DNA from: Rugalucina vietnamica
Lineage: Eukaryota > Mollusca > Bivalvia > Lucinida > Lucinidae
Assembly (NCBI GenBank): GCA_964017185.1
Contig: OZ024870.1
Location: 64,830,812 to 64,894,811 of the forward strand
Reading direction: 5' to 3'
DNA length: 64,000 bases
Both the position numbers and the translations under genes were made by a program. Under the pieces are notes generated by a model. The model ran no database searches and was not told the DNA's origin. It saw nothing but the letters and a program-made list of their open reading frames with translations. Below, in pieces: positions 1 to 64,000 of the stretch; positions within the stretch are counted from its first letter, which is position 1, and every line of letters starts with the position of its first letter.

Positions 1-2527
1 TGGAATTAAAAGCCTCGATAACATCAGCTTGATTATCATGGTTAAGAGAATCCATGAAATCTCTTTCGTAGCAGTATAAAAATAAATCAGCTACGAGAGG
101 TGCGCAATTTGTACCCATCGGAATTCCAACAATTTGTCTGTATAACTTGGTCCCAAATCTAATATAAATATTATCAAGGAGATAGGATAAGGCGTCGCAT
201 ACATTCTGACATGACCAAAGTGTATACCGACTTTGGTCAGAGGAAGTGAAAAAAGCCTTTCTGTCATTACATGCCAAATAAAGTGAACCATAGTTTTTTA
301 ATGCCCTTTTGAAGGTCCACTCTATCAAATCCAGAAGTTTTTCTTTAATTAGATTATGTGGTAATGTTGTATACAGAGTAGAAAAATCATATGTGGACAA
401 GCTTGTCGCACGGAACCCTCTACACTTCAATTTACTGAGCACCTCACCAGAATTTTTAATTGACCAAAACCAATTTTTATTTGAAGTTTCATACACTGTC
501 TCACAGTATCTTATAACATGAGATTTGATAGCAGTAAGACAGGAAGTTAATAATTTAGAAAGTTCAGTGGTAGTACAAGAGCTAGAATTTGCAATAAATC
601 TAGCTTTGTATGGTCTTTTGTGAAGCTTAGGTAACCAATACATCGTAGGAAGTTTGTCTTGGCCTTCATTGACACAAACAGAAAACTTAACAGGTAAATC
701 GTTTAAGTGGGCATTAACTACAGACACCTCATCAGTATCTGTCTCCAGATAAGCCCTGGTACCATCAAGCTCCTGTTTTAAGGTGTTAACGTAGTGAAGC
801 CTACAAACGACAACAACATTGTTTGCGGCTTTATCTGCCGGAACCAATACATACTTTCTATGAAATTCTTGGATACCCTGCTTCAAATGCCTAAATGACG
901 ATTTGGGTTTAGGAGGTAAAAGATTAGTATTTTGTGAATAAAACTTAATACGTTTATCCACGATAGTGAAGATACTTCTTTTCCATTCTTTAAGAGCATT
1001 ATCCTCAACACCCTCTCGTTTACACCATCGATTACCGAAATCATTTAATGCAGATGAAATCTCCTCTCTACATTTGTCGAAATTAATGTAGGAAGGGAAT
1101 CTATATTTCGGACCTTTAGAAACGATTTTGCGAATTCTAGAATCCGAAATTATTTTTAAATTTCCAGTAACAATATGTCCAGCGGGTTGATAAACATATT
1201 TTGAATCTTTACAATCTCAAGACTTAGGAGTATTAGCATGGATATCAAGATCAGAAACAAGTTTATTGAAATTAAAAATTGTATTTCTGATTGGTTTGTT
1301 ATATTTGTAACAAATAATAGGAGGTTCTGAATTTTGGAAGTAGGTAGGTATAGACTGTATCACTGATTTATCCTGGAATATGCTTGGTAAATCAATAAAG
1401 TCAATTCCTTTATTGATGAAAGGAATTTTAATAAAACTTCTAATGTGATTGGATTCGGAATCGATAAATGGACGAAGAGCATGCTGAGTATAACATCTTG
1501 TTAACAGTGCAGCGTCATACATTTGATGATTTCTATCGTAAAATCTATTAGCCTCTGTGTCCAAGGAACGTAATGCAGCAATAGGTAGAGAACTAAGATA
1601 CGACAGCATTGGATGTCGACCGTGAATCCTTAGTTTAACAGCTAAATCATTAAGAGAAATGTTCAATTTCAATGCAGCACACCGTTTACGTTTGTCATTA
1701 CCCCTTTTCCGTATACCATGAGATCTAGATTTACGTTTACGAGAGTCCGAAAGTGTAAGTACATCAAAATCGGGCATTTTGGAAATATTGCCTTCATGGT
1801 AAATGTTGTCGTTAAATCCCAGTGGAAAGGGTGTTTGCAGTAATTTTATCCATTTAAGTTCAGTTTCAAATCGTTTAATGTTTTTGAATCTAACTGAAGA
1901 ATTTTCATCATATGAGATTTTCTCCACTGGTTGAACTTTAACATCATTGGGAGAATGACCAGTGCGCTTAAAATGCTGGTACAGAAAGGTATCATTATTT
2001 TTGGGTTTTCTGATTCTACGATAGTGCTCACCAAATCGTTTTTGCAAAGTTCGACAAGTTTGTCCAACATATTGCATCCTACAATTGTTTGTATTTCAAG
2101 TAAGAACATATACAAGATCCATTGATTTTCAGTCTAAATCAGAATCATTAACCACTGAAAATGTCCTACCATTCACAGATGAAGTGATAGTAGTCTTAGA
2201 ACATAAATGATTGCAACAGTTGCACTTCTTGGCATTGCACTTAGAAATACTAGGGTACATTCCAGGTCTCTTGAACGGATTAATATATTTACGTAAAATT
2301 GGTGATTTGAGTGGAGATAACCTAATCTGAAGATTATTACGAAACATATTAGAATTAGAAGCTCCGTGTAGATTAACAGTAGATGCCGAAAATAAATTAA
2401 GAGGTGTCACCCTTACAGTAGGTAATAAATTTTGAAAATTGTTAGTTGAATGAGGAATCCGTACAGTAGACGCGGCATGCAACCTAAGGGGAGTTAATGT
2501 AATTCCTAATCTTTTTGTGATAGTCAT
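1..2527 (-). CDS. Naiad-type Penelope-like retroelement ORF (GIY-YIG + RT) with three in-frame UGA codons; 3' end off window
   Basis: This is a retrotransposon polyprotein read right to left and cut by the window edge. From ATG at 2527 there is a basic N-terminal region, a Cys cluster (KCNAKKCNCC, about residue 118), a GIY-YIG endonuclease (QYVGQT, then RFGEH, and ETELKWIKLL with the likely catalytic Glu), a linker, and a reverse transcriptase with ADKAANNVVVV, DFSTLYTTLPH and GIPMGTNCAPLVADL. The catalytic LDD motif should lie beyond base 1. The endonuclease precedes the RT, the permuted order known for Naiad elements; classical Penelope elements carry it at the C-terminus. The frame has three TGA codons, at 2129-2131, 2096-2098 and 1217-1219 (residues 133, 144, 437), and no other stop. 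Each lies where homologues have a conserved Cys; the last turns the linker CxC into UxC. Selenocysteine recoding is inferred from this pattern. Loss of function by three nonsense mutations is the alternative. The frame extends to a GTG at 2599, but ATG at 2527 is the first Met. Confidence 0.85.
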
Positions 2528-2904
2528 AGTTGGGAGTATTGTGTTGATACTGCCAAAAGGAGCGCGACACTCATACCGGTTATGGAATAAATAATGCACT
2601 TAATCGTAATGCAAAATCTTTCGAATGAAAGAAAAAGGTATAACCGAAACCCACACCTCAGGTCCATGTCTAATACAAGTCCATGGATAGAAACGTAAGA
2701 ATCGCTTATACAACGAGATACGAGTGACGGTCAACTAATGACCTTCAATACGGTATCGAAGAGTTGTGGTAGTTAGAGATAGGAAAATACAAACTGATTG
2801 CAAGCAATCCCTGAGGATTGGAAAAATAAGAGCATTAAATGGATGTACGGGGAGACTTTTTAGGGCCGCCACACGGCACAACCACAAGAACTCTGATATA
2901 AAAA
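2528..2904 (-). other. Naiad 5' leader
   Basis: This non-coding stretch lies between the presumed start of the open Naiad ORF and the end of the upstream truncated copy. Bases 2840-2890 (ggatgtacgg, then ggccgccac) are shared with another dispersed repeat of the window near 21360, 32390 and 38560. Part of it may therefore be older flanking DNA rather than element leader. A frame free of stops runs back to 2599 but lacks an ATG there. Confidence 0.5.
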
Positions 2905-3850
2905 GGTACAAGTAGGCAAAGATCAGGAAAAGGCGCAATCAGAAAAAGATTCCCACTCCAAAAACCGAGGTGGGAAAAAACCAAACCAACAATCAGGTAC
3001 CCATACCATGAAACAATCGTAAGCCGAATGGGCAGCTATTTTCCCAATAGGTGGCCACTCAGTTACCTTAACTTAACTAAAAATATGAAAACATACATAA
3101 GGCGCCAACAGCACAAAAATTTTTTTAAACACCAAGACATAAAACAAAAAGAACCACCACAGAAGTATCGACTTGGAACGATCAGTAACACAAAGTTACT
3201 GGCGGGCTTAAACCGGTTTTACATGGCCATAACCTCACCCTCAGCTTCTGCAGTGGTTCATAACATTTAGTTAGTTATTCGGTCCTCGTGGTGAATCTCT
3301 AACTAGTCAATGAATCATCAAGAACAAACAAATAAATCATGATAAACATCCTGATGAATCAAAAACCAGGACTCACAGACTGAGTAAGCTGCCCGACGAT
3401 GGAGATCCCTGGGCGCCGAATAACCTACTAACTCCGGAGCAAAAGAAAAACACCAGTTGGACCCCGGTGGGCCAAGCAACAGACAAGAAGCTCCGGCCCC
3501 AACCAACTAAAATGAATAGCTTTATGTCGGGGCCATCATAGAGTCTGACGCCCGACCCACCGGCGTGCAATTAAAGAAGGCAGCATAGTTATCAACCATG
3601 ATTGGGTTAAAAACTAAGCATGCAGACTGTCGCATAACATTCAAGTTATAATCTATACGTTTGTAACGTGTTATGATTTTTCTGAACTGAAAAGAAAAAT
3701 CATTAATTCCTTTAAGTTTCTTAAATTTGTAAACCAAGTCACCATAAAATTCAGGTTCCGAAAGGCCCTCACTTAAAAGCGTCTTTAACCCAACATTATA
3801 TTTGGAAATCAATTCATAGTGTCTACGATAAAATTTAGAAAATGTAAGCC
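2905..3850 (-). mobile_element. 5'-truncated Naiad copy (C-terminus plus 3' UTR), head-to-tail with the full copy
   Basis: The segment starts at about 3850 inside the RT C-terminus, passes the stop near 3525 and continues as about 600 bases of 3' UTR to 2905. There it meets the leader of the open Naiad copy in the same orientation. Partial copy followed by longer copy is the pseudo-LTR layout typical of Penelope-like elements. The UTR recurs at 29185-32150, 43850-44440 and 56080-56480. Conserved blocks include gatcgttccaag, an A+T block and the end block read as tttttggagtggg. If the element uses selenocysteine, its SECIS should be in this UTR. Confidence 0.8.
3522..3848 (-). pseudogene. Naiad reverse transcriptase C-terminus (truncated copy)
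   Basis: About 105 codons survive of the conserved C-terminal region of Penelope-like RTs. Visible motifs are SEPEFYGDLVYKF, RYKRIDYNLNVMRQ and FNCTPVGRASDSM. The reading frame is open from the truncation point near 3848 to a TAA stop at about 3525. The same C-terminus, also ending in TAA, occurs on the plus strand at 55840-56103. No N-terminal part is attached, so this copy cannot code for a working enzyme. Confidence 0.85.
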
Positions 3851-4440
3851 AATATATAATTAGGGTTTGTATGTGTAGATTATTTGACTATACCACTTCT
3901 CCATGACAGGCTCACATTTTCCAAGCGGTTAACTAGTTACCAGGTGGTCAGTCAGTAAAAAGCTTTGCCTAAATGCACAAGCACCTAATCTCTTTCTCAT
4001 ACTTCAATGGATGGGGCCAAAGTAATTTTGGAGTTAAAATGCAAAGCAGCACAAATAATATAATTTATGTTTTATTCTACTGTAACATGCAATTGACTTG
4101 TATACTGAACAAGTGCTACATACGTTTTAACAGGTGAGTGGTCAGAAAAATGACTAATTCATTTTTGTAGAATGTGAATCCGAACTTGACAAATGTAACA
4201 AAAGAAACCGGTTGTCCTAGGATCCAACTTTATGTGAATTCATGAACTCATTTTTGGTGAATTCTGTTGAACAAGGCCTTTTTGTGACCGCCTACATTTT
4301 AAAATGCATGTAGCACAGCTTCTTCTACTTTGACGGGAACGAACGAGGATGCAGGTTAATGCTAAAGAATACAGGTAGTCCAAGAGCTCACCTGTCAGTG
4401 AGAGTCAGGAAGTACAGTCACTTTTCAAAACTAAAGTAGA
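3851..4440. other. Gene-free stretch with one dispersed repeat fragment
   Basis: No coding region is supported. Bases 3905-4015 (ggtggtcagt, agctttgcct, gcacaag) resemble a repeat seen better at 44510-44640 and, inverted, at 53940-54060. The rest shows no structure I recognise. Confidence 0.5.
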
Positions 4441-4590
4441 AGGGTTTTTTGCATTATATGGGCATGGTGGCCATCTTGGTCATGCAACCTTGATTTTATA
4501 TACACATTGATTGTCTCTTTCTATAAATGCTTCATATAAATTTGGCTTTGTAAATTGTTTGGTCAAGAAGTTTCAGAATAAACACATTTA
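4441..4590 (+). repeat. Fragment of the 'gccatcttgg' tandem-monomer repeat family
   Basis: The words atgggcatggtggcc and ggctttgt followed by tcaagaagtttcag match the second half of the ~460-bp monomer that makes up 9665-10754 and 11531-13079. This is an old, isolated piece. Confidence 0.7.
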
Positions 4591-5410
4591 CATGTTCGTT
4601 TCATAAGTTTAATATGAATGATCTGAACACTTTAGATTTCTATCAATTTATAAATAGATGATAACACATTAAAGATGAAAAGCGAAATAGTATAACTTCT
4701 GTGACACAAATATCAACTTAAACATTGATTTCTCACACTACATGGAAGTTTGAACACATTACAATGACAGAACATCCAGTAGACTACACCTTATGATAAT
4801 ATTTGGTCTACCCTATTTACAGTCAAGGTTATCGAAGCTTGAACTCTTGCATCTTACAAGACTGCCTTACATTGTTTGGACTGCCTTTTCGCCATTTTGT
4901 GTGCAAGTACCTTTTCGAGCAGCTTCCTTGGGATCAAATATTTACATGCAACTGTTCGACCAGTGTTATAGTAAACACAGCCGATTTTATGTATCATTAT
5001 GTATCAAAGGCTGACTGATTGTATAATATGGTGTACCACGGCTAGTAGGGTGCAATATTTCAAGCTTCAATCTGCTTGAATATATACAGGGTATACCAAA
5101 TTAGGTGTAGTGTACTGGTTGATTTGTCAATTTAACAATATTATCTGTTAAAGATTCAACGTTTGTTGAAGTGTGTGAAACCAATGTTAATCCCAGAAGT
5201 TATGATATTTTGCTTGTCATTTTAGTGTATTACTATTTATAAATAAATTGAGCAAAATCAAAAATGTTATCAGCGCATATTTTTATCATGTATTTAACAA
5301 AATAACGAAATCCGTTCAAGTCCTCAAACACTACAGGTAAATCAAATTTGGCTGAGTTTCAAGAACGTGTAGTGCTATGCCATTACTTATGAAACAAATG
5401 GCATAGTGCT
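4591..5410. other. Gene-free A+T-rich stretch
   Basis: Short frames near 4793-5018 on the plus strand overlap each other in two frames, lack family resemblance and carry no splice signals that make an exon. I see nothing else here. Confidence 0.5.
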
Positions 5411-5770
5411 AAACTTGAAACGAACCTGTATATTGCCCCAGGGCGGGGGCAGATGAACCCCTGTAGTTTTATTCGTTGTTTTTTTTTGTTGTTGTTGTTG
5501 TTTGGGAATCATTAATATTCAGACCTACTGCCCATTTCCTGCATTTTTTCCTTTAAATGACATTTTAACAGTTTTCCTTATTCAAATAGGGGACCTAAGT
5601 TGTCCTTGACATAAATTAAGCCAAGGTCAACTCAGAGTCATGATTTATATATACATTGAAGTACTTAGTCTTTAGTCATCAATGCTTCATGCCAAATTTC
5701 GTTGAAATCGGTCTACCCGCTCCAGTAGTTAAATAACTTTTTCATGCTCAGATCAGCAGAGACTAAAATT
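5411..5770 (+). repeat. Fragment of the tandem-monomer repeat family
   Basis: It begins attgccccagggcgggggca and runs through the ggtcaact and catgccaaatttcgttg words of the monomer. It is one partial unit without the terminal boxes. Confidence 0.75.
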
Positions 5771-5783
5771 TATCCTGCTCATA

Positions 5784-5822
5784 AAATGTTAAAATGCCAA
5801 TTCTTGGCATTTTAACATTTAT
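5784..5822. repeat. Near-perfect small hairpin
   Basis: The arm aatgttaaaatgccaa is followed after three bases by its reverse complement ttggcattttaacatt. It is isolated and may be a fold-back remnant. Confidence 0.7.
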
Positions 5823-6250
5823 AAACAAGATTAATTACAAGTTTTGATATTCTAAGCCTGGAATTTCAATTTATTTTGATTATTTCAGTATTTATAAGCA
5901 CTTTAATAAAGTTCATATTCAGTTGAGCATGAAAAAAGTTTTACAACCTCAGAACCAGGGAGCCAAAATTCACATTATGTTTGTGGTGCCATAATATCAT
6001 TCCAGCAATAATCCAGTGATGCAGATTCTGTCTGGCACTCAACCTGAAATGTAATTTCATACATGTTTATAAGAAAATGACAAAGAGCAAACACGACACA
6101 TTGGCATTACATACATTTTACCTCACAAACTAGAATACCTTTGTAGATAAAGGTTCACTATCCGATTTTGTTCAATACAGCCCATCTTCTCTTTTTGAAT
6201 GTTAACTGATTTTAAAGTATCTACAGTAACTTACCTTTATATTTAAGTCT

Positions 6251-6467
6251 TGATGAGAGAAAACCAGTCTTCAGGAATTCTGACACAAACCGACCTGTAC
6301 AGTCACAGAAAAATGCTATAAGCTTGAAATTTTGAATTTAAGAAGAACACGGATTGAAATATCTGTGCAATGAAAACAAAGGAGCTTATTAGCAGTGCAA
6401 TGACTGCACAGCTGATCTGTGCCATTGTTTTTGAGATAAAAGTCTGGTTTTCCCTTGAGGAGGCTCA
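6251..6467. mobile_element. Degenerate copy of the GAGCCG-type MITE
   Basis: The left end tgatgagagaaaacc and right end ttgaggaggctca are worn terminal inverted repeats. Internally the words tcacagaaaa, aagcttgaaatt, gaaaacaaagg and cagctgatctgtgcc occur in the same order as in the better copies at 37771-37994 and 56626-56861. It is an old non-autonomous DNA element. Confidence 0.7.
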
Positions 6468-7801
6468 TTTTATCCAACAGTTTTAAACAAATCGTCACAA
6501 AACGAATGCATAATGACACAATTTGAATTGTTTGCATTTGTTGCACTTATAGAAATGAATTTTCTAGCCAGTAGAAGCAGTATATATTCAACTGAGTATG
6601 TAATTATCCTTCATATGGCCCCATATCTGTAGATTTTGATGACCCCATAATCACTTCTAAGATCATAAGACAATTACTTGATGTGGGGATATCTACCTGG
6701 ACTATTCTTCCGGTATTGTCAAGACAGCCACTTAACTTATAAAGAAAAGGTGTCTTTCAAAACCTACCTAACAACCAAATAATCACTAGCGCACTGTCCT
6801 CTAAATCTGCAGTTCGTAAGTAAAGCTGAATGTAGTCATGTTTACTGTAAATAAATAACATACAAGTTACAAACATTATAAACATTTCAAACATTTAGAC
6901 TTTCAAGTATCTCAATATACAAGCAAATTTTATATATGTAAAAATAAATCCATGTAAGTTGGAAAATAGAATGATGGATTCAATTTCAAAATTCTACAAA
7001 GCAGCCGTTCCAATAACTGTCTACTCATAAATTGCTGATGTACAGTATACAGTACTTATATTTGAACATTTCTATAATTATACATACCATGTATATGATT
7101 CATTTAGACTATACTGTTGTGCTATGATGGTTATTTAAGGGGAGTGTTCACAGCTGCTGTGTCCTGTAAAGAAAACAACGGGAAGTTGCAACGAAGGGCA
7201 TGTAATGTGATTATGAAACAAAGTATTAAAAGTACTACACTACAACCTCTTTATAACACTATTGTTGGGGTCCAATACAATTTCCGTGTTAACTATCCAA
7301 TCCATGTTAATCGAGAGTAAAATGTATAGACATATAGCAAAAATATTCTAAACTCGCTATTTGGGGTCCAACATGGATCAGTGTTATATCCAAAACCATT
7401 TTGTAATGAAGTGTGTTATAAAGAGGTCCAGGTGTATAGCTGAACTTACTGTAAGTTGTATCTAAACTTCACAAGGTGAGCAATGGTATCAGTGACAAAA
7501 TGCAGTTTAATTGGATCAGACTAAACATGCTAAATGACAAATACTTTGTAATGCTTCAAATTTCATAGTCAGTACTGTCAATAGCCAAACAAGAAATGGA
7601 ATAAAGAAAAAAAAAAGCATTATAAGACTTGAGTATATAAACACTCATTTACCCAGTAAATAAAATATACTACAGTGTTAGTCCATTTTCTATAAATTAT
7701 AATTAGGAGTCTGAATCGCACAGTGTCGTCTAGATAGGCCATCAATGCAAAACGTGCACATTTCTTTGCCCATTTCTATACATATTAGTTATTACAAAAT
7801 A
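6468..7801. other. Gene-free stretch
   Basis: There is no convincing exon, RNA gene or terminal-repeat element here. The small plus frame at 7117-7320 has no recognisable motif. Confidence 0.45.
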
Positions 7802-10754
7802 AAACCAGAGGACCAATGGTCCTGTATTTACTCACCTGAGATCTGGGATATATACCAATAAATTTGTTTGACTATTGACTATTATGGTCATATACATCTA
7901 TATAGCCCCAGGGCAGGGACAGATGAACCCATGGGGTCAATTTTATTTTCAGAATCATAAAAATTCTGTCCAATTGCCCATTTCTTTTAAAGTTTTTCCC
8001 TTGAAATGACAATTTAACAATTTTCCACATTCAAGTTTCGACTGCATTGGCAACCTTTATTGACCTTGCCATAAAATAGGTCAAGGTCATCACAGGGACA
8101 TGATTTATATATACATTGTAGTACTTGAGTCACCGATGCTTCATGCTAAGTTTTGTTATTATCTGTCTATGGGACTCAAGAGTTTTTTGAATGTTTTTTT
8201 TAAACTTTTACCATATATGGGCATGCCGGCCATCTTGGTCGTGTGACCTAGGCTAGATTATTTACATGTATATATGTTACAGCCAATCTGTGAAATCAGC
8301 CTTTTCATGAAATGGCTAAAATTTTTAGCCTTTTCGTGAAATGACTAATTCACTCAGCCATTTCATGAAAAGGCTAAATATTTCAGCCTTTTCATGAAAT
8401 GACTAAAATCTCCATGCCATTGTTACACAGATTGACTGGTTCAGTTTCAGCCAATCTATGTAATAACGCCTTGAGTTTTATTTATGCCTTTGATATCATC
8501 ACAGGAATAATTCATTTGATTAAACCACAAAAATGAATATGATAGTACATAAACTTCCATTTTCACTTCTAAAAGAATATTATTGTAGGCATAAATAATA
8601 ATACATGTAATAATAATAATGATAATGATAATAATTAAGTTAAAGATAAGTATAATCGCTATGATTATGATTATAAGTTAAACACAATAAGAAAACAAAG
8701 AAGTTTAAACCATTACGTTGATCATAGTCAAATAAAAGCTAATTAAAGCAAAGTTTGCAAGCTAATTAAAATGTGATAAATCCCACTGGACTACCCTTTG
8801 ATTTTAAGTGGGAGACAATGTTGCTATTTTTCCTATACCTATAGTTGACAGAGGTAGAGGTGACCCATGAAAACATTCTTGGAGTAATCCTGGTTTTTGA
8901 TGAATAAAATATGTACACTATTGCTGTCAAGGAACCACTTTGATCTATGTCCATAAAAGCTCCTAACTAATCGTGATGTTAACACACGGTTTGTACAGTG
9001 ACACTTCGCCAAGCTGTGAAAGCAACAACTTCAGGCGGTCAAGGTTTGTTTCGATGTAATTGTGGAAAGGGTAAAAAACAATGTCAAACAACAGATGTAA
9101 GTGTTTTGTGCAATAGCAGATGCCATAACAGTCTCCCATGTAAGGATAAGTAGACAATGTATGTGAATTAAACTGTGTGGTATTGAAAATGTACACTATT
9201 GATACGTGTTTCTAATGGCATGTTGCTGAAATTTTACTATTTTATACGCGAATCCTTAGTATCTCATATTGTGTGATTCAATAACTTAGAACTTTCCCTA
9301 GACAATGGGAAAAATGAAACGAAATTATTGTACCCGTAAGAAATTGAAAATCTCAATATATTAACTGGATTACTCATGACACATAAAATTATCATTTGAT
9401 GTGCTTACATTTTGTGCTTTACTATGTTTTAACCAATGTTCAGAGCTTTAATAAAAATAAACTTCACTCTTTGTATTGTTTTAAAGGTTCCCTTGTTAGT
9501 TTAGCCATTTCATGAAATGACTAAAGCAAATTTTTAGTCATTTCATGAAAAGGCTGAAATATTTAGCCGTTTCATGAAATGGCTGAGTGAATTAGTCATT
9601 TCACGAAAAGGCTAAAAGTTTTAGCCATTTCATGAAAAGGCTGATTTCACAGATTGGCTGTAACATATACACATTGATTCCCCCTTCCTATAGATGCTTC
9701 ATATAATATTTGGCTTTGATTTGCAAAGCAATTTCAGAGGACAAGATTTTTAAATATTATGGTAAAATACATGTAAATTGCCCCAGAGTGGGGGCAGATG
9801 ACACCCTGGGGTCATTTTTTTAAGAATCATTGATGTTCAGTCCAGGACTCCTACAGTCAATTTCCTGCAAGATTTTCTCTTCAATTTACATTTTAACAGT
9901 TTTTCCCATTTAATACATCTATATAGGGGACCTATGTTGACCTTGTCATAAAATAGGTCAAGGTCATTACAGGGTCATGATTTATAAATACATTGTAGTA
10001 CTCGAGTCACCGATGTTTCAAGCTAAGTTCCATTGAAATTGATTCATGGGTTCCAGAGAAGAAGATTTTTGAAGAGTCTTTACCATATATGGGCATTGTG
10101 GCCATCTTGGTTATATGTGACCTGGATTATTTAAATATACATTGGTTCCCTCTTCCTATAGATGCTTCATATAAAATTTTGCTTTGATTGGTCAAGCGGT
10201 TTCAGAGAAGATTTTTGAATACTATGGTAATATACAGGGATATTGCCCCGGGATGGGGGCAGATGAGTCTCTGGGGTCATTTTTTTTCAGAATCATTGAT
10301 AGTCAGTCCTACAGCCCCATTTCCCCGCAAGGTTTTCTCTTTAAAAGACATTTAACAGTTTTCCCCATTCAAATGTACTGGCAACCCATGTTGACCTTGT
10401 CATGAAATAGGTCAAAGTCATCACAGGGTCATGATTTATATGAAACATTGTAGTACTTGAGTCATCAATGCTTCATGCCAAGTTTCACTGAAATTAGTCC
10501 ACCAGTTCCTGAGAAGAAGATTTTGAAGTTTTTCACTGTATATGGGCATGGTGGCCATCTTGGTCATGTGACCTGGATTATCAATATATAAATTGGTTCC
10601 CCCTTCCTGTAGATGCTTCATATAAAATTTGGCTTTGATTGGCCAAGTGGTTTCAGAGAACAAGTTCTTTGAAAATGGTGACCGACAGACGGACAACCGG
10701 TGCCTACCCATCCTATATGCGCACCTATTAGCCTTTGGCTCAGCTGAGCTAATA
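7802..10754 (+). mobile_element. Tandem-monomer repeat element with palindromic ends, split by a nested transposon
   Basis: The element opens with ccagaggaccaatggtcctg and actcacctgag and closes with ggctcagctgagctaata, so its ends resemble inverted AGCTCACC/GGTGAGCT boxes. Between lie ~460-bp units, each with gccccagggnnggggg, tgaccttgnc, atgcttcatg and catggcggccatcttgg words, then a short ggacgg-type run. Bases 8276-9664 are a later insertion. The host repeat reads through: gattatttacatgtatat on the left continues with atacacattgattccc on the right, as in intact monomers. No protein is encoded. Confidence 0.75.
8276..9664. mobile_element. 1.39-kb DNA transposon with long TIRs built of palindromic words, nested in the tandem-monomer element
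   Basis: The ends gttacagccaatctgtgaaa and its inverse at 9645-9664 begin inverted arms of about 130 bp that are nearly identical. Each arm is a series of short words of the type agccatttcatgaaaaggct, themselves palindromic around catg. The flanks share atat on both sides, but the TIR could be extended by a few bases, so the target duplication is uncertain. The centre (8430-9500) has only short frames without known motifs. It is probably non-autonomous. The superfamily is not assigned. Confidence 0.85.
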
Positions 10755-11530
10755 AAGAAAAAGAAGTATAAAATACTAAATACCAGTAGATACTATTTGG
10801 CACCGACATCTTGATCTGAGACTGTATTTTGTCCACCCCTCATGTAACTTGTAAAATCACTTCTCATGTAACTTGTAAAATCATACAATATGTGGGTAGG
10901 GGCTGGAGCAGCAGGTCAAATACTTCTGGAATTATAAATTGAATAACTACAATGTCAACATGTCACATATGTACGAACATACATTCTTCACTCCTGTTTA
11001 AAAGTGAATACATTGCTAATCAGGATGTTTTTACATACTGTATTTTGTAGTTCTAATTAGCACACAGTGACATGCTTAAGTACAAACCCTGCTTGTTTCC
11101 TAAAAGCAAATTAGTACATTGTATTTGACACATATTTCGCACATAAATATTGCATTAGCAGCATTCAATCCTAAACTTAAATGTTAAAACCCTATATTCT
11201 TTACAATTGAACACTGAGCCCCCAGGGGGGCTTTGCTCCCTGCTCCCTGAAAGAAAAATGACCTTTCTCCCCAGCTCTCTAAAATGTTTTTCCTCAGCCC
11301 CCTGCTCCCTAAAACCCCAAAAAGTCCCTGAAAACAAGAATTGGCAATATGCAAGGCTTATTAGATACCCCCCTCAAAGTAAAAGTCAGTAAAAAAAAAC
11401 CCTGATTTTCAGCTGTTACTTATGCAAACAAGTATCAAAAATGTGCCCATGCAACTGTACGAGGAGTTAAGGGCAATAGCTCTAAAAGAACTGGACCCTT
11501 TACAAGCATCCCCATGTTGAAAACATGCAC
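10755..11530. other. Gene-free stretch
   Basis: Bases 11205-11345 hold a C-rich run with ccctgctccct repeated, read as short frames on both strands. These look like low-complexity sequence, not an exon. Nothing else is recognised. Confidence 0.45.
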
Positions 11531-13079
11531 AACCAGAGGACCAATGGTCCTGTAAACGCTCACCTGAGATCAGCTGCATATACCAATAAACATGTTTGAA
11601 TATTATGGTATTTAACTCCAGTGCAGGGGCAGATAAGCCCTTGGGCCATTTTCTTATTTCAGAATCTTCAATATTCTGTCCATTTGCCAATTTCCTGTTG
11701 GCTTTTTCCTTCAAATGACATTTTAACAGTTTTCCCAATTCAGATGCACAGGCAACCCATGTTGACCTTGCCATAAACTTGGTCAAGGTCATCACAGGGT
11801 CATGATTTATATATACATTGGAGTACTTTAGCCATCGATGCTTCACGCCAAGTTTCCTTGAAATCAGTCTATTGGTTTCAGAGAAGATGATTTTTGATGG
11901 GTTTTTACCATATATGGGCATGGCGGCCATCTTGGTCATGTGACCTAGATTATTTATATACACATTGATTCCCCCATTCTATAGATGCTTCACTTAAAAT
12001 TTGGCTTTGTTTGGCCAAGCGGTTTCAGAGGAGAAGACGTTTGAATATTATGGAAATATACATGTATATTGCCCCGGGGTGGGGGCACATGAGCCCCTGG
12101 GGTCCAATTTTTTTCAGAATCATTAATATCCAGTCCTACTGCCCATTTCCTGCAAGACTTTCACTTTAAATGACATTTGAAAAGTTTTCCCCATTCAAAT
12201 GCATTGGTGACCTATGTTGACCTTCCCGTAAAATAGGTCAAGGTCATCACAGGGTCATGATTTATATACACATTGTAGTGCTTGAGCCATCAATGCTTCG
12301 TGCCAAGTTTCGTTGAAATCGGTCAACCGGTTCTGGAGAAGAAGATTTTTGAACGGTTTTTACCATATATGGGCATGGCGGCCATCTTGGTCATGTGACC
12401 TGGATTTTTTATATACATATTTGTTACCCCTTCCTATTGATGCTTCACATAAAATTTCGCTTTGATTGGCCAAGCGGTTTCAGAGGAGAAGATGTTTGAA
12501 TATTATGGAGATATACATGTATATTGCCCCGGGGTGGGGGCGGATGAGCCCCTGGTGCCCAATTTTTTTCAGAATCATTAATATTCAGTCCTACTGCTCA
12601 TTTTCTGCAAGATTTTTCCTTTAAATGACAATTTAACAATTTTTCCCATTCAAATGCATTCGCGACCTATGTTGACCTTGCCGTAAAATAGGTCAAGGTC
12701 ATCATAGGGTCATGATTTATACACACATTGTAGTGCTTGAGCCATTAATGCTTCATGCCAAGTTTGGTTGAAATCGGTCCAGTGGTTCCGGAGAAGAAGA
12801 TTTTTGAAGGGTTTTTACCATATATGGGCATGGCGGCCATCTTGGTCATGTGACCTGGATTATTTATATACACATTGGTTCCCCCTTCCCATAGATGCTT
12901 CATGTAAAATTTGGCTTTGATTGGCCAAGCGGTTTCAGAGGAGAAGATCTTTGAAAATGGTGGACGACGGACGGACGACGGACGACGGACGGACGACGGA
13001 CGACGGACGGACGGACGGACGCCGGAGCATGGGTATACTATAAGCTCACCTTGTGAGCCTGACGGCTCAGGTGAGCTAA
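11531..13079 (+). mobile_element. Second tandem-monomer repeat element, about three units
   Basis: It opens with accagaggaccaatggtcc and gctcacctgag and ends with gacggctcaggtgagctaa, a better inverted-end pair than in the 7802 copy. The monomer landmark ggggtgggggc recurs at about 12075 and 12525, giving a period near 450-460 bp. The last unit runs into a ggacgacgg microsatellite. Long minus frames inside are by-products of the repeat. Confidence 0.8.
12958..13024 (+). repeat. (ggacgacgg)n-type microsatellite
   Basis: The run alternates ggacgacgg and ggacgg words. It lies at the 3' end of the tandem-monomer element, at the same place as shorter runs at 10680-10700 and 38880-38920. It is therefore part of that element's structure. 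Confidence 0.85.
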
Positions 13080-13920
13080 AATTGTCTAAGTTCACAAAGC
13101 TGCAATTTCGTCAAAAATTATTTTTTCACAATAAAACTTCTTCATGCGAATGTCTAACAAGTCTTTATTGTGAAGGTATTGGTAAAGTATCAGATCACTA
13201 CATCAAAAGCTGTGGTAGGAGTTGATTGGCCTGTATAGGCACACCTTAGAATAAATGTTGAAAACTTGCACAAAAAATTGTCTAAGTTCAAACAGCTGAA
13301 ATTTTGTCAAAAATATTTTTTTCAAAGTAATATTTCTTCATGCACATGCCCAGTGAGTCTGTATTGTGAATGCAAAGTATCAAATAGCTCCAGCAAAAAC
13401 TGTGGTAGGAGTTGATCGGCCCATATAAGCCCTACCATAGCAAATGCTCATAAAAATTGTCTATGTTGTCTATGTTCAAACAGCTGCAATTTTGTCTAAA
13501 TATTTTATTCAAAATAATATTTCTTCATGCACATGTCCAATGTGTCTGTATTGTGAAGTCAAATTATCAAATGGCTCCGGCAGAAACTGTGGTAGGAGTT
13601 GATTGGCCCATATCTACACTACCATGGAACCCAAGTTGAAAACTTGCACAAAAAGTGTCTAAGTTCACAAAGCTCCAAAATAATATTTCTTCATGCACAT
13701 GTCCAATGTGTCTGTATTGTGAAGTCAAATTATCAGAAACTGTGGTAGGAGTTGATTGGCCCATATCTACACTACCATGGAACCCATGTTGAAAACTTGC
13801 ACAAAAAGTGTCTACGTTCACAAAGCTCCAAAATAATATTTCTTCATGCACATGTGATCACATGTCCAATGTGTCTATATTGTGAAGTCAAAGTGTCAAA
13901 TGGCTGACAAACAATTTTTA
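13080..13920 (+). repeat. ~190-bp tandem satellite, four to five units
   Basis: The word gtggtaggagttgatnggcc recurs at 13211, 13402, 13591 and 13742, with steps of about 191, 189 and 151. Each unit carries gaaaacttgcac, caaagctgcaattttgtc, cttcatgcacatg and gtgtctgtattgtgaag. The last unit is shortened. Frames inside are repeat artefacts. Confidence 0.85.
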
Positions 13921-14732
13921 AATTCAGGCCTGATAAACAGTGTGTACAAGAGAGAAAAAAATGTTAGTAAGGATTAAAGATGCTGGTACATCCATGCAAT
14001 TAGCAAAGCTTCAGTGTGTGTGTGTGGGGGGGGGGAGGGGGGAGGGGGTTGCTGCAGGCTTTACACATTGCCTTTTGGTCTGGGGGCATGCTCCCCAGGG
14101 AAAGTTTGAAACTTTGATGTTTTGGTGGTCTGTTTGTTTTCTTTTGTTTATATATTTGTACAGCTGAAAGAACTGGTTTATCAGAAATATATATTTCAGA
14201 TCATATCCTGCTATTAAGTTTATAAACTAATGAGAATAGTAAAAATAAAAGGCACAGAGATTGTACAGTCAAATTTAAAATCCCAACCCAGACACCAGGC
14301 GGAAATGAAAGGACAGCACAAATCAACACTAAGCTGTTGTAACACACATGAGAAAAACCTGCATACACATTTTTCAAGTTAAGGGCACTGTGTGCTAATT
14401 AGAACGAATACGGTATACCATAATTGTTCTCACTAGTGCACATGCTCAAATAAGTGCACACCCTGGTCGTTTAAAAAATGTGCATAAGTGCACACTATTT
14501 GACTGCCTTATTGGTAATTTGTATAGATTTTACATATAACGGGTAGTGCCATATTATTAACTGCATTTAAACCTAGCCTTAAATGATGGAACACTATTTT
14601 AAGTTATTTTTAAAAGTTTAGTACACTGTGCGCTAATTAGAACAAATATGGTAAATAGCTTTGCAATATCAAGCATCTGGACTAAAGCTAAATACATGTT
14701 CTAGGTGTGGCAGGTAGTGTTGTAACAATGAT
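13921..14732. other. Gene-free stretch with a G-rich run
   Basis: A (tg)n tract passes into a G-rich run at 14015-14048. Two similar words at 14390-14412 and 14628-14650 (gtgctaattagaac) suggest a small dispersed repeat. No gene is supported. Confidence 0.5.
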
Positions 14733-14744
14733 CAAATATTGATA

Positions 14745-14940
14745 GCGCGGTGGCGTAGTGGTAGAGCGTCGGACTCCGAATCGAGAGGTCCTGGGTTCGA
14801 ACCCCACAAGCGTCACCGTGTTGTGTCCTTGAGCAAGGCACATCTACTCCCTACAGTACTGGTTAAACCCAGGAAGCGTTGGCTCCGTCCCGACATGACT
14901 GAAAAATTGTTGACTGGGACGTTCAACACAAACAAACAAA
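14745..14940 (+). mobile_element. tRNA-derived SINE with perfect 12-bp target duplication
   Basis: The head has pol III promoter boxes of a tRNA (tggcgtagtggtagagcg as box A, gggttcgaacccc as box B). A body with gtccttgagcaaggcac follows, then a tail of aaac repeats. The 12-base word caaatattgata stands at 14733-14744 and again at 14941-14952, a perfect target-site duplication from LINE-type insertion. The tRNA-like part does not close an acceptor stem, so it is not a working tRNA. A related copy lies inverted at 49336-49540. Confidence 0.95.
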
Positions 14941-14952
14941 CAAATATTGATA

Positions 14953-17900
14953 ACCATTGGTTTGCTGTCGACCGACTGATGATCGAGAATGCTTTCATAA
15001 TCGATCATCATTCAATTTAAATTCTATGGGTCATGTTAAGCTGACATTGTTTGTCTTTTATCAAAGATTTTAGTCAGAAAATGACAACTAGCCTGCTTCT
15101 GAGTTCATTTCCAAATACATGTACATGTAAGTTTGATACATGTATCAAGTAGTCATTGCAATAAGTTAATGACATTGTAATCTTCCCTTGCACCTGTCCT
15201 ATAATAAGCATTTCATGACAAGATTACAAAAGCTAAATGTGACAAAACTTTGTATTTTCAGAGATATAAGTATTTATGCAACTAAACCAAACAAGCTTAC
15301 AAATTCCTTATTAAAGTCTTGGTATCAAGAGCACTATAACCTTTCCAATTTCAATTATAATTGATGATTGACCGAAAAGTCATATCTGATTTTTTCGATG
15401 TTCCATAATCGAACAACACTAGTGTCAGGCAACATGTCCAGCGATCAGAGAAAACTGAACTCTGACAACATTGGACGCAGCCTCAAGGAGAATCAAGGTT
15501 CTCCAAAAAGCAATTACACTCCAAACAAGGCATTTTTCTTACATACAAGAATCAAGATAAAATGCACGAAAAAGAAAATTTCCTTTGTGTTCTTAAGTTT
15601 GAGTTCTGCAAGCACTTGGTTATCAGGTTATCACATAAAATGTAGACTGAAAACAAACATGAAAGGACAAAAAAAAACTTCAAGATCTCAGTGACAAACC
15701 TTTGTAGGGCCTCCTAGTAGCCCACTTGAAAAATATATGTTTTTATATCTATAGGTTCCTTTTACCCAAAATATAGGTTCTTTTACAGGTTTGTCACCAA
15801 AAATATAAGTTATCAAAGGTGTTTTTTTTTGTTGTTTTTGTTTTTTCTCACTTCCATCACAATTTTAGCAACTTTCTTCCAAATTCTGGAGCTTCCTTAA
15901 CCACACCGTGTTAGCGGCAATCATGAACAACCAATCTGATAAATAAAAAGAGATCTACACTGCCCTAAAATGGCATTTCGGATTGCCAAAATGACGATGT
16001 AGAACATAAACTGAACTTTCTCGATTGCCAACACATGCTTTTTGGCAATCTAAAACGCTTTCTTGGCAGTCGGGAACGCAGTTTTGTATAAAGTCACACA
16101 TTCCACATTGCTACTTATAAAGTGTATTATCATGAATGGATAATTGCAATCAAATTGAAACAAATGAACCTGTCGGCAGCATAGACTGGAAAACTCAAAG
16201 AAAAACGTGCACAAACAGCTGTTCAATGTATTGATCGAGTCGGAATGACATCATCGGTCATTTGTACGAGGTAAATGACTCAGTGTTTATCACTATGGCC
16301 TTACTGAATTAAAAGCAGAAGATATGAAAAAAAAATATTTTTTTCTTAAAAGCTTTGAAAATATCTTTAGATCATTATCATTTCTTCAACTCAAGATATG
16401 AACGGTCAACCCGGTAATATTTCTGGCCAATTATGATTTTATGAGCATCTAAAAATAATTAAAGTATAGCGATAATGAACGAGTTATACCCTTGACCAAA
16501 AGAGCAAAGAGGCAGGAAAGGAGCAGTTCTGGTAACCAATACTGACTTTTTCTCACGAAAGAGTAGCTTGCCGACCGGATCAATGCATCTTCAAAACATT
16601 TACAAGCACTAGTCAGAAAACAAATACTGGTCTTAAAATGATTCATATTGGAATTTGCTTTTTCTGCAAAGTATATAGGTTTTTGTAGAAAAATATAGGT
16701 AATTTATAGATTTGGGGGCAAAATGAAGGTTTTATAAGATTTTACTAATTTTACACAAAATTATAGTTTTTTACAGGTTTTAATAATAGGTTTCGCTGGG
16801 AGGCCTGAGTTTGATAATGGTAACATTGTTGTCAAAGAAATGGGTGTGACGTACTAGTCGCATCATATCTCAATATTGGTGCGACTTGCATTGGTGTGAC
16901 TTGCAAGTCACACATTAAGCTAGCTACGCCCATGAGTATTAGAAGCCGAGCCCGAGCTTCTGTGCTTGTATGCCGAGCGAGTTTTGACTAAAGCTTGATT
17001 TCTTCCAAGAAAATAATTTATGTATACCGGTATATAAGATAATATTTTATAGCATTTGACATGTTTGAAGTGATTTTGAATAATTATTGATTTATTGAAA
17101 TGTTTATTTTCCTCAGTTATGCTTATTTGTTAACAGTCTAACAGTCAAATTGAAAAAATATGGATGACATGCTTATTGCTATTTGCTAAATGCTAATTGC
17201 TAAATGTGTATTGTAATATGATAAATTGTAACTAAGAATTTTGAAATGGGCCTATGAAGGATATTGATAATATTCATAATTTTACAGTATGTTGGATTAA
17301 TTAACATTATAAAAACATAGTATGTACTGTACAAGCATGGACAGTTTTATTTTTAATTTGCAATCAGCATTTAGCAATTAGCATTTTAGCATCTGGCAAA
17401 AAGCATTTAGCAAATAGCAATTTGCAAATGGCATTTATAATGCCGACAAACACATCAGTGTGGTCTACATCAGTGTGGTCTATATTTTTCCCTTTTCATC
17501 CCCCGACAGTTATCATAACTAAACAAAAACATGACTGGCCTCAAAGTAATCATGATTAACGATTAAGATTAACCCAGGTCTGATAACCACTAGTTGATCA
17601 ATCACTGGTCCTTGATCGATCACTGGTCACCTTACACTAATCATGACCGGGGTTCCGGTTGCGCATGAGCCAATTAAGAGCTGTACACTTTTTCTTGATC
17701 TCGGTTTTTATTTCAAGTAACCCCCTTCAGCTCTTGGTATACCTGAACACCATCTGAAGACCTCCTCGGAGGTTAAGATCATGTAAAGGAAGATTGATAG
17801 ATGACGAAAAAACAAGTTTAATACACATTCCTTTTGATCTGTTTCGAAATAAAAAAAGATTCAATTTTTGTATTTGAGGTTAACTGGTCTTACTAGGCAG

Positions 17901-18060
17901 CTTCTGCTTGAAATGGGCTTTCACTATCTATCTTAAATACTGCCTAAGCCCTCGCGATTATTTTTGGCAGGCACTGCGCGTTAGGGTTATAAAAAAGAAA
18001 AAGATAAAGAATGATGAGTGTCAAGATGAAAGGTTAAAAACTACTAGTAAATGATCGATG
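14953..18060. other. Gene-free stretch with short inverted repeat words
   Basis: Bases 17168-17205 (gctatttgctaaatgctaatt) and 17362-17435 (gcatttagcaattagc and similar) are inverted relative to each other. They look like the edges of a worn fold-back element. The plus frame at 15368-15694 has no recognisable motif and is low complexity. No exon is supported. Confidence 0.45.
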
Positions 18061-18065
18061 ATGAA

Positions 18066-18739
18066 CAGGTCTAAGAGCTGACATTTCAAATCTTTAAATC
18101 TACAGACTTACTAGATTTACAGACTGTCTGTAAATCTACAGACTTGTTAAGTCTGTGGATATAAAGACAGTCTGTAAATCTAAAGACTTGTAAAGTCTAT
18201 ATATTTAAAGACTTATGCAGTATTTCATCGAATTTTGGAATACCTAGAAAAAGCGCATTCTATATTTAACGTAAATGAATCACTTATACATGTACGATAT
18301 TCGGTGTGTAAAGTTCGTGTAAAAGTATGGCCTTATTTCCGTGTACTGATAGCAAATAATAACTAAATGTATTCCTTGTTGATTATTCTCCCTTTGACCA
18401 TTGTTGGAGATGAATGTCACCCGATCAGATGATTGCTTGCGTTATCAATTGTTGAGTTATAGTATATGGGAGAAAACTTTTGTATATCAAAACACATTTA
18501 TTTGTTTCTTCCATTATTCAATGTTAAGTCAACAAACGATGAACAGTTTTCTGCACTATGCAACTGCTTATGTAATAAAGCAAATCACAATTGTTTATCA
18601 GTGCGAATTTTCCGTATTTCATAATTGTTGCTATTTCTTCGTTTTAGTCTTTAATTCTATAGACTCACAGGTCTTTAAATCTAAAGACAGTCTGTAAATC
18701 TAAAGACAGTCTGTAAATTTATGTCAGCTCTTAGACCTG
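18066..18739. mobile_element. 674-bp TIR element (MITE) with ATGAA target duplication
   Basis: The ends are the perfect 19-base inverted pair caggtctaagagctgacat and its complement at 18721-18739. The flanks carry atgaa at 18061-18065 and 18740-18744. Next to each end lie repeated words such as ctgtaaatctaaagacagt, a subterminal repeat array. A plus frame of 98 codons inside (18401-18697) has no known motif, so the element is taken as non-autonomous. Confidence 0.85.
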
Positions 18740-18744
18740 ATGAA

Positions 18745-20780
18745 GGGGATCAATAATCCCACTAATCTCAACTGACCAGTCTTGGTTTTCACACACAAAA
18801 TAAATAATAATAAGCAAATCTCTCATAATCTTGGTTTGCAGCCTTAGGCTTTTTTTCAGCATTTCATAAATTCATAAAGTACAGAGATAGATCTAGATTT
18901 TCAAAAAAGCTGAAACTTGTATAATTCTGCAAAAACTTACGAAAGTAGGTCACTACAATAAACTGCAGCTTGATCAATTTATCAGTAGGCCTACTGTAAG
19001 GTGTCACTGTCATATGGAAATATTATTACTTACCTTAGCTTTTACACAATATTTTCCACAACATCTGCTCTTTAGTCCATTGACAAAATAGCCAAAATAC
19101 ATCAAATTGTTTTAGTCGAGTCATCGCAATGGCGTCGTTTTAATAGGGTAGGTTCGATCTTCGGAGGGTCGATCAATAATTATCCATCTTTTACCGAGAT
19201 TTTTTTCCCTTCTTTTTCTTCTTCTTCTTTTCAAAATATGGGTGAAACCCCAGAAACCAGCTGTCAACGTACAGAAAGGATGCCACAAATGTTGAATTTG
19301 TTAGAAAATAAAAAAGATTCTATAACTTTTTTTTTCGGTTTTGAAGATGTCTATTGAACGACACTCAGTGTATCACTAGTAATTTTATAACAACCCTTTC
19401 CTGCCGTATGACGTATTTCGAAGTTGGTAGTCCAAGGGTGATTCAGGTTCTTCAAAACCAAATTTCAAAAAGAAACAAATCACTGTATGGACTAATAGGT
19501 ATCTTTTAATTTAAAAAAAAACATATGATATCAAGATATTAGCTTTTGAAACTCTGCAAAATTCAATAAATACTTTTTTTCGCAATATTTCACAAGTGAA
19601 CACACCCACTAATGGAATCGTCCGTCAAAACTGAATTCAATAGTAAGGCTAATTAATATCTGATTCAAGTAATTACTGAAAAGAGTTTCTTATTTCAATA
19701 ATAAATAACGCCGTTGAAAAACTGTCAATAACCTTTTTCTCGTTGCTGAGAACACTTCGATAACTGTATTGTCGCGAAGTGGTCTAAATATAGACAACAG
19801 AAATAACACATTTGCTAATTCTAACTCACCTTGCCTATATAGCCAGTGTTTATAAAATCGTTATATTGTGCAACACTTCCCTGGGAGAATAAGCGTGGCG
19901 TTACTTTGCGCCATTTGGATATCATTTGTGATGTCATCTATCCTATCACACCAAATACCATTAGATGATGTAATACTTTTAACGCATAACAAACGTAATG
20001 ATTGTATGCAAAAAACCGCATTACAGTCAAATATTTGGCGGGAAATCTGCATGCAATGATGGAAAGCTGAGCTATATCGACTGTTTCAATGACCTTTATT
20101 CTGTTTTTTTTTTGTGTGTTAGAAACAAAATAGATCCGCGCTCGTGATTTCATCTTCTTTACAACTGACCTCCAAACAGTGACTTATTACTCAACAATTC
20201 ACTGCTAGATCTGATCTTTTTCTTGCAAAAATGCCCACAATACGCTGCATATGATAGAATATATGGAAACCATTCTTCGAATTCTTTAATTATTTAACAT
20301 TAGCAAAGCAATTTGTGATTTCCGAAGTTATGTGCAGTTCGAACATGCTCTCGATCGCATGGTGTCTACACGAATGATAGCAAACACAGACTGCCCGACA
20401 GTGAAGGACATGGCAAGCAACCAGAAGCCCTCGTTTAATGTGCCCGTCACAAAGAACAAGCGTTCTCTTTTCAGTAGGAAAGTTTAACCTGACCAATCAT
20501 CAGCCAAGTGTAAGCTTGACAATTTGAAAGATGGTTGTAGACTATTTTCGAGGCTATTTATCTCATGCAAAACCCAAAAATTGATTTGCAGGAATTTTTA
20601 TGATATGAAAATCAAAATTGTCCTCTGTCATTTCACAAAATGGCATTTTTTGTTCCTGAACAAAGTCACGGCTTCTTGACACCCTTGTGCAAGGAACAAA
20701 TACAGCTGATGAACAGCCAAATGCAGACACTGTGATCATTGATGAGACAGCCCTGATTAATGCGGTGTCCACCGGAGCAG
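18745..20780. other. Gene-free stretch
   Basis: Overlapping small frames at 19861-20153 and 20290-20772 on both strands show no family motif. Nothing else is supported here. Confidence 0.4.
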
Positions 20781-20795
20781 CAAAACCTTTGATGA

Positions 20796-20962
20796 TCGTA
20801 CCTCATATTGAATCCTATGCCGTATGCCCTGAAACACTCCGGAGTTGATATTGTTTTATACTTATCGTAAGGATAGTTAGAAGGGCGAGTCCTGACAGAA
20901 AAGAGGATCATGAGGAAAGTAACTGTTAACAGCAGACTTCCCAACAACTTCCTTAGATGTGA
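20796..20962 (-). CDS. Candidate exon with a membrane segment (uncertain)
   Basis: A minus-strand frame here reads a hydrophobic stretch (LLGSLLLTVTFLMILFSV) followed by a polar stem ending in YGIGFNM. It ends at a good splice donor, gag then gtacg, near 20795. The layout (short N-terminus, one membrane helix, 25-30 residue stem, phase-2 donor) resembles exon 1 of the LicD gene at 25068. However, no in-frame ATG precedes the helix and no downstream partner exon was found. It may be a broken paralogue exon or chance. No function is claimed. Confidence 0.2.
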
Positions 20963-21059
20963 TGAAAAAAAATATATACTTGCACAAACAAGTGCACAGG
21001 TAATAGTGTCAAAAGGAAATACAATTGTTTGCAATACAGAAATCAACAGATAAAAATTG

Positions 21060-21660
21060 AAACTGAGATCCTGTAAGAGTAGTGAACATATTAATGGGAA
21101 AGGGGATGGACCAAATCATGGGTTTGGCTACTTAAGCTTCATCAAATACCCTTTAGATTTGACAACATGAAGCCAAAGGTAATTATTGTACTTTTGCACC
21201 ATTTAACTGGGTAGTAGGTACAAAGACTAGTATTATCCAAATGGGACCAAATATATTAAATGATGGTTAGGAAATGTATCTAAACCAATAATGATTTTCT
21301 TGATTTCTTAGAATGTCCTCGCTGATCTCAAAAGACCAAAAGAGATATATAATCTATACTATGGATGACTTTTAGGGCCGCCATATGACACAACACTAGC
21401 TGCAGTAATAGCAAATAACAATTACAACTATGATCCTTCAAGAGTAACAGTGAACATATTAATGAGAAAGGGGATGGACATTTAAGACCGCCATATGACA
21501 AAACACCAGCTGCAGTAATAGCAAATAACAATTAAAACTATGATCTTTCAAGAGTAGTGAACATATTAATGAGAAAGGGGGTGGACCAAAACATAGTTTC
21601 GGCTACTTAAGCCTCGTCAGTGACCCTTTAGATTTGACAACATGAAGCCCTATGGAAGTT
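21060..21660 (-). repeat. Tandem pair of a dispersed repeat with hammerhead-like cores
   Basis: Two units of about 480 bp share agagtagtgaacatattaat, ggctacttaagc and tttgacaacatgaagcc. Between them lie two copies of gccgccatatgacac and agctgcagtaatagcaaata. Reading the minus strand, each unit holds a tgatga/gaaa-type core (21122-21145 and 21597-21620). Related copies are at 32290-32720, 38330-38590 and 43520-43600. The element class is not known to me. Confidence 0.65.
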
Positions 21661-23675
21661 TTGTAATTTTGCACTTTTAAACAGTTGCCTGAACAACAGT
21701 AGCCATCTCTGAATTAGGGCTAGACCAAGCAGAACAACATATGGGTTCCTAAATGGACAACACTGTCTGGTATTGCCGAACACTGTCAGGAGTTACAAAA
21801 GCGTGGTTGAATAAAGTTACTGTACGAAAAAATGCTACCGTTCATGCCTTTCCTGCGCAGAAATGTGTTCATGTAGCTGTCAAGAAGACCAATAAATCTT
21901 ACAGTTGTGAACGACTCTCGTAATGACAGCAGCCATGTACATGTATATGTTGGGCAATCGGCTTGGATATATTTATTGCAAAGCCAGTTCGGTTTAATTA
22001 GAGCTGTACTGAAAGCAATAATTATTAATTTGCATAATTAATGGTATTAAACAGTATTTTATTTTTGTATTTTATTTCTTGAGTCCTTTATCTTAGTATT
22101 TTATTTTGAGTCAAAATATGTTATTTAATATAATTTCCTTTCCTTTATTTCTTGAATTCCCATTGCTTTCTCTTTTAAATTATAAGGACACTATGTCATT
22201 AATATTCATGACTTTATTTATAATAAGAACTAAACTCTTAGGGGCATTGGAAGAAAGGACAGTGACAGAGTTTTAACTGTGTATGATACATTCTTTGAAT
22301 AATATGTTGAAAGATTTTGTACAGCACAGCGTGATAAACGCTAAAATTTGAAGACATATTGAGTAATTTCAAATGAATATTCATAAATATGCAAATAAGC
22401 TTTAATGTAACCATGCTAATTTAATGTATGACAAAGTGAAATTTAAGTTATATGTTTCATTTGACATTCCAGCAGAGTCCATTTTCAATAATGTGATTTT
22501 TTTAAATAATGTTTCACAATTTTCATGATTTTGGATGCAAAAAATTAGAACTCATTAATATTCATAAATATGCAAATAAGGCAACTTGTTAATTTGGATA
22601 TAAGACAAAAGGGCAATGATTATGCTTCAATTTGATACAAAGATGTTTGTTCTGTGCCAAATAGAACCAGAGATATGATCGAGTATTTATTACACAGACC
22701 CCTTACAGAAGTGTCGGCCATCTTGGATTTTGGCGGCCATCTTGAAAATGGCCGAATTTCACGTGGCCAGGAATCATTTTTAATGTGTGTCATGTAAAGA
22801 ACATATGGTGAAAATTTCATGCTTGTATCATCAACTGAAGTATTTTCTCACTTAGCAGCTCCACTAACTATCCATGGGGCGAAAACAAAGATGTGATCAG
22901 CTGCGAAGCTGATCTGTGCCTTTGTTTTCGCCTAAGCATTTTGTTGATTTTCTTATGCAGCGGCTCATTTATACCTCCCAAAACAAAAATCCGGTCACCC
23001 AATTGTTTGTCAACCGCCCAACAAATATTCATAATTATTTTCCATTTTAGTCAGTTTAATAATCCTTGACAAAATCAAGTGCATAAACTTTATATGTATA
23101 CGTCTATTTCTCGGTTTCGAACGCCGATATTCTTAAGAAATTAGGCACAAATGGGTGGGGTATTTAGGTCATTCCATTCTAATGACCCGTACATGCTTTC
23201 TTCCTCAGGATACAAATGCAGTGTAAATGCCTCTGTGTTGTAAACATAAAGCTACTCGCTTTGTATTCAGGAGTCGTGGATTTGATCCAGGGCCTGTACA
23301 GCCTTCCGCACGAAAGTTCCATCATGCTGTATCTCAATATGACATTAATTGTTTGTAGGATATATAAATCCGTGACAAAGCAACATTTATTGCAAATCTG
23401 AATTTGGAATATAGTTTTGAAGAGTGTGATCACAGTAAGCAAATTAATACAAAAATAAGTGCGATGCTAACAAGTGTTACAACTCTTACAATTTTAGGTG
23501 ACCGGATTTTTTTGAGGAGGAGTATATAAAACTTTCTGCTAAAGTTATCAGTGGCAAGTTTTTAAACTATAGTAATCACTGATGATATCTTTAACCCTAA
23601 AATGGACATGAATTTACCATGTGTAATAATAACGGTGGATGAGTCTATGCATCACAGATGGTTTATTATGATGGT
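21661..23675. other. Gene-free stretch with repeat fragments
   Basis: The word attcataaatatgcaaataa occurs at 22378 and 22558. Bases 22705-22760 carry gccatcttggatttt and gcggccatcttg. Bases 22885-22975 are a piece of the GAGCCG MITE with its cagctgcgaagctgatc palindrome half. No exon is supported. Confidence 0.5.
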
Positions 23676-24498
23676 CTATGATGCTTGTGCTTTCACGGCT
23701 GAACTTAACGGTTTCGAAACATGATACAAAGTTTTGTTGTCGATGCGAAGTGTTTCGATTTGTTTACTTCCTTCTTCAGATCGAAACACAAATGCATAGA
23801 CACTATAGAGAGTTTCACATGGTATCACGGTTGTTTGTGACACCCCTACGCCTTTCTTGTGAATAAAGTGATTGCTTACACAATCCCCTTGGAATGGCTT
23901 CAGATATGAACCTATATCGTTAGAAACAGGCATGATTAAATTTTCAAATATTCCTTGTTGTATCGGCAAATGGACGGACCATGGATGGAATTCAGTTGCA
24001 GCTTGGAATGTGACGTCATAAACATGTGTTTCGTTATAGTCGAAGAAAAATATATCCAAAAACGGCCAATTCCATGCGTGAATGGGATGACCGATTGCTT
24101 TTGAATAAAATTTCCACTGATGGTTAACATTTGTTAACAAAGAGAACCCGGGTACAGAATACAATGCTGTAATAAGAAGTTGCCTCTGCGAGGCGTTGAC
24201 AAGAACATCAAAATCATCGTCCCACGGAATGAATCCATGATGTCTGTACGCACCAAGAGCTGTGCCCCCTTGTAGTAAATAAGAAATACCATATCTTTCA
24301 CAGGCGTCCTTGAATGTCTTAATCAATGTCATATACCATTCATATTCAGATGCATTTAAGACTGGAGAGAATGGTTTATATTTTTCACTAAACGCCGAGG
24401 AATTGTCCCAACTATATCTATCGTTTCTAGATATATTGAGTGGAAAATCGGAGTACTCCAATGTAGATTTCACTGACGGAGATGGGCCAAGGTTCTCT
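23676..24498 (-). CDS. LicD/fukutin-like domain protein, exon 2 (terminal)
   Basis: This exon encodes residues 42-315 of a 315-residue protein: the lumenal domain. The LicD family signature is clear: LLQGGTALGAYRHHG at residues 116-130, then FIPWDDDFDV at 131-140, and WPFLDIFFFD at 186-195. Proteins of this family are nucleotidyltransferase-like; they include bacterial phosphocholine transferases and animal fukutins, which transfer ribitol phosphate in the Golgi. The exact substrate here cannot be told. The aspartates of the DDDFD motif expected to hold metal are present. The 5' edge is set by an acceptor (tttcgtttcag) at 24499; the frame joins exon 1 in phase 2. The stop is TAG at 23676-23678. 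No internal defects are seen. Confidence 0.9.
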
Positions 24499-24943
24499 CT
24501 GAAACGAAATTATACACGAAATAGATTATTTGTTGATAACAACACAAACAATATATTCTAAACGAAACGTCCACTGAAATAAAAAAAAAATAAATAAATA
24601 AAATGATAACTTTATATGTTCTATCGTTTTGGAACGGTCATAATTTGACTACAAACTTTACATGTTGTCTCAACAGAAAAGATGTATTCTTAAACGTACA
24701 TAATTCCTTTTGTAAAGATACGAGCCGTATATACAATGTATGATTCATGTATCATATTCATCTGTTAAAGTCGAAGCAGCCACTTTAATCAGCCACTATA
24801 ATCGGCGGTTGTTTGTAGTTCACAATCCCGGGTTCACAATATCATCTTTTAAAATCAAGATCTCTTTTCGTATTCAATACGTCTAAACAATCGTCGTATG
24901 GTCGTATAGCGTTATATTCCACGAATAAAAATCATCTTACTAC
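24499..24943 (-). other. Intron of the LicD-like gene
   Basis: The 445-bp intron has donor gtagta at 24943 and acceptor cag at 24499-24501. It contains a poly-A/taaa run but no inserted element that I recognise. Confidence 0.8.
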
Positions 24944-25068
24944 CTCGTATGCAATTGTAATCCATAGTTAACATAACGCGAACTAACATCCATCCGATTA
25001 TACATGTAGGTTAGAAAATACACACATGTTCCTGCAGAGCATACGGCAACCAAAATACGCCTGAACAT
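24944..25068 (-). CDS. LicD/fukutin-like domain protein, exon 1 (signal anchor)
   Basis: The ATG at 25068 opens 41 codons plus two bases. It encodes a short basic start (MFRR), a hydrophobic segment (ILVAVCSAGTCVYFLTYMY) and the start of a stem region. A type II membrane protein with its LicD domain in the Golgi or ER lumen is inferred. The exon ends with cgag before a gtagtaag donor, and joining to 24498 keeps the frame with Arg42 across the junction. The start is the first ATG before the anchor. I saw no obvious TATA box. Both exons together make a complete, short protein, comparable to lone LicD-domain proteins of invertebrates. Confidence 0.85.
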
Positions 25069-25895
25069 AGTATTATAGATAAAGTAATATTTTTGAATGT
25101 ACCTTAAAATGAAAGTTTGTTATTTGCTGTCCGAAAATATCGCCCAAAAATATCGCAAAAGATATGGTATCAATCGGAGAGAATATTTTATTTATTCGTT
25201 TGTTTATTTACCTTCTTTATGTTATTGAATAATATTTGGAATTAAGTATTTGAATTGGCAAATGAAGTGAGCATCTGGCAATATTTCGTCTGCCTCTGGG
25301 TGTGGACGGCGTTTGTTATGAAAACATGATATCATTTATGATACTGACAACTGACAACTATCTTAACTCATAGTTATTAGCCTCGGACATCGGCAAACAG
25401 TATAGCCCCAGCTGTGACTATATATGAAAATTAAAAATCACTCCTGGTGCCCCTATAAATGAAAATGGACTCACCCAAATTATAATAAAGGGAAATCCAT
25501 TCGTCAAAATGGGTTAAAGACAGAAGTGATAACTATGAAACCATTCAAGAAATATACAGCAAAGACATGTACTTGAAGATGTTTTATCATTATTTGTCGA
25601 TTCAGCAAACAAACATGACTACGTCGTGGTTTTTAAATAAAGTGATATCTGTTAATTGCAAGCACGATCTCCTTTTAGATACGCTGTGCTGTGTGGGGCC
25701 TTCTACAAAGTCTCTATGTTTATTTGTACATATGCATTTGGATAATCATCTTTTCATTAAATAAGAAATTGCGAAAATAGTTTATACGAGTACTAATAAT
25801 GTTTAGTTTGACCGTTAAGAAAATATGACATACAATTAATGCCTGAATTTTGATAATGTTGCTACTAATTGGAAAACCTATTGCAAGGATGTATT
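25069..25895. other. Gene-free stretch between the LicD gene and the sushi gene
   Basis: Bases 25385-25515 (ggcaaacagtatagccccag, aaaaatcactcctg, ccattcgtcaaa) are a repeat found again at 62747-62935. An upstream signal-peptide exon of the sushi gene would be expected to the left of 26159 but was not found. Confidence 0.5.
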
Positions 25896-26131
25896 TGAGC
25901 CGCCTCATGAGAAATCCAACAATCTGCATTATGCGAAAACAAAGGCACAGATCAGCTTCGCAGTAACTGCGAAGCTGATCAGCGCCTTTATTTTCGCTAC
26001 ACCGATAGTACAGTTCCTCTTCACTTAAATTCGAAATTTCAAGTTTTTAGCATTTTTCTGTGACTGTACAGGTCGGTTCGTGTCCGACCTGTTCAAAATT
26101 CACATTGTTGGTTTTCCCACGAGGCGGCTCA
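25896..26131. mobile_element. GAGCCG-type MITE in the intron before the sushi exon
   Basis: The terminal inverted repeats are tgagccgcctcatgag and the complement of gaggcggctca. The middle holds a 24-base palindrome around cttcgcagtaactgcgaag flanked by aacaaaggc and gcctttattttcg. The element ends only 27 bp before the first base of the sushi exon, so it contributes to the sequence near the branch point. It has no coding capacity. Confidence 0.9.
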
Positions 26132-26158
26132 TTTATTAACAGCACTTCTCCCTTGCAG

Positions 26159-26332
26159 AATGTCCACCATTACAAGACCCTATTGACGGGTTAGTAGTAT
26201 ATGATAGTGTGGATTACCAGTCGGTGGCTACTTATTCCTGTGACAACGGATTCATTCTCAATGGCCCGGTGCAGGTCACTTGCCAAGCTAGTGGTCATTG
26301 GACTGAAGTACCACCTACATGTCAGCTGATAG
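26159..26332 (+). CDS. Sushi (CCP) domain exon of a cell-surface protein
   Basis: The exon is 174 bp with phase-1 borders on both sides, the usual form of exons carrying exactly one sushi domain. It encodes one complete CCP module: ECPPL, TYSCDNGF, VTCQASGHW and PPTCQLI supply the four cysteines (pattern I-III, II-IV in the family) and the conserved Trp. CCP modules are protein-binding units of complement regulators, selectins and many invertebrate adhesion and immune proteins. The acceptor is cttgcag at 26158 and the donor gtaatt at 26333. Earlier exons, with signal peptide and perhaps more modules, are not recognised in the window. The MITE at 25896 lies just before it. Confidence 0.88.
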
Positions 26333-26533
26333 GTAATTACCCCATTGGCCAGACATATAAATGCACATTCAGATTTGAATGCATAAATTTGTTTAACGAT
26401 TCACAGAAATTAAATACTAGTAAGTCTTATTGATAAAAGAATTTCTCTATATTGCTTTTACTGTAAGCACTTTTTTCTCTTTTAAACGTCATCAGAGGAT
26501 ATAACATCTTTAACAGTGTAACATGTATAACAG

Positions 26534-27114
26534 AAACTTCGACCCCTTCGATGAGTCAGACAGCTTCAGAGTCTCATACCAATACACCGCCGAGAAGTAC
26601 GAAAGAACAAGACGACTCAACAAAAACAACGTATGCTATCACATCTCCGCATTCAAGTACGGATTATTCAGCAAATACGACACAGAACATTAACACTCAA
26701 CCACAAACTTCGAAAGATCCAGGATCGTCAGCTAGGACGCCACATTCAACCAATACATCTCCAAGAACCACCGAAGATTCGGAATCGTCAGGTAATACAG
26801 CACATTCAACCCATACATCTCCTAGAACTACGGATGATCCGGAATCGACAGCTTCCCAGACACTACATCAAACAAACACACCGCCAAGAATGACGAGACG
26901 ATCACAAACACCGTCTACCGGAATTATTCCTACCAGGCCTGCTACACCAGTTACGGAGAAGCCAACGTCGTCTCACGTCAAAACAAAGAAGCCGACGTTA
27001 GCGGACAACATCTCGGGATTGTTTTCAACGGCAACGTCCGTCAGGCAAGCGACGCTGGTCCTGCCATTATCAATATTGTTTGTCGTTCGACTGATCCATA
27101 ATTGGTTCATCTAA
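26534..27114 (+). CDS. Ser/Thr-rich stalk and C-terminal hydrophobic tail (last exon of sushi gene)
   Basis: The acceptor (gtataacag) at 26533 joins in frame to the sushi exon, Glu being split across the junction. The exon codes 193 residues: a long Ser/Thr/Pro-rich region with imperfect 22-residue repeats (HSTNTSPRTTEDSESS, HSTHTSPRTTDDPEST), which look like mucin-type O-glycosylation sites. A short basic stretch and a hydrophobic end (LVLPLSILFVV, then RLIHNWFI) follow. The tail could be a GPI-attachment signal or a short transmembrane anchor with a tiny cytoplasmic end; the sequence does not decide. The stop is TAA at 27112-27114 and aataaa at 27177 may be the polyadenylation signal. Confidence 0.82.
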
Positions 27115-27173
27115 TGGACTTAAATGCGGACCAATTCGCGCGCATTCTAAACTTCTTATCATACAGACGTAAA

Positions 27174-27185
27174 CAAAATAAAATG
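27174..27185 (+). terminator. Candidate polyadenylation signal of the sushi gene
   Basis: The word aataaa lies about 63 bp after the stop codon. It is the first such word downstream on this strand. Confidence 0.5.
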
Positions 27186-27356
27186 TATTTCTTTATGAGA
27201 TACGAACGTACCCTTATGTGATTGACATGACGTTTAAACAGGATGGCTTCTGTTCGATTTTATGACAAAAATGCTGTTTCTGTATGTATACATGCTGATC
27301 TGAATGTCTTATTTAATTTCCTTTATTAAGTAATGTAGTGAACGCTGTAATGTATA

Positions 27357-28194
27357 TATACTAAAGGACTTTGAAAACGCCTCACTATATATCGTTTATC
27401 ATTTTACATAAAGCTGGTTAAAATTAATCTGAAGTATAAAATACACATAACAGTGTATGTCTTACATGTAACATGATAAACAATATTTATTCATGAAGAT
27501 TTGTTTGCTTAATTATTTGTTAATACTGTTTTCTTGAGACGTAACGTTTCTATTGTTTTGTCAAAGAAAACCTTACGACGGCCACAAAAAAGGCTTTTTG
27601 TGAAAAGAAACCATCTCTGGTGATAGCGTACAGCCTTAAGCACAAGAAAAAATAAAAATAAAAATGGAGACTTTCGTTCAATGCCGTTTAAGGAGCTAGC
27701 GTTTTTCGCTGACGTCAAGCATGATGTTGTCAAAACACAAAGGCGTACGGTTACAGCGCCAAAAGTTATGGTAATTTTTACCAAAGGTCGTGCCTATTCA
27801 TTGTGTTTGAAAAGTTTAGAATTCGTTTCATTTTTTACGCAAAAATTAAAGCTTTTTGTTCACGTGACGTAATTTCCACAGTTTTAGTGCAATTGAAAGA
27901 CAACTAACATCATTTTCTTGACTTTTGGTGTTTCTTTCAAGAAATCATGTTGGACCTGATGGATATTTTTTGTCCTTATTGGTTGTTTTTGTTGATTTTT
28001 TGGTAACGTTTGAAATCATACTATTAGACGTAAATCACTGGCGTTAACGATTCGGTTTTGGTATGAAATTTAAGCGGACTGATTGTACATTTCTGTTTGA
28101 AAATATTTTTGCCGAAATATCCTGTATTCTAAAAGGAATAATCTTAATTGCGATTAATTGATAGTGAGGCGTTTTCAAAGTCCTTTACTATATA
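27357..28194. mobile_element. ~840-bp TIR element
   Basis: The inverted ends are taaaggactttgaaaacgcc and tcactat at 27363 and its complement at 28163-28190, about 30 bp nearly perfect. Flanks are TA-rich, so a TA or longer duplication cannot be separated from the ends. A minus frame of 91 codons (27509-27784) and a plus frame of 63 show no known transposase motif. It is probably a MITE lying downstream of the sushi gene. Confidence 0.75.
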
Positions 28195-29184
28195 ATTGTG
28201 CGGTGTGTCTACCAGACAAAACTGCATAAGAATGAGATCGCGAACAAATCTCAACAATGACATTTAAACATTTAACTTATACATACAGGGGCCGTGTACA
28301 TATATATTTGCAAATAAACTATTAAAAAAAAACTGTCATATACACATGTAATGAATTTAAATATATATATAATGACCGACCAGTTCCACATGTTAACTGA
28401 AGATGTGCAACTGAAGACGTGAAATCGGTCGTCAACACAATATATATTATTCGGCAAATAGGTTAGTGTATGGGCGGCGCCCCATGAATACTTGATTAGA
28501 CCTAAAGGTAAAAGCTCCAACTCACAGGTTTTCCGTTAGAAAATATGAATGAAATGCAAATTTGCCTAATTCACTGGACTGGACAGCGTACTGGTAGCTG
28601 ATTGCTAACGGAAAATATGTGACAGCGGTCTACACTGACTGATATCCCTACTTGAACAGAATGGACTAGCCGACCACGCCCAGATATGAATATTAAAGTT
28701 GCCGCCTATACAGTTACCTATTTGCCAAATTATACTCGAAATCATTCCATATTTGTATTTTATTCACATTTTTGAGTTAATTTAGTTGTTTTGGGAAACT
28801 TTTGCCTATTTGTTTCATTTGCGTACATGTATGTCGAACGATGCCCATTAGGGCTTGATACTTAAGAGGGATTTCTAGGTGTAAGTTTGAAACTTTATAG
28901 ACAGTATGGAATTACTTCTGTAATAATATTACTCTTTAAGATACTAACACACACCTTGGAGTAAATTGCAAGAACAAGAAAATCTAAGAATTTCTTTATT
29001 CCCTACTGATATTTTCGAAAGGTGCTTTGGTTCTGTCCATAGACCGTATCGTCCTCAGATTTCATCGACAAATCAACTTTTGTAATTTATGGCACAGTAG
29101 CATAGTATTCATTTAGCCTTATCGAACAGTTACTTCCCCTGCATGTCTTGCCTATGACTCGCCGGTGGACAGTAAAAGTAAAAG
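28195..29184. other. Gene-free stretch
   Basis: No exon, RNA gene or element ends are recognised. A run of ta at 28360-28372 is simple sequence. Confidence 0.4.
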
Positions 29185-32150
29185 TAAGCAATGATCAGGA
29201 AATGGCCTAATCAGAAAGAAATTTCCACTCCAAAAACCGAGGCGAGGAAAACTTAGATCAGCTGGCTAACTGTCACTCCGCTCCACTTCGGTACCTCGTT
29301 CCACTTTCCTGACAGCTTAGCATTGGTCCCATTTAAACCAATGTCGAATTAATTACGGAATTTGTAAGATACTTATATCTTTGTTAGTTTTGTGTTAATC
29401 GTATTTTTTTGTTATATATTTGTACCAGTAGCAAAATAATTTCCAGTAAAAACATACAATTGCCAAAAAGTTTAATATAACGTAGAACAACAAAAGAAAT
29501 TCGACTTTGATTCGCTCTTTCTACAGTAGTATCCCCTGATCTATTTATAGTCATTTTTAAAATTTCCTACAGACAAAAATGAACTATTTTATGATTCGGC
29601 GTACTTTAACACCTAGAATACGTATAATTTATGTCATATATGCCAGACAAGATGTAACATAAATTATAATTACAGTTTTTTCAATTCTTTGCTGTTTTGC
29701 TAAATCTTTATTTTCGACCAAGGGCTCAATATTGCCTGTTTCCGTCGGTAAGGAGAGGTTTAACGGAATACCGATGGAAGTATTCCGTCTAGGGAAAACT
29801 AACTTAACAATCAGGCGTCCACAATAAGAAAACACATTGTAAACCGAATGGGCAGCCAATTTTCCCAAAAGGTACAAGTAGGCAAAGTAGCCACTTAACT
29901 AAAAATATGAAAACATGCATAAGGTGCTAGCTGCACAAAATTCAACACCATACATAAAACAATAAAAACCATCACAAAAGTATCGCCTTGGAACGATCTG
30001 TAATGTAAAATTACTGGCTGGCCATAATCTCAGCCTCAGCTTCTGCAGTGGCTCACAACATTTAGTTAATGGTTCGGTCCTCGTGCTGAATCTTTAACTA
30101 GTCAATCGATCACCAAGGATAAACAAATAAAGTATGATAACTAGTAAGCGTCGATGACCAGTAAGCGGGTGATTCTATGACCAGTTAGAGATTCACCATG
30201 AGGACGGAACAACTGACTAAATGTTCAAAACCACTGCGGAAACTAAGGGTGGGGTTAGGCGCCTGTAAAACTAGTTAAGCCCTCGCCCCCGCCCAGTAAT
30301 TTGATCTTACTGATCGTTCCAATGTGATACTTCGGTAGTGGTTCTTACTGTTTATGTTTTTGCGTTGAACTTTTGTGCTGTTTGCAACTAAGGTATGTTT
30401 TCGCCTGTTCGTTAAGTTTTGATATCGAGCTTATTGGAAATGTAGCTGCTCAGTTGGCTTACGGTATGTTTTCTTAGTATAAGTTCTTGTTTTTCCCACC
30501 TCGGTGTTTGGAGTAGGAATTCTTTCTGATTGTGCAATTACCTGATCATTTCCCACTTTTACCTTCCCCTATACGTTGATGGTTGATAAGAAGACAGTAG
30601 CATTGACTTAAAGCTATCCGTCGTTGTTAGTTGCTGTTCGCTTTCTCGACTGTTGCTTGGGCAAGCCTGGTTTTCTTTTGCTTCAGATTTTCAATGGGGA
30701 CATTTGGGCATCAATGTATCGCCAGTAGTCATACAGCTCGTATTTGTGGTGATATAGGTTTTAGGTCGGACCTCAGACTATGATAGCACCGACTTAAAGC
30801 TATTCATTTTATTTGGTTGGGGTCGGAGCTTCTTGTCTGTCGCTTGGCCCACCGCGGTTCAACTGGTGTTTTTCTTTTGCTATGGATATCAGTTAGTTAC
30901 TTGGCGCCCAGGGATCTCCATCGTCGGGCAGCACACTGAATCTGTACGTCCTCGTTTTTGATTCATCATGTTGGTTATCATGATTTATTTGTTTGCCCTT
31001 TATGATTCTTTGGCTAGTTATAGATTCACCGAACAACTATCTAAATGTTGTGAATCACTGCCGGAGTTGAGGTTGAGGTTAGGCGCCTGTGAAACCGGTT
31101 TAAGCTACCCAGTAAGTTTATATAACCGATCGTTCCAAGGCGATACTTCTGTTTAGGTTCTTTTTGTTTAATGTTTTGGAGTCGACTTTTTGTGCTGTTT
31201 GCACCTTGAGTATGTTTTCATATTTTAGTTAAGTTCGGGTAACTGAGTGGCCGCCTATTGGGAAATAGCTGCTTACTCGGCTTACGATATGATTTCTCTG
31301 TACAAGTACCTTATTTCACACCTCGGTTTTTTGGAGTGGAAATTTCTTTCTTATTGCTCAATTTCCTATTCATTGCCCACTTGTACCTTTTGGTATACCA
31401 TCGTGCTCTAGTGATTTATTGGTCGTGGTGATTCATTGACCAGTTACATGTAGCAATTCTTTATGGGAATCGAACATTAAATCTGAGGAAGACGTTGTGG
31501 TACATTTAAAGCTGGTTAAGCTAAACCAAGCAAAATAACTGTCAGTCCCATGGTAGTCTATATGCTGTAATTTCACTGTAGAAGCTGGTAGTTAGGTCGG
31601 TTAAAAGCGAAACCGGTTTAAGACCGCCCCAGTAATTTTATTTTACCTTCATTAACCGTTCTAAGGCCAGTGTTTGTGTCATTTGCGCCTTTCGTCTGTT
31701 TGTTTGAGTTGTGCCATAGCGTCCCAGTCATGCATGTGCGTATTGATATATTATGTTAAGTTCCGGTAACTTAGAGGTCGCCTTTAGAAAAATAGCAGCT
31801 CACTTGGCTTAGAAAATGTTCTCTTTGTATCAGTACATGTACCTGATTTCCAACCTCGGTTTTTGGAGTGAGAATTTCTTTCTGATTGCGTCATTTCTTG
31901 ATAATTGCTTACTCTTTTCCTTTTTATGTTGTTTTTCACTTTCGAAGCTGAGGATCAGGCAAGTATCCCGTAAAACCGGTTTAAGCACCTCCCCCCTCCC
32001 CCTCCCCACACACAAAGTAAATTTACATTACGGCCATTGGCCGATCTAAGAAGGTAGAAGTGGGCAACGATCAAGAAAAGGCGCAATCAGAATGAAACTC
32101 CCACTCCAAAAAACCGAGGTGGGAAAAAACTAAATTCACAATTAGGTACT
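29185..32150. mobile_element. Pile-up of Naiad 3'-end copies in both orientations
   Basis: At least five pieces of the Naiad 3' UTR lie together: minus at 29185-29255 and 29815-30140, plus at 30160-30590, plus at 30750-31395 (starting in the worn last codons of the ORF), plus at about 31420-31960, and minus again at 32050-32150. Each is recognised by gttactgatcgttccaag, actgagtggcc, the ccacctcggtttttggagtg block and cttttcctgat. Plus and minus copies meet near 30150. This is the tandem-plus-inverted layout known for Penelope-like insertions. None codes for protein. Confidence 0.75.
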
Positions 32151-32159
32151 TTTACTAAT

Positions 32160-32720
32160 AGAACATATTGTTTTAAGGCCGGTGTTAAGTTCGGGTAAAT
32201 GTGATGCTAAATGAAATAGTTAAGTTCGGGTAACTGAAACAAAGTTCTGGTAACTTAAATGGCCGCTCACAACGAAATTGCGCAATAGTACCCATACTAC
32301 CTTCCTTTGAACGTTTTTAATGCTTCCAAAGGATCAAACTTTTATATTATATTTGATATTACTGCAGCTGGCGTTGTGCCATATGGCGACCCTAAAAGCC
32401 TCCCCGTATATCACCCATAGTGCACATAATATTATTTCTTTCGGTCCTTGGAGATCAGTACGAATATTCAGAGTATTAATACCGAACGTTTAGAGCTATC
32501 TTCTAAACATTTTTTTTCTAATAATTTGATCCCGTTTAGGCATGTGTCTTTGATTTAGACATACCTTGAGTACAGTTTTGAAATTGCTGTATATTTAACA
32601 TTTATCTGGGTATCGTCGCCGGTTTTATAAAGGGTCACTGATGAGGGTTCAGTACCCGAAAATGCGAAATAGGCCCATACTACCTCCCTTTGAACGTTTT
32701 ACTGCTTCCAAAGGATCAAA
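32160..32720 (+). repeat. Dispersed repeat pair with a hammerhead-like core
   Basis: The words cccatactaccttcctttgaa and cttccaaaggatcaaac occur at 32290-32340 and again at 32675-32720, framing the rest. The piece at 32380-32425 (gtgccatatggcgaccc, tccccgtatatc) matches 21360 and 38560. The core at 32638-32661 is treated in its own entry. Confidence 0.6.
32638..32661 (+). ncRNA. Hammerhead-ribozyme-like core
   Basis: The sequence reads ctgatga, then gggt-tcagt-accc as a 4-bp stem II, then gaaa. This matches the invariant CUGAUGA and GAAA strands of the hammerhead. Stems I and III could not be closed convincingly by eye, so activity is not claimed. Related cores are at 38366-38389 (plus), 21597-21620 and 21122-21145 (minus). 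Confidence 0.4.
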
Positions 32721-32936
32721 CTTTTATATTTAATTCACTCACAGTATGATATTTTTCTTTGAAGCAGTACCTGATTGTCAAATTGGGTTTTCCAAAGTCG
32801 AATTTCAGGGTGTGACTTTGGTTCTGATCATTGTTTACATTTGCCTTGTTATACTGGAGACAAACACGTAGGTAAAATTGTAAATGAGCACACATTTGTA
32901 TTTGCGGCGGTATGTGAATGAAAAAGCTATACCATT

Positions 32937-33175
32937 TGAGCCGCGTCATGAGAAAACCGGATTTTGCCTAGTATGCGAAAACAAAGGCGTAGACCAGCAT
33001 CGCGTTAACCGCGAAGCTGATCAACGCTTTTGTTTTCGCTATACGGATAGTACAATCCCTCTTCTTCTTATATCCGAAATTTCCAGTCTCTAGCCAACGT
33101 CTGTGCGTTTACAGCTTGGTTTGTGTCGGACCTGTTCGGAAACCCCAAAGACCGGTTTTCTCGCGTCGCGGCTCA
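32937..33175. mobile_element. GAGCCG-type MITE
   Basis: The ends are tgagccgcgtcatgagaaaa and the complement of ttttctcgcgtcgcggctca. The internal order (gcgaaaacaaaggcg, gcgttaaccgcgaagctgat, gcttttgttttcgc, gtttgtgtcggacctgttc) matches the other copies. Confidence 0.88.
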
Positions 33176-33230
33176 GTTTAGGTAATTCGTACACTGATAG
33201 TTCGTCTCTCACTAATGAGAAAGACCATCA

Positions 33231-33920
33231 TTATTTCTTGAATAGTGCTGATGTGTGTTGGTGAGTTCTTTGATGGCTGACTAGGCCAATTCTGGCTCTA
33301 AACTGTCGGTTGCAAGTAGAGCAAGTCAGTGTCATAGAGTCTGCTGGTGGCACATTTGTTTTGGCTTTGCGCTCTCTTCGCTTTCTTTCAGTTTCACAGA
33401 TTCTCTTCTTTTCATAGAGAGCTGCTCCTTTGTTGATGAGACCTCGCCACTTTGATCGCTCCTGTGCAGTCTTTTCCCAGGACCCCATTGGTATTTCGAA
33501 ATCCTTCAGAGAGGCTTTGAGGGTGTCTTTGTAGCGTTTCTTCTGGCCACCTTGAGAGCGCTTTCCCTCCTGTAGTTCTCCATAGAAAACTTTCTTTGGA
33601 AGTCGCGCATCAGGCATTCTTATAACATGGCCAGTCCATCTTAGCTGTGCTAGCTTTAAGACTGTATGCATGCTTTGCATCCCTGCTTTCCTCAGGACCT
33701 CTGTGTCTGGAATCTTGTCCTGCCACTTGATTTTTAACAACTTTCTCAAACAGCTTAAGTGGAAATGGTTAAGTCTCTTTGCATGGCGTTGGTATACTGT
33801 CCAGGTCTCACATGCATACAAGAGGGTTGGCAGTACCACAGCCTTGTAGACTTTCAGCTTGGTGTCAAGCTTGATTCCATTTCGCTCCCAGACATTTGCA
33901 CGGAGTCTTCCGAATGCCAC
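33231..33920 (-). pseudogene. LINE C-terminal region with C2H2 zinc finger
   Basis: This is the end of the LINE polyprotein, in a different frame from the RT core. It shows VYKAVVLPTLLYACETWT, RWTGHVIRM and KKRYKDTLKASL, motifs of the RT thumb and carboxy region in this group. A single C2H2 finger follows (CSTCNRQF, then GLVSHQRTH), and the stop is at 33231. The finger probably helps nucleic-acid binding. Clade assignment (RTE, CR1, jockey or other) is not made here. Confidence 0.85.
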
Positions 33921-34877
33921 ACTAGCTTTTGCAATTCTGCAGTGATCTCATCATCAATATGCACTGCTCTGGAGAGAGTGCTTCCCAGGTAGGTGAACTT
34001 GTCAACAACTTTCAGTTTTTGCCCATTCACGGTGATGGTTGGTTCATTATATGGTTTTCCGGGGGCTGGTTGGTGTACAACCTCTGTCTTTTTTGTGCTG
34101 ATTGTGAGATCATAGTTATCACATGACTGTGAGACTTGATCCATGGCTCTTTGCATTTTTGCCTCTGTGTTAGCATTCTTATCCATATCATCTGCATAGA
34201 GGAGCTCATCTAGCACATCAGTCTGGACCTTAGTTTTGGCTTGCAACCTTCTGAGGTTGAATATGTTGCCATCAAAACGGTACCTGATTGGAAAACCAGT
34301 GTTACTGTCCTGAAAAGCATCCATAAGCATGGCAGAAAACATCATGCTGAACAGTGTTGGTGCCAGAACACAGCCTTGTTTGACCCCATTTGTTACTTCA
34401 AATGGTTCAGAGAACTCTCCATCATTCTGCACACGTGCCTGCATGCCATCATGAAACTGCCGCACCATAGCTATGAATCTGGGTGGACAGCCAAACTTGG
34501 CCATGATTTTCCAGAGTCCATCACGACTAACAGTGTCAAAAGCTTTGGTGAGGTCAACAAACGTCATGTATAGATCTACATTCTGTTCTTGGCATTTCTC
34601 CTGAAGCTGTCTTGCTGTGAGATCATGTCTATTGTCCCTCTATCTTTTCTGAATCCACATTGACTTTCAGGGATAAGTCCCGTCTGATCAAGATGAGCAT
34701 TCAGACGATTCAACAGAATTTTTGCAAGTATCTTCCCAGCAATTGATAGGAGGGAGATGCCTCTGTGATTGTCACAGACTTGAGGATTTCCTTTCCGCTT
34801 GTATAGGTGGATTTAGGATGCATCCTTAAATTCTTGTGGGATAGCCTCCTTCCTCCACATACAGTGAAACAACTCTG
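33854..34877 (-). pseudogene. LINE reverse transcriptase, broken
   Basis: After the first frameshift the RT continues in another frame through ISLLSIAGKILAKILLNRL and SQCGFRKDRGTIDMI. It is interrupted by a TAA near 34811 and a further shift near 34635. The frame from 34567 holds FVDLTKAFDTVSRDGLW (motif A), VKQGCVLAPTLFS (motif B) and LLYADDM (motif C, catalytic Asp pair intact), then KFTYLGSTLS. A third shift near 33940 separates it from the last part. With one stop and three shifts this copy is dead, although catalytic residues remain. Confidence 0.85.
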
Positions 34878-36507
34878 TCAGTTTCTCTGCCATGGGTAGC
34901 CCCCAGCCTTGTAAACTTCGGCAGGAATTGCATCTGCACCTGGGGCTTTGCCAGATGATAGTTGTTGAACTGCTTTTCTTGTTTCCGTAACGGTAGGAAA
35001 TTCATCTAACAGAACATTGCACTCTATCTGTGGAAGTCTGTCGATTGCATCCTGATTGATGCTTGATGGTCGATTAAGCACACTATTGAAGTGTTCTGCC
35101 CACCTTTCCAAGATAGCTTCTTTATCTGTGAGAAGAGTGTTTCCATCTGCACTGAGCAATGTGGTGGCTCCAGAACTCTTTGGACCATAAATGGTTTTCA
35201 GTGCATCATGAAATTTCTTCATGTCCTTTCTATCCGCAAAAGACCGAATTTCTTCTGTTTTCTTCCTCAGCCAGGAATCTTGCATGTCCCTAAGCTTGGT
35301 CTGGACTGTCTTACAAATGTTGCTGTAGGCTGCTTTCTTTGATACTGAGCTAGTATCATCTTGATCTGCCTTGAGCAAACGGTGCTTTTCTTCAAGAAGC
35401 CTCTGAATTTCATCATCATTCTCATCAAACCAGTCTTGATGTTTGCAAGATGGATGGCCGAAGGTGCTTGCAGCTGAAGAAAGAACTGTTTTATGGAAAA
35501 CTGTCCAGTTTTCTTCGGGGTCCTCTGAACTGAGATTCATTGCATCCAGTTGGTTGCAAATGTCTGTTAAGAAATCTTGTCTCATGCTGTCTTTATTCAG
35601 CTTTGAGACATCCAGTCTCTTAGGAGCTTTCTTGCCTTGAGGTCGCCTCGCAGGCTGTATTCTTAGGTTGAGTTTGCTGACAACCAGTCTATGATCTGTC
35701 CAGCAGTCTGCACCACACATAGTCTTTGTCACTTTAACATCCTGCCTGTCTGTTCTCCGCACTATGACATAGTCTATGAGATGCCAGTGTTTGGAACGGG
35801 GATGCATCCAGGATGTTTTGTTCCTATTAGGTAGACGGAAGACTGTGTTGGTGATTAGAAGATCATGTTCAGCACACTTCCTGAGAAGCAAGAGACCATT
35901 GCTGTTGCACTTTCCAACCCCTTCTGGACCTATGACTCCTTCCCAGGTCTGGTGGTCTGTACCCACTCTGGCATTAAAGTCGCCAAGAAGGATAAGCTTG
36001 TCTGTGCGGGGTGTTGCAGAAATAACATTGTCTAGGTCATCATAGAACTTGTCCTTGACCTCATCTGGATTGGTCATTGTGGGTGCAAAAGCACTGACAA
36101 TAGTTGCATGTTTATTGCCTGACAGAGGAAGTCTCAATGTCATTAGACGGTCATTAATGCCTTTTGGCAATCCTGACAGCTTACCAACAAGTTCTGTTTT
36201 GATGGCAAAGCCAACTCCTGCTTCACGCCTCTCTTCACTTTTGCGTCCACTCCAGAAGAAGGTGTATCCAGCACCAACTTCTTTGATCTCCCCAACATCT
36301 GCGAACCGAGTCTCACTCAATGCAGCTATCTGTATATCATACCTCCCAAGTTCTCTGCCCACAAGGGCCGTTCTACGCTGTGGTCTATCTGACCCAGCAC
36401 TATCCATTAAAGTGCGCACATTCCATGCGCCAATCCGTAAGGGGATTACTCTAGCTTTTTTCGTTGTATTTCGACCGCTTAAGGGGATCCCCGCTGATCG
36501 CGGTTAA
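34878..36507 (-). pseudogene. LINE endonuclease (APE) and N-terminal RT part
   Basis: The frame contains the APE start motif (RIGAWNVRTLM), then SETR, LLGDFNARVG, SWMHPRSKHWHLIDYV and ADCWTDHRLVV with the catalytic Asp and His. A coiled region and the RT entry motif SSGKAPGADAIPAEVYKAGG follow. Endonucleases of this type nick target DNA to prime reverse transcription. The frame then shifts in a run of five G on the minus strand (34899-34903) and stops at 34878. Only one base is needed to explain this, so an assembly error in the homopolymer is possible. The first Met in frame (36419) lies inside the APE motif; the true start is upstream and not visible. Confidence 0.88.
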
Positions 36508-37335
36508 CCAGCCAGGGGGTTTGAAGCAGGCAATTGTTTAGGGCACCTTTTCTAGCCCCTTCCCCATGCTACGGGGGTGAGCAGTGCGGTCCTAAATAGG
36601 TCTGCTCAGTCACTCAGCCGACTGCCGAATTCTGCTTACTGCTTCTCCTCACAGAAAACGACCATTAGAACTGAGCCGCCTGTGTGCAGGTCTGCAACTA
36701 CAGCTCCCAGTGTGTCCTACACCTGCTGCTTCGCCACTCGCCCATCGCCACAGGACTTTGTAGGTATGTGGGTGCAAGTGTGATGAAATTGTTGTGTATG
36801 CAAGTGCTTGTGTGTTGAGAAATAAGATGACATGCGCTATGAAATTGGATTATAGTGAGGAAGAGGTGCGCAACGTCAACCTCACTCTCTAGTCCTCTCC
36901 CAGCTGCGCCCAGAGGCAAGACACAGGTCAAGACGTCTGGAGTTGGGTTTGGATGCAGTGGGTGACCGTAACATCTTTAGTGCCTTGTCACGCTCTGCAT
37001 GTTCCACAACATGTTGCTGTATCGCTTTCTGAGTCGTTGAATCAGATGATTTCTTCCGCTCCATCTACCGAAACAGTCTTTGCATATCTGGACTAGGCAT
37101 ATCCAGACACACAGGTTTGATTTTGGAGTTTCCTTCTCCTAGATGAATTGCTGGCCACAGCTGAAGAGCTCCATCTACCCTTTATTAGGTTTTGTTTAGA
37201 GACCTGTAAACTCCTAGGAGGGCTGTCAACCAAGACTAATGAGTTCCCCCTGCCCAGCTAGATTTTGTGTAAAGAACTAGCTTAACTCCTAGATGAGTTG
37301 CCTTCCAAGGCTAACGAGCCCCATCTGCACCGCAT

Positions 37336-37770
37336 GACAACAGGTAGTACTGATTACATGTTACAGTAGCAGTTAAACTGACCTGACTCAAATTCGTACA
37401 CTAGATAAAATATAGCAACAGTCAATCAAATAAAAAGTTTCAAAATACGAAACAACCGACAATTATATGCATTGTTCATTTTCCGTGTGTCACTTTTTAT
37501 AAGCCACACTCAGTGAAAATCATATGACAGTATTAATGATGTTCCTATCAGGGCTTTCAAGTCTCAAGGGGCAATGATTCCACAAATTAGGCATCAAAAT
37601 CTTTTCTAATCCCCACAATTAAGATTTGAAAATTTCAACAGAGATTTGAAATTTATTGTTCGTGTATCGATATTGTCTCTTTTTCACCAAAAATTTAATC
37701 TGACCGTTTTGTGAACGAATAGAACCTGACATCCGGGGATTCCAAATGAATTGATACAAACCACTAGAAA
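37336..37770. other. Gene-free stretch
   Basis: Nothing is recognised between the LINE 5' region and the next MITE. Confidence 0.45.
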
Positions 37771-37994
37771 TGAGCCGCCTCGTGGGAAAACCAACGATGT
37801 GGTTTCTGAACAGGTCCGACACAAACCGGCATGTACAAGCACAGAAAAGAGCTAGAAGCTTGAAATTTCGGATTTAAGTAGAAGAGGAGTAGCGAAAACA
37901 AAGGCGCTGTTCTGAGCTTCGCGGTTACCGCGAAGCTGATCTGCGTCTTTGTTTTCGCCTATGCAGATTGTTGGTTTTCCCATGAGGCGGCTCA
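37771..37994. mobile_element. GAGCCG-type MITE
   Basis: Clean ends: tgagccgcctcgtgggaaaa and its near-complement cccatgaggcggctca. The internal palindrome gcttcgcggttaccgcgaagc is perfect. Its orientation is opposite to the 25896 copy. Confidence 0.92.
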
Positions 37995-38329
37995 AATATT
38001 AGGGATGACACTTGTAGCTTAAGTGCAGAAATAAGATCATTTAATCATTTCTCACATCAAAAATTAAACTTGTAAGTTGTGTAACTTTAAAAATGCTTTC
38101 ATGATGAAATGTTCCCGTGACACGACTCTACAATTTTGATTTCGTTAAATTGAGTTTAGAAACGCTGTTATATTCCTTTCCGTCCTTTGAGATCAGTTAG
38201 GGTATTCCGAGAAATCAGAAATTTATTATCGGTTTAGATTCATTTTCTTACCAATATATTTGGCCCCATTTGGATTATACTAGTCTTTATATTGACTACC
38301 CTGTTAAAAGATGCAAAATTACAGTAATT
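37995..38329. other. Gene-free stretch
   Basis: No feature is recognised. Confidence 0.45.
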
Positions 38330-38592
38330 CTCTTTGGTTCCATGTTGCCAAATCTTATACGGTCACTGAAGAGGCTTAAGTAGCCGAAACCGCGATATAG
38401 CCCATCCACTTTCTCATTAGTATGTTCACTGCTCTTAAAGGATCTCGGTTTTATTTTTATTATAATGAGTCTATAGAGGATAAAAATAAAACTAATACCC
38501 TTTAAGAGCAGTAAGCTTACCCTCACTGATCTTAAAGGACCAAAAGGTAAACATAATCTGCACTATGGATGATGTACGAGGAGACTTTTTTA
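38330..38592 (+). repeat. Dispersed repeat with hammerhead-like core at 38366-38389
   Basis: The words gaggcttaagtagccgaaac, ctcattagtatgttcactgc and ggatgatgtacgaggagac tie this copy to 21060-21660 and 2840-2890. The core reads ctgaaga, ggct-taagt-agcc, gaaac. A nearby inverted pair (taaaggatctcggttttatt versus aataaaactaataccctttaa) makes the piece partly fold back. Confidence 0.6.
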
Positions 38593-38968
38593 TGTTGACC
38601 TTGCCGTAAAATAGGTCAAGGTCATCACAGGGTCATGATTAAACATTGTAGTGCTTGAGCCATCAATGCTTCATGCCAAGTTTCGATGAAATCGGTTCAC
38701 CGGTTCTGGAGAAGAAGATTTTTGAAGGGTTTTTATCATATATGGGCATGGCGGCCATCTTGGTCATGTGACCTGAATTTCTTATATACACATTGGTTCC
38801 CCCTTCCTATAGATGCTTCCTCTAAAATTTGGCTTTGGTTGGCCAAGGGGTTTCAGAAGAGAAGATCTTTGAAAATGGTGGACGACGCCGACAGACTCCG
38901 GACGACGGACGGACGCCGGGTGCCTACCTATCCTATAAGCTCAGCTGTGAGCCTTCGGCTCAGATAAG
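38593..38968 (+). repeat. 5'-truncated tandem-monomer element, one unit with its 3' end
   Basis: It begins at gttgaccttgccgtaaaata, runs through catggcggccatcttggtca and the ggacgg run and closes with gagccttcggctcagataagc. This is the same 3' end as at 10754 and 13079. Confidence 0.85.
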
Positions 38969-40065
38969 CTAATAAAAAGGTACAAGTAGGCTTTCTTCTA
39001 ACCGCTTTAATTCAAGCATTATACTGTATGTTGGCACTGGCTAAACTACGTGTTTGCAGTGTCGTATAGGTGCTCCTCTTTTGGGACCCAGTTTGCAATT
39101 ATTGATTGCTTCATATCCTAAAATGGTTTGGTGAATCAATTTCGCAAATAACCAATTTATAATTTAGGAGAAACTAGTCGATGACAAGAATTAAATAAAA
39201 ATAAAACAAAGATCCTTTTTGAGCAGTGAACACTACTCGTATTATAAACGAACAACATGACTTTGAATTCATGAATAGTCAAACGGTACCGACGAAATCC
39301 TCATTTGACACTTGTTTACACGCTGTCTAGTGTTGACTGAGCCATAAAACCCAAGAGATTTCAAAATCAATTGAAGGTGAAATGTCTGACCATGGTGGTT
39401 ATAATTGGTTTAAATATGGATGTCCCGATATGCGTGATGTTTTCAGCTTTTATTATTTTTAATTGAAATAACATGTCTATATTACAGTGTTTGAAGTTCG
39501 GGGATTTTTGAATCATGACAAATTCGAAGACTAATAATATCGACACAGTGGTTCATCACAGTAGTACACAAACCTGTGTCTGGCGTGTCTAAATCTCAGT
39601 TAAGTTCGACGGGATTCTGTACTATCTTCTCAGTATTTCTCTTGGACATTAATATGATTAATTGGATTAGTTTTGTTTATGCTCTCATATCATCAATAAT
39701 TATAGTCTCTAAGACTGACAAATCTGTTTGATACCAACAGAAATGAAATTATGTGGCATTAATGAGACACACAGTATTCTAAGGTAGTCTCTTGGGGTTC
39801 GATTTTATGGCACAGCGGCCATATGCTTTCTAAATAGCTCGGATTTTACTTACAGACCTGATTCATGATGCCAAAATCAAGCGACACTACCATGCTATCG
39901 CCCGAATCATGATACGATTGTCCATATTAATTTCGAACTACAGCAGCTTTTTAGCAGTCGATGAAATGCAAACGCCTCGGACGCCAGCACAAGGAAAGCA
40001 ATTTGATTAACCCGACACAAATATGCAGTGTGCAAACGACTTTGAAGGATTGAGATTTCTTCAAA
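38969..40065. other. Gene-free stretch downstream of the GFI1-like gene
   Basis: No exon or element is recognised. It may hold the distal 3' UTR of the zinc-finger gene. Confidence 0.4.
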
Positions 40066-40069
40066 AGTT

Positions 40070-40193
40070 TAAATCCTTTAAAATCGCTTGCACATTGCAG
40101 TGTCCAATCGTAGTTCTATTTGAGAGTCAAAACCTGGCTGATAGTCCGCGTCCTTGCGACTTTGGGTTATTAATGTCGAGCTCTGGTAATAGC
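40070..40193 (-). pseudogene. Decayed tandem duplicate of the GFI1-like last exon
   Basis: Directly after the stop of the real exon, the same strand and a readable frame give QSSTLITQSRKDADYQP and then QIELRLDTAMCK. The real exon reads [17 protein letters not shown] and [14 protein letters not shown]. About 50 bp covering the last finger's cysteines are missing, and the linker His is lost, so no finger can form. The copy looks like a local duplication that then decayed. Confidence 0.75.
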
Positions 40194-40393
40194 TTAACCC
40201 TTCGATACCGTCTGCACATTGCAATGTCCCGTTGCATCCCTATGCCTCCGTAGTTCTATCCTTCTCTGGAACGACAGACCACACCGTGAGCAGGTGAATG
40301 GCTGGTAGTCCGCGTGTTTGCGGCTGTGGGTTATCAGGTTCGAGCTCTGGCTGAAGGATTTATGACAGACCTTGCAAATGTGGGGCTTTTCAC
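40194..40393 (-). CDS. GFI1: GFI1/Senseless-like zinc-finger protein, last exon (two C2H2 fingers)
   Basis: The exon encodes the linker GEKPH, one finger ([21 protein letters not shown]) and a second ([23 protein letters not shown]), then a short tail and TAA at 40194-40196. [13 protein letters not shown] followed by FQR..LRRHR is the signature of the last two fingers of vertebrate GFI1/GFI1B and fly Senseless. These are nuclear DNA-binding repressors that act in sensory-organ, neural and blood-cell fate. The acceptor (gtttgtttcag) at 40394 gives a phase-1 junction completing Gly of TGEK with the upstream exon. The final finger has three residues between its histidines in RHRDATGH, slightly longer than usual. 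Confidence 0.92.
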
Positions 40394-40429
40394 CTGAAAC
40401 AAACATTAAGAAAACTTGACCATGCAATA

Positions 40430-40985
40430 AAAGCGAATTTTTTTCAGCTGTATTAATTGAAAGTTTCATTGAAAAAAAAAAGAAGCATTTTTGATAATTT
40501 TGCCCAAAGCGTTTATTGTGGGTACGCGTTAGAACCGTCTCCGCGGTATACATTTCACGGAAGTATTATCCTGATGAAAACTGAGACATGATGGAACGGT
40601 TTGTCTTTCGGGCCCCAACTACTATATAGTCAGTGGTCTGATTATTGCTTTACGTTCTAGTCAAAATCTTTTTCAAACGTCGGGACGACTACATAGGTCT
40701 TAACCTGTCCGCATTATGAAAACATGCACTATACAAAGATCTTTAAAATTGTCAAAAATGAAAATTTTCAGTAGATTTTTTAAAATATTTTTCCTATTTT
40801 TGCTCCAAACATAGATTGTGGGTACACGTTAGAACCGCCTTGCCGAGTTGGTTCTAACGAGAACACAGAATGTATGTTTTGGAGCAAAATTAAGAAAAAT
40901 AGGTTTACCCGTGCGTACCCCAGTTTTACTATATAAAATTGGGGTATGAGGGGTTATTCATTTCACGGACATGTTTTCCTGATAG
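40430..40985. repeat. Two copies of the gtgggtac palindromic repeat
   Basis: Each has gtgggtac, gcgttagaacc or cacgttagaaccgcc, and the end word acggacatgttttcctgat or a variant. In the second (about 40700-40985) the arms ttttgctccaaacatag and ctatgttt-like, ggagcaaaa face each other around ggttctaacg. Another stem-loop, ccccagttttactatat with aaattgggg, follows. Confidence 0.7.
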
Positions 40986-41000
40986 TATGGGAAACCTTTA

Positions 41001-41098
41001 AGAGTCTTGCTCAACTTGGGCACACTACACTGCGGGGGTAAGCATCGAACCAAGCACACCTCGTACTAGCGTCCTTTACCGCACCACTAGGACACCGC
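41001..41098 (-). mobile_element. tRNA-derived SINE head, inverted
   Basis: On the minus strand gtcctagtggtgcggtaaag is a box-A-like region and gcttggttcgatgctt a box-B-like one, followed by gcccaagttgagcaagac. This is the arrangement of a tRNA-derived SINE. The tail was not delimited. Confidence 0.65.
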
Positions 41099-42290
41099 GT
41101 TTAACTGATACATATTGGGTATGTACAATCCTACATTGTCATGGGCGATCAAAAGATAAACCAAACAAGCTGCGATCAGAAAAATATAAAAATCAATCGT
41201 AACCGATGAAGTTCAATTCTTCTTGCATCAGTATGTGTCAGTGCTTTAACAGATACTGCAGGGTATACTCAACCGACACTATTGCATAAACACCTGTGTC
41301 ACACAATATTAACATGCATATATTAACGAAGAAAAAAAAACGTGTATTAATGTGGCAATTCACGTGCGCACGTGTTGTTAATACACCGCAATTATCTATG
41401 CTCGTTACCGGGTGCCACGCAAAACACGTGCTAATAATGGCAACTGAAGTCCGTCTGGAACAAGCATAAGAAGGAAAGCTTTTACGCGTATGAAAATGTG
41501 ACGAGACGGTAAAATATAGCGCACCACTATTTTTTTTCGCTTGTGCACCGGGCTACGCCTTCGGTTTTCAACACTCCCCTCGGGACCTAGCTAATGTTAA
41601 TAAATGGAAACTCATGTTTGATCCCTATAATAGAGAACTTAATTGCAGAGCTTAATCCCAGGCACCCCAACCCACACATGCACAAGACCGCATGCGCCTT
41701 AAATTCAGAGTTACAGGTATGACAAAGCAATTTCAATGCATAGATATCTAAGCCTTACATGAAATTGATTCTGGTGCTGTCATACGTGAAATGAAATCAG
41801 CAAAATTATGCAACTGGCTGAATTATTCATACCAAATCCCTGCGCCATGATTTTTAAACTTCAAACGGTGCCACAGGAGACATTATATTTTCAACAGTAA
41901 ATATTTCATTAGAAACTAATTGTGACATAAGAAATTAAAACAACGTAATAGCACTTTTCTGTAACTGGTGCCGCGTTATTAAGAAAATGTGCTTTTTACG
42001 CATGCAAAGTCAATGTCATACTGTTTTACCGCATTGTTGCTTCTTCAATTATACAGAAAGTATATAAAGTCAGTATTACAAATGGTCAGCCATATTTCTT
42101 TAATATCACATTGGAGTTTTTATGTTCGATGTTCGGTAAATATTGTACAGCGTTGCGTAAACGTTTCATCGATGTACAACATCCCGGATCGAGAGGTCCT
42201 GAGTCCGAAACCAACCGTTGCCGAGCAGTGTCTTGATACGAAGGACAAAATGTTACCTAGTACGTTAAGCCGTAACAATCAAATACTTAC

Positions 42291-43466
42291 CGGTGTGTAT
42301 ATAAGTATGTTTTTTCATGTCGGATTTCTGATGAAATCGTTTGTTACAATAAACACAGGCAAACGGTCGAGTATCGCTGTGAATCATTAGATGGGTGTTC
42401 AGCGTCGACGAGCGTTTAAACGTCTTGCCGCATTCAGAACATCTGTAGACTCTTTCTGATGACGAAAAGAAGCTTTCATGTTGACCAGTTAGGGATGTAC
42501 GGAACATCGATGGGCACCTCTCTTGTGGAGACAAATAACTTTTCCGTAAGCCATTCAATGGTTCTGATGGCACAAATGGCTCAGATGATGTTCGAACTTG
42601 ATTATATAATGCAGGATTTTTACAATCAATAGAGTTTTGGGATCCATAATGTTTAAATGTATCGTTTTCATTTGCGTCGCGTTTAGTGGAATTCCGGTCT
42701 ATTAAATGATTGATTTTCGTTGCGTTTTCTATTGAAAGTCTTACCTCATCTTTGCTCGATGTGGTTTCATATGCACATTTATTATCTGGTCGAATGTAAT
42801 CATTTTCCAGTTCAAGCAGTCTGTCCATCTTAAATTTGTTACAATTTGTGGATACGTCCTTATGCATGCGTATCTGAAAATCATTGTTTCTATTGCCATT
42901 TTGCATACAGAGTTGATAATAAACCCCATTTAAACATTCTGACTTCATTTCTTGCATGTCTAACTTTGAATATCCTCGTATAAAATTGTATCTTTGAGAA
43001 AAAGACGAATTGAGAGACTTGGTTACATCGCGTACTGAATTGCTTGGCTTTGTCTCTTCATTCTCGATTGTCTTATCATCTAGCTTGGCATAAAATGTTC
43101 TATTTTTAATTTCATCGTCTCTTTTGTCAGTGGCGGCATGCGACACGTCTACGTCCATGTCCCCATCGTTGTTAAACAATGCACCCCTGCAATTTGATGT
43201 TAATGTATGTGACACCCCTTTTTCTGCACGGGTTGGAGCTAGTATCTGTATATTATTATTTATAAAGGGACTATCTTCTTCAACCTTTAGATTATTTTCT
43301 ACAGTGCAATCATAAGAAATATCGAAATGCGTTTGTCCGACTTCTTCTGCTAGTTTGGTGTCGCATTTCGGTCTCTCCGAATGAAGAACATTTCCATTCA
43401 AGTCAAATTCATCGCCCTGTTTATGCTTCAACATCGAGTTGGAAGTCTGTCCGATAAGGATTTCAT
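42291..43466 (-). CDS. GFI1: GFI1/Senseless-like zinc-finger protein, large internal exon
   Basis: The exon runs from an acceptor (ttgatttcag) at 43467 to a donor (g|gtaagt) at 42291 and has one open frame of 391 codons. The first about 330 residues are polar, Asn/Ser/Asp-rich and probably disordered, without a known motif. At the end are two C2H2 fingers: [23 protein letters not shown] and [42 protein letters not shown] and [12 protein letters not shown] are diagnostic for GFI1/Senseless; with the last exon this gives four fingers, as in fly Senseless. A separate 5' exon with the SNAG repressor motif is expected further right. I did not find it in the window. Confidence 0.92.
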
Positions 43467-43849
43467 CTGAAATCAAAAGCGGGAAAATAGAACATTAAAG
43501 TTTATGTGCTCCATATTTACAGTAAATAAAAATAAAACTGAGAATCTTTAACAGCAGTGAGCATATTAATGGAAAAACGGATGGGAGATACCGGGATCTA
43601 TTTAACTTAAACTGGCAGTTTAAATGGTTTGCAAATAAGTTAAACATGTCCATGCATAGACAAAAACATAATATAAATTCGAAAAGTTTCGCATTATATG
43701 GAACATTTCAAAATAAAAACAAGGGAATGACAAAACAGTATTGGTGACAGGACGTACAAATGGGCAATAGTTTGAATTGATGAATAACGTCCCCGTCAAC
43801 AGCTATGGTCATGTCGCGACGTTGTCTCCATTTTATGAGACTTTTACCC
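43467..43849. other. Probable intron sequence with a repeat fragment
   Basis: Bases 43520-43600 (aataaaactgagaatcttta, gtgagcatattaatgg) belong to the dispersed repeat of 21060-21660. The rest is unrecognised. If the GFI1-like gene has an upstream exon, this is intron. Confidence 0.5.
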
Positions 43850-44440
43850 CAAACGTTGCTTGGCCCACCGGGGTCCAACTGGTGTTTTTCTTTTGCTCCG
43901 GAGTTAGTAGGTTGTTCGGCGCCCAGGAATCTCCATCGTCGGGCAGCTTACTCAATCTGTGAGTCCTGGTTTTTGATTCATCAGGATGTTTATCATGATT
44001 TATTTGTTTGTTCTTGATGATTCATTGACTAGTTAGAGATTCACCACGAGGACCGAAGAACTAACTAAATGTTATGAACCACTGCAGAAGCTAAGGGTGA
44101 GGTTAGGTACCTGTAAAACCGGTTTAAGCCCGCCAGTAACTTTGTGTTACTGATCGTTCCAAGACGATATTACTGTCGTGGTTCTTTTTGTTTTCTGTCT
44201 TGGTGTTTAAAAATTTTTGTGCTGTTGGCGCCTTATGTATGTTTTCATATTTTTAGTTAAGTAAAGGTAACTGAGTGGCCACCTATTGGGAAAATAGCTG
44301 CTCATTCGGCTTGCGATGTGTTTCGTGGTGTGGGTGCCTGATTGTTGGTTTGGTTTTTTCCCACCTCGGGTTTTGGAGTGGGAATCTTTTTCTGATTGCG
44401 CCTTTTCCTGATCTTTGCCTACTTGTACCTTTCTGAATAT
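43850..44440 (+). mobile_element. Naiad 3' UTR copy, plus orientation
   Basis: It carries every block of the UTR seen on the minus strand at 2905-3520: cttggcccaccgg, cgcccaggaatctccatcgt, gttactgatcgttccaag, actgagtggcc, and cttttcctgatctttgccta. The ORF part is absent, so the copy is truncated at about 43853. Confidence 0.85.
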
Positions 44441-45137
44441 AACCACAATGTAAGCCACAAATGCTTATACATATGGATGGTCTAACTTGGACAGCTTTTT
44501 CCGTGCAGGCTCATGCCAGAGCAGTTAACCAGTAATCAGATGGTCAATAAGTAGTGTATAAGCTTTGCCTGGAGGCACAAACCATCTATTTCTTCAGGCC
44601 CCAATTGGTGGAAGCCCATATTTTATCTCGACAAACCTTATGTTGAGATGTATCTTTCTTTTTCTTATAACTAACAGGTTCTTTCAACACATTATTCCTT
44701 CCTAAGGTTGGTAGTTATTTTCTACAAATTACCTTATGACTGCAATGTTAATCATGGGGAAATATTTTTCATACCTTACTTCACGCGCGGTGTCTAGGGC
44801 AGTTATGCAGGTAGAGAAAATGCTTTCACACCTGTCTGGGGGTGAGGAAAGTACTTTCCTCACCCCCAGAGCGGTGGTGTAAGTGACTTTCCTACTTCCT
44901 CACAGCTGATGAATAAAACTGCACTAAAGCGTGGCCATGCCATTCCGATGCAGACTTCAATTCCAACATAAACTGCTTTTACTGCCTTGCAAAAAGTTAC
45001 GTCATCAATAAGTATTGAAATAAGGAATTGACCATGACCAGTGCACATGAGTATCGATTGCTGTGCACTGATCGGACTGGGCAGTTACACCGACCTGAGA
45101 GTCTTTTTTGATTTGGAATTGCTTTCTGGTTTTCATA
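44441..45137. other. Gene-free stretch with a repeat fragment and a perfect palindrome
   Basis: Bases 44510-44640 are a dispersed repeat (agctttgcctggaggcacaa, accatctatttcttc) that recurs inverted at 53940-54060. The palindrome at 44836-44869 has its own entry. Confidence 0.5.
44836..44869. repeat. Perfect 34-bp palindrome
   Basis: The half ctgggggtgaggaaagt is followed at once by its exact reverse complement. There is no spacer, and the next words (gtaagtgactttcc) repeat part of the arm. Confidence 0.9.
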
Positions 45138-45484
45138 TTAGAGAGGTTGAGAAAATGAACTTGTAACTTGTACGTGTACGTGTAGAACAGTTTTATCCCC
45201 AAACTTCGTCATTTATTACAAGTTCAAAATACTCGCTACACGTTGAGAATCAGTTAGGCTGTGAATGAAATAAATTTGCGACTTGTAAGTTTTCTTTATA
45301 TGTTTCCATCGATAGGTCAGGTAGGTACAAGCAGAAACGAAGTTCGCTGAAGCGTTGCCAAATCGTTTTGCACGTGCAGCCGAAGTATATCTGACCAAAG
45401 GCGAATCGACGTACATGTGACCATATATGTATGTACGTATGTACTTTCTGACGTTTGTGGTAATGCAATTTAATTTGTTTATAG

Positions 45485-46508
45485 TGTAACGTGTAGCCGA
45501 GTTCACAAATTTTACAACTTCAGAACAATCAATTCATTGCATGTAAAAACGATATAAAATTTTCCTCTTGGCTTCTTTGCCATATGATTACTCCCAAATG
45601 ATTTTCAAATGATTGGTACAATTAATAAAATCACGACAGATCAATGATATTAAAACAAGTTTACAAAAACCTAGAGCAGCCTGGCTCTTAATATAAATCA
45701 GAACAGTCACCAAATTTCAAGCACGTAACCCTAAGCCAGTATTTCAGCTCTATTACTCCAATAGAGCTACAATCCTAGTCCAGAGTTGTGACTTTATAAC
45801 CAAGTCACAGCTCACCAGAATTCATAAATTTCAACTCCGAGAGTTACAACTTTAGTTCCAGAGCCTTGACCTGGGAGAACTAGCAGTGCTTGAGCCCCAA
45901 ATCGCAGCTCACCAAAGCTAATCAGAGTTGCAACACAAACTGCAACTCAATGTTCAGTCTACAAGTAGCTACTGCTTTAGTCTCCTCCACAAAAGCTGGG
46001 CTTCGGCAAGAGAAGAAAGAAGCTTGAGCCACTTAAGACTTATACAATATTAGTGAACTAATATTATCCGCTTAGATGTGCTCTCTTTGGTGACAAAAAT
46101 GATTGTGTCCACTTCGTTGAATTTTCGCCTTTTATACCCATGCGAAAGAGTGCTGGTTACCTGCATTAAGTCAGTAATATTATTGGGCGCTTGTAATTTC
46201 CGGTACCAGGGTTTATTGTCATTAGTAACCTTTTATCTTTAATAAGCGTCTACGATTCAGTCACATTTATACATCGTATTGCAACGAAACAATTGAATTA
46301 GATTTGTACTGGACAGGATCGACATTCTAGGACTTTATTGCATCTCTGCCAACAAAAATCAAGGTTATGTACCTCATATTTAGGCTATTAATTTGCTTAT
46401 AATCAACAGTCGATGATTGACTATTTCCTATCAACAGACGCTTGCAAGAAACGAATCCTCTGACGGTCGTTTCGTACCCAAAAGGCAAATCAAGGCATTT
46501 TTGTTACA
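45485..46508 (-). repeat. 3' LTR
   Basis: It is the left-hand copy of the 1,024-bp direct repeat, 3' with respect to the gag frame. It ends in the inverted dinucleotides TG and CA. Confidence 0.92.
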
Positions 46509-46581
46509 CTACCCACGCCTCCGGGTTCATGCGTCCCGCATGACAAAATTTCAGGGTAACACAATAAAACAACATCATATA

Positions 46582-47690
46582 TCATAACACAATATTTGCA
46601 TTATCACGCCGCCGCATACCTTCCAACGTCTTCTGCAATTGAAGCATGCTATCTTGCAACGTTTTTAACTCATAAAATGTATTAGTTTCTTTTGTAACTT
46701 TCTGATTTGTTGCCCTCATAAACCCCTGGCCTTCCAAGTGTTTTCTCTCCGCTTTATTGAATGCCTCCAATTCAACTGCATGGCGCACAGCCATGTTTAA
46801 ACTTGTTGGCCTTGCCTGTTTTATTCTAAGCCGCATGTCTGAACTAACAAGGGCATCTATGAACTGCTCTTTTGCTAGAGTTTCTCGTAAATCTGCTGGT
46901 GCTGTTGGATATGCTAAGTTTGTTAGACGCCAGACATCCTGTCCCAGCTATGTTAACGACTCTGTAGCTTTCTGTCTCCTTTCTTTAAGCTGCACCCTAT
47001 ATAATTCTGTTTGGTTGGGAGGTGCAAAACGTTCCTGCAAAGCAGTTGAGAGCTCCTTGTAATCATTTGATTTCGATGACAGATTGCCAAAGACACCTTG
47101 GGCTTGACCCCTCAAAGATACGGCTAGATAGAGTCCTTTCTCCTTTTCCGTCCAGCCATTTAATTCTGCGCATGCATCAAAATGGGCCTTATAGTCGGTC
47201 CAATGCACAGTTCCATCAAATGTCGCAGGCTTTATTTTAGCACCACTTTTGTCATGAGGTTTTATAGCCGTAGTGCCCGTTGGTTCTGGTGTTCTTGGTG
47301 TAGGAGCATTAGGAGTCGATGTAACAGGCCCAAATGCCAGTTCTGTAGATCCACTTTGCATGGCCGTATTGCTGGATTCGTCGCCTGTCCCAACAATACT
47401 ACTTTCATCGTATAGATGCAACAAAGGTGGTTCACGTATTGTCACAGTTTCCCTTCTGCCTGATGGTATATGTCTGGCAAGTGTCTCCTTGGCCTTTCCT
47501 CGGTCCTTTCTGGCATTTCTCCAGTCCCGTCATCTATGTGTAATTCCTCAGCTTGCATTTCTAACTGACGGAGCTCACTTTCGAGCATCGAAACTTCATT
47601 CTGCAATATGTTCAAATCGTTCCTCTTTCTTAAAACTTCCAGCCTTTTCCCAAGGCATTGCATTGAAGCATCAACTCGTGATGTATCCAT
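46582..47690 (-). pseudogene. Retrotransposon gag, broken
   Basis: Starting at ATG 47690, the first part is a coiled coil (KRNDLNILQNEVSMLESELRQL). After a one-base shift near 47490 the frame continues with a Pro/Thr-rich linker and a capsid-like domain of the Ty3/gypsy Gag type: KIKPATFDGTVHWTDYKAHF, ELNGWTEKEKGLYLAVSLRG, and ELYRVQLKERRQ. A TAG at 46960 then cuts the frame; beyond it LTNLAYPTAPADLRETLAKE and FIDALVSSDMRLRI continue to a second coiled coil and a stop at 46582. No CCHC knuckle is visible. Gag forms the particle in which such elements are copied; this copy needs two repairs and all enzymes from elsewhere. Confidence 0.85.
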
Positions 47691-47761
47691 CTTTTATAGT
47701 GCGTTATGGTTCGTGATAGAACAAGACTATCAATATCCCACCAGTAGCTGCCACCAAAATT

Positions 47762-48785
47762 TGTAACGTGTAGCCGAGTTCACAAATTTTACAACTTCAG
47801 AACAATCAATTCATTGCATGTAAAAACGATATAAAATTTTCCTCTTGGCTTCTTTGCCATATGATTACTCCCAAATGATTTTCAAATGATTGGTACAATT
47901 AATAAAATCACGACAGATCAATGATATTAAAACAAGTTTACAAAAACCTAGAGCAGCCTGGCTCTTAATATAAATCAGAACAGTCACCAAATTTCAAGCA
48001 CGTAACCCTAAGCCAGTATTTCAGCTCTATTACTCCAATAGAGCTACAATCCTAGTCCAGAGTTGTGACTTTATAACCAAGTCACAGCTCACCAGAATTC
48101 ATAAATTTCAACTCCGAGAGTTACAACTTTAGTTCCAGAGCCTTGACCTGGGAGAACTAGCAGTGCTTGAGCCCCAAATCGCAGCTCACCAAAGCTAATC
48201 AGAGTTGCAACACAAACTGCAACTCAATGTTCAGTCTACAAGTAGCTACTGCTTTAGTCTCCTCCACAAAAGCTGGGCTTCGGCAAGAGAAGAAAGAAGC
48301 TTGAGCCACTTAAGACTTATACAATATTAGTGAACTAATATTATCCGCTTAGATGTGCTCTCTTTGGTGACAAAAATGATTGTGTCCACTTCGTTGAATT
48401 TTCGCCTTTTATACCCATGCGAAAGAGTGCTGGTTACCTGCATTAAGTCAGTAATATTATTGGGCGCTTGTAATTTCCGGTACCAGGGTTTATTGTCATT
48501 AGTAACCTTTTATCTTTAATAAGCGTCTACGATTCAGTCACATTTATACATCGTATTGCAACGAAACAATTGAATTAGATTTGTACTGGACAGGATCGAC
48601 ATTCTAGGACTTTATTGCATCTCTGCCAACAAAAATCAAGGTTATGTACCTCATATTTAGGCTATTAATTTGCTTATAATCAGCAGTCGATGATTGACTA
48701 TTTCCTATCAACAGACGCTTGCAAGAAACGAATCCTCTGACGGTCGTTTCGTACCCAAAAGGCAAATCAAGGCATTTTTGTTACA
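47762..48785 (-). repeat. 5' LTR
   Basis: It is the right-hand copy of the 1,024-bp direct repeat, upstream of the gag frame on the minus strand. It would contain the promoter of the element. Confidence 0.92.
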
Positions 48786-48889
48786 CTAGGGTATTTAGCC
48801 GCGTTTTAGTTTCCGACCAGGTCCGAGATAAACCAGGCTGTACAGTCACAAAAGTTGACTGGAGGCTGTAAAATTTGGATGGAGAAGTT

Positions 48890-49056
48890 GATTGGTTTGT
48901 TGATTTGGGGTTTTACGGTTTACACAACAGCTAAGGTCATATAGAGACGGGACCTCGGTTTAAAGTATCGTTCGAAAGACTGGATAAGCCCAGAATCGAA
49001 CGCACTATCCCTGGTTTACAAAGCCGGTAGCTTAACTACCAGGTCACCAAGGCTTC
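48890..49056 (-). mobile_element. tRNA-derived SINE, inverted
   Basis: On the minus strand gaagccttggtgacctggta and gttaagctaccggctttg form the tRNA-like head, with gtgcgttcgattctgggc as box B. The tail words ccccaaatcaacaaacc lie at the left. It belongs to a different subfamily from the 14745 SINE. Confidence 0.7.
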
Positions 49057-49335
49057 TTTTATTTTATTTTTTTTTATTTATTTATTTCTTATTTTTGGAT
49101 GCAAAATTGTAACGCGAGGAAAGCGGTCGTGCTTTTACAACAGACTGGCCCTGCTGTGTGGTTGGAATTTGACTTTGAAAATGACTTGGCTGAAAGAAAA
49201 GACGGTTCCCGTTATTCTTCGGAGCTCGAAGTGGGTTAAGGCGTTGCTAAAAAACATTGAAAACCGTGTGAAATGTGTAATGTGTGTTGGATAACTTATT
49301 TCGTACTTCAAAAATACACACAGTTTGTTTAACCT

Positions 49336-49540
49336 GGGTTTGGTTTGCTTGATTGAGGCTTTACGTCCCGGTCAACAATTTTTCAGTCATGTTGGGACGG
49401 AGCCACCGCTTCCTGGGTTGTTAACCAGTGGTTTGGGAAGCTATCAGTGTTTTTGCTCAATATATGGCGCTGGTGGGGTTCGAACCAAGGACCTCTCGCT
49501 CCGGAGTATGACACTCTACCACTGAGCCATCGCGCTCCCC
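49336..49540 (-). mobile_element. tRNA-derived SINE related to the 14745 copy, inverted
   Basis: Reading the minus strand, gggagcgcgatggctcagtg, gtagagtgtcatactccgga and gaggtccttggttcgaaccc match the head of the 14745 SINE. The words ccaggaagcggtggctccgt and tgactgaaaaattgttgacc match its body and tail. Confidence 0.88.
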
Positions 49541-49793
49541 TTGTTTGAGCTTTGACCTTTGACTTTGAACCTTTCATCATGTTCATTAATTGTAGATGAG
49601 GAACCTGTTTCAAAAATAATATACATGTATAAACAATAAAAAATTCAGCTGTATATCCTTTATGAAATCTACACGTACACGTTCGATTTTCTCAAACGAT
49701 TTTACACTCAAAACGATCGTGTACGGGTAAATAAAGCTACAAGTACACGTACACGTTACAAGTTTATTTTCTCAACCTCTCTATTATCTTATT

Positions 49794-50390
49794 ATTGTTA
49801 GTAGATTAATGTTGTTAAAGTGCAAGAACAATGAACCAGAAACCAATTTCACACATTTTTGCATTGCGAGAATGTTCAAGAAAAACGACCAACTGTATCC
49901 CTTAAATACAGTTGGGCATTTGTACACTGGTCCCCTAACTTACTATGGGGATTTTAGAAAGTTAGGTCCGTAGGTTTCAAACCCTGCATTACAAAACTAT
50001 ACACGCCATATATACTTATCTGAAAATCATTCCGAAATGGTATTACGTTTTTGCATACAAAAGAAATGGTAATTGATATTTACTCTCCCAGTTTGTTAAC
50101 TGTTTCAATAAAAGATAATTTCTATTATGATTAGACAATTTGATAAAGAAACTGCCATTAGAAAATAAGAAAAAATAGGTTTTCAAAATGTTTTAAATGC
50201 ACAAGGGAAGAAACTCCATTCTGATCTATTTTTGACAATAGCGACGCGGTACAGTTGACAAGCCTCCTCGCTTTGCACGTGCAGTGTTCGGTCAATAGTT
50301 ATATCGCGAGAAAAGTCACTTTACCGGTGAGCATTATCGTTGTATAGATCTTAAAACTAAAATTTCACTCAGTGGGGTCATAAGGTAAGT
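49794..50390. other. Gene-free stretch
   Basis: Bases 49800-50390 show no exon or repeat that I recognise. Confidence 0.4.
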
Positions 50391-50541
50391 TAATTACCCG
50401 CTTCGCGACAGGTGGGCATGATATTTTCCTGACCTGTCCCGCCAAAAGCATGCACCTCGAGCCCTTCGGGCTCTCGGTGCATGCTTTTGGCGGGACAGGT
50501 CAGGAAAATATCATACCCACCTGTCGCGAAGCGGGTAATTA
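50391..50541. repeat. 151-bp near-perfect hairpin
   Basis: The arm taattacccgcttcgcgaca, ggtgggcatgatattttcc and so on to gcatgcacc is repeated inverted with one difference (cat versus tat). A small internal stem, gagcccttcgggctc, forms the tip. The hairpin is G+C-rich within A+T-rich surroundings. It may be a fold-back MITE or an expressed hairpin. No coding capacity is claimed. Confidence 0.9.
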
Positions 50542-50924
50542 CTACATAATATGTAAAATTAATTTTGTCGTCAAAAGAAGTCAGTTCTGCAGCCTTCGAT
50601 TGCTTAATCGTTCTTTCATTCACAAAAATAGACGTAGTATTGTGCTGAAGCTGCCGTGCTTCTAAATCTGTCGCTACATTGTCATGTTTCAAAACATCAA
50701 ACCAGTTTTCACGCTTAAGTTTATTGTCACCATGGGGATTGAGTCATGTGTGATAAAACTTCATTTGAAGAAAATCTAATATTTAGATTATGATTATATA
50801 TAACGTCAAAATGTGACAGTTTTAAGAAGATTTCTTAAGGTTAAACAGGGGAGGGACCAAGCTAACATTACGAAAACATACCCATTCAATGAACAGAGAT
50901 TGTTAAAGTAGTGAAGAATGAAAA
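50542..50924. other. Gene-free stretch
   Basis: No feature is recognised. Confidence 0.4.
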
Positions 50925-51080
50925 AATTTATAAGGGGCGGTTCTAACGAGTACCCGCAATCTATGTTTTTGAGCAAAAATAAGAAAAATAGGTAAACCCC
51001 TGCATACCCCAGTTTTACTATATACTATGGGGGTTTGAGGGGGTATACATTTCACGGACATGTTTTCCTGATGAAAATGC
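50925..51080. repeat. gtgggtac palindromic repeat, half copy
   Basis: It holds ggcggttctaacgagtaccc, ctatgtttttgagcaaaaat, accccagttttactatat and acggacatgttttcctgatg. This is the same order as at 40860-40985. Confidence 0.75.
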
Positions 51081-52164
51081 AAATAGTTTTCAAACAGTAT
51101 AGCCACAGCAAAGGTAGCGGTAGCATTCTACAAGAGACGAATGTAGAAAGTCTGTATATAAAGTTTTTGGCTGGCAAGACATATGGCAACAGCCAAGATT
51201 TTAAACCCAGGTAATAAACTTCGAAATTCCGAATGAACTATCGTGTTGCTGCAAATGGTTATTAGGTTGATAATTCTGTCGACAGAATCAAACAAATCTG
51301 ATTCTTGAAAGGTATTGTTCCTCAAATAATCTAACTACAGTTTTACGATGTCACGTCAAATATTAACTTTTAATGGCGAAAACCAAAACGTAACAAAATT
51401 GCTAATATCATGTCTGTTAAACACTGATTTCCTAATGGAAAAGGTCGAATTTAAAAGGTTTTAGCGGTTTCTCAGATTTGTGCTCGAGACGTGCAATCGT
51501 CCATTAATGTAATTTGATTGTGCTGTTCATGTTAATGTTGGTCGGCAGGGATTGACACGATCTAGCTCTGGTATGAGATTCGACTGGAATATATCCCAGA
51601 GGTATCCAGAATTGGAATAATTGGGGCGATTAGGCACTTTTCTAAAAGCCAGAACCGCAGCGGACGGATAAGGGACATATGTCCATAAATCACATCGATT
51701 AAGACAAATTGAATCATGTCTGTTTGTAATATCAAATATTGTTCGGTAAGACGCATTTTTGTGTGTACTACTTGTTTGTATGATATGATGCAGTCGTTAG
51801 CCCGCCAATTAAAATATTAATTGTTCGACTATGATATTTACCCGTTCTCCATTGGATCATCCGAATGGATAAAGAATGTAGAATTTTATGATATACATGT
51901 ATTGGTTAAAGAAACGTAGATTCATTATTATCTAACCAATTCGTTTACATTGATTGATTATAGTATGTTTTGTACACTTTGAGTGTTTTATTGTAGCTTT
52001 TCGATTTGTGTTTCATCAAAATTAAATGAAAGTCTCAGCTATTCTAGGGTACCGGTAGCTCTTGTAGCTAGTCGCATTAGCGTCGATAAAATAAGCAATA
52101 TCTTTACGAAGTTGATGATACCAATAATAAACTGTACATTTGCAGTTTCTCTACATGTACATTT
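51081..52164. other. Gene-free stretch
   Basis: Small frames on the minus strand carry no known motif. Nothing else is recognised. Confidence 0.4.
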
Positions 52165-52960
52165 TCAGTAAATTGAAGTTCAGAGAGTTCCGTGCGACGA
52201 GCTTGTCCACATACGACTTTTCTACTCTGTGTACCACATAACTACATAATATCATTAAAGAAAAGCTTCTGGATTTGATAATTAAAAGTGGACCATCAAA
52301 AGGGCATTAAAAACTATGGATCACTTTATTTGTCCCATAATGAATGACAGAAATGTTTTTTTTCCTTTTGACCAAAGTCGATATATACTTTGGTCATGTC
52401 ACAATGTATACCACGCCTAATGATATTTATATTAGATTTGGAACCAAGTTGTACAGACAAATTGTTGAAATTCCGATGGGTACGAATTGGGCCCCTCTCG
52501 TAGATTATTAATTTCTATACTGTTACGAAAGAGATTTCACGAATTCTCTTAATCATGAAAATCAATCTGATGTTATCGAGGCTTTTATTTCGACTTCTAT
52601 GTACCTCGATGATCTTTTGAATTTTTCCACCTGAGCAAAAGTTGAATAAAGCCAATACCACAGTTACCGAAACCCCTATTTAGATTTACATGTACATCTT
52701 ACTATTCCAAAAATGTTTTTTTAATTCATGATAAGCACGATGACTTTGATTTTAATATACTTATTTTTCGTTTTTGGATGTATGGTGTATACGTTTCGCA
52801 ACTTATTATGTTTGCCAGTGTCTGCAATCATGCTACGGACTTCAACCCGCGAAATAAATGCTTAACGGCCAAACTTCTCCATTAGGACTATCGATATAAT
52901 TATTTTCACAAAATATCTAAATTTTATCGTTAACACTATAAACTGATTTCCAAATTTAAT
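52165..52960 (+). pseudogene. Naiad RT relic, plus strand
   Basis: The DNA follows the RT part of the open element at 1-800. It has gttccgtgcgacgagcttgt, the words for IPMGTNWAPLV and, further on than the open copy reaches, MYLDDLLNF, which is motif C with both catalytic Asp codons. FNPRNKCLTAKL follows. Frames are broken by many stops and indels (for example near 52228, 52508 and 52888). The copy is truncated at both ends and cannot make protein. Confidence 0.85.
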
Positions 52961-53063
52961 GCACTATTCAACTAGCCAGCTTTATTCACTTGTTTGGGAC
53001 CCGAACTGTCAAATACAGGTAGGGTAAGTCTCAAACTATACATTAAAAATGAAGAATTAATTA

Positions 53064-53818
53064 AGTCCAATTCGCATGCGCAAAAATACACACGTGTAAA
53101 TATACTCCAGTGTGCAAATTTTACTCGGGGTAAACAAATGGCGCATCTGAACGAAAATACACACCGGGGTATATTTACATATGGGTAAATTTACTCCTGG
53201 GTCTGACCAGATGCAAATTTTATTTTTACAAATACACACGTGTAAATTTACCATTATGTCCTATGCGAACGCAAAGTAAAATTTACCAATGAGTATTTCT
53301 ATTTTGAGTCAATATTCTGCTTTTAGATAATGAATTTTCACATATTTGTCCTTAACTGCTTATATGACAGTTGCTGAAACTGTGTACATTGTTGCTAAAT
53401 AAGATTTTATTGCCATTCAACACATTTAAGATCATATGGAGTGAAACAGCCACATTATTACTTCATCATTCTTGGTGAGGATTCTTTGGGCATTTTAACA
53501 GTAATTCCTTATGAAAGGATGATAATAGGGAACTGTATAACTGCTAAGGATAAGCCTGACCATTACATGATTCTCCTCTGCTGCCAAAGTCATACAAGAA
53601 CACCTTGAAGCAGTCTCTTCTTGTTTTGCAAATACAGAAAACATAAATGAACAGGTTTTAATCCAGAAATGATTTATTTACATACAAAAATATTCCTGGT
53701 GATAAATTCCATGCGAACGCAATTTAAATTTACTAACAGGTTGATTTGCACACCGGCGTATATTTACAAACCGGAGTATATTTACACGCGTGTATTTTTT
53801 GCGCATGCGAATTGGGCT
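53064..53818. mobile_element. 755-bp TIR element with TA duplication
   Basis: The ends agtccaattcgcatgcgcaa and its near complement at 53800-53818 are inverted and are flanked by TA on both sides (53062-53063, 53819-53820). Subterminal words such as tacacacgtgtaaat and gtatatttaca are repeated several times near each end. TA duplication fits Tc1/mariner-type mobilisation. No transposase frame is visible. Confidence 0.82.
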
Positions 53819-53929
53819 TAGGTGAAAGACAAAATCCCTTATAGACCCTTATTTAATATTTTGTTACAAACATTGTTTGGTCATTTCTTAAGCTTAACGT
53901 AAACTGAGCGACAACTTTCATATGACATA

Positions 53930-54080
53930 AATTTCTGGGGCCTCGCCTATTTTGGCCTCAAGAAATAGATGGTTTGATTGTGCCTCCAGGCAAAGCTTCT
54001 ACGCTACAGATTGACCATCTGGTTACTGGTTTTCCGATCATGTCTGAGCTTGCCCAGAAAAATGGCTCGTGCCACGAGCT
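53930..54080 (+). repeat. Dispersed repeat fragment
   Basis: aagaaatagatggtttgatt, gtgcctccaggcaaagctt and accatctggttactggtt are the complement of 44510-44640. It sits against the start of the Naiad relic. Confidence 0.65.
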
Positions 54081-54084
54081 TGCC

Positions 54085-54868
54085 CACATACATTTTTTTT
54101 CTACTCTGTGTACCACATTGTCACTTTATCTGATTAAAGAAAATCTTCTCGATTTGATAGAGTGAACCTTCGAAAATGCATTAAAAACTATGGTTCACTT
54201 TATTTTGCCTGTAATGACAAAAAAGCTGTTTCCACTTTTTCTGACCAAAGTCTATATGCCTTATCCTATCTCCTGGATAATATGTATATTAGATTCGAAA
54301 CCAAGTTATACAGACAAATTGTTGGAATTCCGATGGGTACAAAATGCGCCCCTTTCGTAGCTGATTTATTTTTTTATACGGCTACGAAAGTTATTTTATT
54401 GATTTACCATGGCAATCAAGCTGATGTTATCGAGGCTTAGGTACCTCGATGTCCTTTTGAACATTAACAATCCTGAGGGCATGGTCAATCAAATTTATCC
54501 ACCTGAACTACAGCTGAATAAAGCCAACAACACAGACACCGAAGCCTCGTTTTTGGATTTACATCTTTCATTTGTTTATTCTAAAACTTATGATAAACGT
54601 GATGACTTTGATTTTGATATAGTAAATTTTCCGGGTTTTTTTTATGATGACGTTCCTCGCCGTGCTTCTTATGGTGTAGATGTATACATTTCACAATTTA
54701 TCAAGTTTGCTAGAGTCTGCAATCATGCAGCTGACTTCAACGCGCGAAATAAATGTTTAACAGCCAAACTTTTCCGGCAGGGCTATCGATATAATACACT
54801 TTGAAAAACATTTTCTAAATTATATCGCAGACACGATAAGTTGATTTCCATATTTAATGTTGGGCTAA
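54085..54868 (+). pseudogene. Naiad RT relic, first part (interrupted by a MITE)
   Basis: The relic reads motif A remains (FSTLCTTLSLYLIKENLLDLIE), then a TGA where the open copy has Trp (TGG), then LKNYGSLYFACNDKKA, IVGIPMGTKCAPFVADLF and, in another frame, RYLDVLLNI, where the second catalytic Asp of LDD has become Val. It continues with SFLDLHLSF and CNHAADFNARNKCLTAKL. The stop at a Trp codon and the lost Asp show ordinary decay. At 54868 the sequence breaks off at FNVGL and resumes at 55836. Confidence 0.88.
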
Positions 54869-55835
54869 TGTAGCGTTTACACTATGTTCCCGGCGGCCAC
54901 GGCAGCCACGTTTCAGACAACCATGATCAAAACGGGATAAACGTGAGGCAACACAAGCGAATGGGATAGGCAAACGTAGCAGGCCGTGATAAACGTGCAC
55001 AACGTGGCAATTTCTTCTGCCACGGCAGTCACGGCGGAAATGAGAAACGTAGTAGGCCGTGACAATACGTAACAGTACGTAGCGAAACGTGAAGGCGGTC
55101 CGTAGTGCAACGGGAAGCTAGTGAAAACCCGACAAGCTACGGCTCTTCCGCGCTACGTTTGATCACGGTCGTCTCACGTCTCGTCCCGTTTTCTACGGAA
55201 TATTCAACACGTTTTGTTGCGTTAAGTTACGGTGCGTTAGGGTCTTTGACGGTGTTAACCCCGTTCTACTACGTATGTCACGTTAAAGATATAAAATGGC
55301 ATATCATGGGGACACTTTTCTTGATATTGGAGCATATTGAATATTTAACAACAGAGATCATTCTCTGTACTATGCCGATGAAGAAGAAATAAAATCCCAA
55401 ACTATCTTAATAAACTCTGCAGTCGGTTGTTGAGGAGCGTGGTTGTTATTATTTCAAAGGGCTTATTCTAATATAAAAGGCACAAAAACGCTTTAAATTG
55501 CATGGTGTCGTCCGTAGCTGACCTTGACAGAACGAAAAAACGTGTTACGAATTGGTCAAGACGCAAAGGACCGCATCAGAACGTAACAAGCCGTAATAAA
55601 ACCTGCTTATAATCGTGATAGATCGCAGATAACCGTAACGTACCTTAGCGCCACCGTGACGCACCGGCTTATCACTACCACGGCTTGTTACGGATATCGT
55701 AATACAGCGTAAGAATCTTAACAAGACGTAATAGATCTTGAAAACAGAGAAATATATGACCAAAATTCCACGGCACGCCACGTTTCGAGCAAACGGGGCC
55801 GCCGGGGCCGTCGAGAACATAGTGCAAACGCAGTA
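54869..55835. mobile_element. 967-bp MITE with TAA duplication inside the Naiad relic
   Basis: The ends tgtagcgtttacactatgtt and the complement of gaacatagtgcaaacgcagta are inverted. The trinucleotide taa stands at 54866-54868 and 55836-55838, and removing the insert restores the Naiad reading frame across FNVGL and KSLLREGLS. A 3-bp TWA-type duplication is characteristic of PIF/Harbinger elements. The interior is rich in words such as cgtaacaagccgt and cgtgataaacgt in both orientations. No transposase is seen. Confidence 0.85.
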
Positions 55836-56480
55836 TAAAGTCGCTTTTACGTGAGGGCCTTTCGTAACCAGAATTTTATGGTGACTTGGTTTACAAATTA
55901 AAGAAACTTATAGGAAGGAATGATCTTTCTTTTCAGTTCAGAAAAAAATCATAAAACGTTACAAACGTATAGGTTATAACTTGAATGTTATGCGACAATC
56001 TGCATGCTTAGTTTTTAACCCAATCACGGTTGTTAACTACGCTTTCTTCTTTAATTGCACGCCGGTGGGTCGGGCCTTAGACTCTTTAATGGTCAGGACA
56101 TAAAGCTATTCATTTTAGTTCGTTGGGGCCGGAGCTTCTTGTCTGTTGCTTGGCCCACCGGGATTCAACTGGTATTTTTCTTTTGCTACGGTTTTCAGTA
56201 TGTTATTCGGCGCCTAGGGACGCTTACTGAATCTGTTGAGTCTTCGTTTTTGATTCATATGTGTGGTTATCATGATTTATATGTTTGTCCTTGATGATAC
56301 ATTATCTAGTTAACTAAAGTTGTGAACCACTGCAGAAGATGAGGGTGAGGTTAGGCGCCTATTTTCTAAGTATATATACCTAATTGTCATTTTAGTTTTT
56401 CGCACCTCGGTTTTTGGAGTGGGATTTTCTTTCTGACTGCGCCTTTTCCTGATCATTGCCTACTTGTACCTTTTCAAGTC
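55836..56480 (+). pseudogene. Naiad RT relic, second part, with 3' UTR
   Basis: After the MITE the frame continues with LLREGLS, a stop, PEFYGDLVYKLKKL, RYKRIGYNLNVMRQSACLVF and FNCTPVGRALDSLMV to a TAA at about 56101. The 3' UTR follows with a deletion and ends with the ggtttttggagtggg and cttttcctgatcattgc blocks near 56480. This is the second readable end of the family, and it too uses TAA. Confidence 0.88.
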
Positions 56481-56625
56481 AAACCATCCATCCTTATAAG
56501 ACTTATTGGTCGAGTTGAGTGGTTATATTCGATGCACTTTGTGGATGTCATGACGTCTTAATTTGGGGTTAAAGTCCCATAAAATGGAGACAACGTCCTG
56601 ACATGACCATAGCTGTAAGCATAAA

Positions 56626-56861
56626 TGAGCCGCATCGTGAGAAAACCGGTCTTCGGGTTTCCGACCAGGTGCGACACAAACCGGCCTGTACAAGCTCAGA
56701 AAAGAGCTAGAAGCTTGAAATTTTGGATATAAGAAGAAGAGGAAATATACTATCCGAGTAGCGAAAACAAAGGCGCTGATCAGCTTCGCAGTTACTGCGA
56801 AGCTGATCTGCGCCTTTGTTTTCGCATAGGCAAAAATCCGGTTTTCTCACGATGCGGCTCA
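56626..56861. mobile_element. GAGCCG-type MITE
   Basis: Ends tgagccgcatcgtgagaaaa and ttttctcacgatgcggctca are perfect complements over 20 bases. The internal palindrome agcttcgcagttactgcgaa continues into gctgatctgcgcc. This is the best-preserved copy in the window. Confidence 0.95.
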
Positions 56862-57394
56862 ACTAACAAACACACTAACAAAAATTTCTGCAAGTATACC
56901 TATAGACAAGGTAGTTTAACAAAAATAGCAGCAAAATATGTCGACTACATAAGGATAATTTGTCGTTTGGCGACAATTGTTTGAGTAAAATATTTTCTAT
57001 TTTTGTGTTGTATTTAAGAAATGGGATTAAATTCAAATATTCTTCATTGGTGAAATCGGAGTATTCAACCAATGAATTCCTGAGCAAACAGTTGTACCAT
57101 TTACATTTGTTTAACATTTCAGGACCTTTGGGAAAAACGAATGTGTTATTTTAGTTCAACAGACTGAGTATAATTATATAGAGGTTATATTCATATAAGT
57201 GAAATTTATTAAATAGCAACCAGTGAGTAAAATAAGTTCCATATGACATTACATAGCCTATAATATTCTGCTTGTCATATTATGATTTTAAAGTGGGATT
57301 AAAGCGCAATCAATGCAATGTGGGTACAATTTATTTTTGCCGGTGACGAACGTCGTCATGAAGTTACGCATTCCCACCAGGAAAACAAGTTCGT
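56862..57394. other. Gene-free stretch
   Basis: Opposed small frames at 56875-57154 share the same DNA and show no known motif. Nothing else is recognised. Confidence 0.4.
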
Positions 57395-57600
57395 GAAATA
57401 AATAACCTTATACCCCACTTTTATATAAAACTGGGGTTTGCGGGGGTAGACCTTTTTTCTTATTTTTGCTACAAAACATAGTTTGTGGGTACCCGTGGCG
57501 AGGTGGTTCCAAATTGTACCCACAATCCATGTTTAGGGCAAAAATACGAAAAATATCAAAAATTTTCTGAAGAATTTTTCATTTTTTACAACTTTATTTT
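57395..57600. repeat. gtgggtac palindromic repeat
   Basis: taccccacttttatataaaa with ctggggtttgcggggg, then tgtgggtacccgtgg and ttgtacccacaatccatg, give two nested fold-backs as at 40700-40985. Confidence 0.75.
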
Positions 57601-58475
57601 TTTTAATAAACTTGGAGAGCTCTCAAACATTTTCATTGTAAGCGTGGTTTTATGTAAAATGACTTAAGTATGAAATTATTTATGCATACAGTATAATTAT
57701 ATCAACATAAAGCAACGTTCCACAAACCTAATTTTAACGAGTTTTCTTCAGTTTCCAAGCATATCTGAGTACGCCTCTTCTTTCTTCTGTTCAGCCTGAC
57801 CAAGAAAGACCTAGGCATTGTGGAAATACTTAGAAGTATCTTTATTAATAACCACACCGTACACTAAAACCCTTCGAAAAGGTGTGTCTTACAAAGCGAA
57901 GTATTATCTAAAATGTTTAAAAATTCCCAGAATAATCCACTGTTTTCAAAACTTTTATAACAGACCAACATATCCTTCCAGATTTATTTACTTCTGAAAG
58001 TAATCTGATATCAGGAGCCAACGCTTAATACAATATTCCCGCCATTATAAGTCACATGCTCGTTAAATATTCATAACTATGTTCTCGCTGATTGGCTTGC
58101 GACGCGAATCAATGCAAATTCTTGGAAATCGAGAATAATTCAAGTCGCTCGCATTATGATCACAGATTTACGTTCTTTTATTGTTACATAATATTACCAA
58201 TTATTCATGATACAGCGCGAGAGCATCAGGTCCATGGGGACGCTCTCAAAACGACACTGCAAAATATCAAAATAATATTTTCAAACGCTCAAGTGACTTG
58301 GAAGACAGGAGAAGAGCTACAGTGCCCTCACGGGGATGCAAAATGCATGAAAAATGAGACTTCAGTTTCACTTTAATACAATGAAATATGAATTTTGAAT
58401 TTTGCATTGATTTTTGACATGAATATACGAGAAAACGTTAAACAATTGTGACAAAGTATTACAACACATTAAACG
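57601..58475. other. Gene-free stretch
   Basis: The plus frame at 58092-58376 has no family motif and no splice context that supports an exon. Confidence 0.4.
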
Positions 58476-58650
58476 TGAGCCTGTGCGTGAGAAAACCAAC
58501 AATTTGGGTTTCCGACCCTCAGGCCCGACACAAACTAGGCTCTGCAGTCACAGAAGATGGTTAGAGGCTGGAAATTATGGAATTAGAAAGTAGAGGAATT
58601 GTACTGTCTGTTTAGCGAAAACAAAGGCGCTGATCAGCTTCGCAGTAACC
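58476..58650. mobile_element. Truncated GAGCCG-type MITE
   Basis: It starts tgagcctgtgcgtgagaaaa and ends inside the central palindrome at cagcttcgcagtaacc. The second half of the element is missing. Confidence 0.8.
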
Positions 58651-58779
58651 AACAGACCGATCGCAATCCAATTTTATCAGAAGCATCACTGTGGTGGAGA
58701 ATTGCCTGCATTAGGGTTTGAAGCAGATTGAATGAGGACCCTGGTTTCTATGGCAACAGATAACTCCCATAGACTTCGC

Positions 58780-59262
58780 ATGGTGAAAATGCTGTCCATG
58801 CATACCTCTGCTATTTTGAATTGGATCTTTCCGTACTTGCAAGGAACAAAAACATACATAAGAGCTCGGAAGGGTTCAAAATTCAGCCATATCCGACCAC
58901 TGGCTGCAGACTTATCTGCCATTGAGCGTTTGAAAAAATCCCCATTGACTTACATTTGGAAAATGGTGTCCATAACTTTGTTATTTGTCATCAGATACTT
59001 TTATACTTGCAAAGAACCAAGACAGGTACAAGAGCTTGGATAAGTTCCAAAATCTGCAGGATATGACCTTAAACTGTGGAGTAAGCTACCCTTGAGGGTC
59101 AGACATTGTATGGAGATAATGTTGCCCACACGTTTTTCTATGCTTTTTTAATTAGATCTTTCCTATACGGGCAAGGAACGATAAATACATTAGAGTTTAA
59201 ATGAGTTTGAATTTCAGCAAGATCCAAGCATGTGCTGCAGAGGTAGCTGTCATTTAGTATTT
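58780..59262 (+). repeat. ~167-bp degenerate tandem array
   Basis: The word ctttccgtacttgcaaggaa at 58826 returns as cttttatacttgcaaagaac at about 58993 and ctttcctatacgggcaagga at about 59159. The steps are about 167 bp. Units also share ggttcaaaattcagc-like and ctgcaga words. Frames in this stretch are repeat artefacts. Confidence 0.7.
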
Positions 59263-59263
59263 A

Positions 59264-59460
59264 GCTCACCTGGCGAGCTTATTTCAAGTAAACCGAAATG
59301 GTGAACAAGAAGATAAATAATTCAGACGAGCTATTCTGTTGATGTACAGTATGTAGGGTTTCCAGGTCACATTGCCAAGATGGCCGCCATTCCCATATAT
59401 GGTAAAAAAAATCTACTTTGTCCAGTGACTGTACTTGTTGACTCTCAGGTGAGCGTTCTT
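59264..59460 (-). repeat. Short copy of the tandem-monomer element, inverted, both ends present
   Basis: The left end ttagctcacctggcgagctt and right end actctcaggtgagcgttctt are the two terminal boxes. Only caagatggccgccattccca and part of a monomer lie between. It shows that the two boxes define one mobile unit, whatever its internal length. Confidence 0.75.
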
Positions 59461-59739
59461 TGTCCTTGGGCTATTTGTATCAGTCATTTTATGTTTGTAG
59501 ATATACTCGAACGACAGCGGTTTCTTTGCATGGAATGATATATAAATGACTCGAACGGCAGCGCAGGTAGTGTCATTAGATTTTCCCCAGTGGTAACAAG
59601 TCAACAAGAATTATCGAGCTTCATGAATACCATCCTACAAATCAGAGGCAATACATACAGAACGCATATGATCTCTGTGCCATACGTTCGAACCCCAAGA
59701 GCCTACCTAAGAATACTAAGTGTGTCATTAATGCCACTT

Positions 59740-59965
59740 AATATTATTCATTACGAAAACACGCCCATGCAATATACAGAAAAAATTTTTGGTTGTAAAA
59801 ATGATAATTTTCAATGGAAAAATTTTGATATTTTCTAACGAGTACCCACAATCTATGTTTTGGAGCAAAAATAAGAAAACCCCTGCAAACCCCAGTTTTT
59901 CTATATAAAAGTGGGGTTTAAGGGGGTATTCATAGCACGGATATGTTTTCCTGATGTCTGTTGGT
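59740..59965. repeat. gtgggtac palindromic repeat
   Basis: ttctaacgagtacccacaat, ctatgttttggagcaaaaat, aaccccagtttttctatata and atatgttttcctgatg repeat the order seen at 50925-51080. Confidence 0.75.
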
Positions 59966-60184
59966 ATCGGATCAGATTTGTCAGTCTTAGTGCCATTTAT
60001 TTGATGATATGCGAGGATAAAAAAAAATAATCCAATCATTTCAAATTAATGTCTAAGAGAAATATTGAGAAGATAGAACAGATTTCCGTCAGACTGGGCT
60101 GAGATTTCAGACTACCTAGACACCAGGCCGCTAGTACTTAGTTTTACGTAGGCGTAGGGAGAGGGGGCAGGGATGGGGGCAGGC

Positions 60185-60328
60185 CCCCCAATAATTTAGA
60201 AAGGGGAGGGCAACATATCCTTTGGACCCTCCAATAATCCACTCATATTTTCCTTCAAGAACTTCTTGAGGGAAAATTTTAGTGGATTTTTGGAGGGGCC
60301 AAAGGATATGTTGGTCCCCCTTCAAAGT
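60185..60328. repeat. ~140-bp imperfect hairpin
   Basis: Arms caacatatcctttggaccct, ccaataatccac and ttttccttcaagaa face ttcttgagggaaaatttt, gtggatttttggagg and ggccaaaggatatgttgg. It is bordered on the left by a G-rich run after gtaggcgtaggg. Confidence 0.8.
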
Positions 60329-60330
60329 CA

Positions 60331-62340
60331 TTAATTGTATTTTCTGTGCACTATTGTTTGCTAGGCAGAAGTTACAGTTACTTTGCTTTTGCCATAATTC
60401 TTTAAAATCACAGTATATTTTTCATTTCATATGGTTTAATTTTTATAATACTATGTCATTTCACTCAGGACAGGGTGTTTCTAGTCCGAAATTGGGTTCA
60501 ATGTGGCCATCTAGTCATTTTATTCAGGGATGAAAGGTGGTTTGTTGTAACCTCATGCAATACAGTTACAATTTTCAACCATCTAGTCTGCATAAGGTTT
60601 ACTTTTTTTGAAATATTTATCATTCTAGTCATTTAAATATGCTTAAGTAACCTGCAGCATTTGGAAACTATGTCAATGTTACTTTAATTTTCATTGAAGG
60701 AACTGAAAAGTATGATCTGGGTCCTGATTCATAAAATTATTTTTAATGACATGACACCTTATTGCATTTCAGGAAGTCCATTGGTTATGCTGTTGCATAA
60801 ACCTATACTGATGCCAACAGATACAATGCAATGGGAAATTATGACAATGTTTTAGAAAATACATTTGTATTTGGACAGACTTTTATGCATCTAGTATTAA
60901 AGTTAGAGTTACTAGTACATGTACTTATGAAGTTTTATGCAACAGAGTCCTGTTCCCATCAGCAACGTTTTCGTAAAAGTGCTACAACTGTAGTGCTTTG
61001 ATTGTTGTGTCAAAAAATAGTTACCTCAAGAATAGTCTGTGACAATCACATTTAATACGCTGAATTAAATTTTAGTTTGAAGCTTTTTCATATTTGTGTT
61101 TGGTATATTATTTAACACATATATGTGTGTTAATATCTGCATCAGGTGCTGGTTTTCAGCCTTAAAAATAATGTTGGAAAAGCAGGTAACCTGCAAAATA
61201 ATTGGATAGGGAGGAACAAATAATTGGGTGTGGAGGATGTTTTGGGTCAATAATATCTGCTTATCCAATGAAGATTACATCTGCGCAAATACCAGCTTAG
61301 CATTTCCCAAGTTTCAGACATCTCACAATCAGTTGTCAAAGACAAGAAATTGATAGTTCACAACAGTCATCCAGGTGCAGTTTAAATATTGATAATGTTG
61401 TTCATTTCTTTTAAATAGCCAAATCACCTTGGTCTGTTTCACTATTTGCAAATAACCAATAAAATTTTTGAAAAGAGAAATCAACATCTGTCAAATTCAT
61501 CTAACTGCGACCAATCAGAGATATACATGTATGAGGTGATGATGTACATTTCAAGGCTGATACAAATATTGGACGGGGAATGTCAAAGTAAAGAGATGCT
61601 TGAAACACCTGGATTGCTAAGCTGCTGTTTGCGTGGTTGTATTTGTACTATAAACCAGCATTAAATTTAAATATGGCGAATTAACAGTAACAAACAAACC
61701 AGTGTTCCCAATGTATGCGTTTCAACGAGCAGTTGATGTGTGGTTGTGTATTTATTTTTTATTAAGTTAAAGCACACAAATGGAGGAAAAATTGAAGGTT
61801 ACAGTAGCAGAGAAAATGCAGTTTGAAAGTGCCCAGAATGCAGGAAAGGGCTTTTTAGAATTCAAAATTGTTTTGGGGGAGCATGCCCCCATTCCCCCTA
61901 GCAACCTCCCGAGCTCGGCTCGGTCGGTTTTCCAGCTAGAACATTTGCCCCCACCCCCACCCCCTAATATTATAAACCTTCCTACGCCTATGTTTATGCG
62001 TTTTGGCTGGCCTTGTTATAAAACTGTCATCCAAATTTAAGAAATTTACTGTTTCACTTGCTCCGGCCAATTTCACATACATATCTTCGAATATCTTTAT
62101 AAGCCTGGACCCAGTTGTTGAAAGCATCGTTAGCTTAACGATATCGTTAAGACATAAATTTCACATACATGTACATATCTTCGAATATCTTTATAAGCCA
62201 GCCGGTTGGATTGGGCAGTCATTATCCACAGTTTCTACATATAGGACATCTTTTAAATTATTACAATCTCTGACAAACTGCGCCAAACATTCGACACTTT
62301 ATCCAGGAGGTAGGATTTTGTTCTGTTTAATGTGTCCTCA
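60331..62340. other. Gene-free stretch with one element-like end
   Basis: Bases 61860-61995 hold gggggagcatgcccccattc and the end word aaccttcctacgcctatg, which mirrors gtaggcgtaggg at 60149. The two may be the ends of a ~1.85-kb element, but the match is short. The words catacatnnnnatcttcgaa and atctttataagcc occur twice at 62078-62107 and 62162-62198. No gene is supported. Confidence 0.4.
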
Positions 62341-62517
62341 TGCGCGGATCCAGAAATTTTCATGAGAGGGGGTCCAACGAAAATGGTAATTTTTGGTCAC
62401 AGACGAGGGGGGTCCAACCCCCCAAAAATCCCGAAATTATCTTTTTTTTTAAGGTAAAAATTTCAAATTCCAGGGGGGGGGGTCCGGACCCCTGCTTCTA
62501 CCCTCTGGATCCGCACA
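62341..62517. mobile_element. 177-bp MITE with GGATCC-containing ends
   Basis: Ends tgcgcggatccagaaatttt and the complement of tctggatccgcaca are inverted. The middle has a G-rich word ggggtccaa in both orientations. It has no coding capacity. Confidence 0.8.
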
Positions 62518-62746
62518 TGTGTCCTAGTTCGAACCCCATCAAGAATGTGAGAGATTTATTCAAAATATGTATCATTTATTTGTTACGCTTTCATGACATA
62601 AGTGATTTTCTCGAAATGGGGTGTGCCTTGTCCTATTGCACCTCCATTTTGATTAGCTACTTTTGATGGTTTGCAGGTCACTTATTGCGTAGTAGAACAG
62701 CTGTGTTAACTCATATAAGCCTGGCGTCCCTTTTATGGGACATAGG

Positions 62747-62935
62747 CAAACAGAATAGCCCCAGATGTGACGCCGCAGAACGCGGCGTCCCATCTGGGGC
62801 TATTCTGTTTGCTTAGAGAATTTTCATCGAAGAACTGAGTAAAATTTAAAAATCACTCCTGATGCCCCTAATTATGAAAGTGGACTGACCCAAATGAAAA
62901 TGATGGGAAAATCCATTCGTCAAATATGGGTTAAT
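62747..62935. repeat. Hairpin followed by a dispersed repeat
   Basis: gcaaacagaatagccccaga and tgtgacgccg are followed by cggcgtcccatctggggcta and ttctgtttgc, an inverted pair of about 30 bp at 62747-62814. The next 120 bp (aaaaatcactcctgatgccc, ccattcgtcaaatatggg) match 25420-25515. There the hairpin is represented only by its first arm. Confidence 0.75.
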
Positions 62936-62980
62936 CAGCCGTTTAATTAGTGAAATTTCCGAAATACTGCGTCAGAAAGC

Positions 62981-63180
62981 GGACTTTCTGGCTCAGTGGT
63001 TGGAGCGTTTGATTGTCGTTTTTAGGAATCTCTATTTGAATTCAAATCAGGGGCGTGGGATTCGTTTATTTGTTACGACTGTCTTATCGTAAGAGCTGCT
63101 TCTTGTCCATCAAGCGGACATTTCCGCTTATGTCTTTCCCTGAACCCAAGCAGCTTACCCCATGCTAACCTCATGACCAC
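62981..63180 (+). mobile_element. Probable tRNA-derived SINE
   Basis: ggctcagtggttggagcgtt has the form of a tRNA box A, and the box-B-like word ttgaattcaaatc follows at the right distance but is worn. The downstream words ccctgaacccaagcagctta may be body. Ends are not defined. Confidence 0.5.
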
Positions 63181-63660
63181 GAAAACTGAAACAGGTAGTT
63201 ACATCTACGAAATATTTCGTGTTTTTGCAACATATCTATTTCCCACAAAATAAAAGTTTTAAAATGTAAAACAGATTTAAAAAATAGCGTGGTGGAAATT
63301 AAAAGTGCATGTCGCGTTTTAGTGCATATCATATTCACCCTATATAACATTATATCTTTATGCATGTCAGTGCGACCAACCTTACAATGAATGTGCATGT
63401 TAATTTGATTGTGCTATAGCAGAAAATAATATAAATATGAATAAGCTTTTTCAGACGATCAAAATGGAACACAAAACACCTGTAAACGGAAAAGTCACAG
63501 GTAATTTTAAATATTTTAGTAAATGTACCCTAAAATGTTGATTTCCTTATAAGAATGAATATCAACAGCAAAAACAACCTCATACTCGGTTTAGCCTTCG
63601 GGTGTTCCCGAGACAACAAAACCAACAAAACAATCTCCTAGTACTGGTCTCGCCCGGGAA
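63181..63660. other. Gene-free stretch
   Basis: Nothing is recognised before the satellite at the right edge. Confidence 0.4.
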
Positions 63661-64000
63661 AAAAAAACAGGAAAAACTAGAAAATGTGTTTATGAAACAC
63701 TATGCCCCCAACTGGTAAGTCACTTTCAAGATGTAAAAATGTCCAAAAAATGACTAAGTTCAAATTGTAAAAAAAATGACAAACATTAATCTGAGGAGTA
63801 TATCCCAACCACATGCATATCTTCAAAGCATGGTCACAATGTCTGCAAAGTTTCAAAAGTATCGGTATTAAATTGTAGGAGAAGTTGCGCACACAAGGTA
63901 CCCTCTATCCATTCACTAAAATGCCCGAAAAATGACTAAGTTCAAATTGTGAAAAAAATGACAAAATATAATCCAAGGATTATATCCAAACCACATGCAT
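63661..64000 (+). repeat. ~182-bp tandem satellite running off the right edge
   Basis: The word tgactaagttcaaattgt recurs 182 bp apart (63751, 63933). It is followed each time by aaaaaatgacaaa, and then ggantatatccnaaccacat. Nearly two units are visible. Confidence 0.75.

Follow-up and report, generated by a model that had tools for sequence, protein, structure and literature searches.

A Naiad-like Penelope-type retroelement of the bivalve Rugalucina vietnamica that probably encodes a protein with three selenocysteines

Craig, Yushenova, Rodriguez and Arkhipova (2021, Mol Biol Evol) are said to have described Naiads of spiders and clams that evolved selenoproteins with several selenocysteines, and Mix et al. 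(2007) reportedly described a SECIS element lying in coding sequence, in the GPX4 gene of fowlpox virus. Selenoprotein Naiads are thus already known, and the element described here is likened to them. In the excerpt of PMC10941475, on a TE library, PLE/Naiad is used as a class name. According to a review, the fowlpox virus SECIS is in the coding sequence and its cellular counterparts are all in the 3' UTR (excerpt of PMC8310308); the fowlpox GPX4 SECIS within the reading frame was reported to be functional, even 5' of the UGA (excerpts of PMC8310308 and PMC6769590). Within the collection of papers that was searched, none reported a Penelope-like or Naiad element combined with selenocysteine or a selenoprotein. 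No such element appeared by title among the matches listed for SECIS and retrotransposon selenoproteins, or by title in the literature on bivalve selenoproteins with SECIS. The excerpts of PMC10294476, PMC3849965 and PMC5055719 hold nothing on Sec sites, and that of PMC1564403 makes no statement on cysteines of Penelope endonucleases.

The DNA analyzed here, called the window, is a stretch of 64,000 nucleotides (64 kb) from Rugalucina vietnamica. It begins within a retroelement frame on the minus strand, open frame B, which is the subject of this work. Several other features were recognized along the window. The minus strand carries a Gfi-1-like zinc finger gene in two exons (40194-43494; PDB 2kmk, Gfi-1, is among the matches and is not the top one), a frame for a LicD-domain protein (23676-24509; Pfam E 2.6e-18), LINE-like frames (33231-36503; the endonuclease at 34878-36503 by Pfam, the RT part by eye only) and a Gag-like retrotransposon frame (46948-47529; Pfam Retrotrans_gag E 2.4e-5). 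There are also two tandem arrays at 9673-12955, whose repeat units measure 451 bp and 455 bp, and a strong inverted repeat at 56751-56833, probably a palindromic repeat, which several microRNA models matched below their gathering scores.

Open frame B and its protein

The following features were assigned to open frame B.

2..2599, minus strand: open frame B, retroelement, 866 codons from stop to stop, with an ATG at 2527; it crosses the window edge
1793..2239, minus strand: Cys-rich stretch and, on the N-terminal side of the RT, a GIY-YIG-like endonuclease segment; assignment by motif only, boundaries approximate
2129..2131, minus strand: TGA 1, codon 133, context DLD-U-KSMD, within the endonuclease segment
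2096..2098, minus strand: TGA 2, codon 144, context VYVLT-U-NTNNC, followed by QYVGQT
1217..1219, minus strand: TGA 3, codon 437, in the linker KS-U-DC (U-x-C), followed by YVYQPAGHIVTG
2..900, minus strand: first part of the RT, with DKLPTMYWLPKLHK, YDFSTLYTTLPH and VGIPMGTNCAPLVADLFL; start approximate; the window stops just short of YLDD

Translation from the ATG at 2527 (2527..2, minus strand) gave 842 residues before the window start was reached, with in-frame TGA at codons 133, 144 and 437. A previous reading of the sequence alone (the sequence-only reading) had claimed a minus-strand frame with only three stops, all of them TGA; the translation matched it exactly in the positions of the stops and reproduced the contexts quoted for them (DLD-U-KSMDLVYVLT-U-NTNNC..QYVGQT and KS-U-DC..YVYQPAGHIVTG). 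None of the 842 codons is TAA or TAG, an outcome with a chance of about 3e-14 given the base composition of the frame itself. No other frame of the window runs as long as B without TAA or TAG: B has 866 codons and the runner-up, which covers a LINE endonuclease frame, has 624. No second copy of the N-terminal half of B was found in the window (tblastn, E up to 1e-3). Since this half is present there in one copy only, each TGA site rests on a single sequence.

Inspected by eye, the motifs of B follow the order VYVLTU..QYVGQT..R..EH, then U-D-C (codons 437-439), then the RT motifs; among the latter, IPMGTNCAPL is found in B and YLDD in another copy of the family (D1, at about 52602; see below). 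The GIY-YIG-like N-terminal segment, the CxC-type linker and the PLE-type RT motifs are what we take to be Naiad features. The Sec residues would stand for what we take to be metal-site cysteines, of the CCHH and CxC motifs known from such proteins. Profile searches with the whole protein returned 0 Pfam families at E up to 10, no match in PHROGs and only a chance-level match in NCBIfam (E 0.12, 10.9 bits versus a cut-off of 238), and phmmer against PDB gave no match at E up to 10. Single-sequence structure models were unusable (pLDDT 31 for the endonuclease segment and 35 for the RT segment). No hammerhead ribozyme was detected in the window at the Rfam gathering score, nor in positions 1-5000 at E up to 5; a twister-P1 match (20.8 bits versus 67.2) was taken as chance. 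Tandem and inverted, 5'-truncated copies with a common 3' end are present: one lies head-to-tail with B, and both orientations occur at 29174-32149. Judged by motifs, domain order and tandem layout, and with no match above chance level in the profile libraries, the element appears to fit the Naiad kind.

Relatives were also sought in viral and prokaryote contigs using the whole protein, the endonuclease piece, RT or C-terminal pieces and patterns, and two endonuclease DNA patterns. Within these contigs, for which a few short exact patterns were used and which do not include animal genomes, no relative reaching the endonuclease or the linker was found, and tblastn against phages and plasmids gave no match. 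The contig scans yielded two loci. The first, L001, is a decayed RT fragment (tblastn E 1e-22, over 51 and 37 residues; no endonuclease match by tblastn) that we take to be a PLE RT; its contig is filed under a Bathymodiolus symbiont MAG and presumably represents host DNA in a bacterial bin. The second, L002, was rejected as a chance match to the pattern; it shares its strand, though not its frame, with a long ORF of tail-fibre-like appearance.

Copy A and the SECIS element of the family

The 3' end of B falls beyond the window. Further copies of the family, and the SECIS element found in one of them, are the following.

3522..3848, minus strand: copy A, a 5'-truncated tandem copy with the RT C-terminus, ending in PVGRASDSMMAPT and TAA; start approximate
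2902..3521, minus strand: 3' UTR of copy A, ending at about 2902 in GCCTACTTGTACCTTT; this 3' end recurs in other pieces
3480..3547, minus strand: SECIS (RF00031, SECIS_1) of copy A, found with Rfam
3462..3565, minus strand: extended hairpin of 104 nt, the SECIS atop a 15-bp basal stem, with a coding 5' arm (PVGRASDSMMAPT) and a 3' arm in the UTR
30764..31391, plus strand: copy C, 3' end only, with a SECIS relic of 15.2 bits
43855..44432, plus strand: copy B2, 3' UTR 96% identical; the match starts at 3480, with the final base of the 3' arm of the SECIS
52161..52961, plus strand: copy D1, 5'-truncated, a decayed RT fragment with YLDD
54068..56474, plus strand: copy D2, 5'-truncated and decayed, with the RT core, the family 3' end and a SECIS relic; it holds an insert at about 54880-55835

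Copy A lies directly upstream of B in the same orientation, with its TAA stop at 3524-3522. Head-to-tail copies (pLTRs) have been described for Penelope-like elements (excerpt of PMC3846280). Because A and B share no overlapping sequence, what links them is their adjacency and copy D2. In this single element, its insert aside, the RT core matches that of B, and the C-terminus and 3' UTR match those of A. D2 thus joins the RT core and the 3' end, and in this way the SECIS is tied to the family of B. The end GCCTACTTGTACCTTT recurs exactly or nearly at the ends of six of the eight other pieces inspected, and the sequences diverge beyond it. A cluster of six family 3'-end BLAST pieces of at least 78 bases, three per orientation, occupies 29174-32149. 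The insert inside D2 (54880-55835) has inverted ends (GCGTTTRCACTATGTTC) and is probably a DNA transposon.

A SECIS search of the 3' UTR had been proposed as a check on the sequence-only reading, and the element was indeed found, at the 3' end of copy A and above the Rfam threshold. SECIS_1 scored 37.4 bits versus a gathering threshold of 35 (E 6.9e-4 for 64 kb and all Rfam families), matched over the full length of the model (1-64 of 64) and was the sole gathering-level Rfam match in the 64-kb window. Its fold comprises a 10-bp helix, an AUGA/GGAG core, an AUAAA bulge and a small upper helix, with z-scores of -3.4, -3.9 and -5.9 for 68, 91 and 146 nt, respectively. The AUGA of the core (3539-3536) falls within codons and the GGAG on the 3' side, and the TAA stop of A contributes two unpaired A's of the SECIS.

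The SECIS position is spanned by three copies: A is intact, C is a relic below threshold (absent from another Rfam scan with E up to 5) and D2 gave no SECIS match with Rfam. A fourth copy at this position (30605-30660) was barely alignable and was left out of the count. Conservation of the hairpin was scored as identity in 40-base windows. For the 3' arm it was 0.93-0.97 when A was compared with D2 and 0.90-0.95 when A was compared with C, so that this arm is better kept than most of the UTR past it (0.28-0.88 for A and D2, 0.45-0.90 for A and C). The coding 5' arm was less kept than the 3' arm in both D2 and C (0.82-0.85), and the D2 coding sequence ahead of the hairpin showed 0.88-0.97. By these identities the 3' arm in D2 is kept about as well as coding sequence, not above it. 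As for copy B2, its start inside the extended hairpin is what a halt of reverse transcription at the SECIS might leave, in this one case.

Selenocysteine or decay at the three TGA codons

Taken together, these results make it very probable that B is the 5' part of a Penelope-like retroelement of the Naiad kind and that it encodes a selenoprotein; the portion inside the window would hold three selenocysteines. Reading UGA as selenocysteine is well supported because the family 3' end carries a SECIS and B is open but for its TGAs. The selenoprotein reading first made from the letters alone is thus strengthened by a SECIS above a curated threshold that tandem copy A has at the 3' end typical of the family. 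Counting against it, the intact SECIS belongs to this truncated neighbouring copy and not to B, the SECIS position is decayed in C and D2, and no profile library recognizes the protein. We infer that the off-window 3' end of B carries the same SECIS, that selenocysteine is inserted at the UGAs of B and that the three sites were ancestrally cysteines.

An alternative that we consider unlikely is that not all three TGAs stand for selenocysteine, one or more of them being a plain nonsense mutation in B. The codons are seen in one copy only within the window, and decay can yield TGA in this family: in D2 a TGG has become TGA, and a second TGA of D2 stands in YRYNTL-U-KTF. The decayed copies served as a control for this. 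Where they align to A or B, D1 and D2 show 15 frameshifting gaps and six stops (four TAA, one TAG and one TGA), of which the TAG, bordering the D2 insert, is doubtful. This count leaves out the stretches of D1 and D2 that lack a counterpart in A or B, one of which holds the D2 TGA in YRYNTL-U-KTF. None of the six decay stops coincides with a cysteine codon in A or B, which argues, like the complete lack of TAA and TAG in B, against nonsense mutations among the three sites. The TGA in YRYNTL-U-KTF was also considered as an extra selenocysteine in the RT C-terminus and was taken as decay; D1 reads CAC there, and PLEs have Arg at this position.

Still less probable is that B is an inactivated copy, with its TGAs produced by decay and the SECIS a chance match or a fossil. 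That B is a single copy, and that two of the three copies spanning the SECIS position have decayed there, would fit such a history. Set against it, the SECIS at the family 3' end lies beyond a curated threshold, and the other copies decay through frameshifts and mostly TAA. Moreover, three random nonsense hits on an intact frame would all be TGA with a probability of about 0.03, and all three would be TGAs on cysteine codons with a probability of about 1.4e-4 to 3.5e-4, assuming that the ancestral codons were Cys. Selection was also looked for in the differences at codon positions 1, 2 and 3, which were 10/139, 13/140 and 19/137 between B and D1; 9/123, 9/122 and 23/122 between B and D2; 7/88, 10/89 and 7/89, and 4/24, 5/24 and 3/24, in two comparisons between A and D2; and 3/16, 2/15 and 0/15 between A and D1. 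An excess at third positions, a sign of selection, appeared in two of the five comparisons (B with D1 and with D2) and in none of the three with A, dead copies being a poor yardstick.

Removal of the TGAs by splicing, or a role for them as programmed stop codons or as sites of plain readthrough balancing endonuclease against RT output, is hardly credible: TGA 1 and TGA 2 do lie close together and PLEs can keep introns (the subject, reportedly, of a 2003 paper), but the five best frame-keeping GT-AG pairs around these two codons would also delete QYVGQT, their donors are weak by a crude count, and plain readthrough needs no SECIS.

Under the selenoprotein reading, decoding of the three UGAs would fall to the SECIS-binding protein, EFsec and tRNA-Sec of the host, directed by the SECIS at the 3' end of the mRNA. 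In the endonuclease and linker, the Sec residues would most likely replace cysteines with a metal-binding or structural role. With Sec in these two parts, output of the full endonuclease-RT protein would depend on the host selenium machinery, and a mobile element with such a dependence would be a rare case. A single window thus provides both the UGAs and the SECIS of the family, in support of a retrotransposon protein with several selenocysteines.

A SECIS across the stop codon and comparison with known systems

The position of the SECIS in copy A allows a further proposal, which we advance tentatively and regard as somewhat doubtful: the family may have merged its SECIS with the end of the protein, the PVGRASDSMMAPT codons and the stop forming the 5' arm and core, so that the same bases would be selected both as peptide and as recoding signal. 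Terminating ribosomes would then have to open the stop-straddling SECIS, the very element that lets them pass the UGAs. If true, a mobile element would here have a SECIS that limits itself and shares its code with a protein, with output tied to the host selenium supply. It poses a testable question, namely whether a SECIS whose 5' arm is translated can still allow Sec insertion.

Among described systems, Naiads appear to resemble B in their N-terminal endonuclease, short CxC-type linker, RT and several in-frame UGAs, and they likewise share tandem and inverted copies and the lack of a canonical hammerhead. The hairpin matches Rfam SECIS_1 (RF00031) over its full length and differs here in a long basal stem with a coding 5' arm. 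Canonical Penelope/Poseidon elements, such as those of Adineta vaga, share the pLTR-like tandem and inverted copies (excerpt of PMC3846280) and the PLE-type RT motifs, for which the decayed fragment in L001 may be compared, whereas their endonuclease is C-terminal to the RT (excerpt of PMC11167929). Finally, as described in PMC8310308 and PMC6769590, the GPX4 gene of fowlpox virus is alike in that its SECIS overlaps translated sequence; its SECIS, however, lies within the reading frame, while the one described here straddles the stop codon and belongs to the gene of a retroelement.
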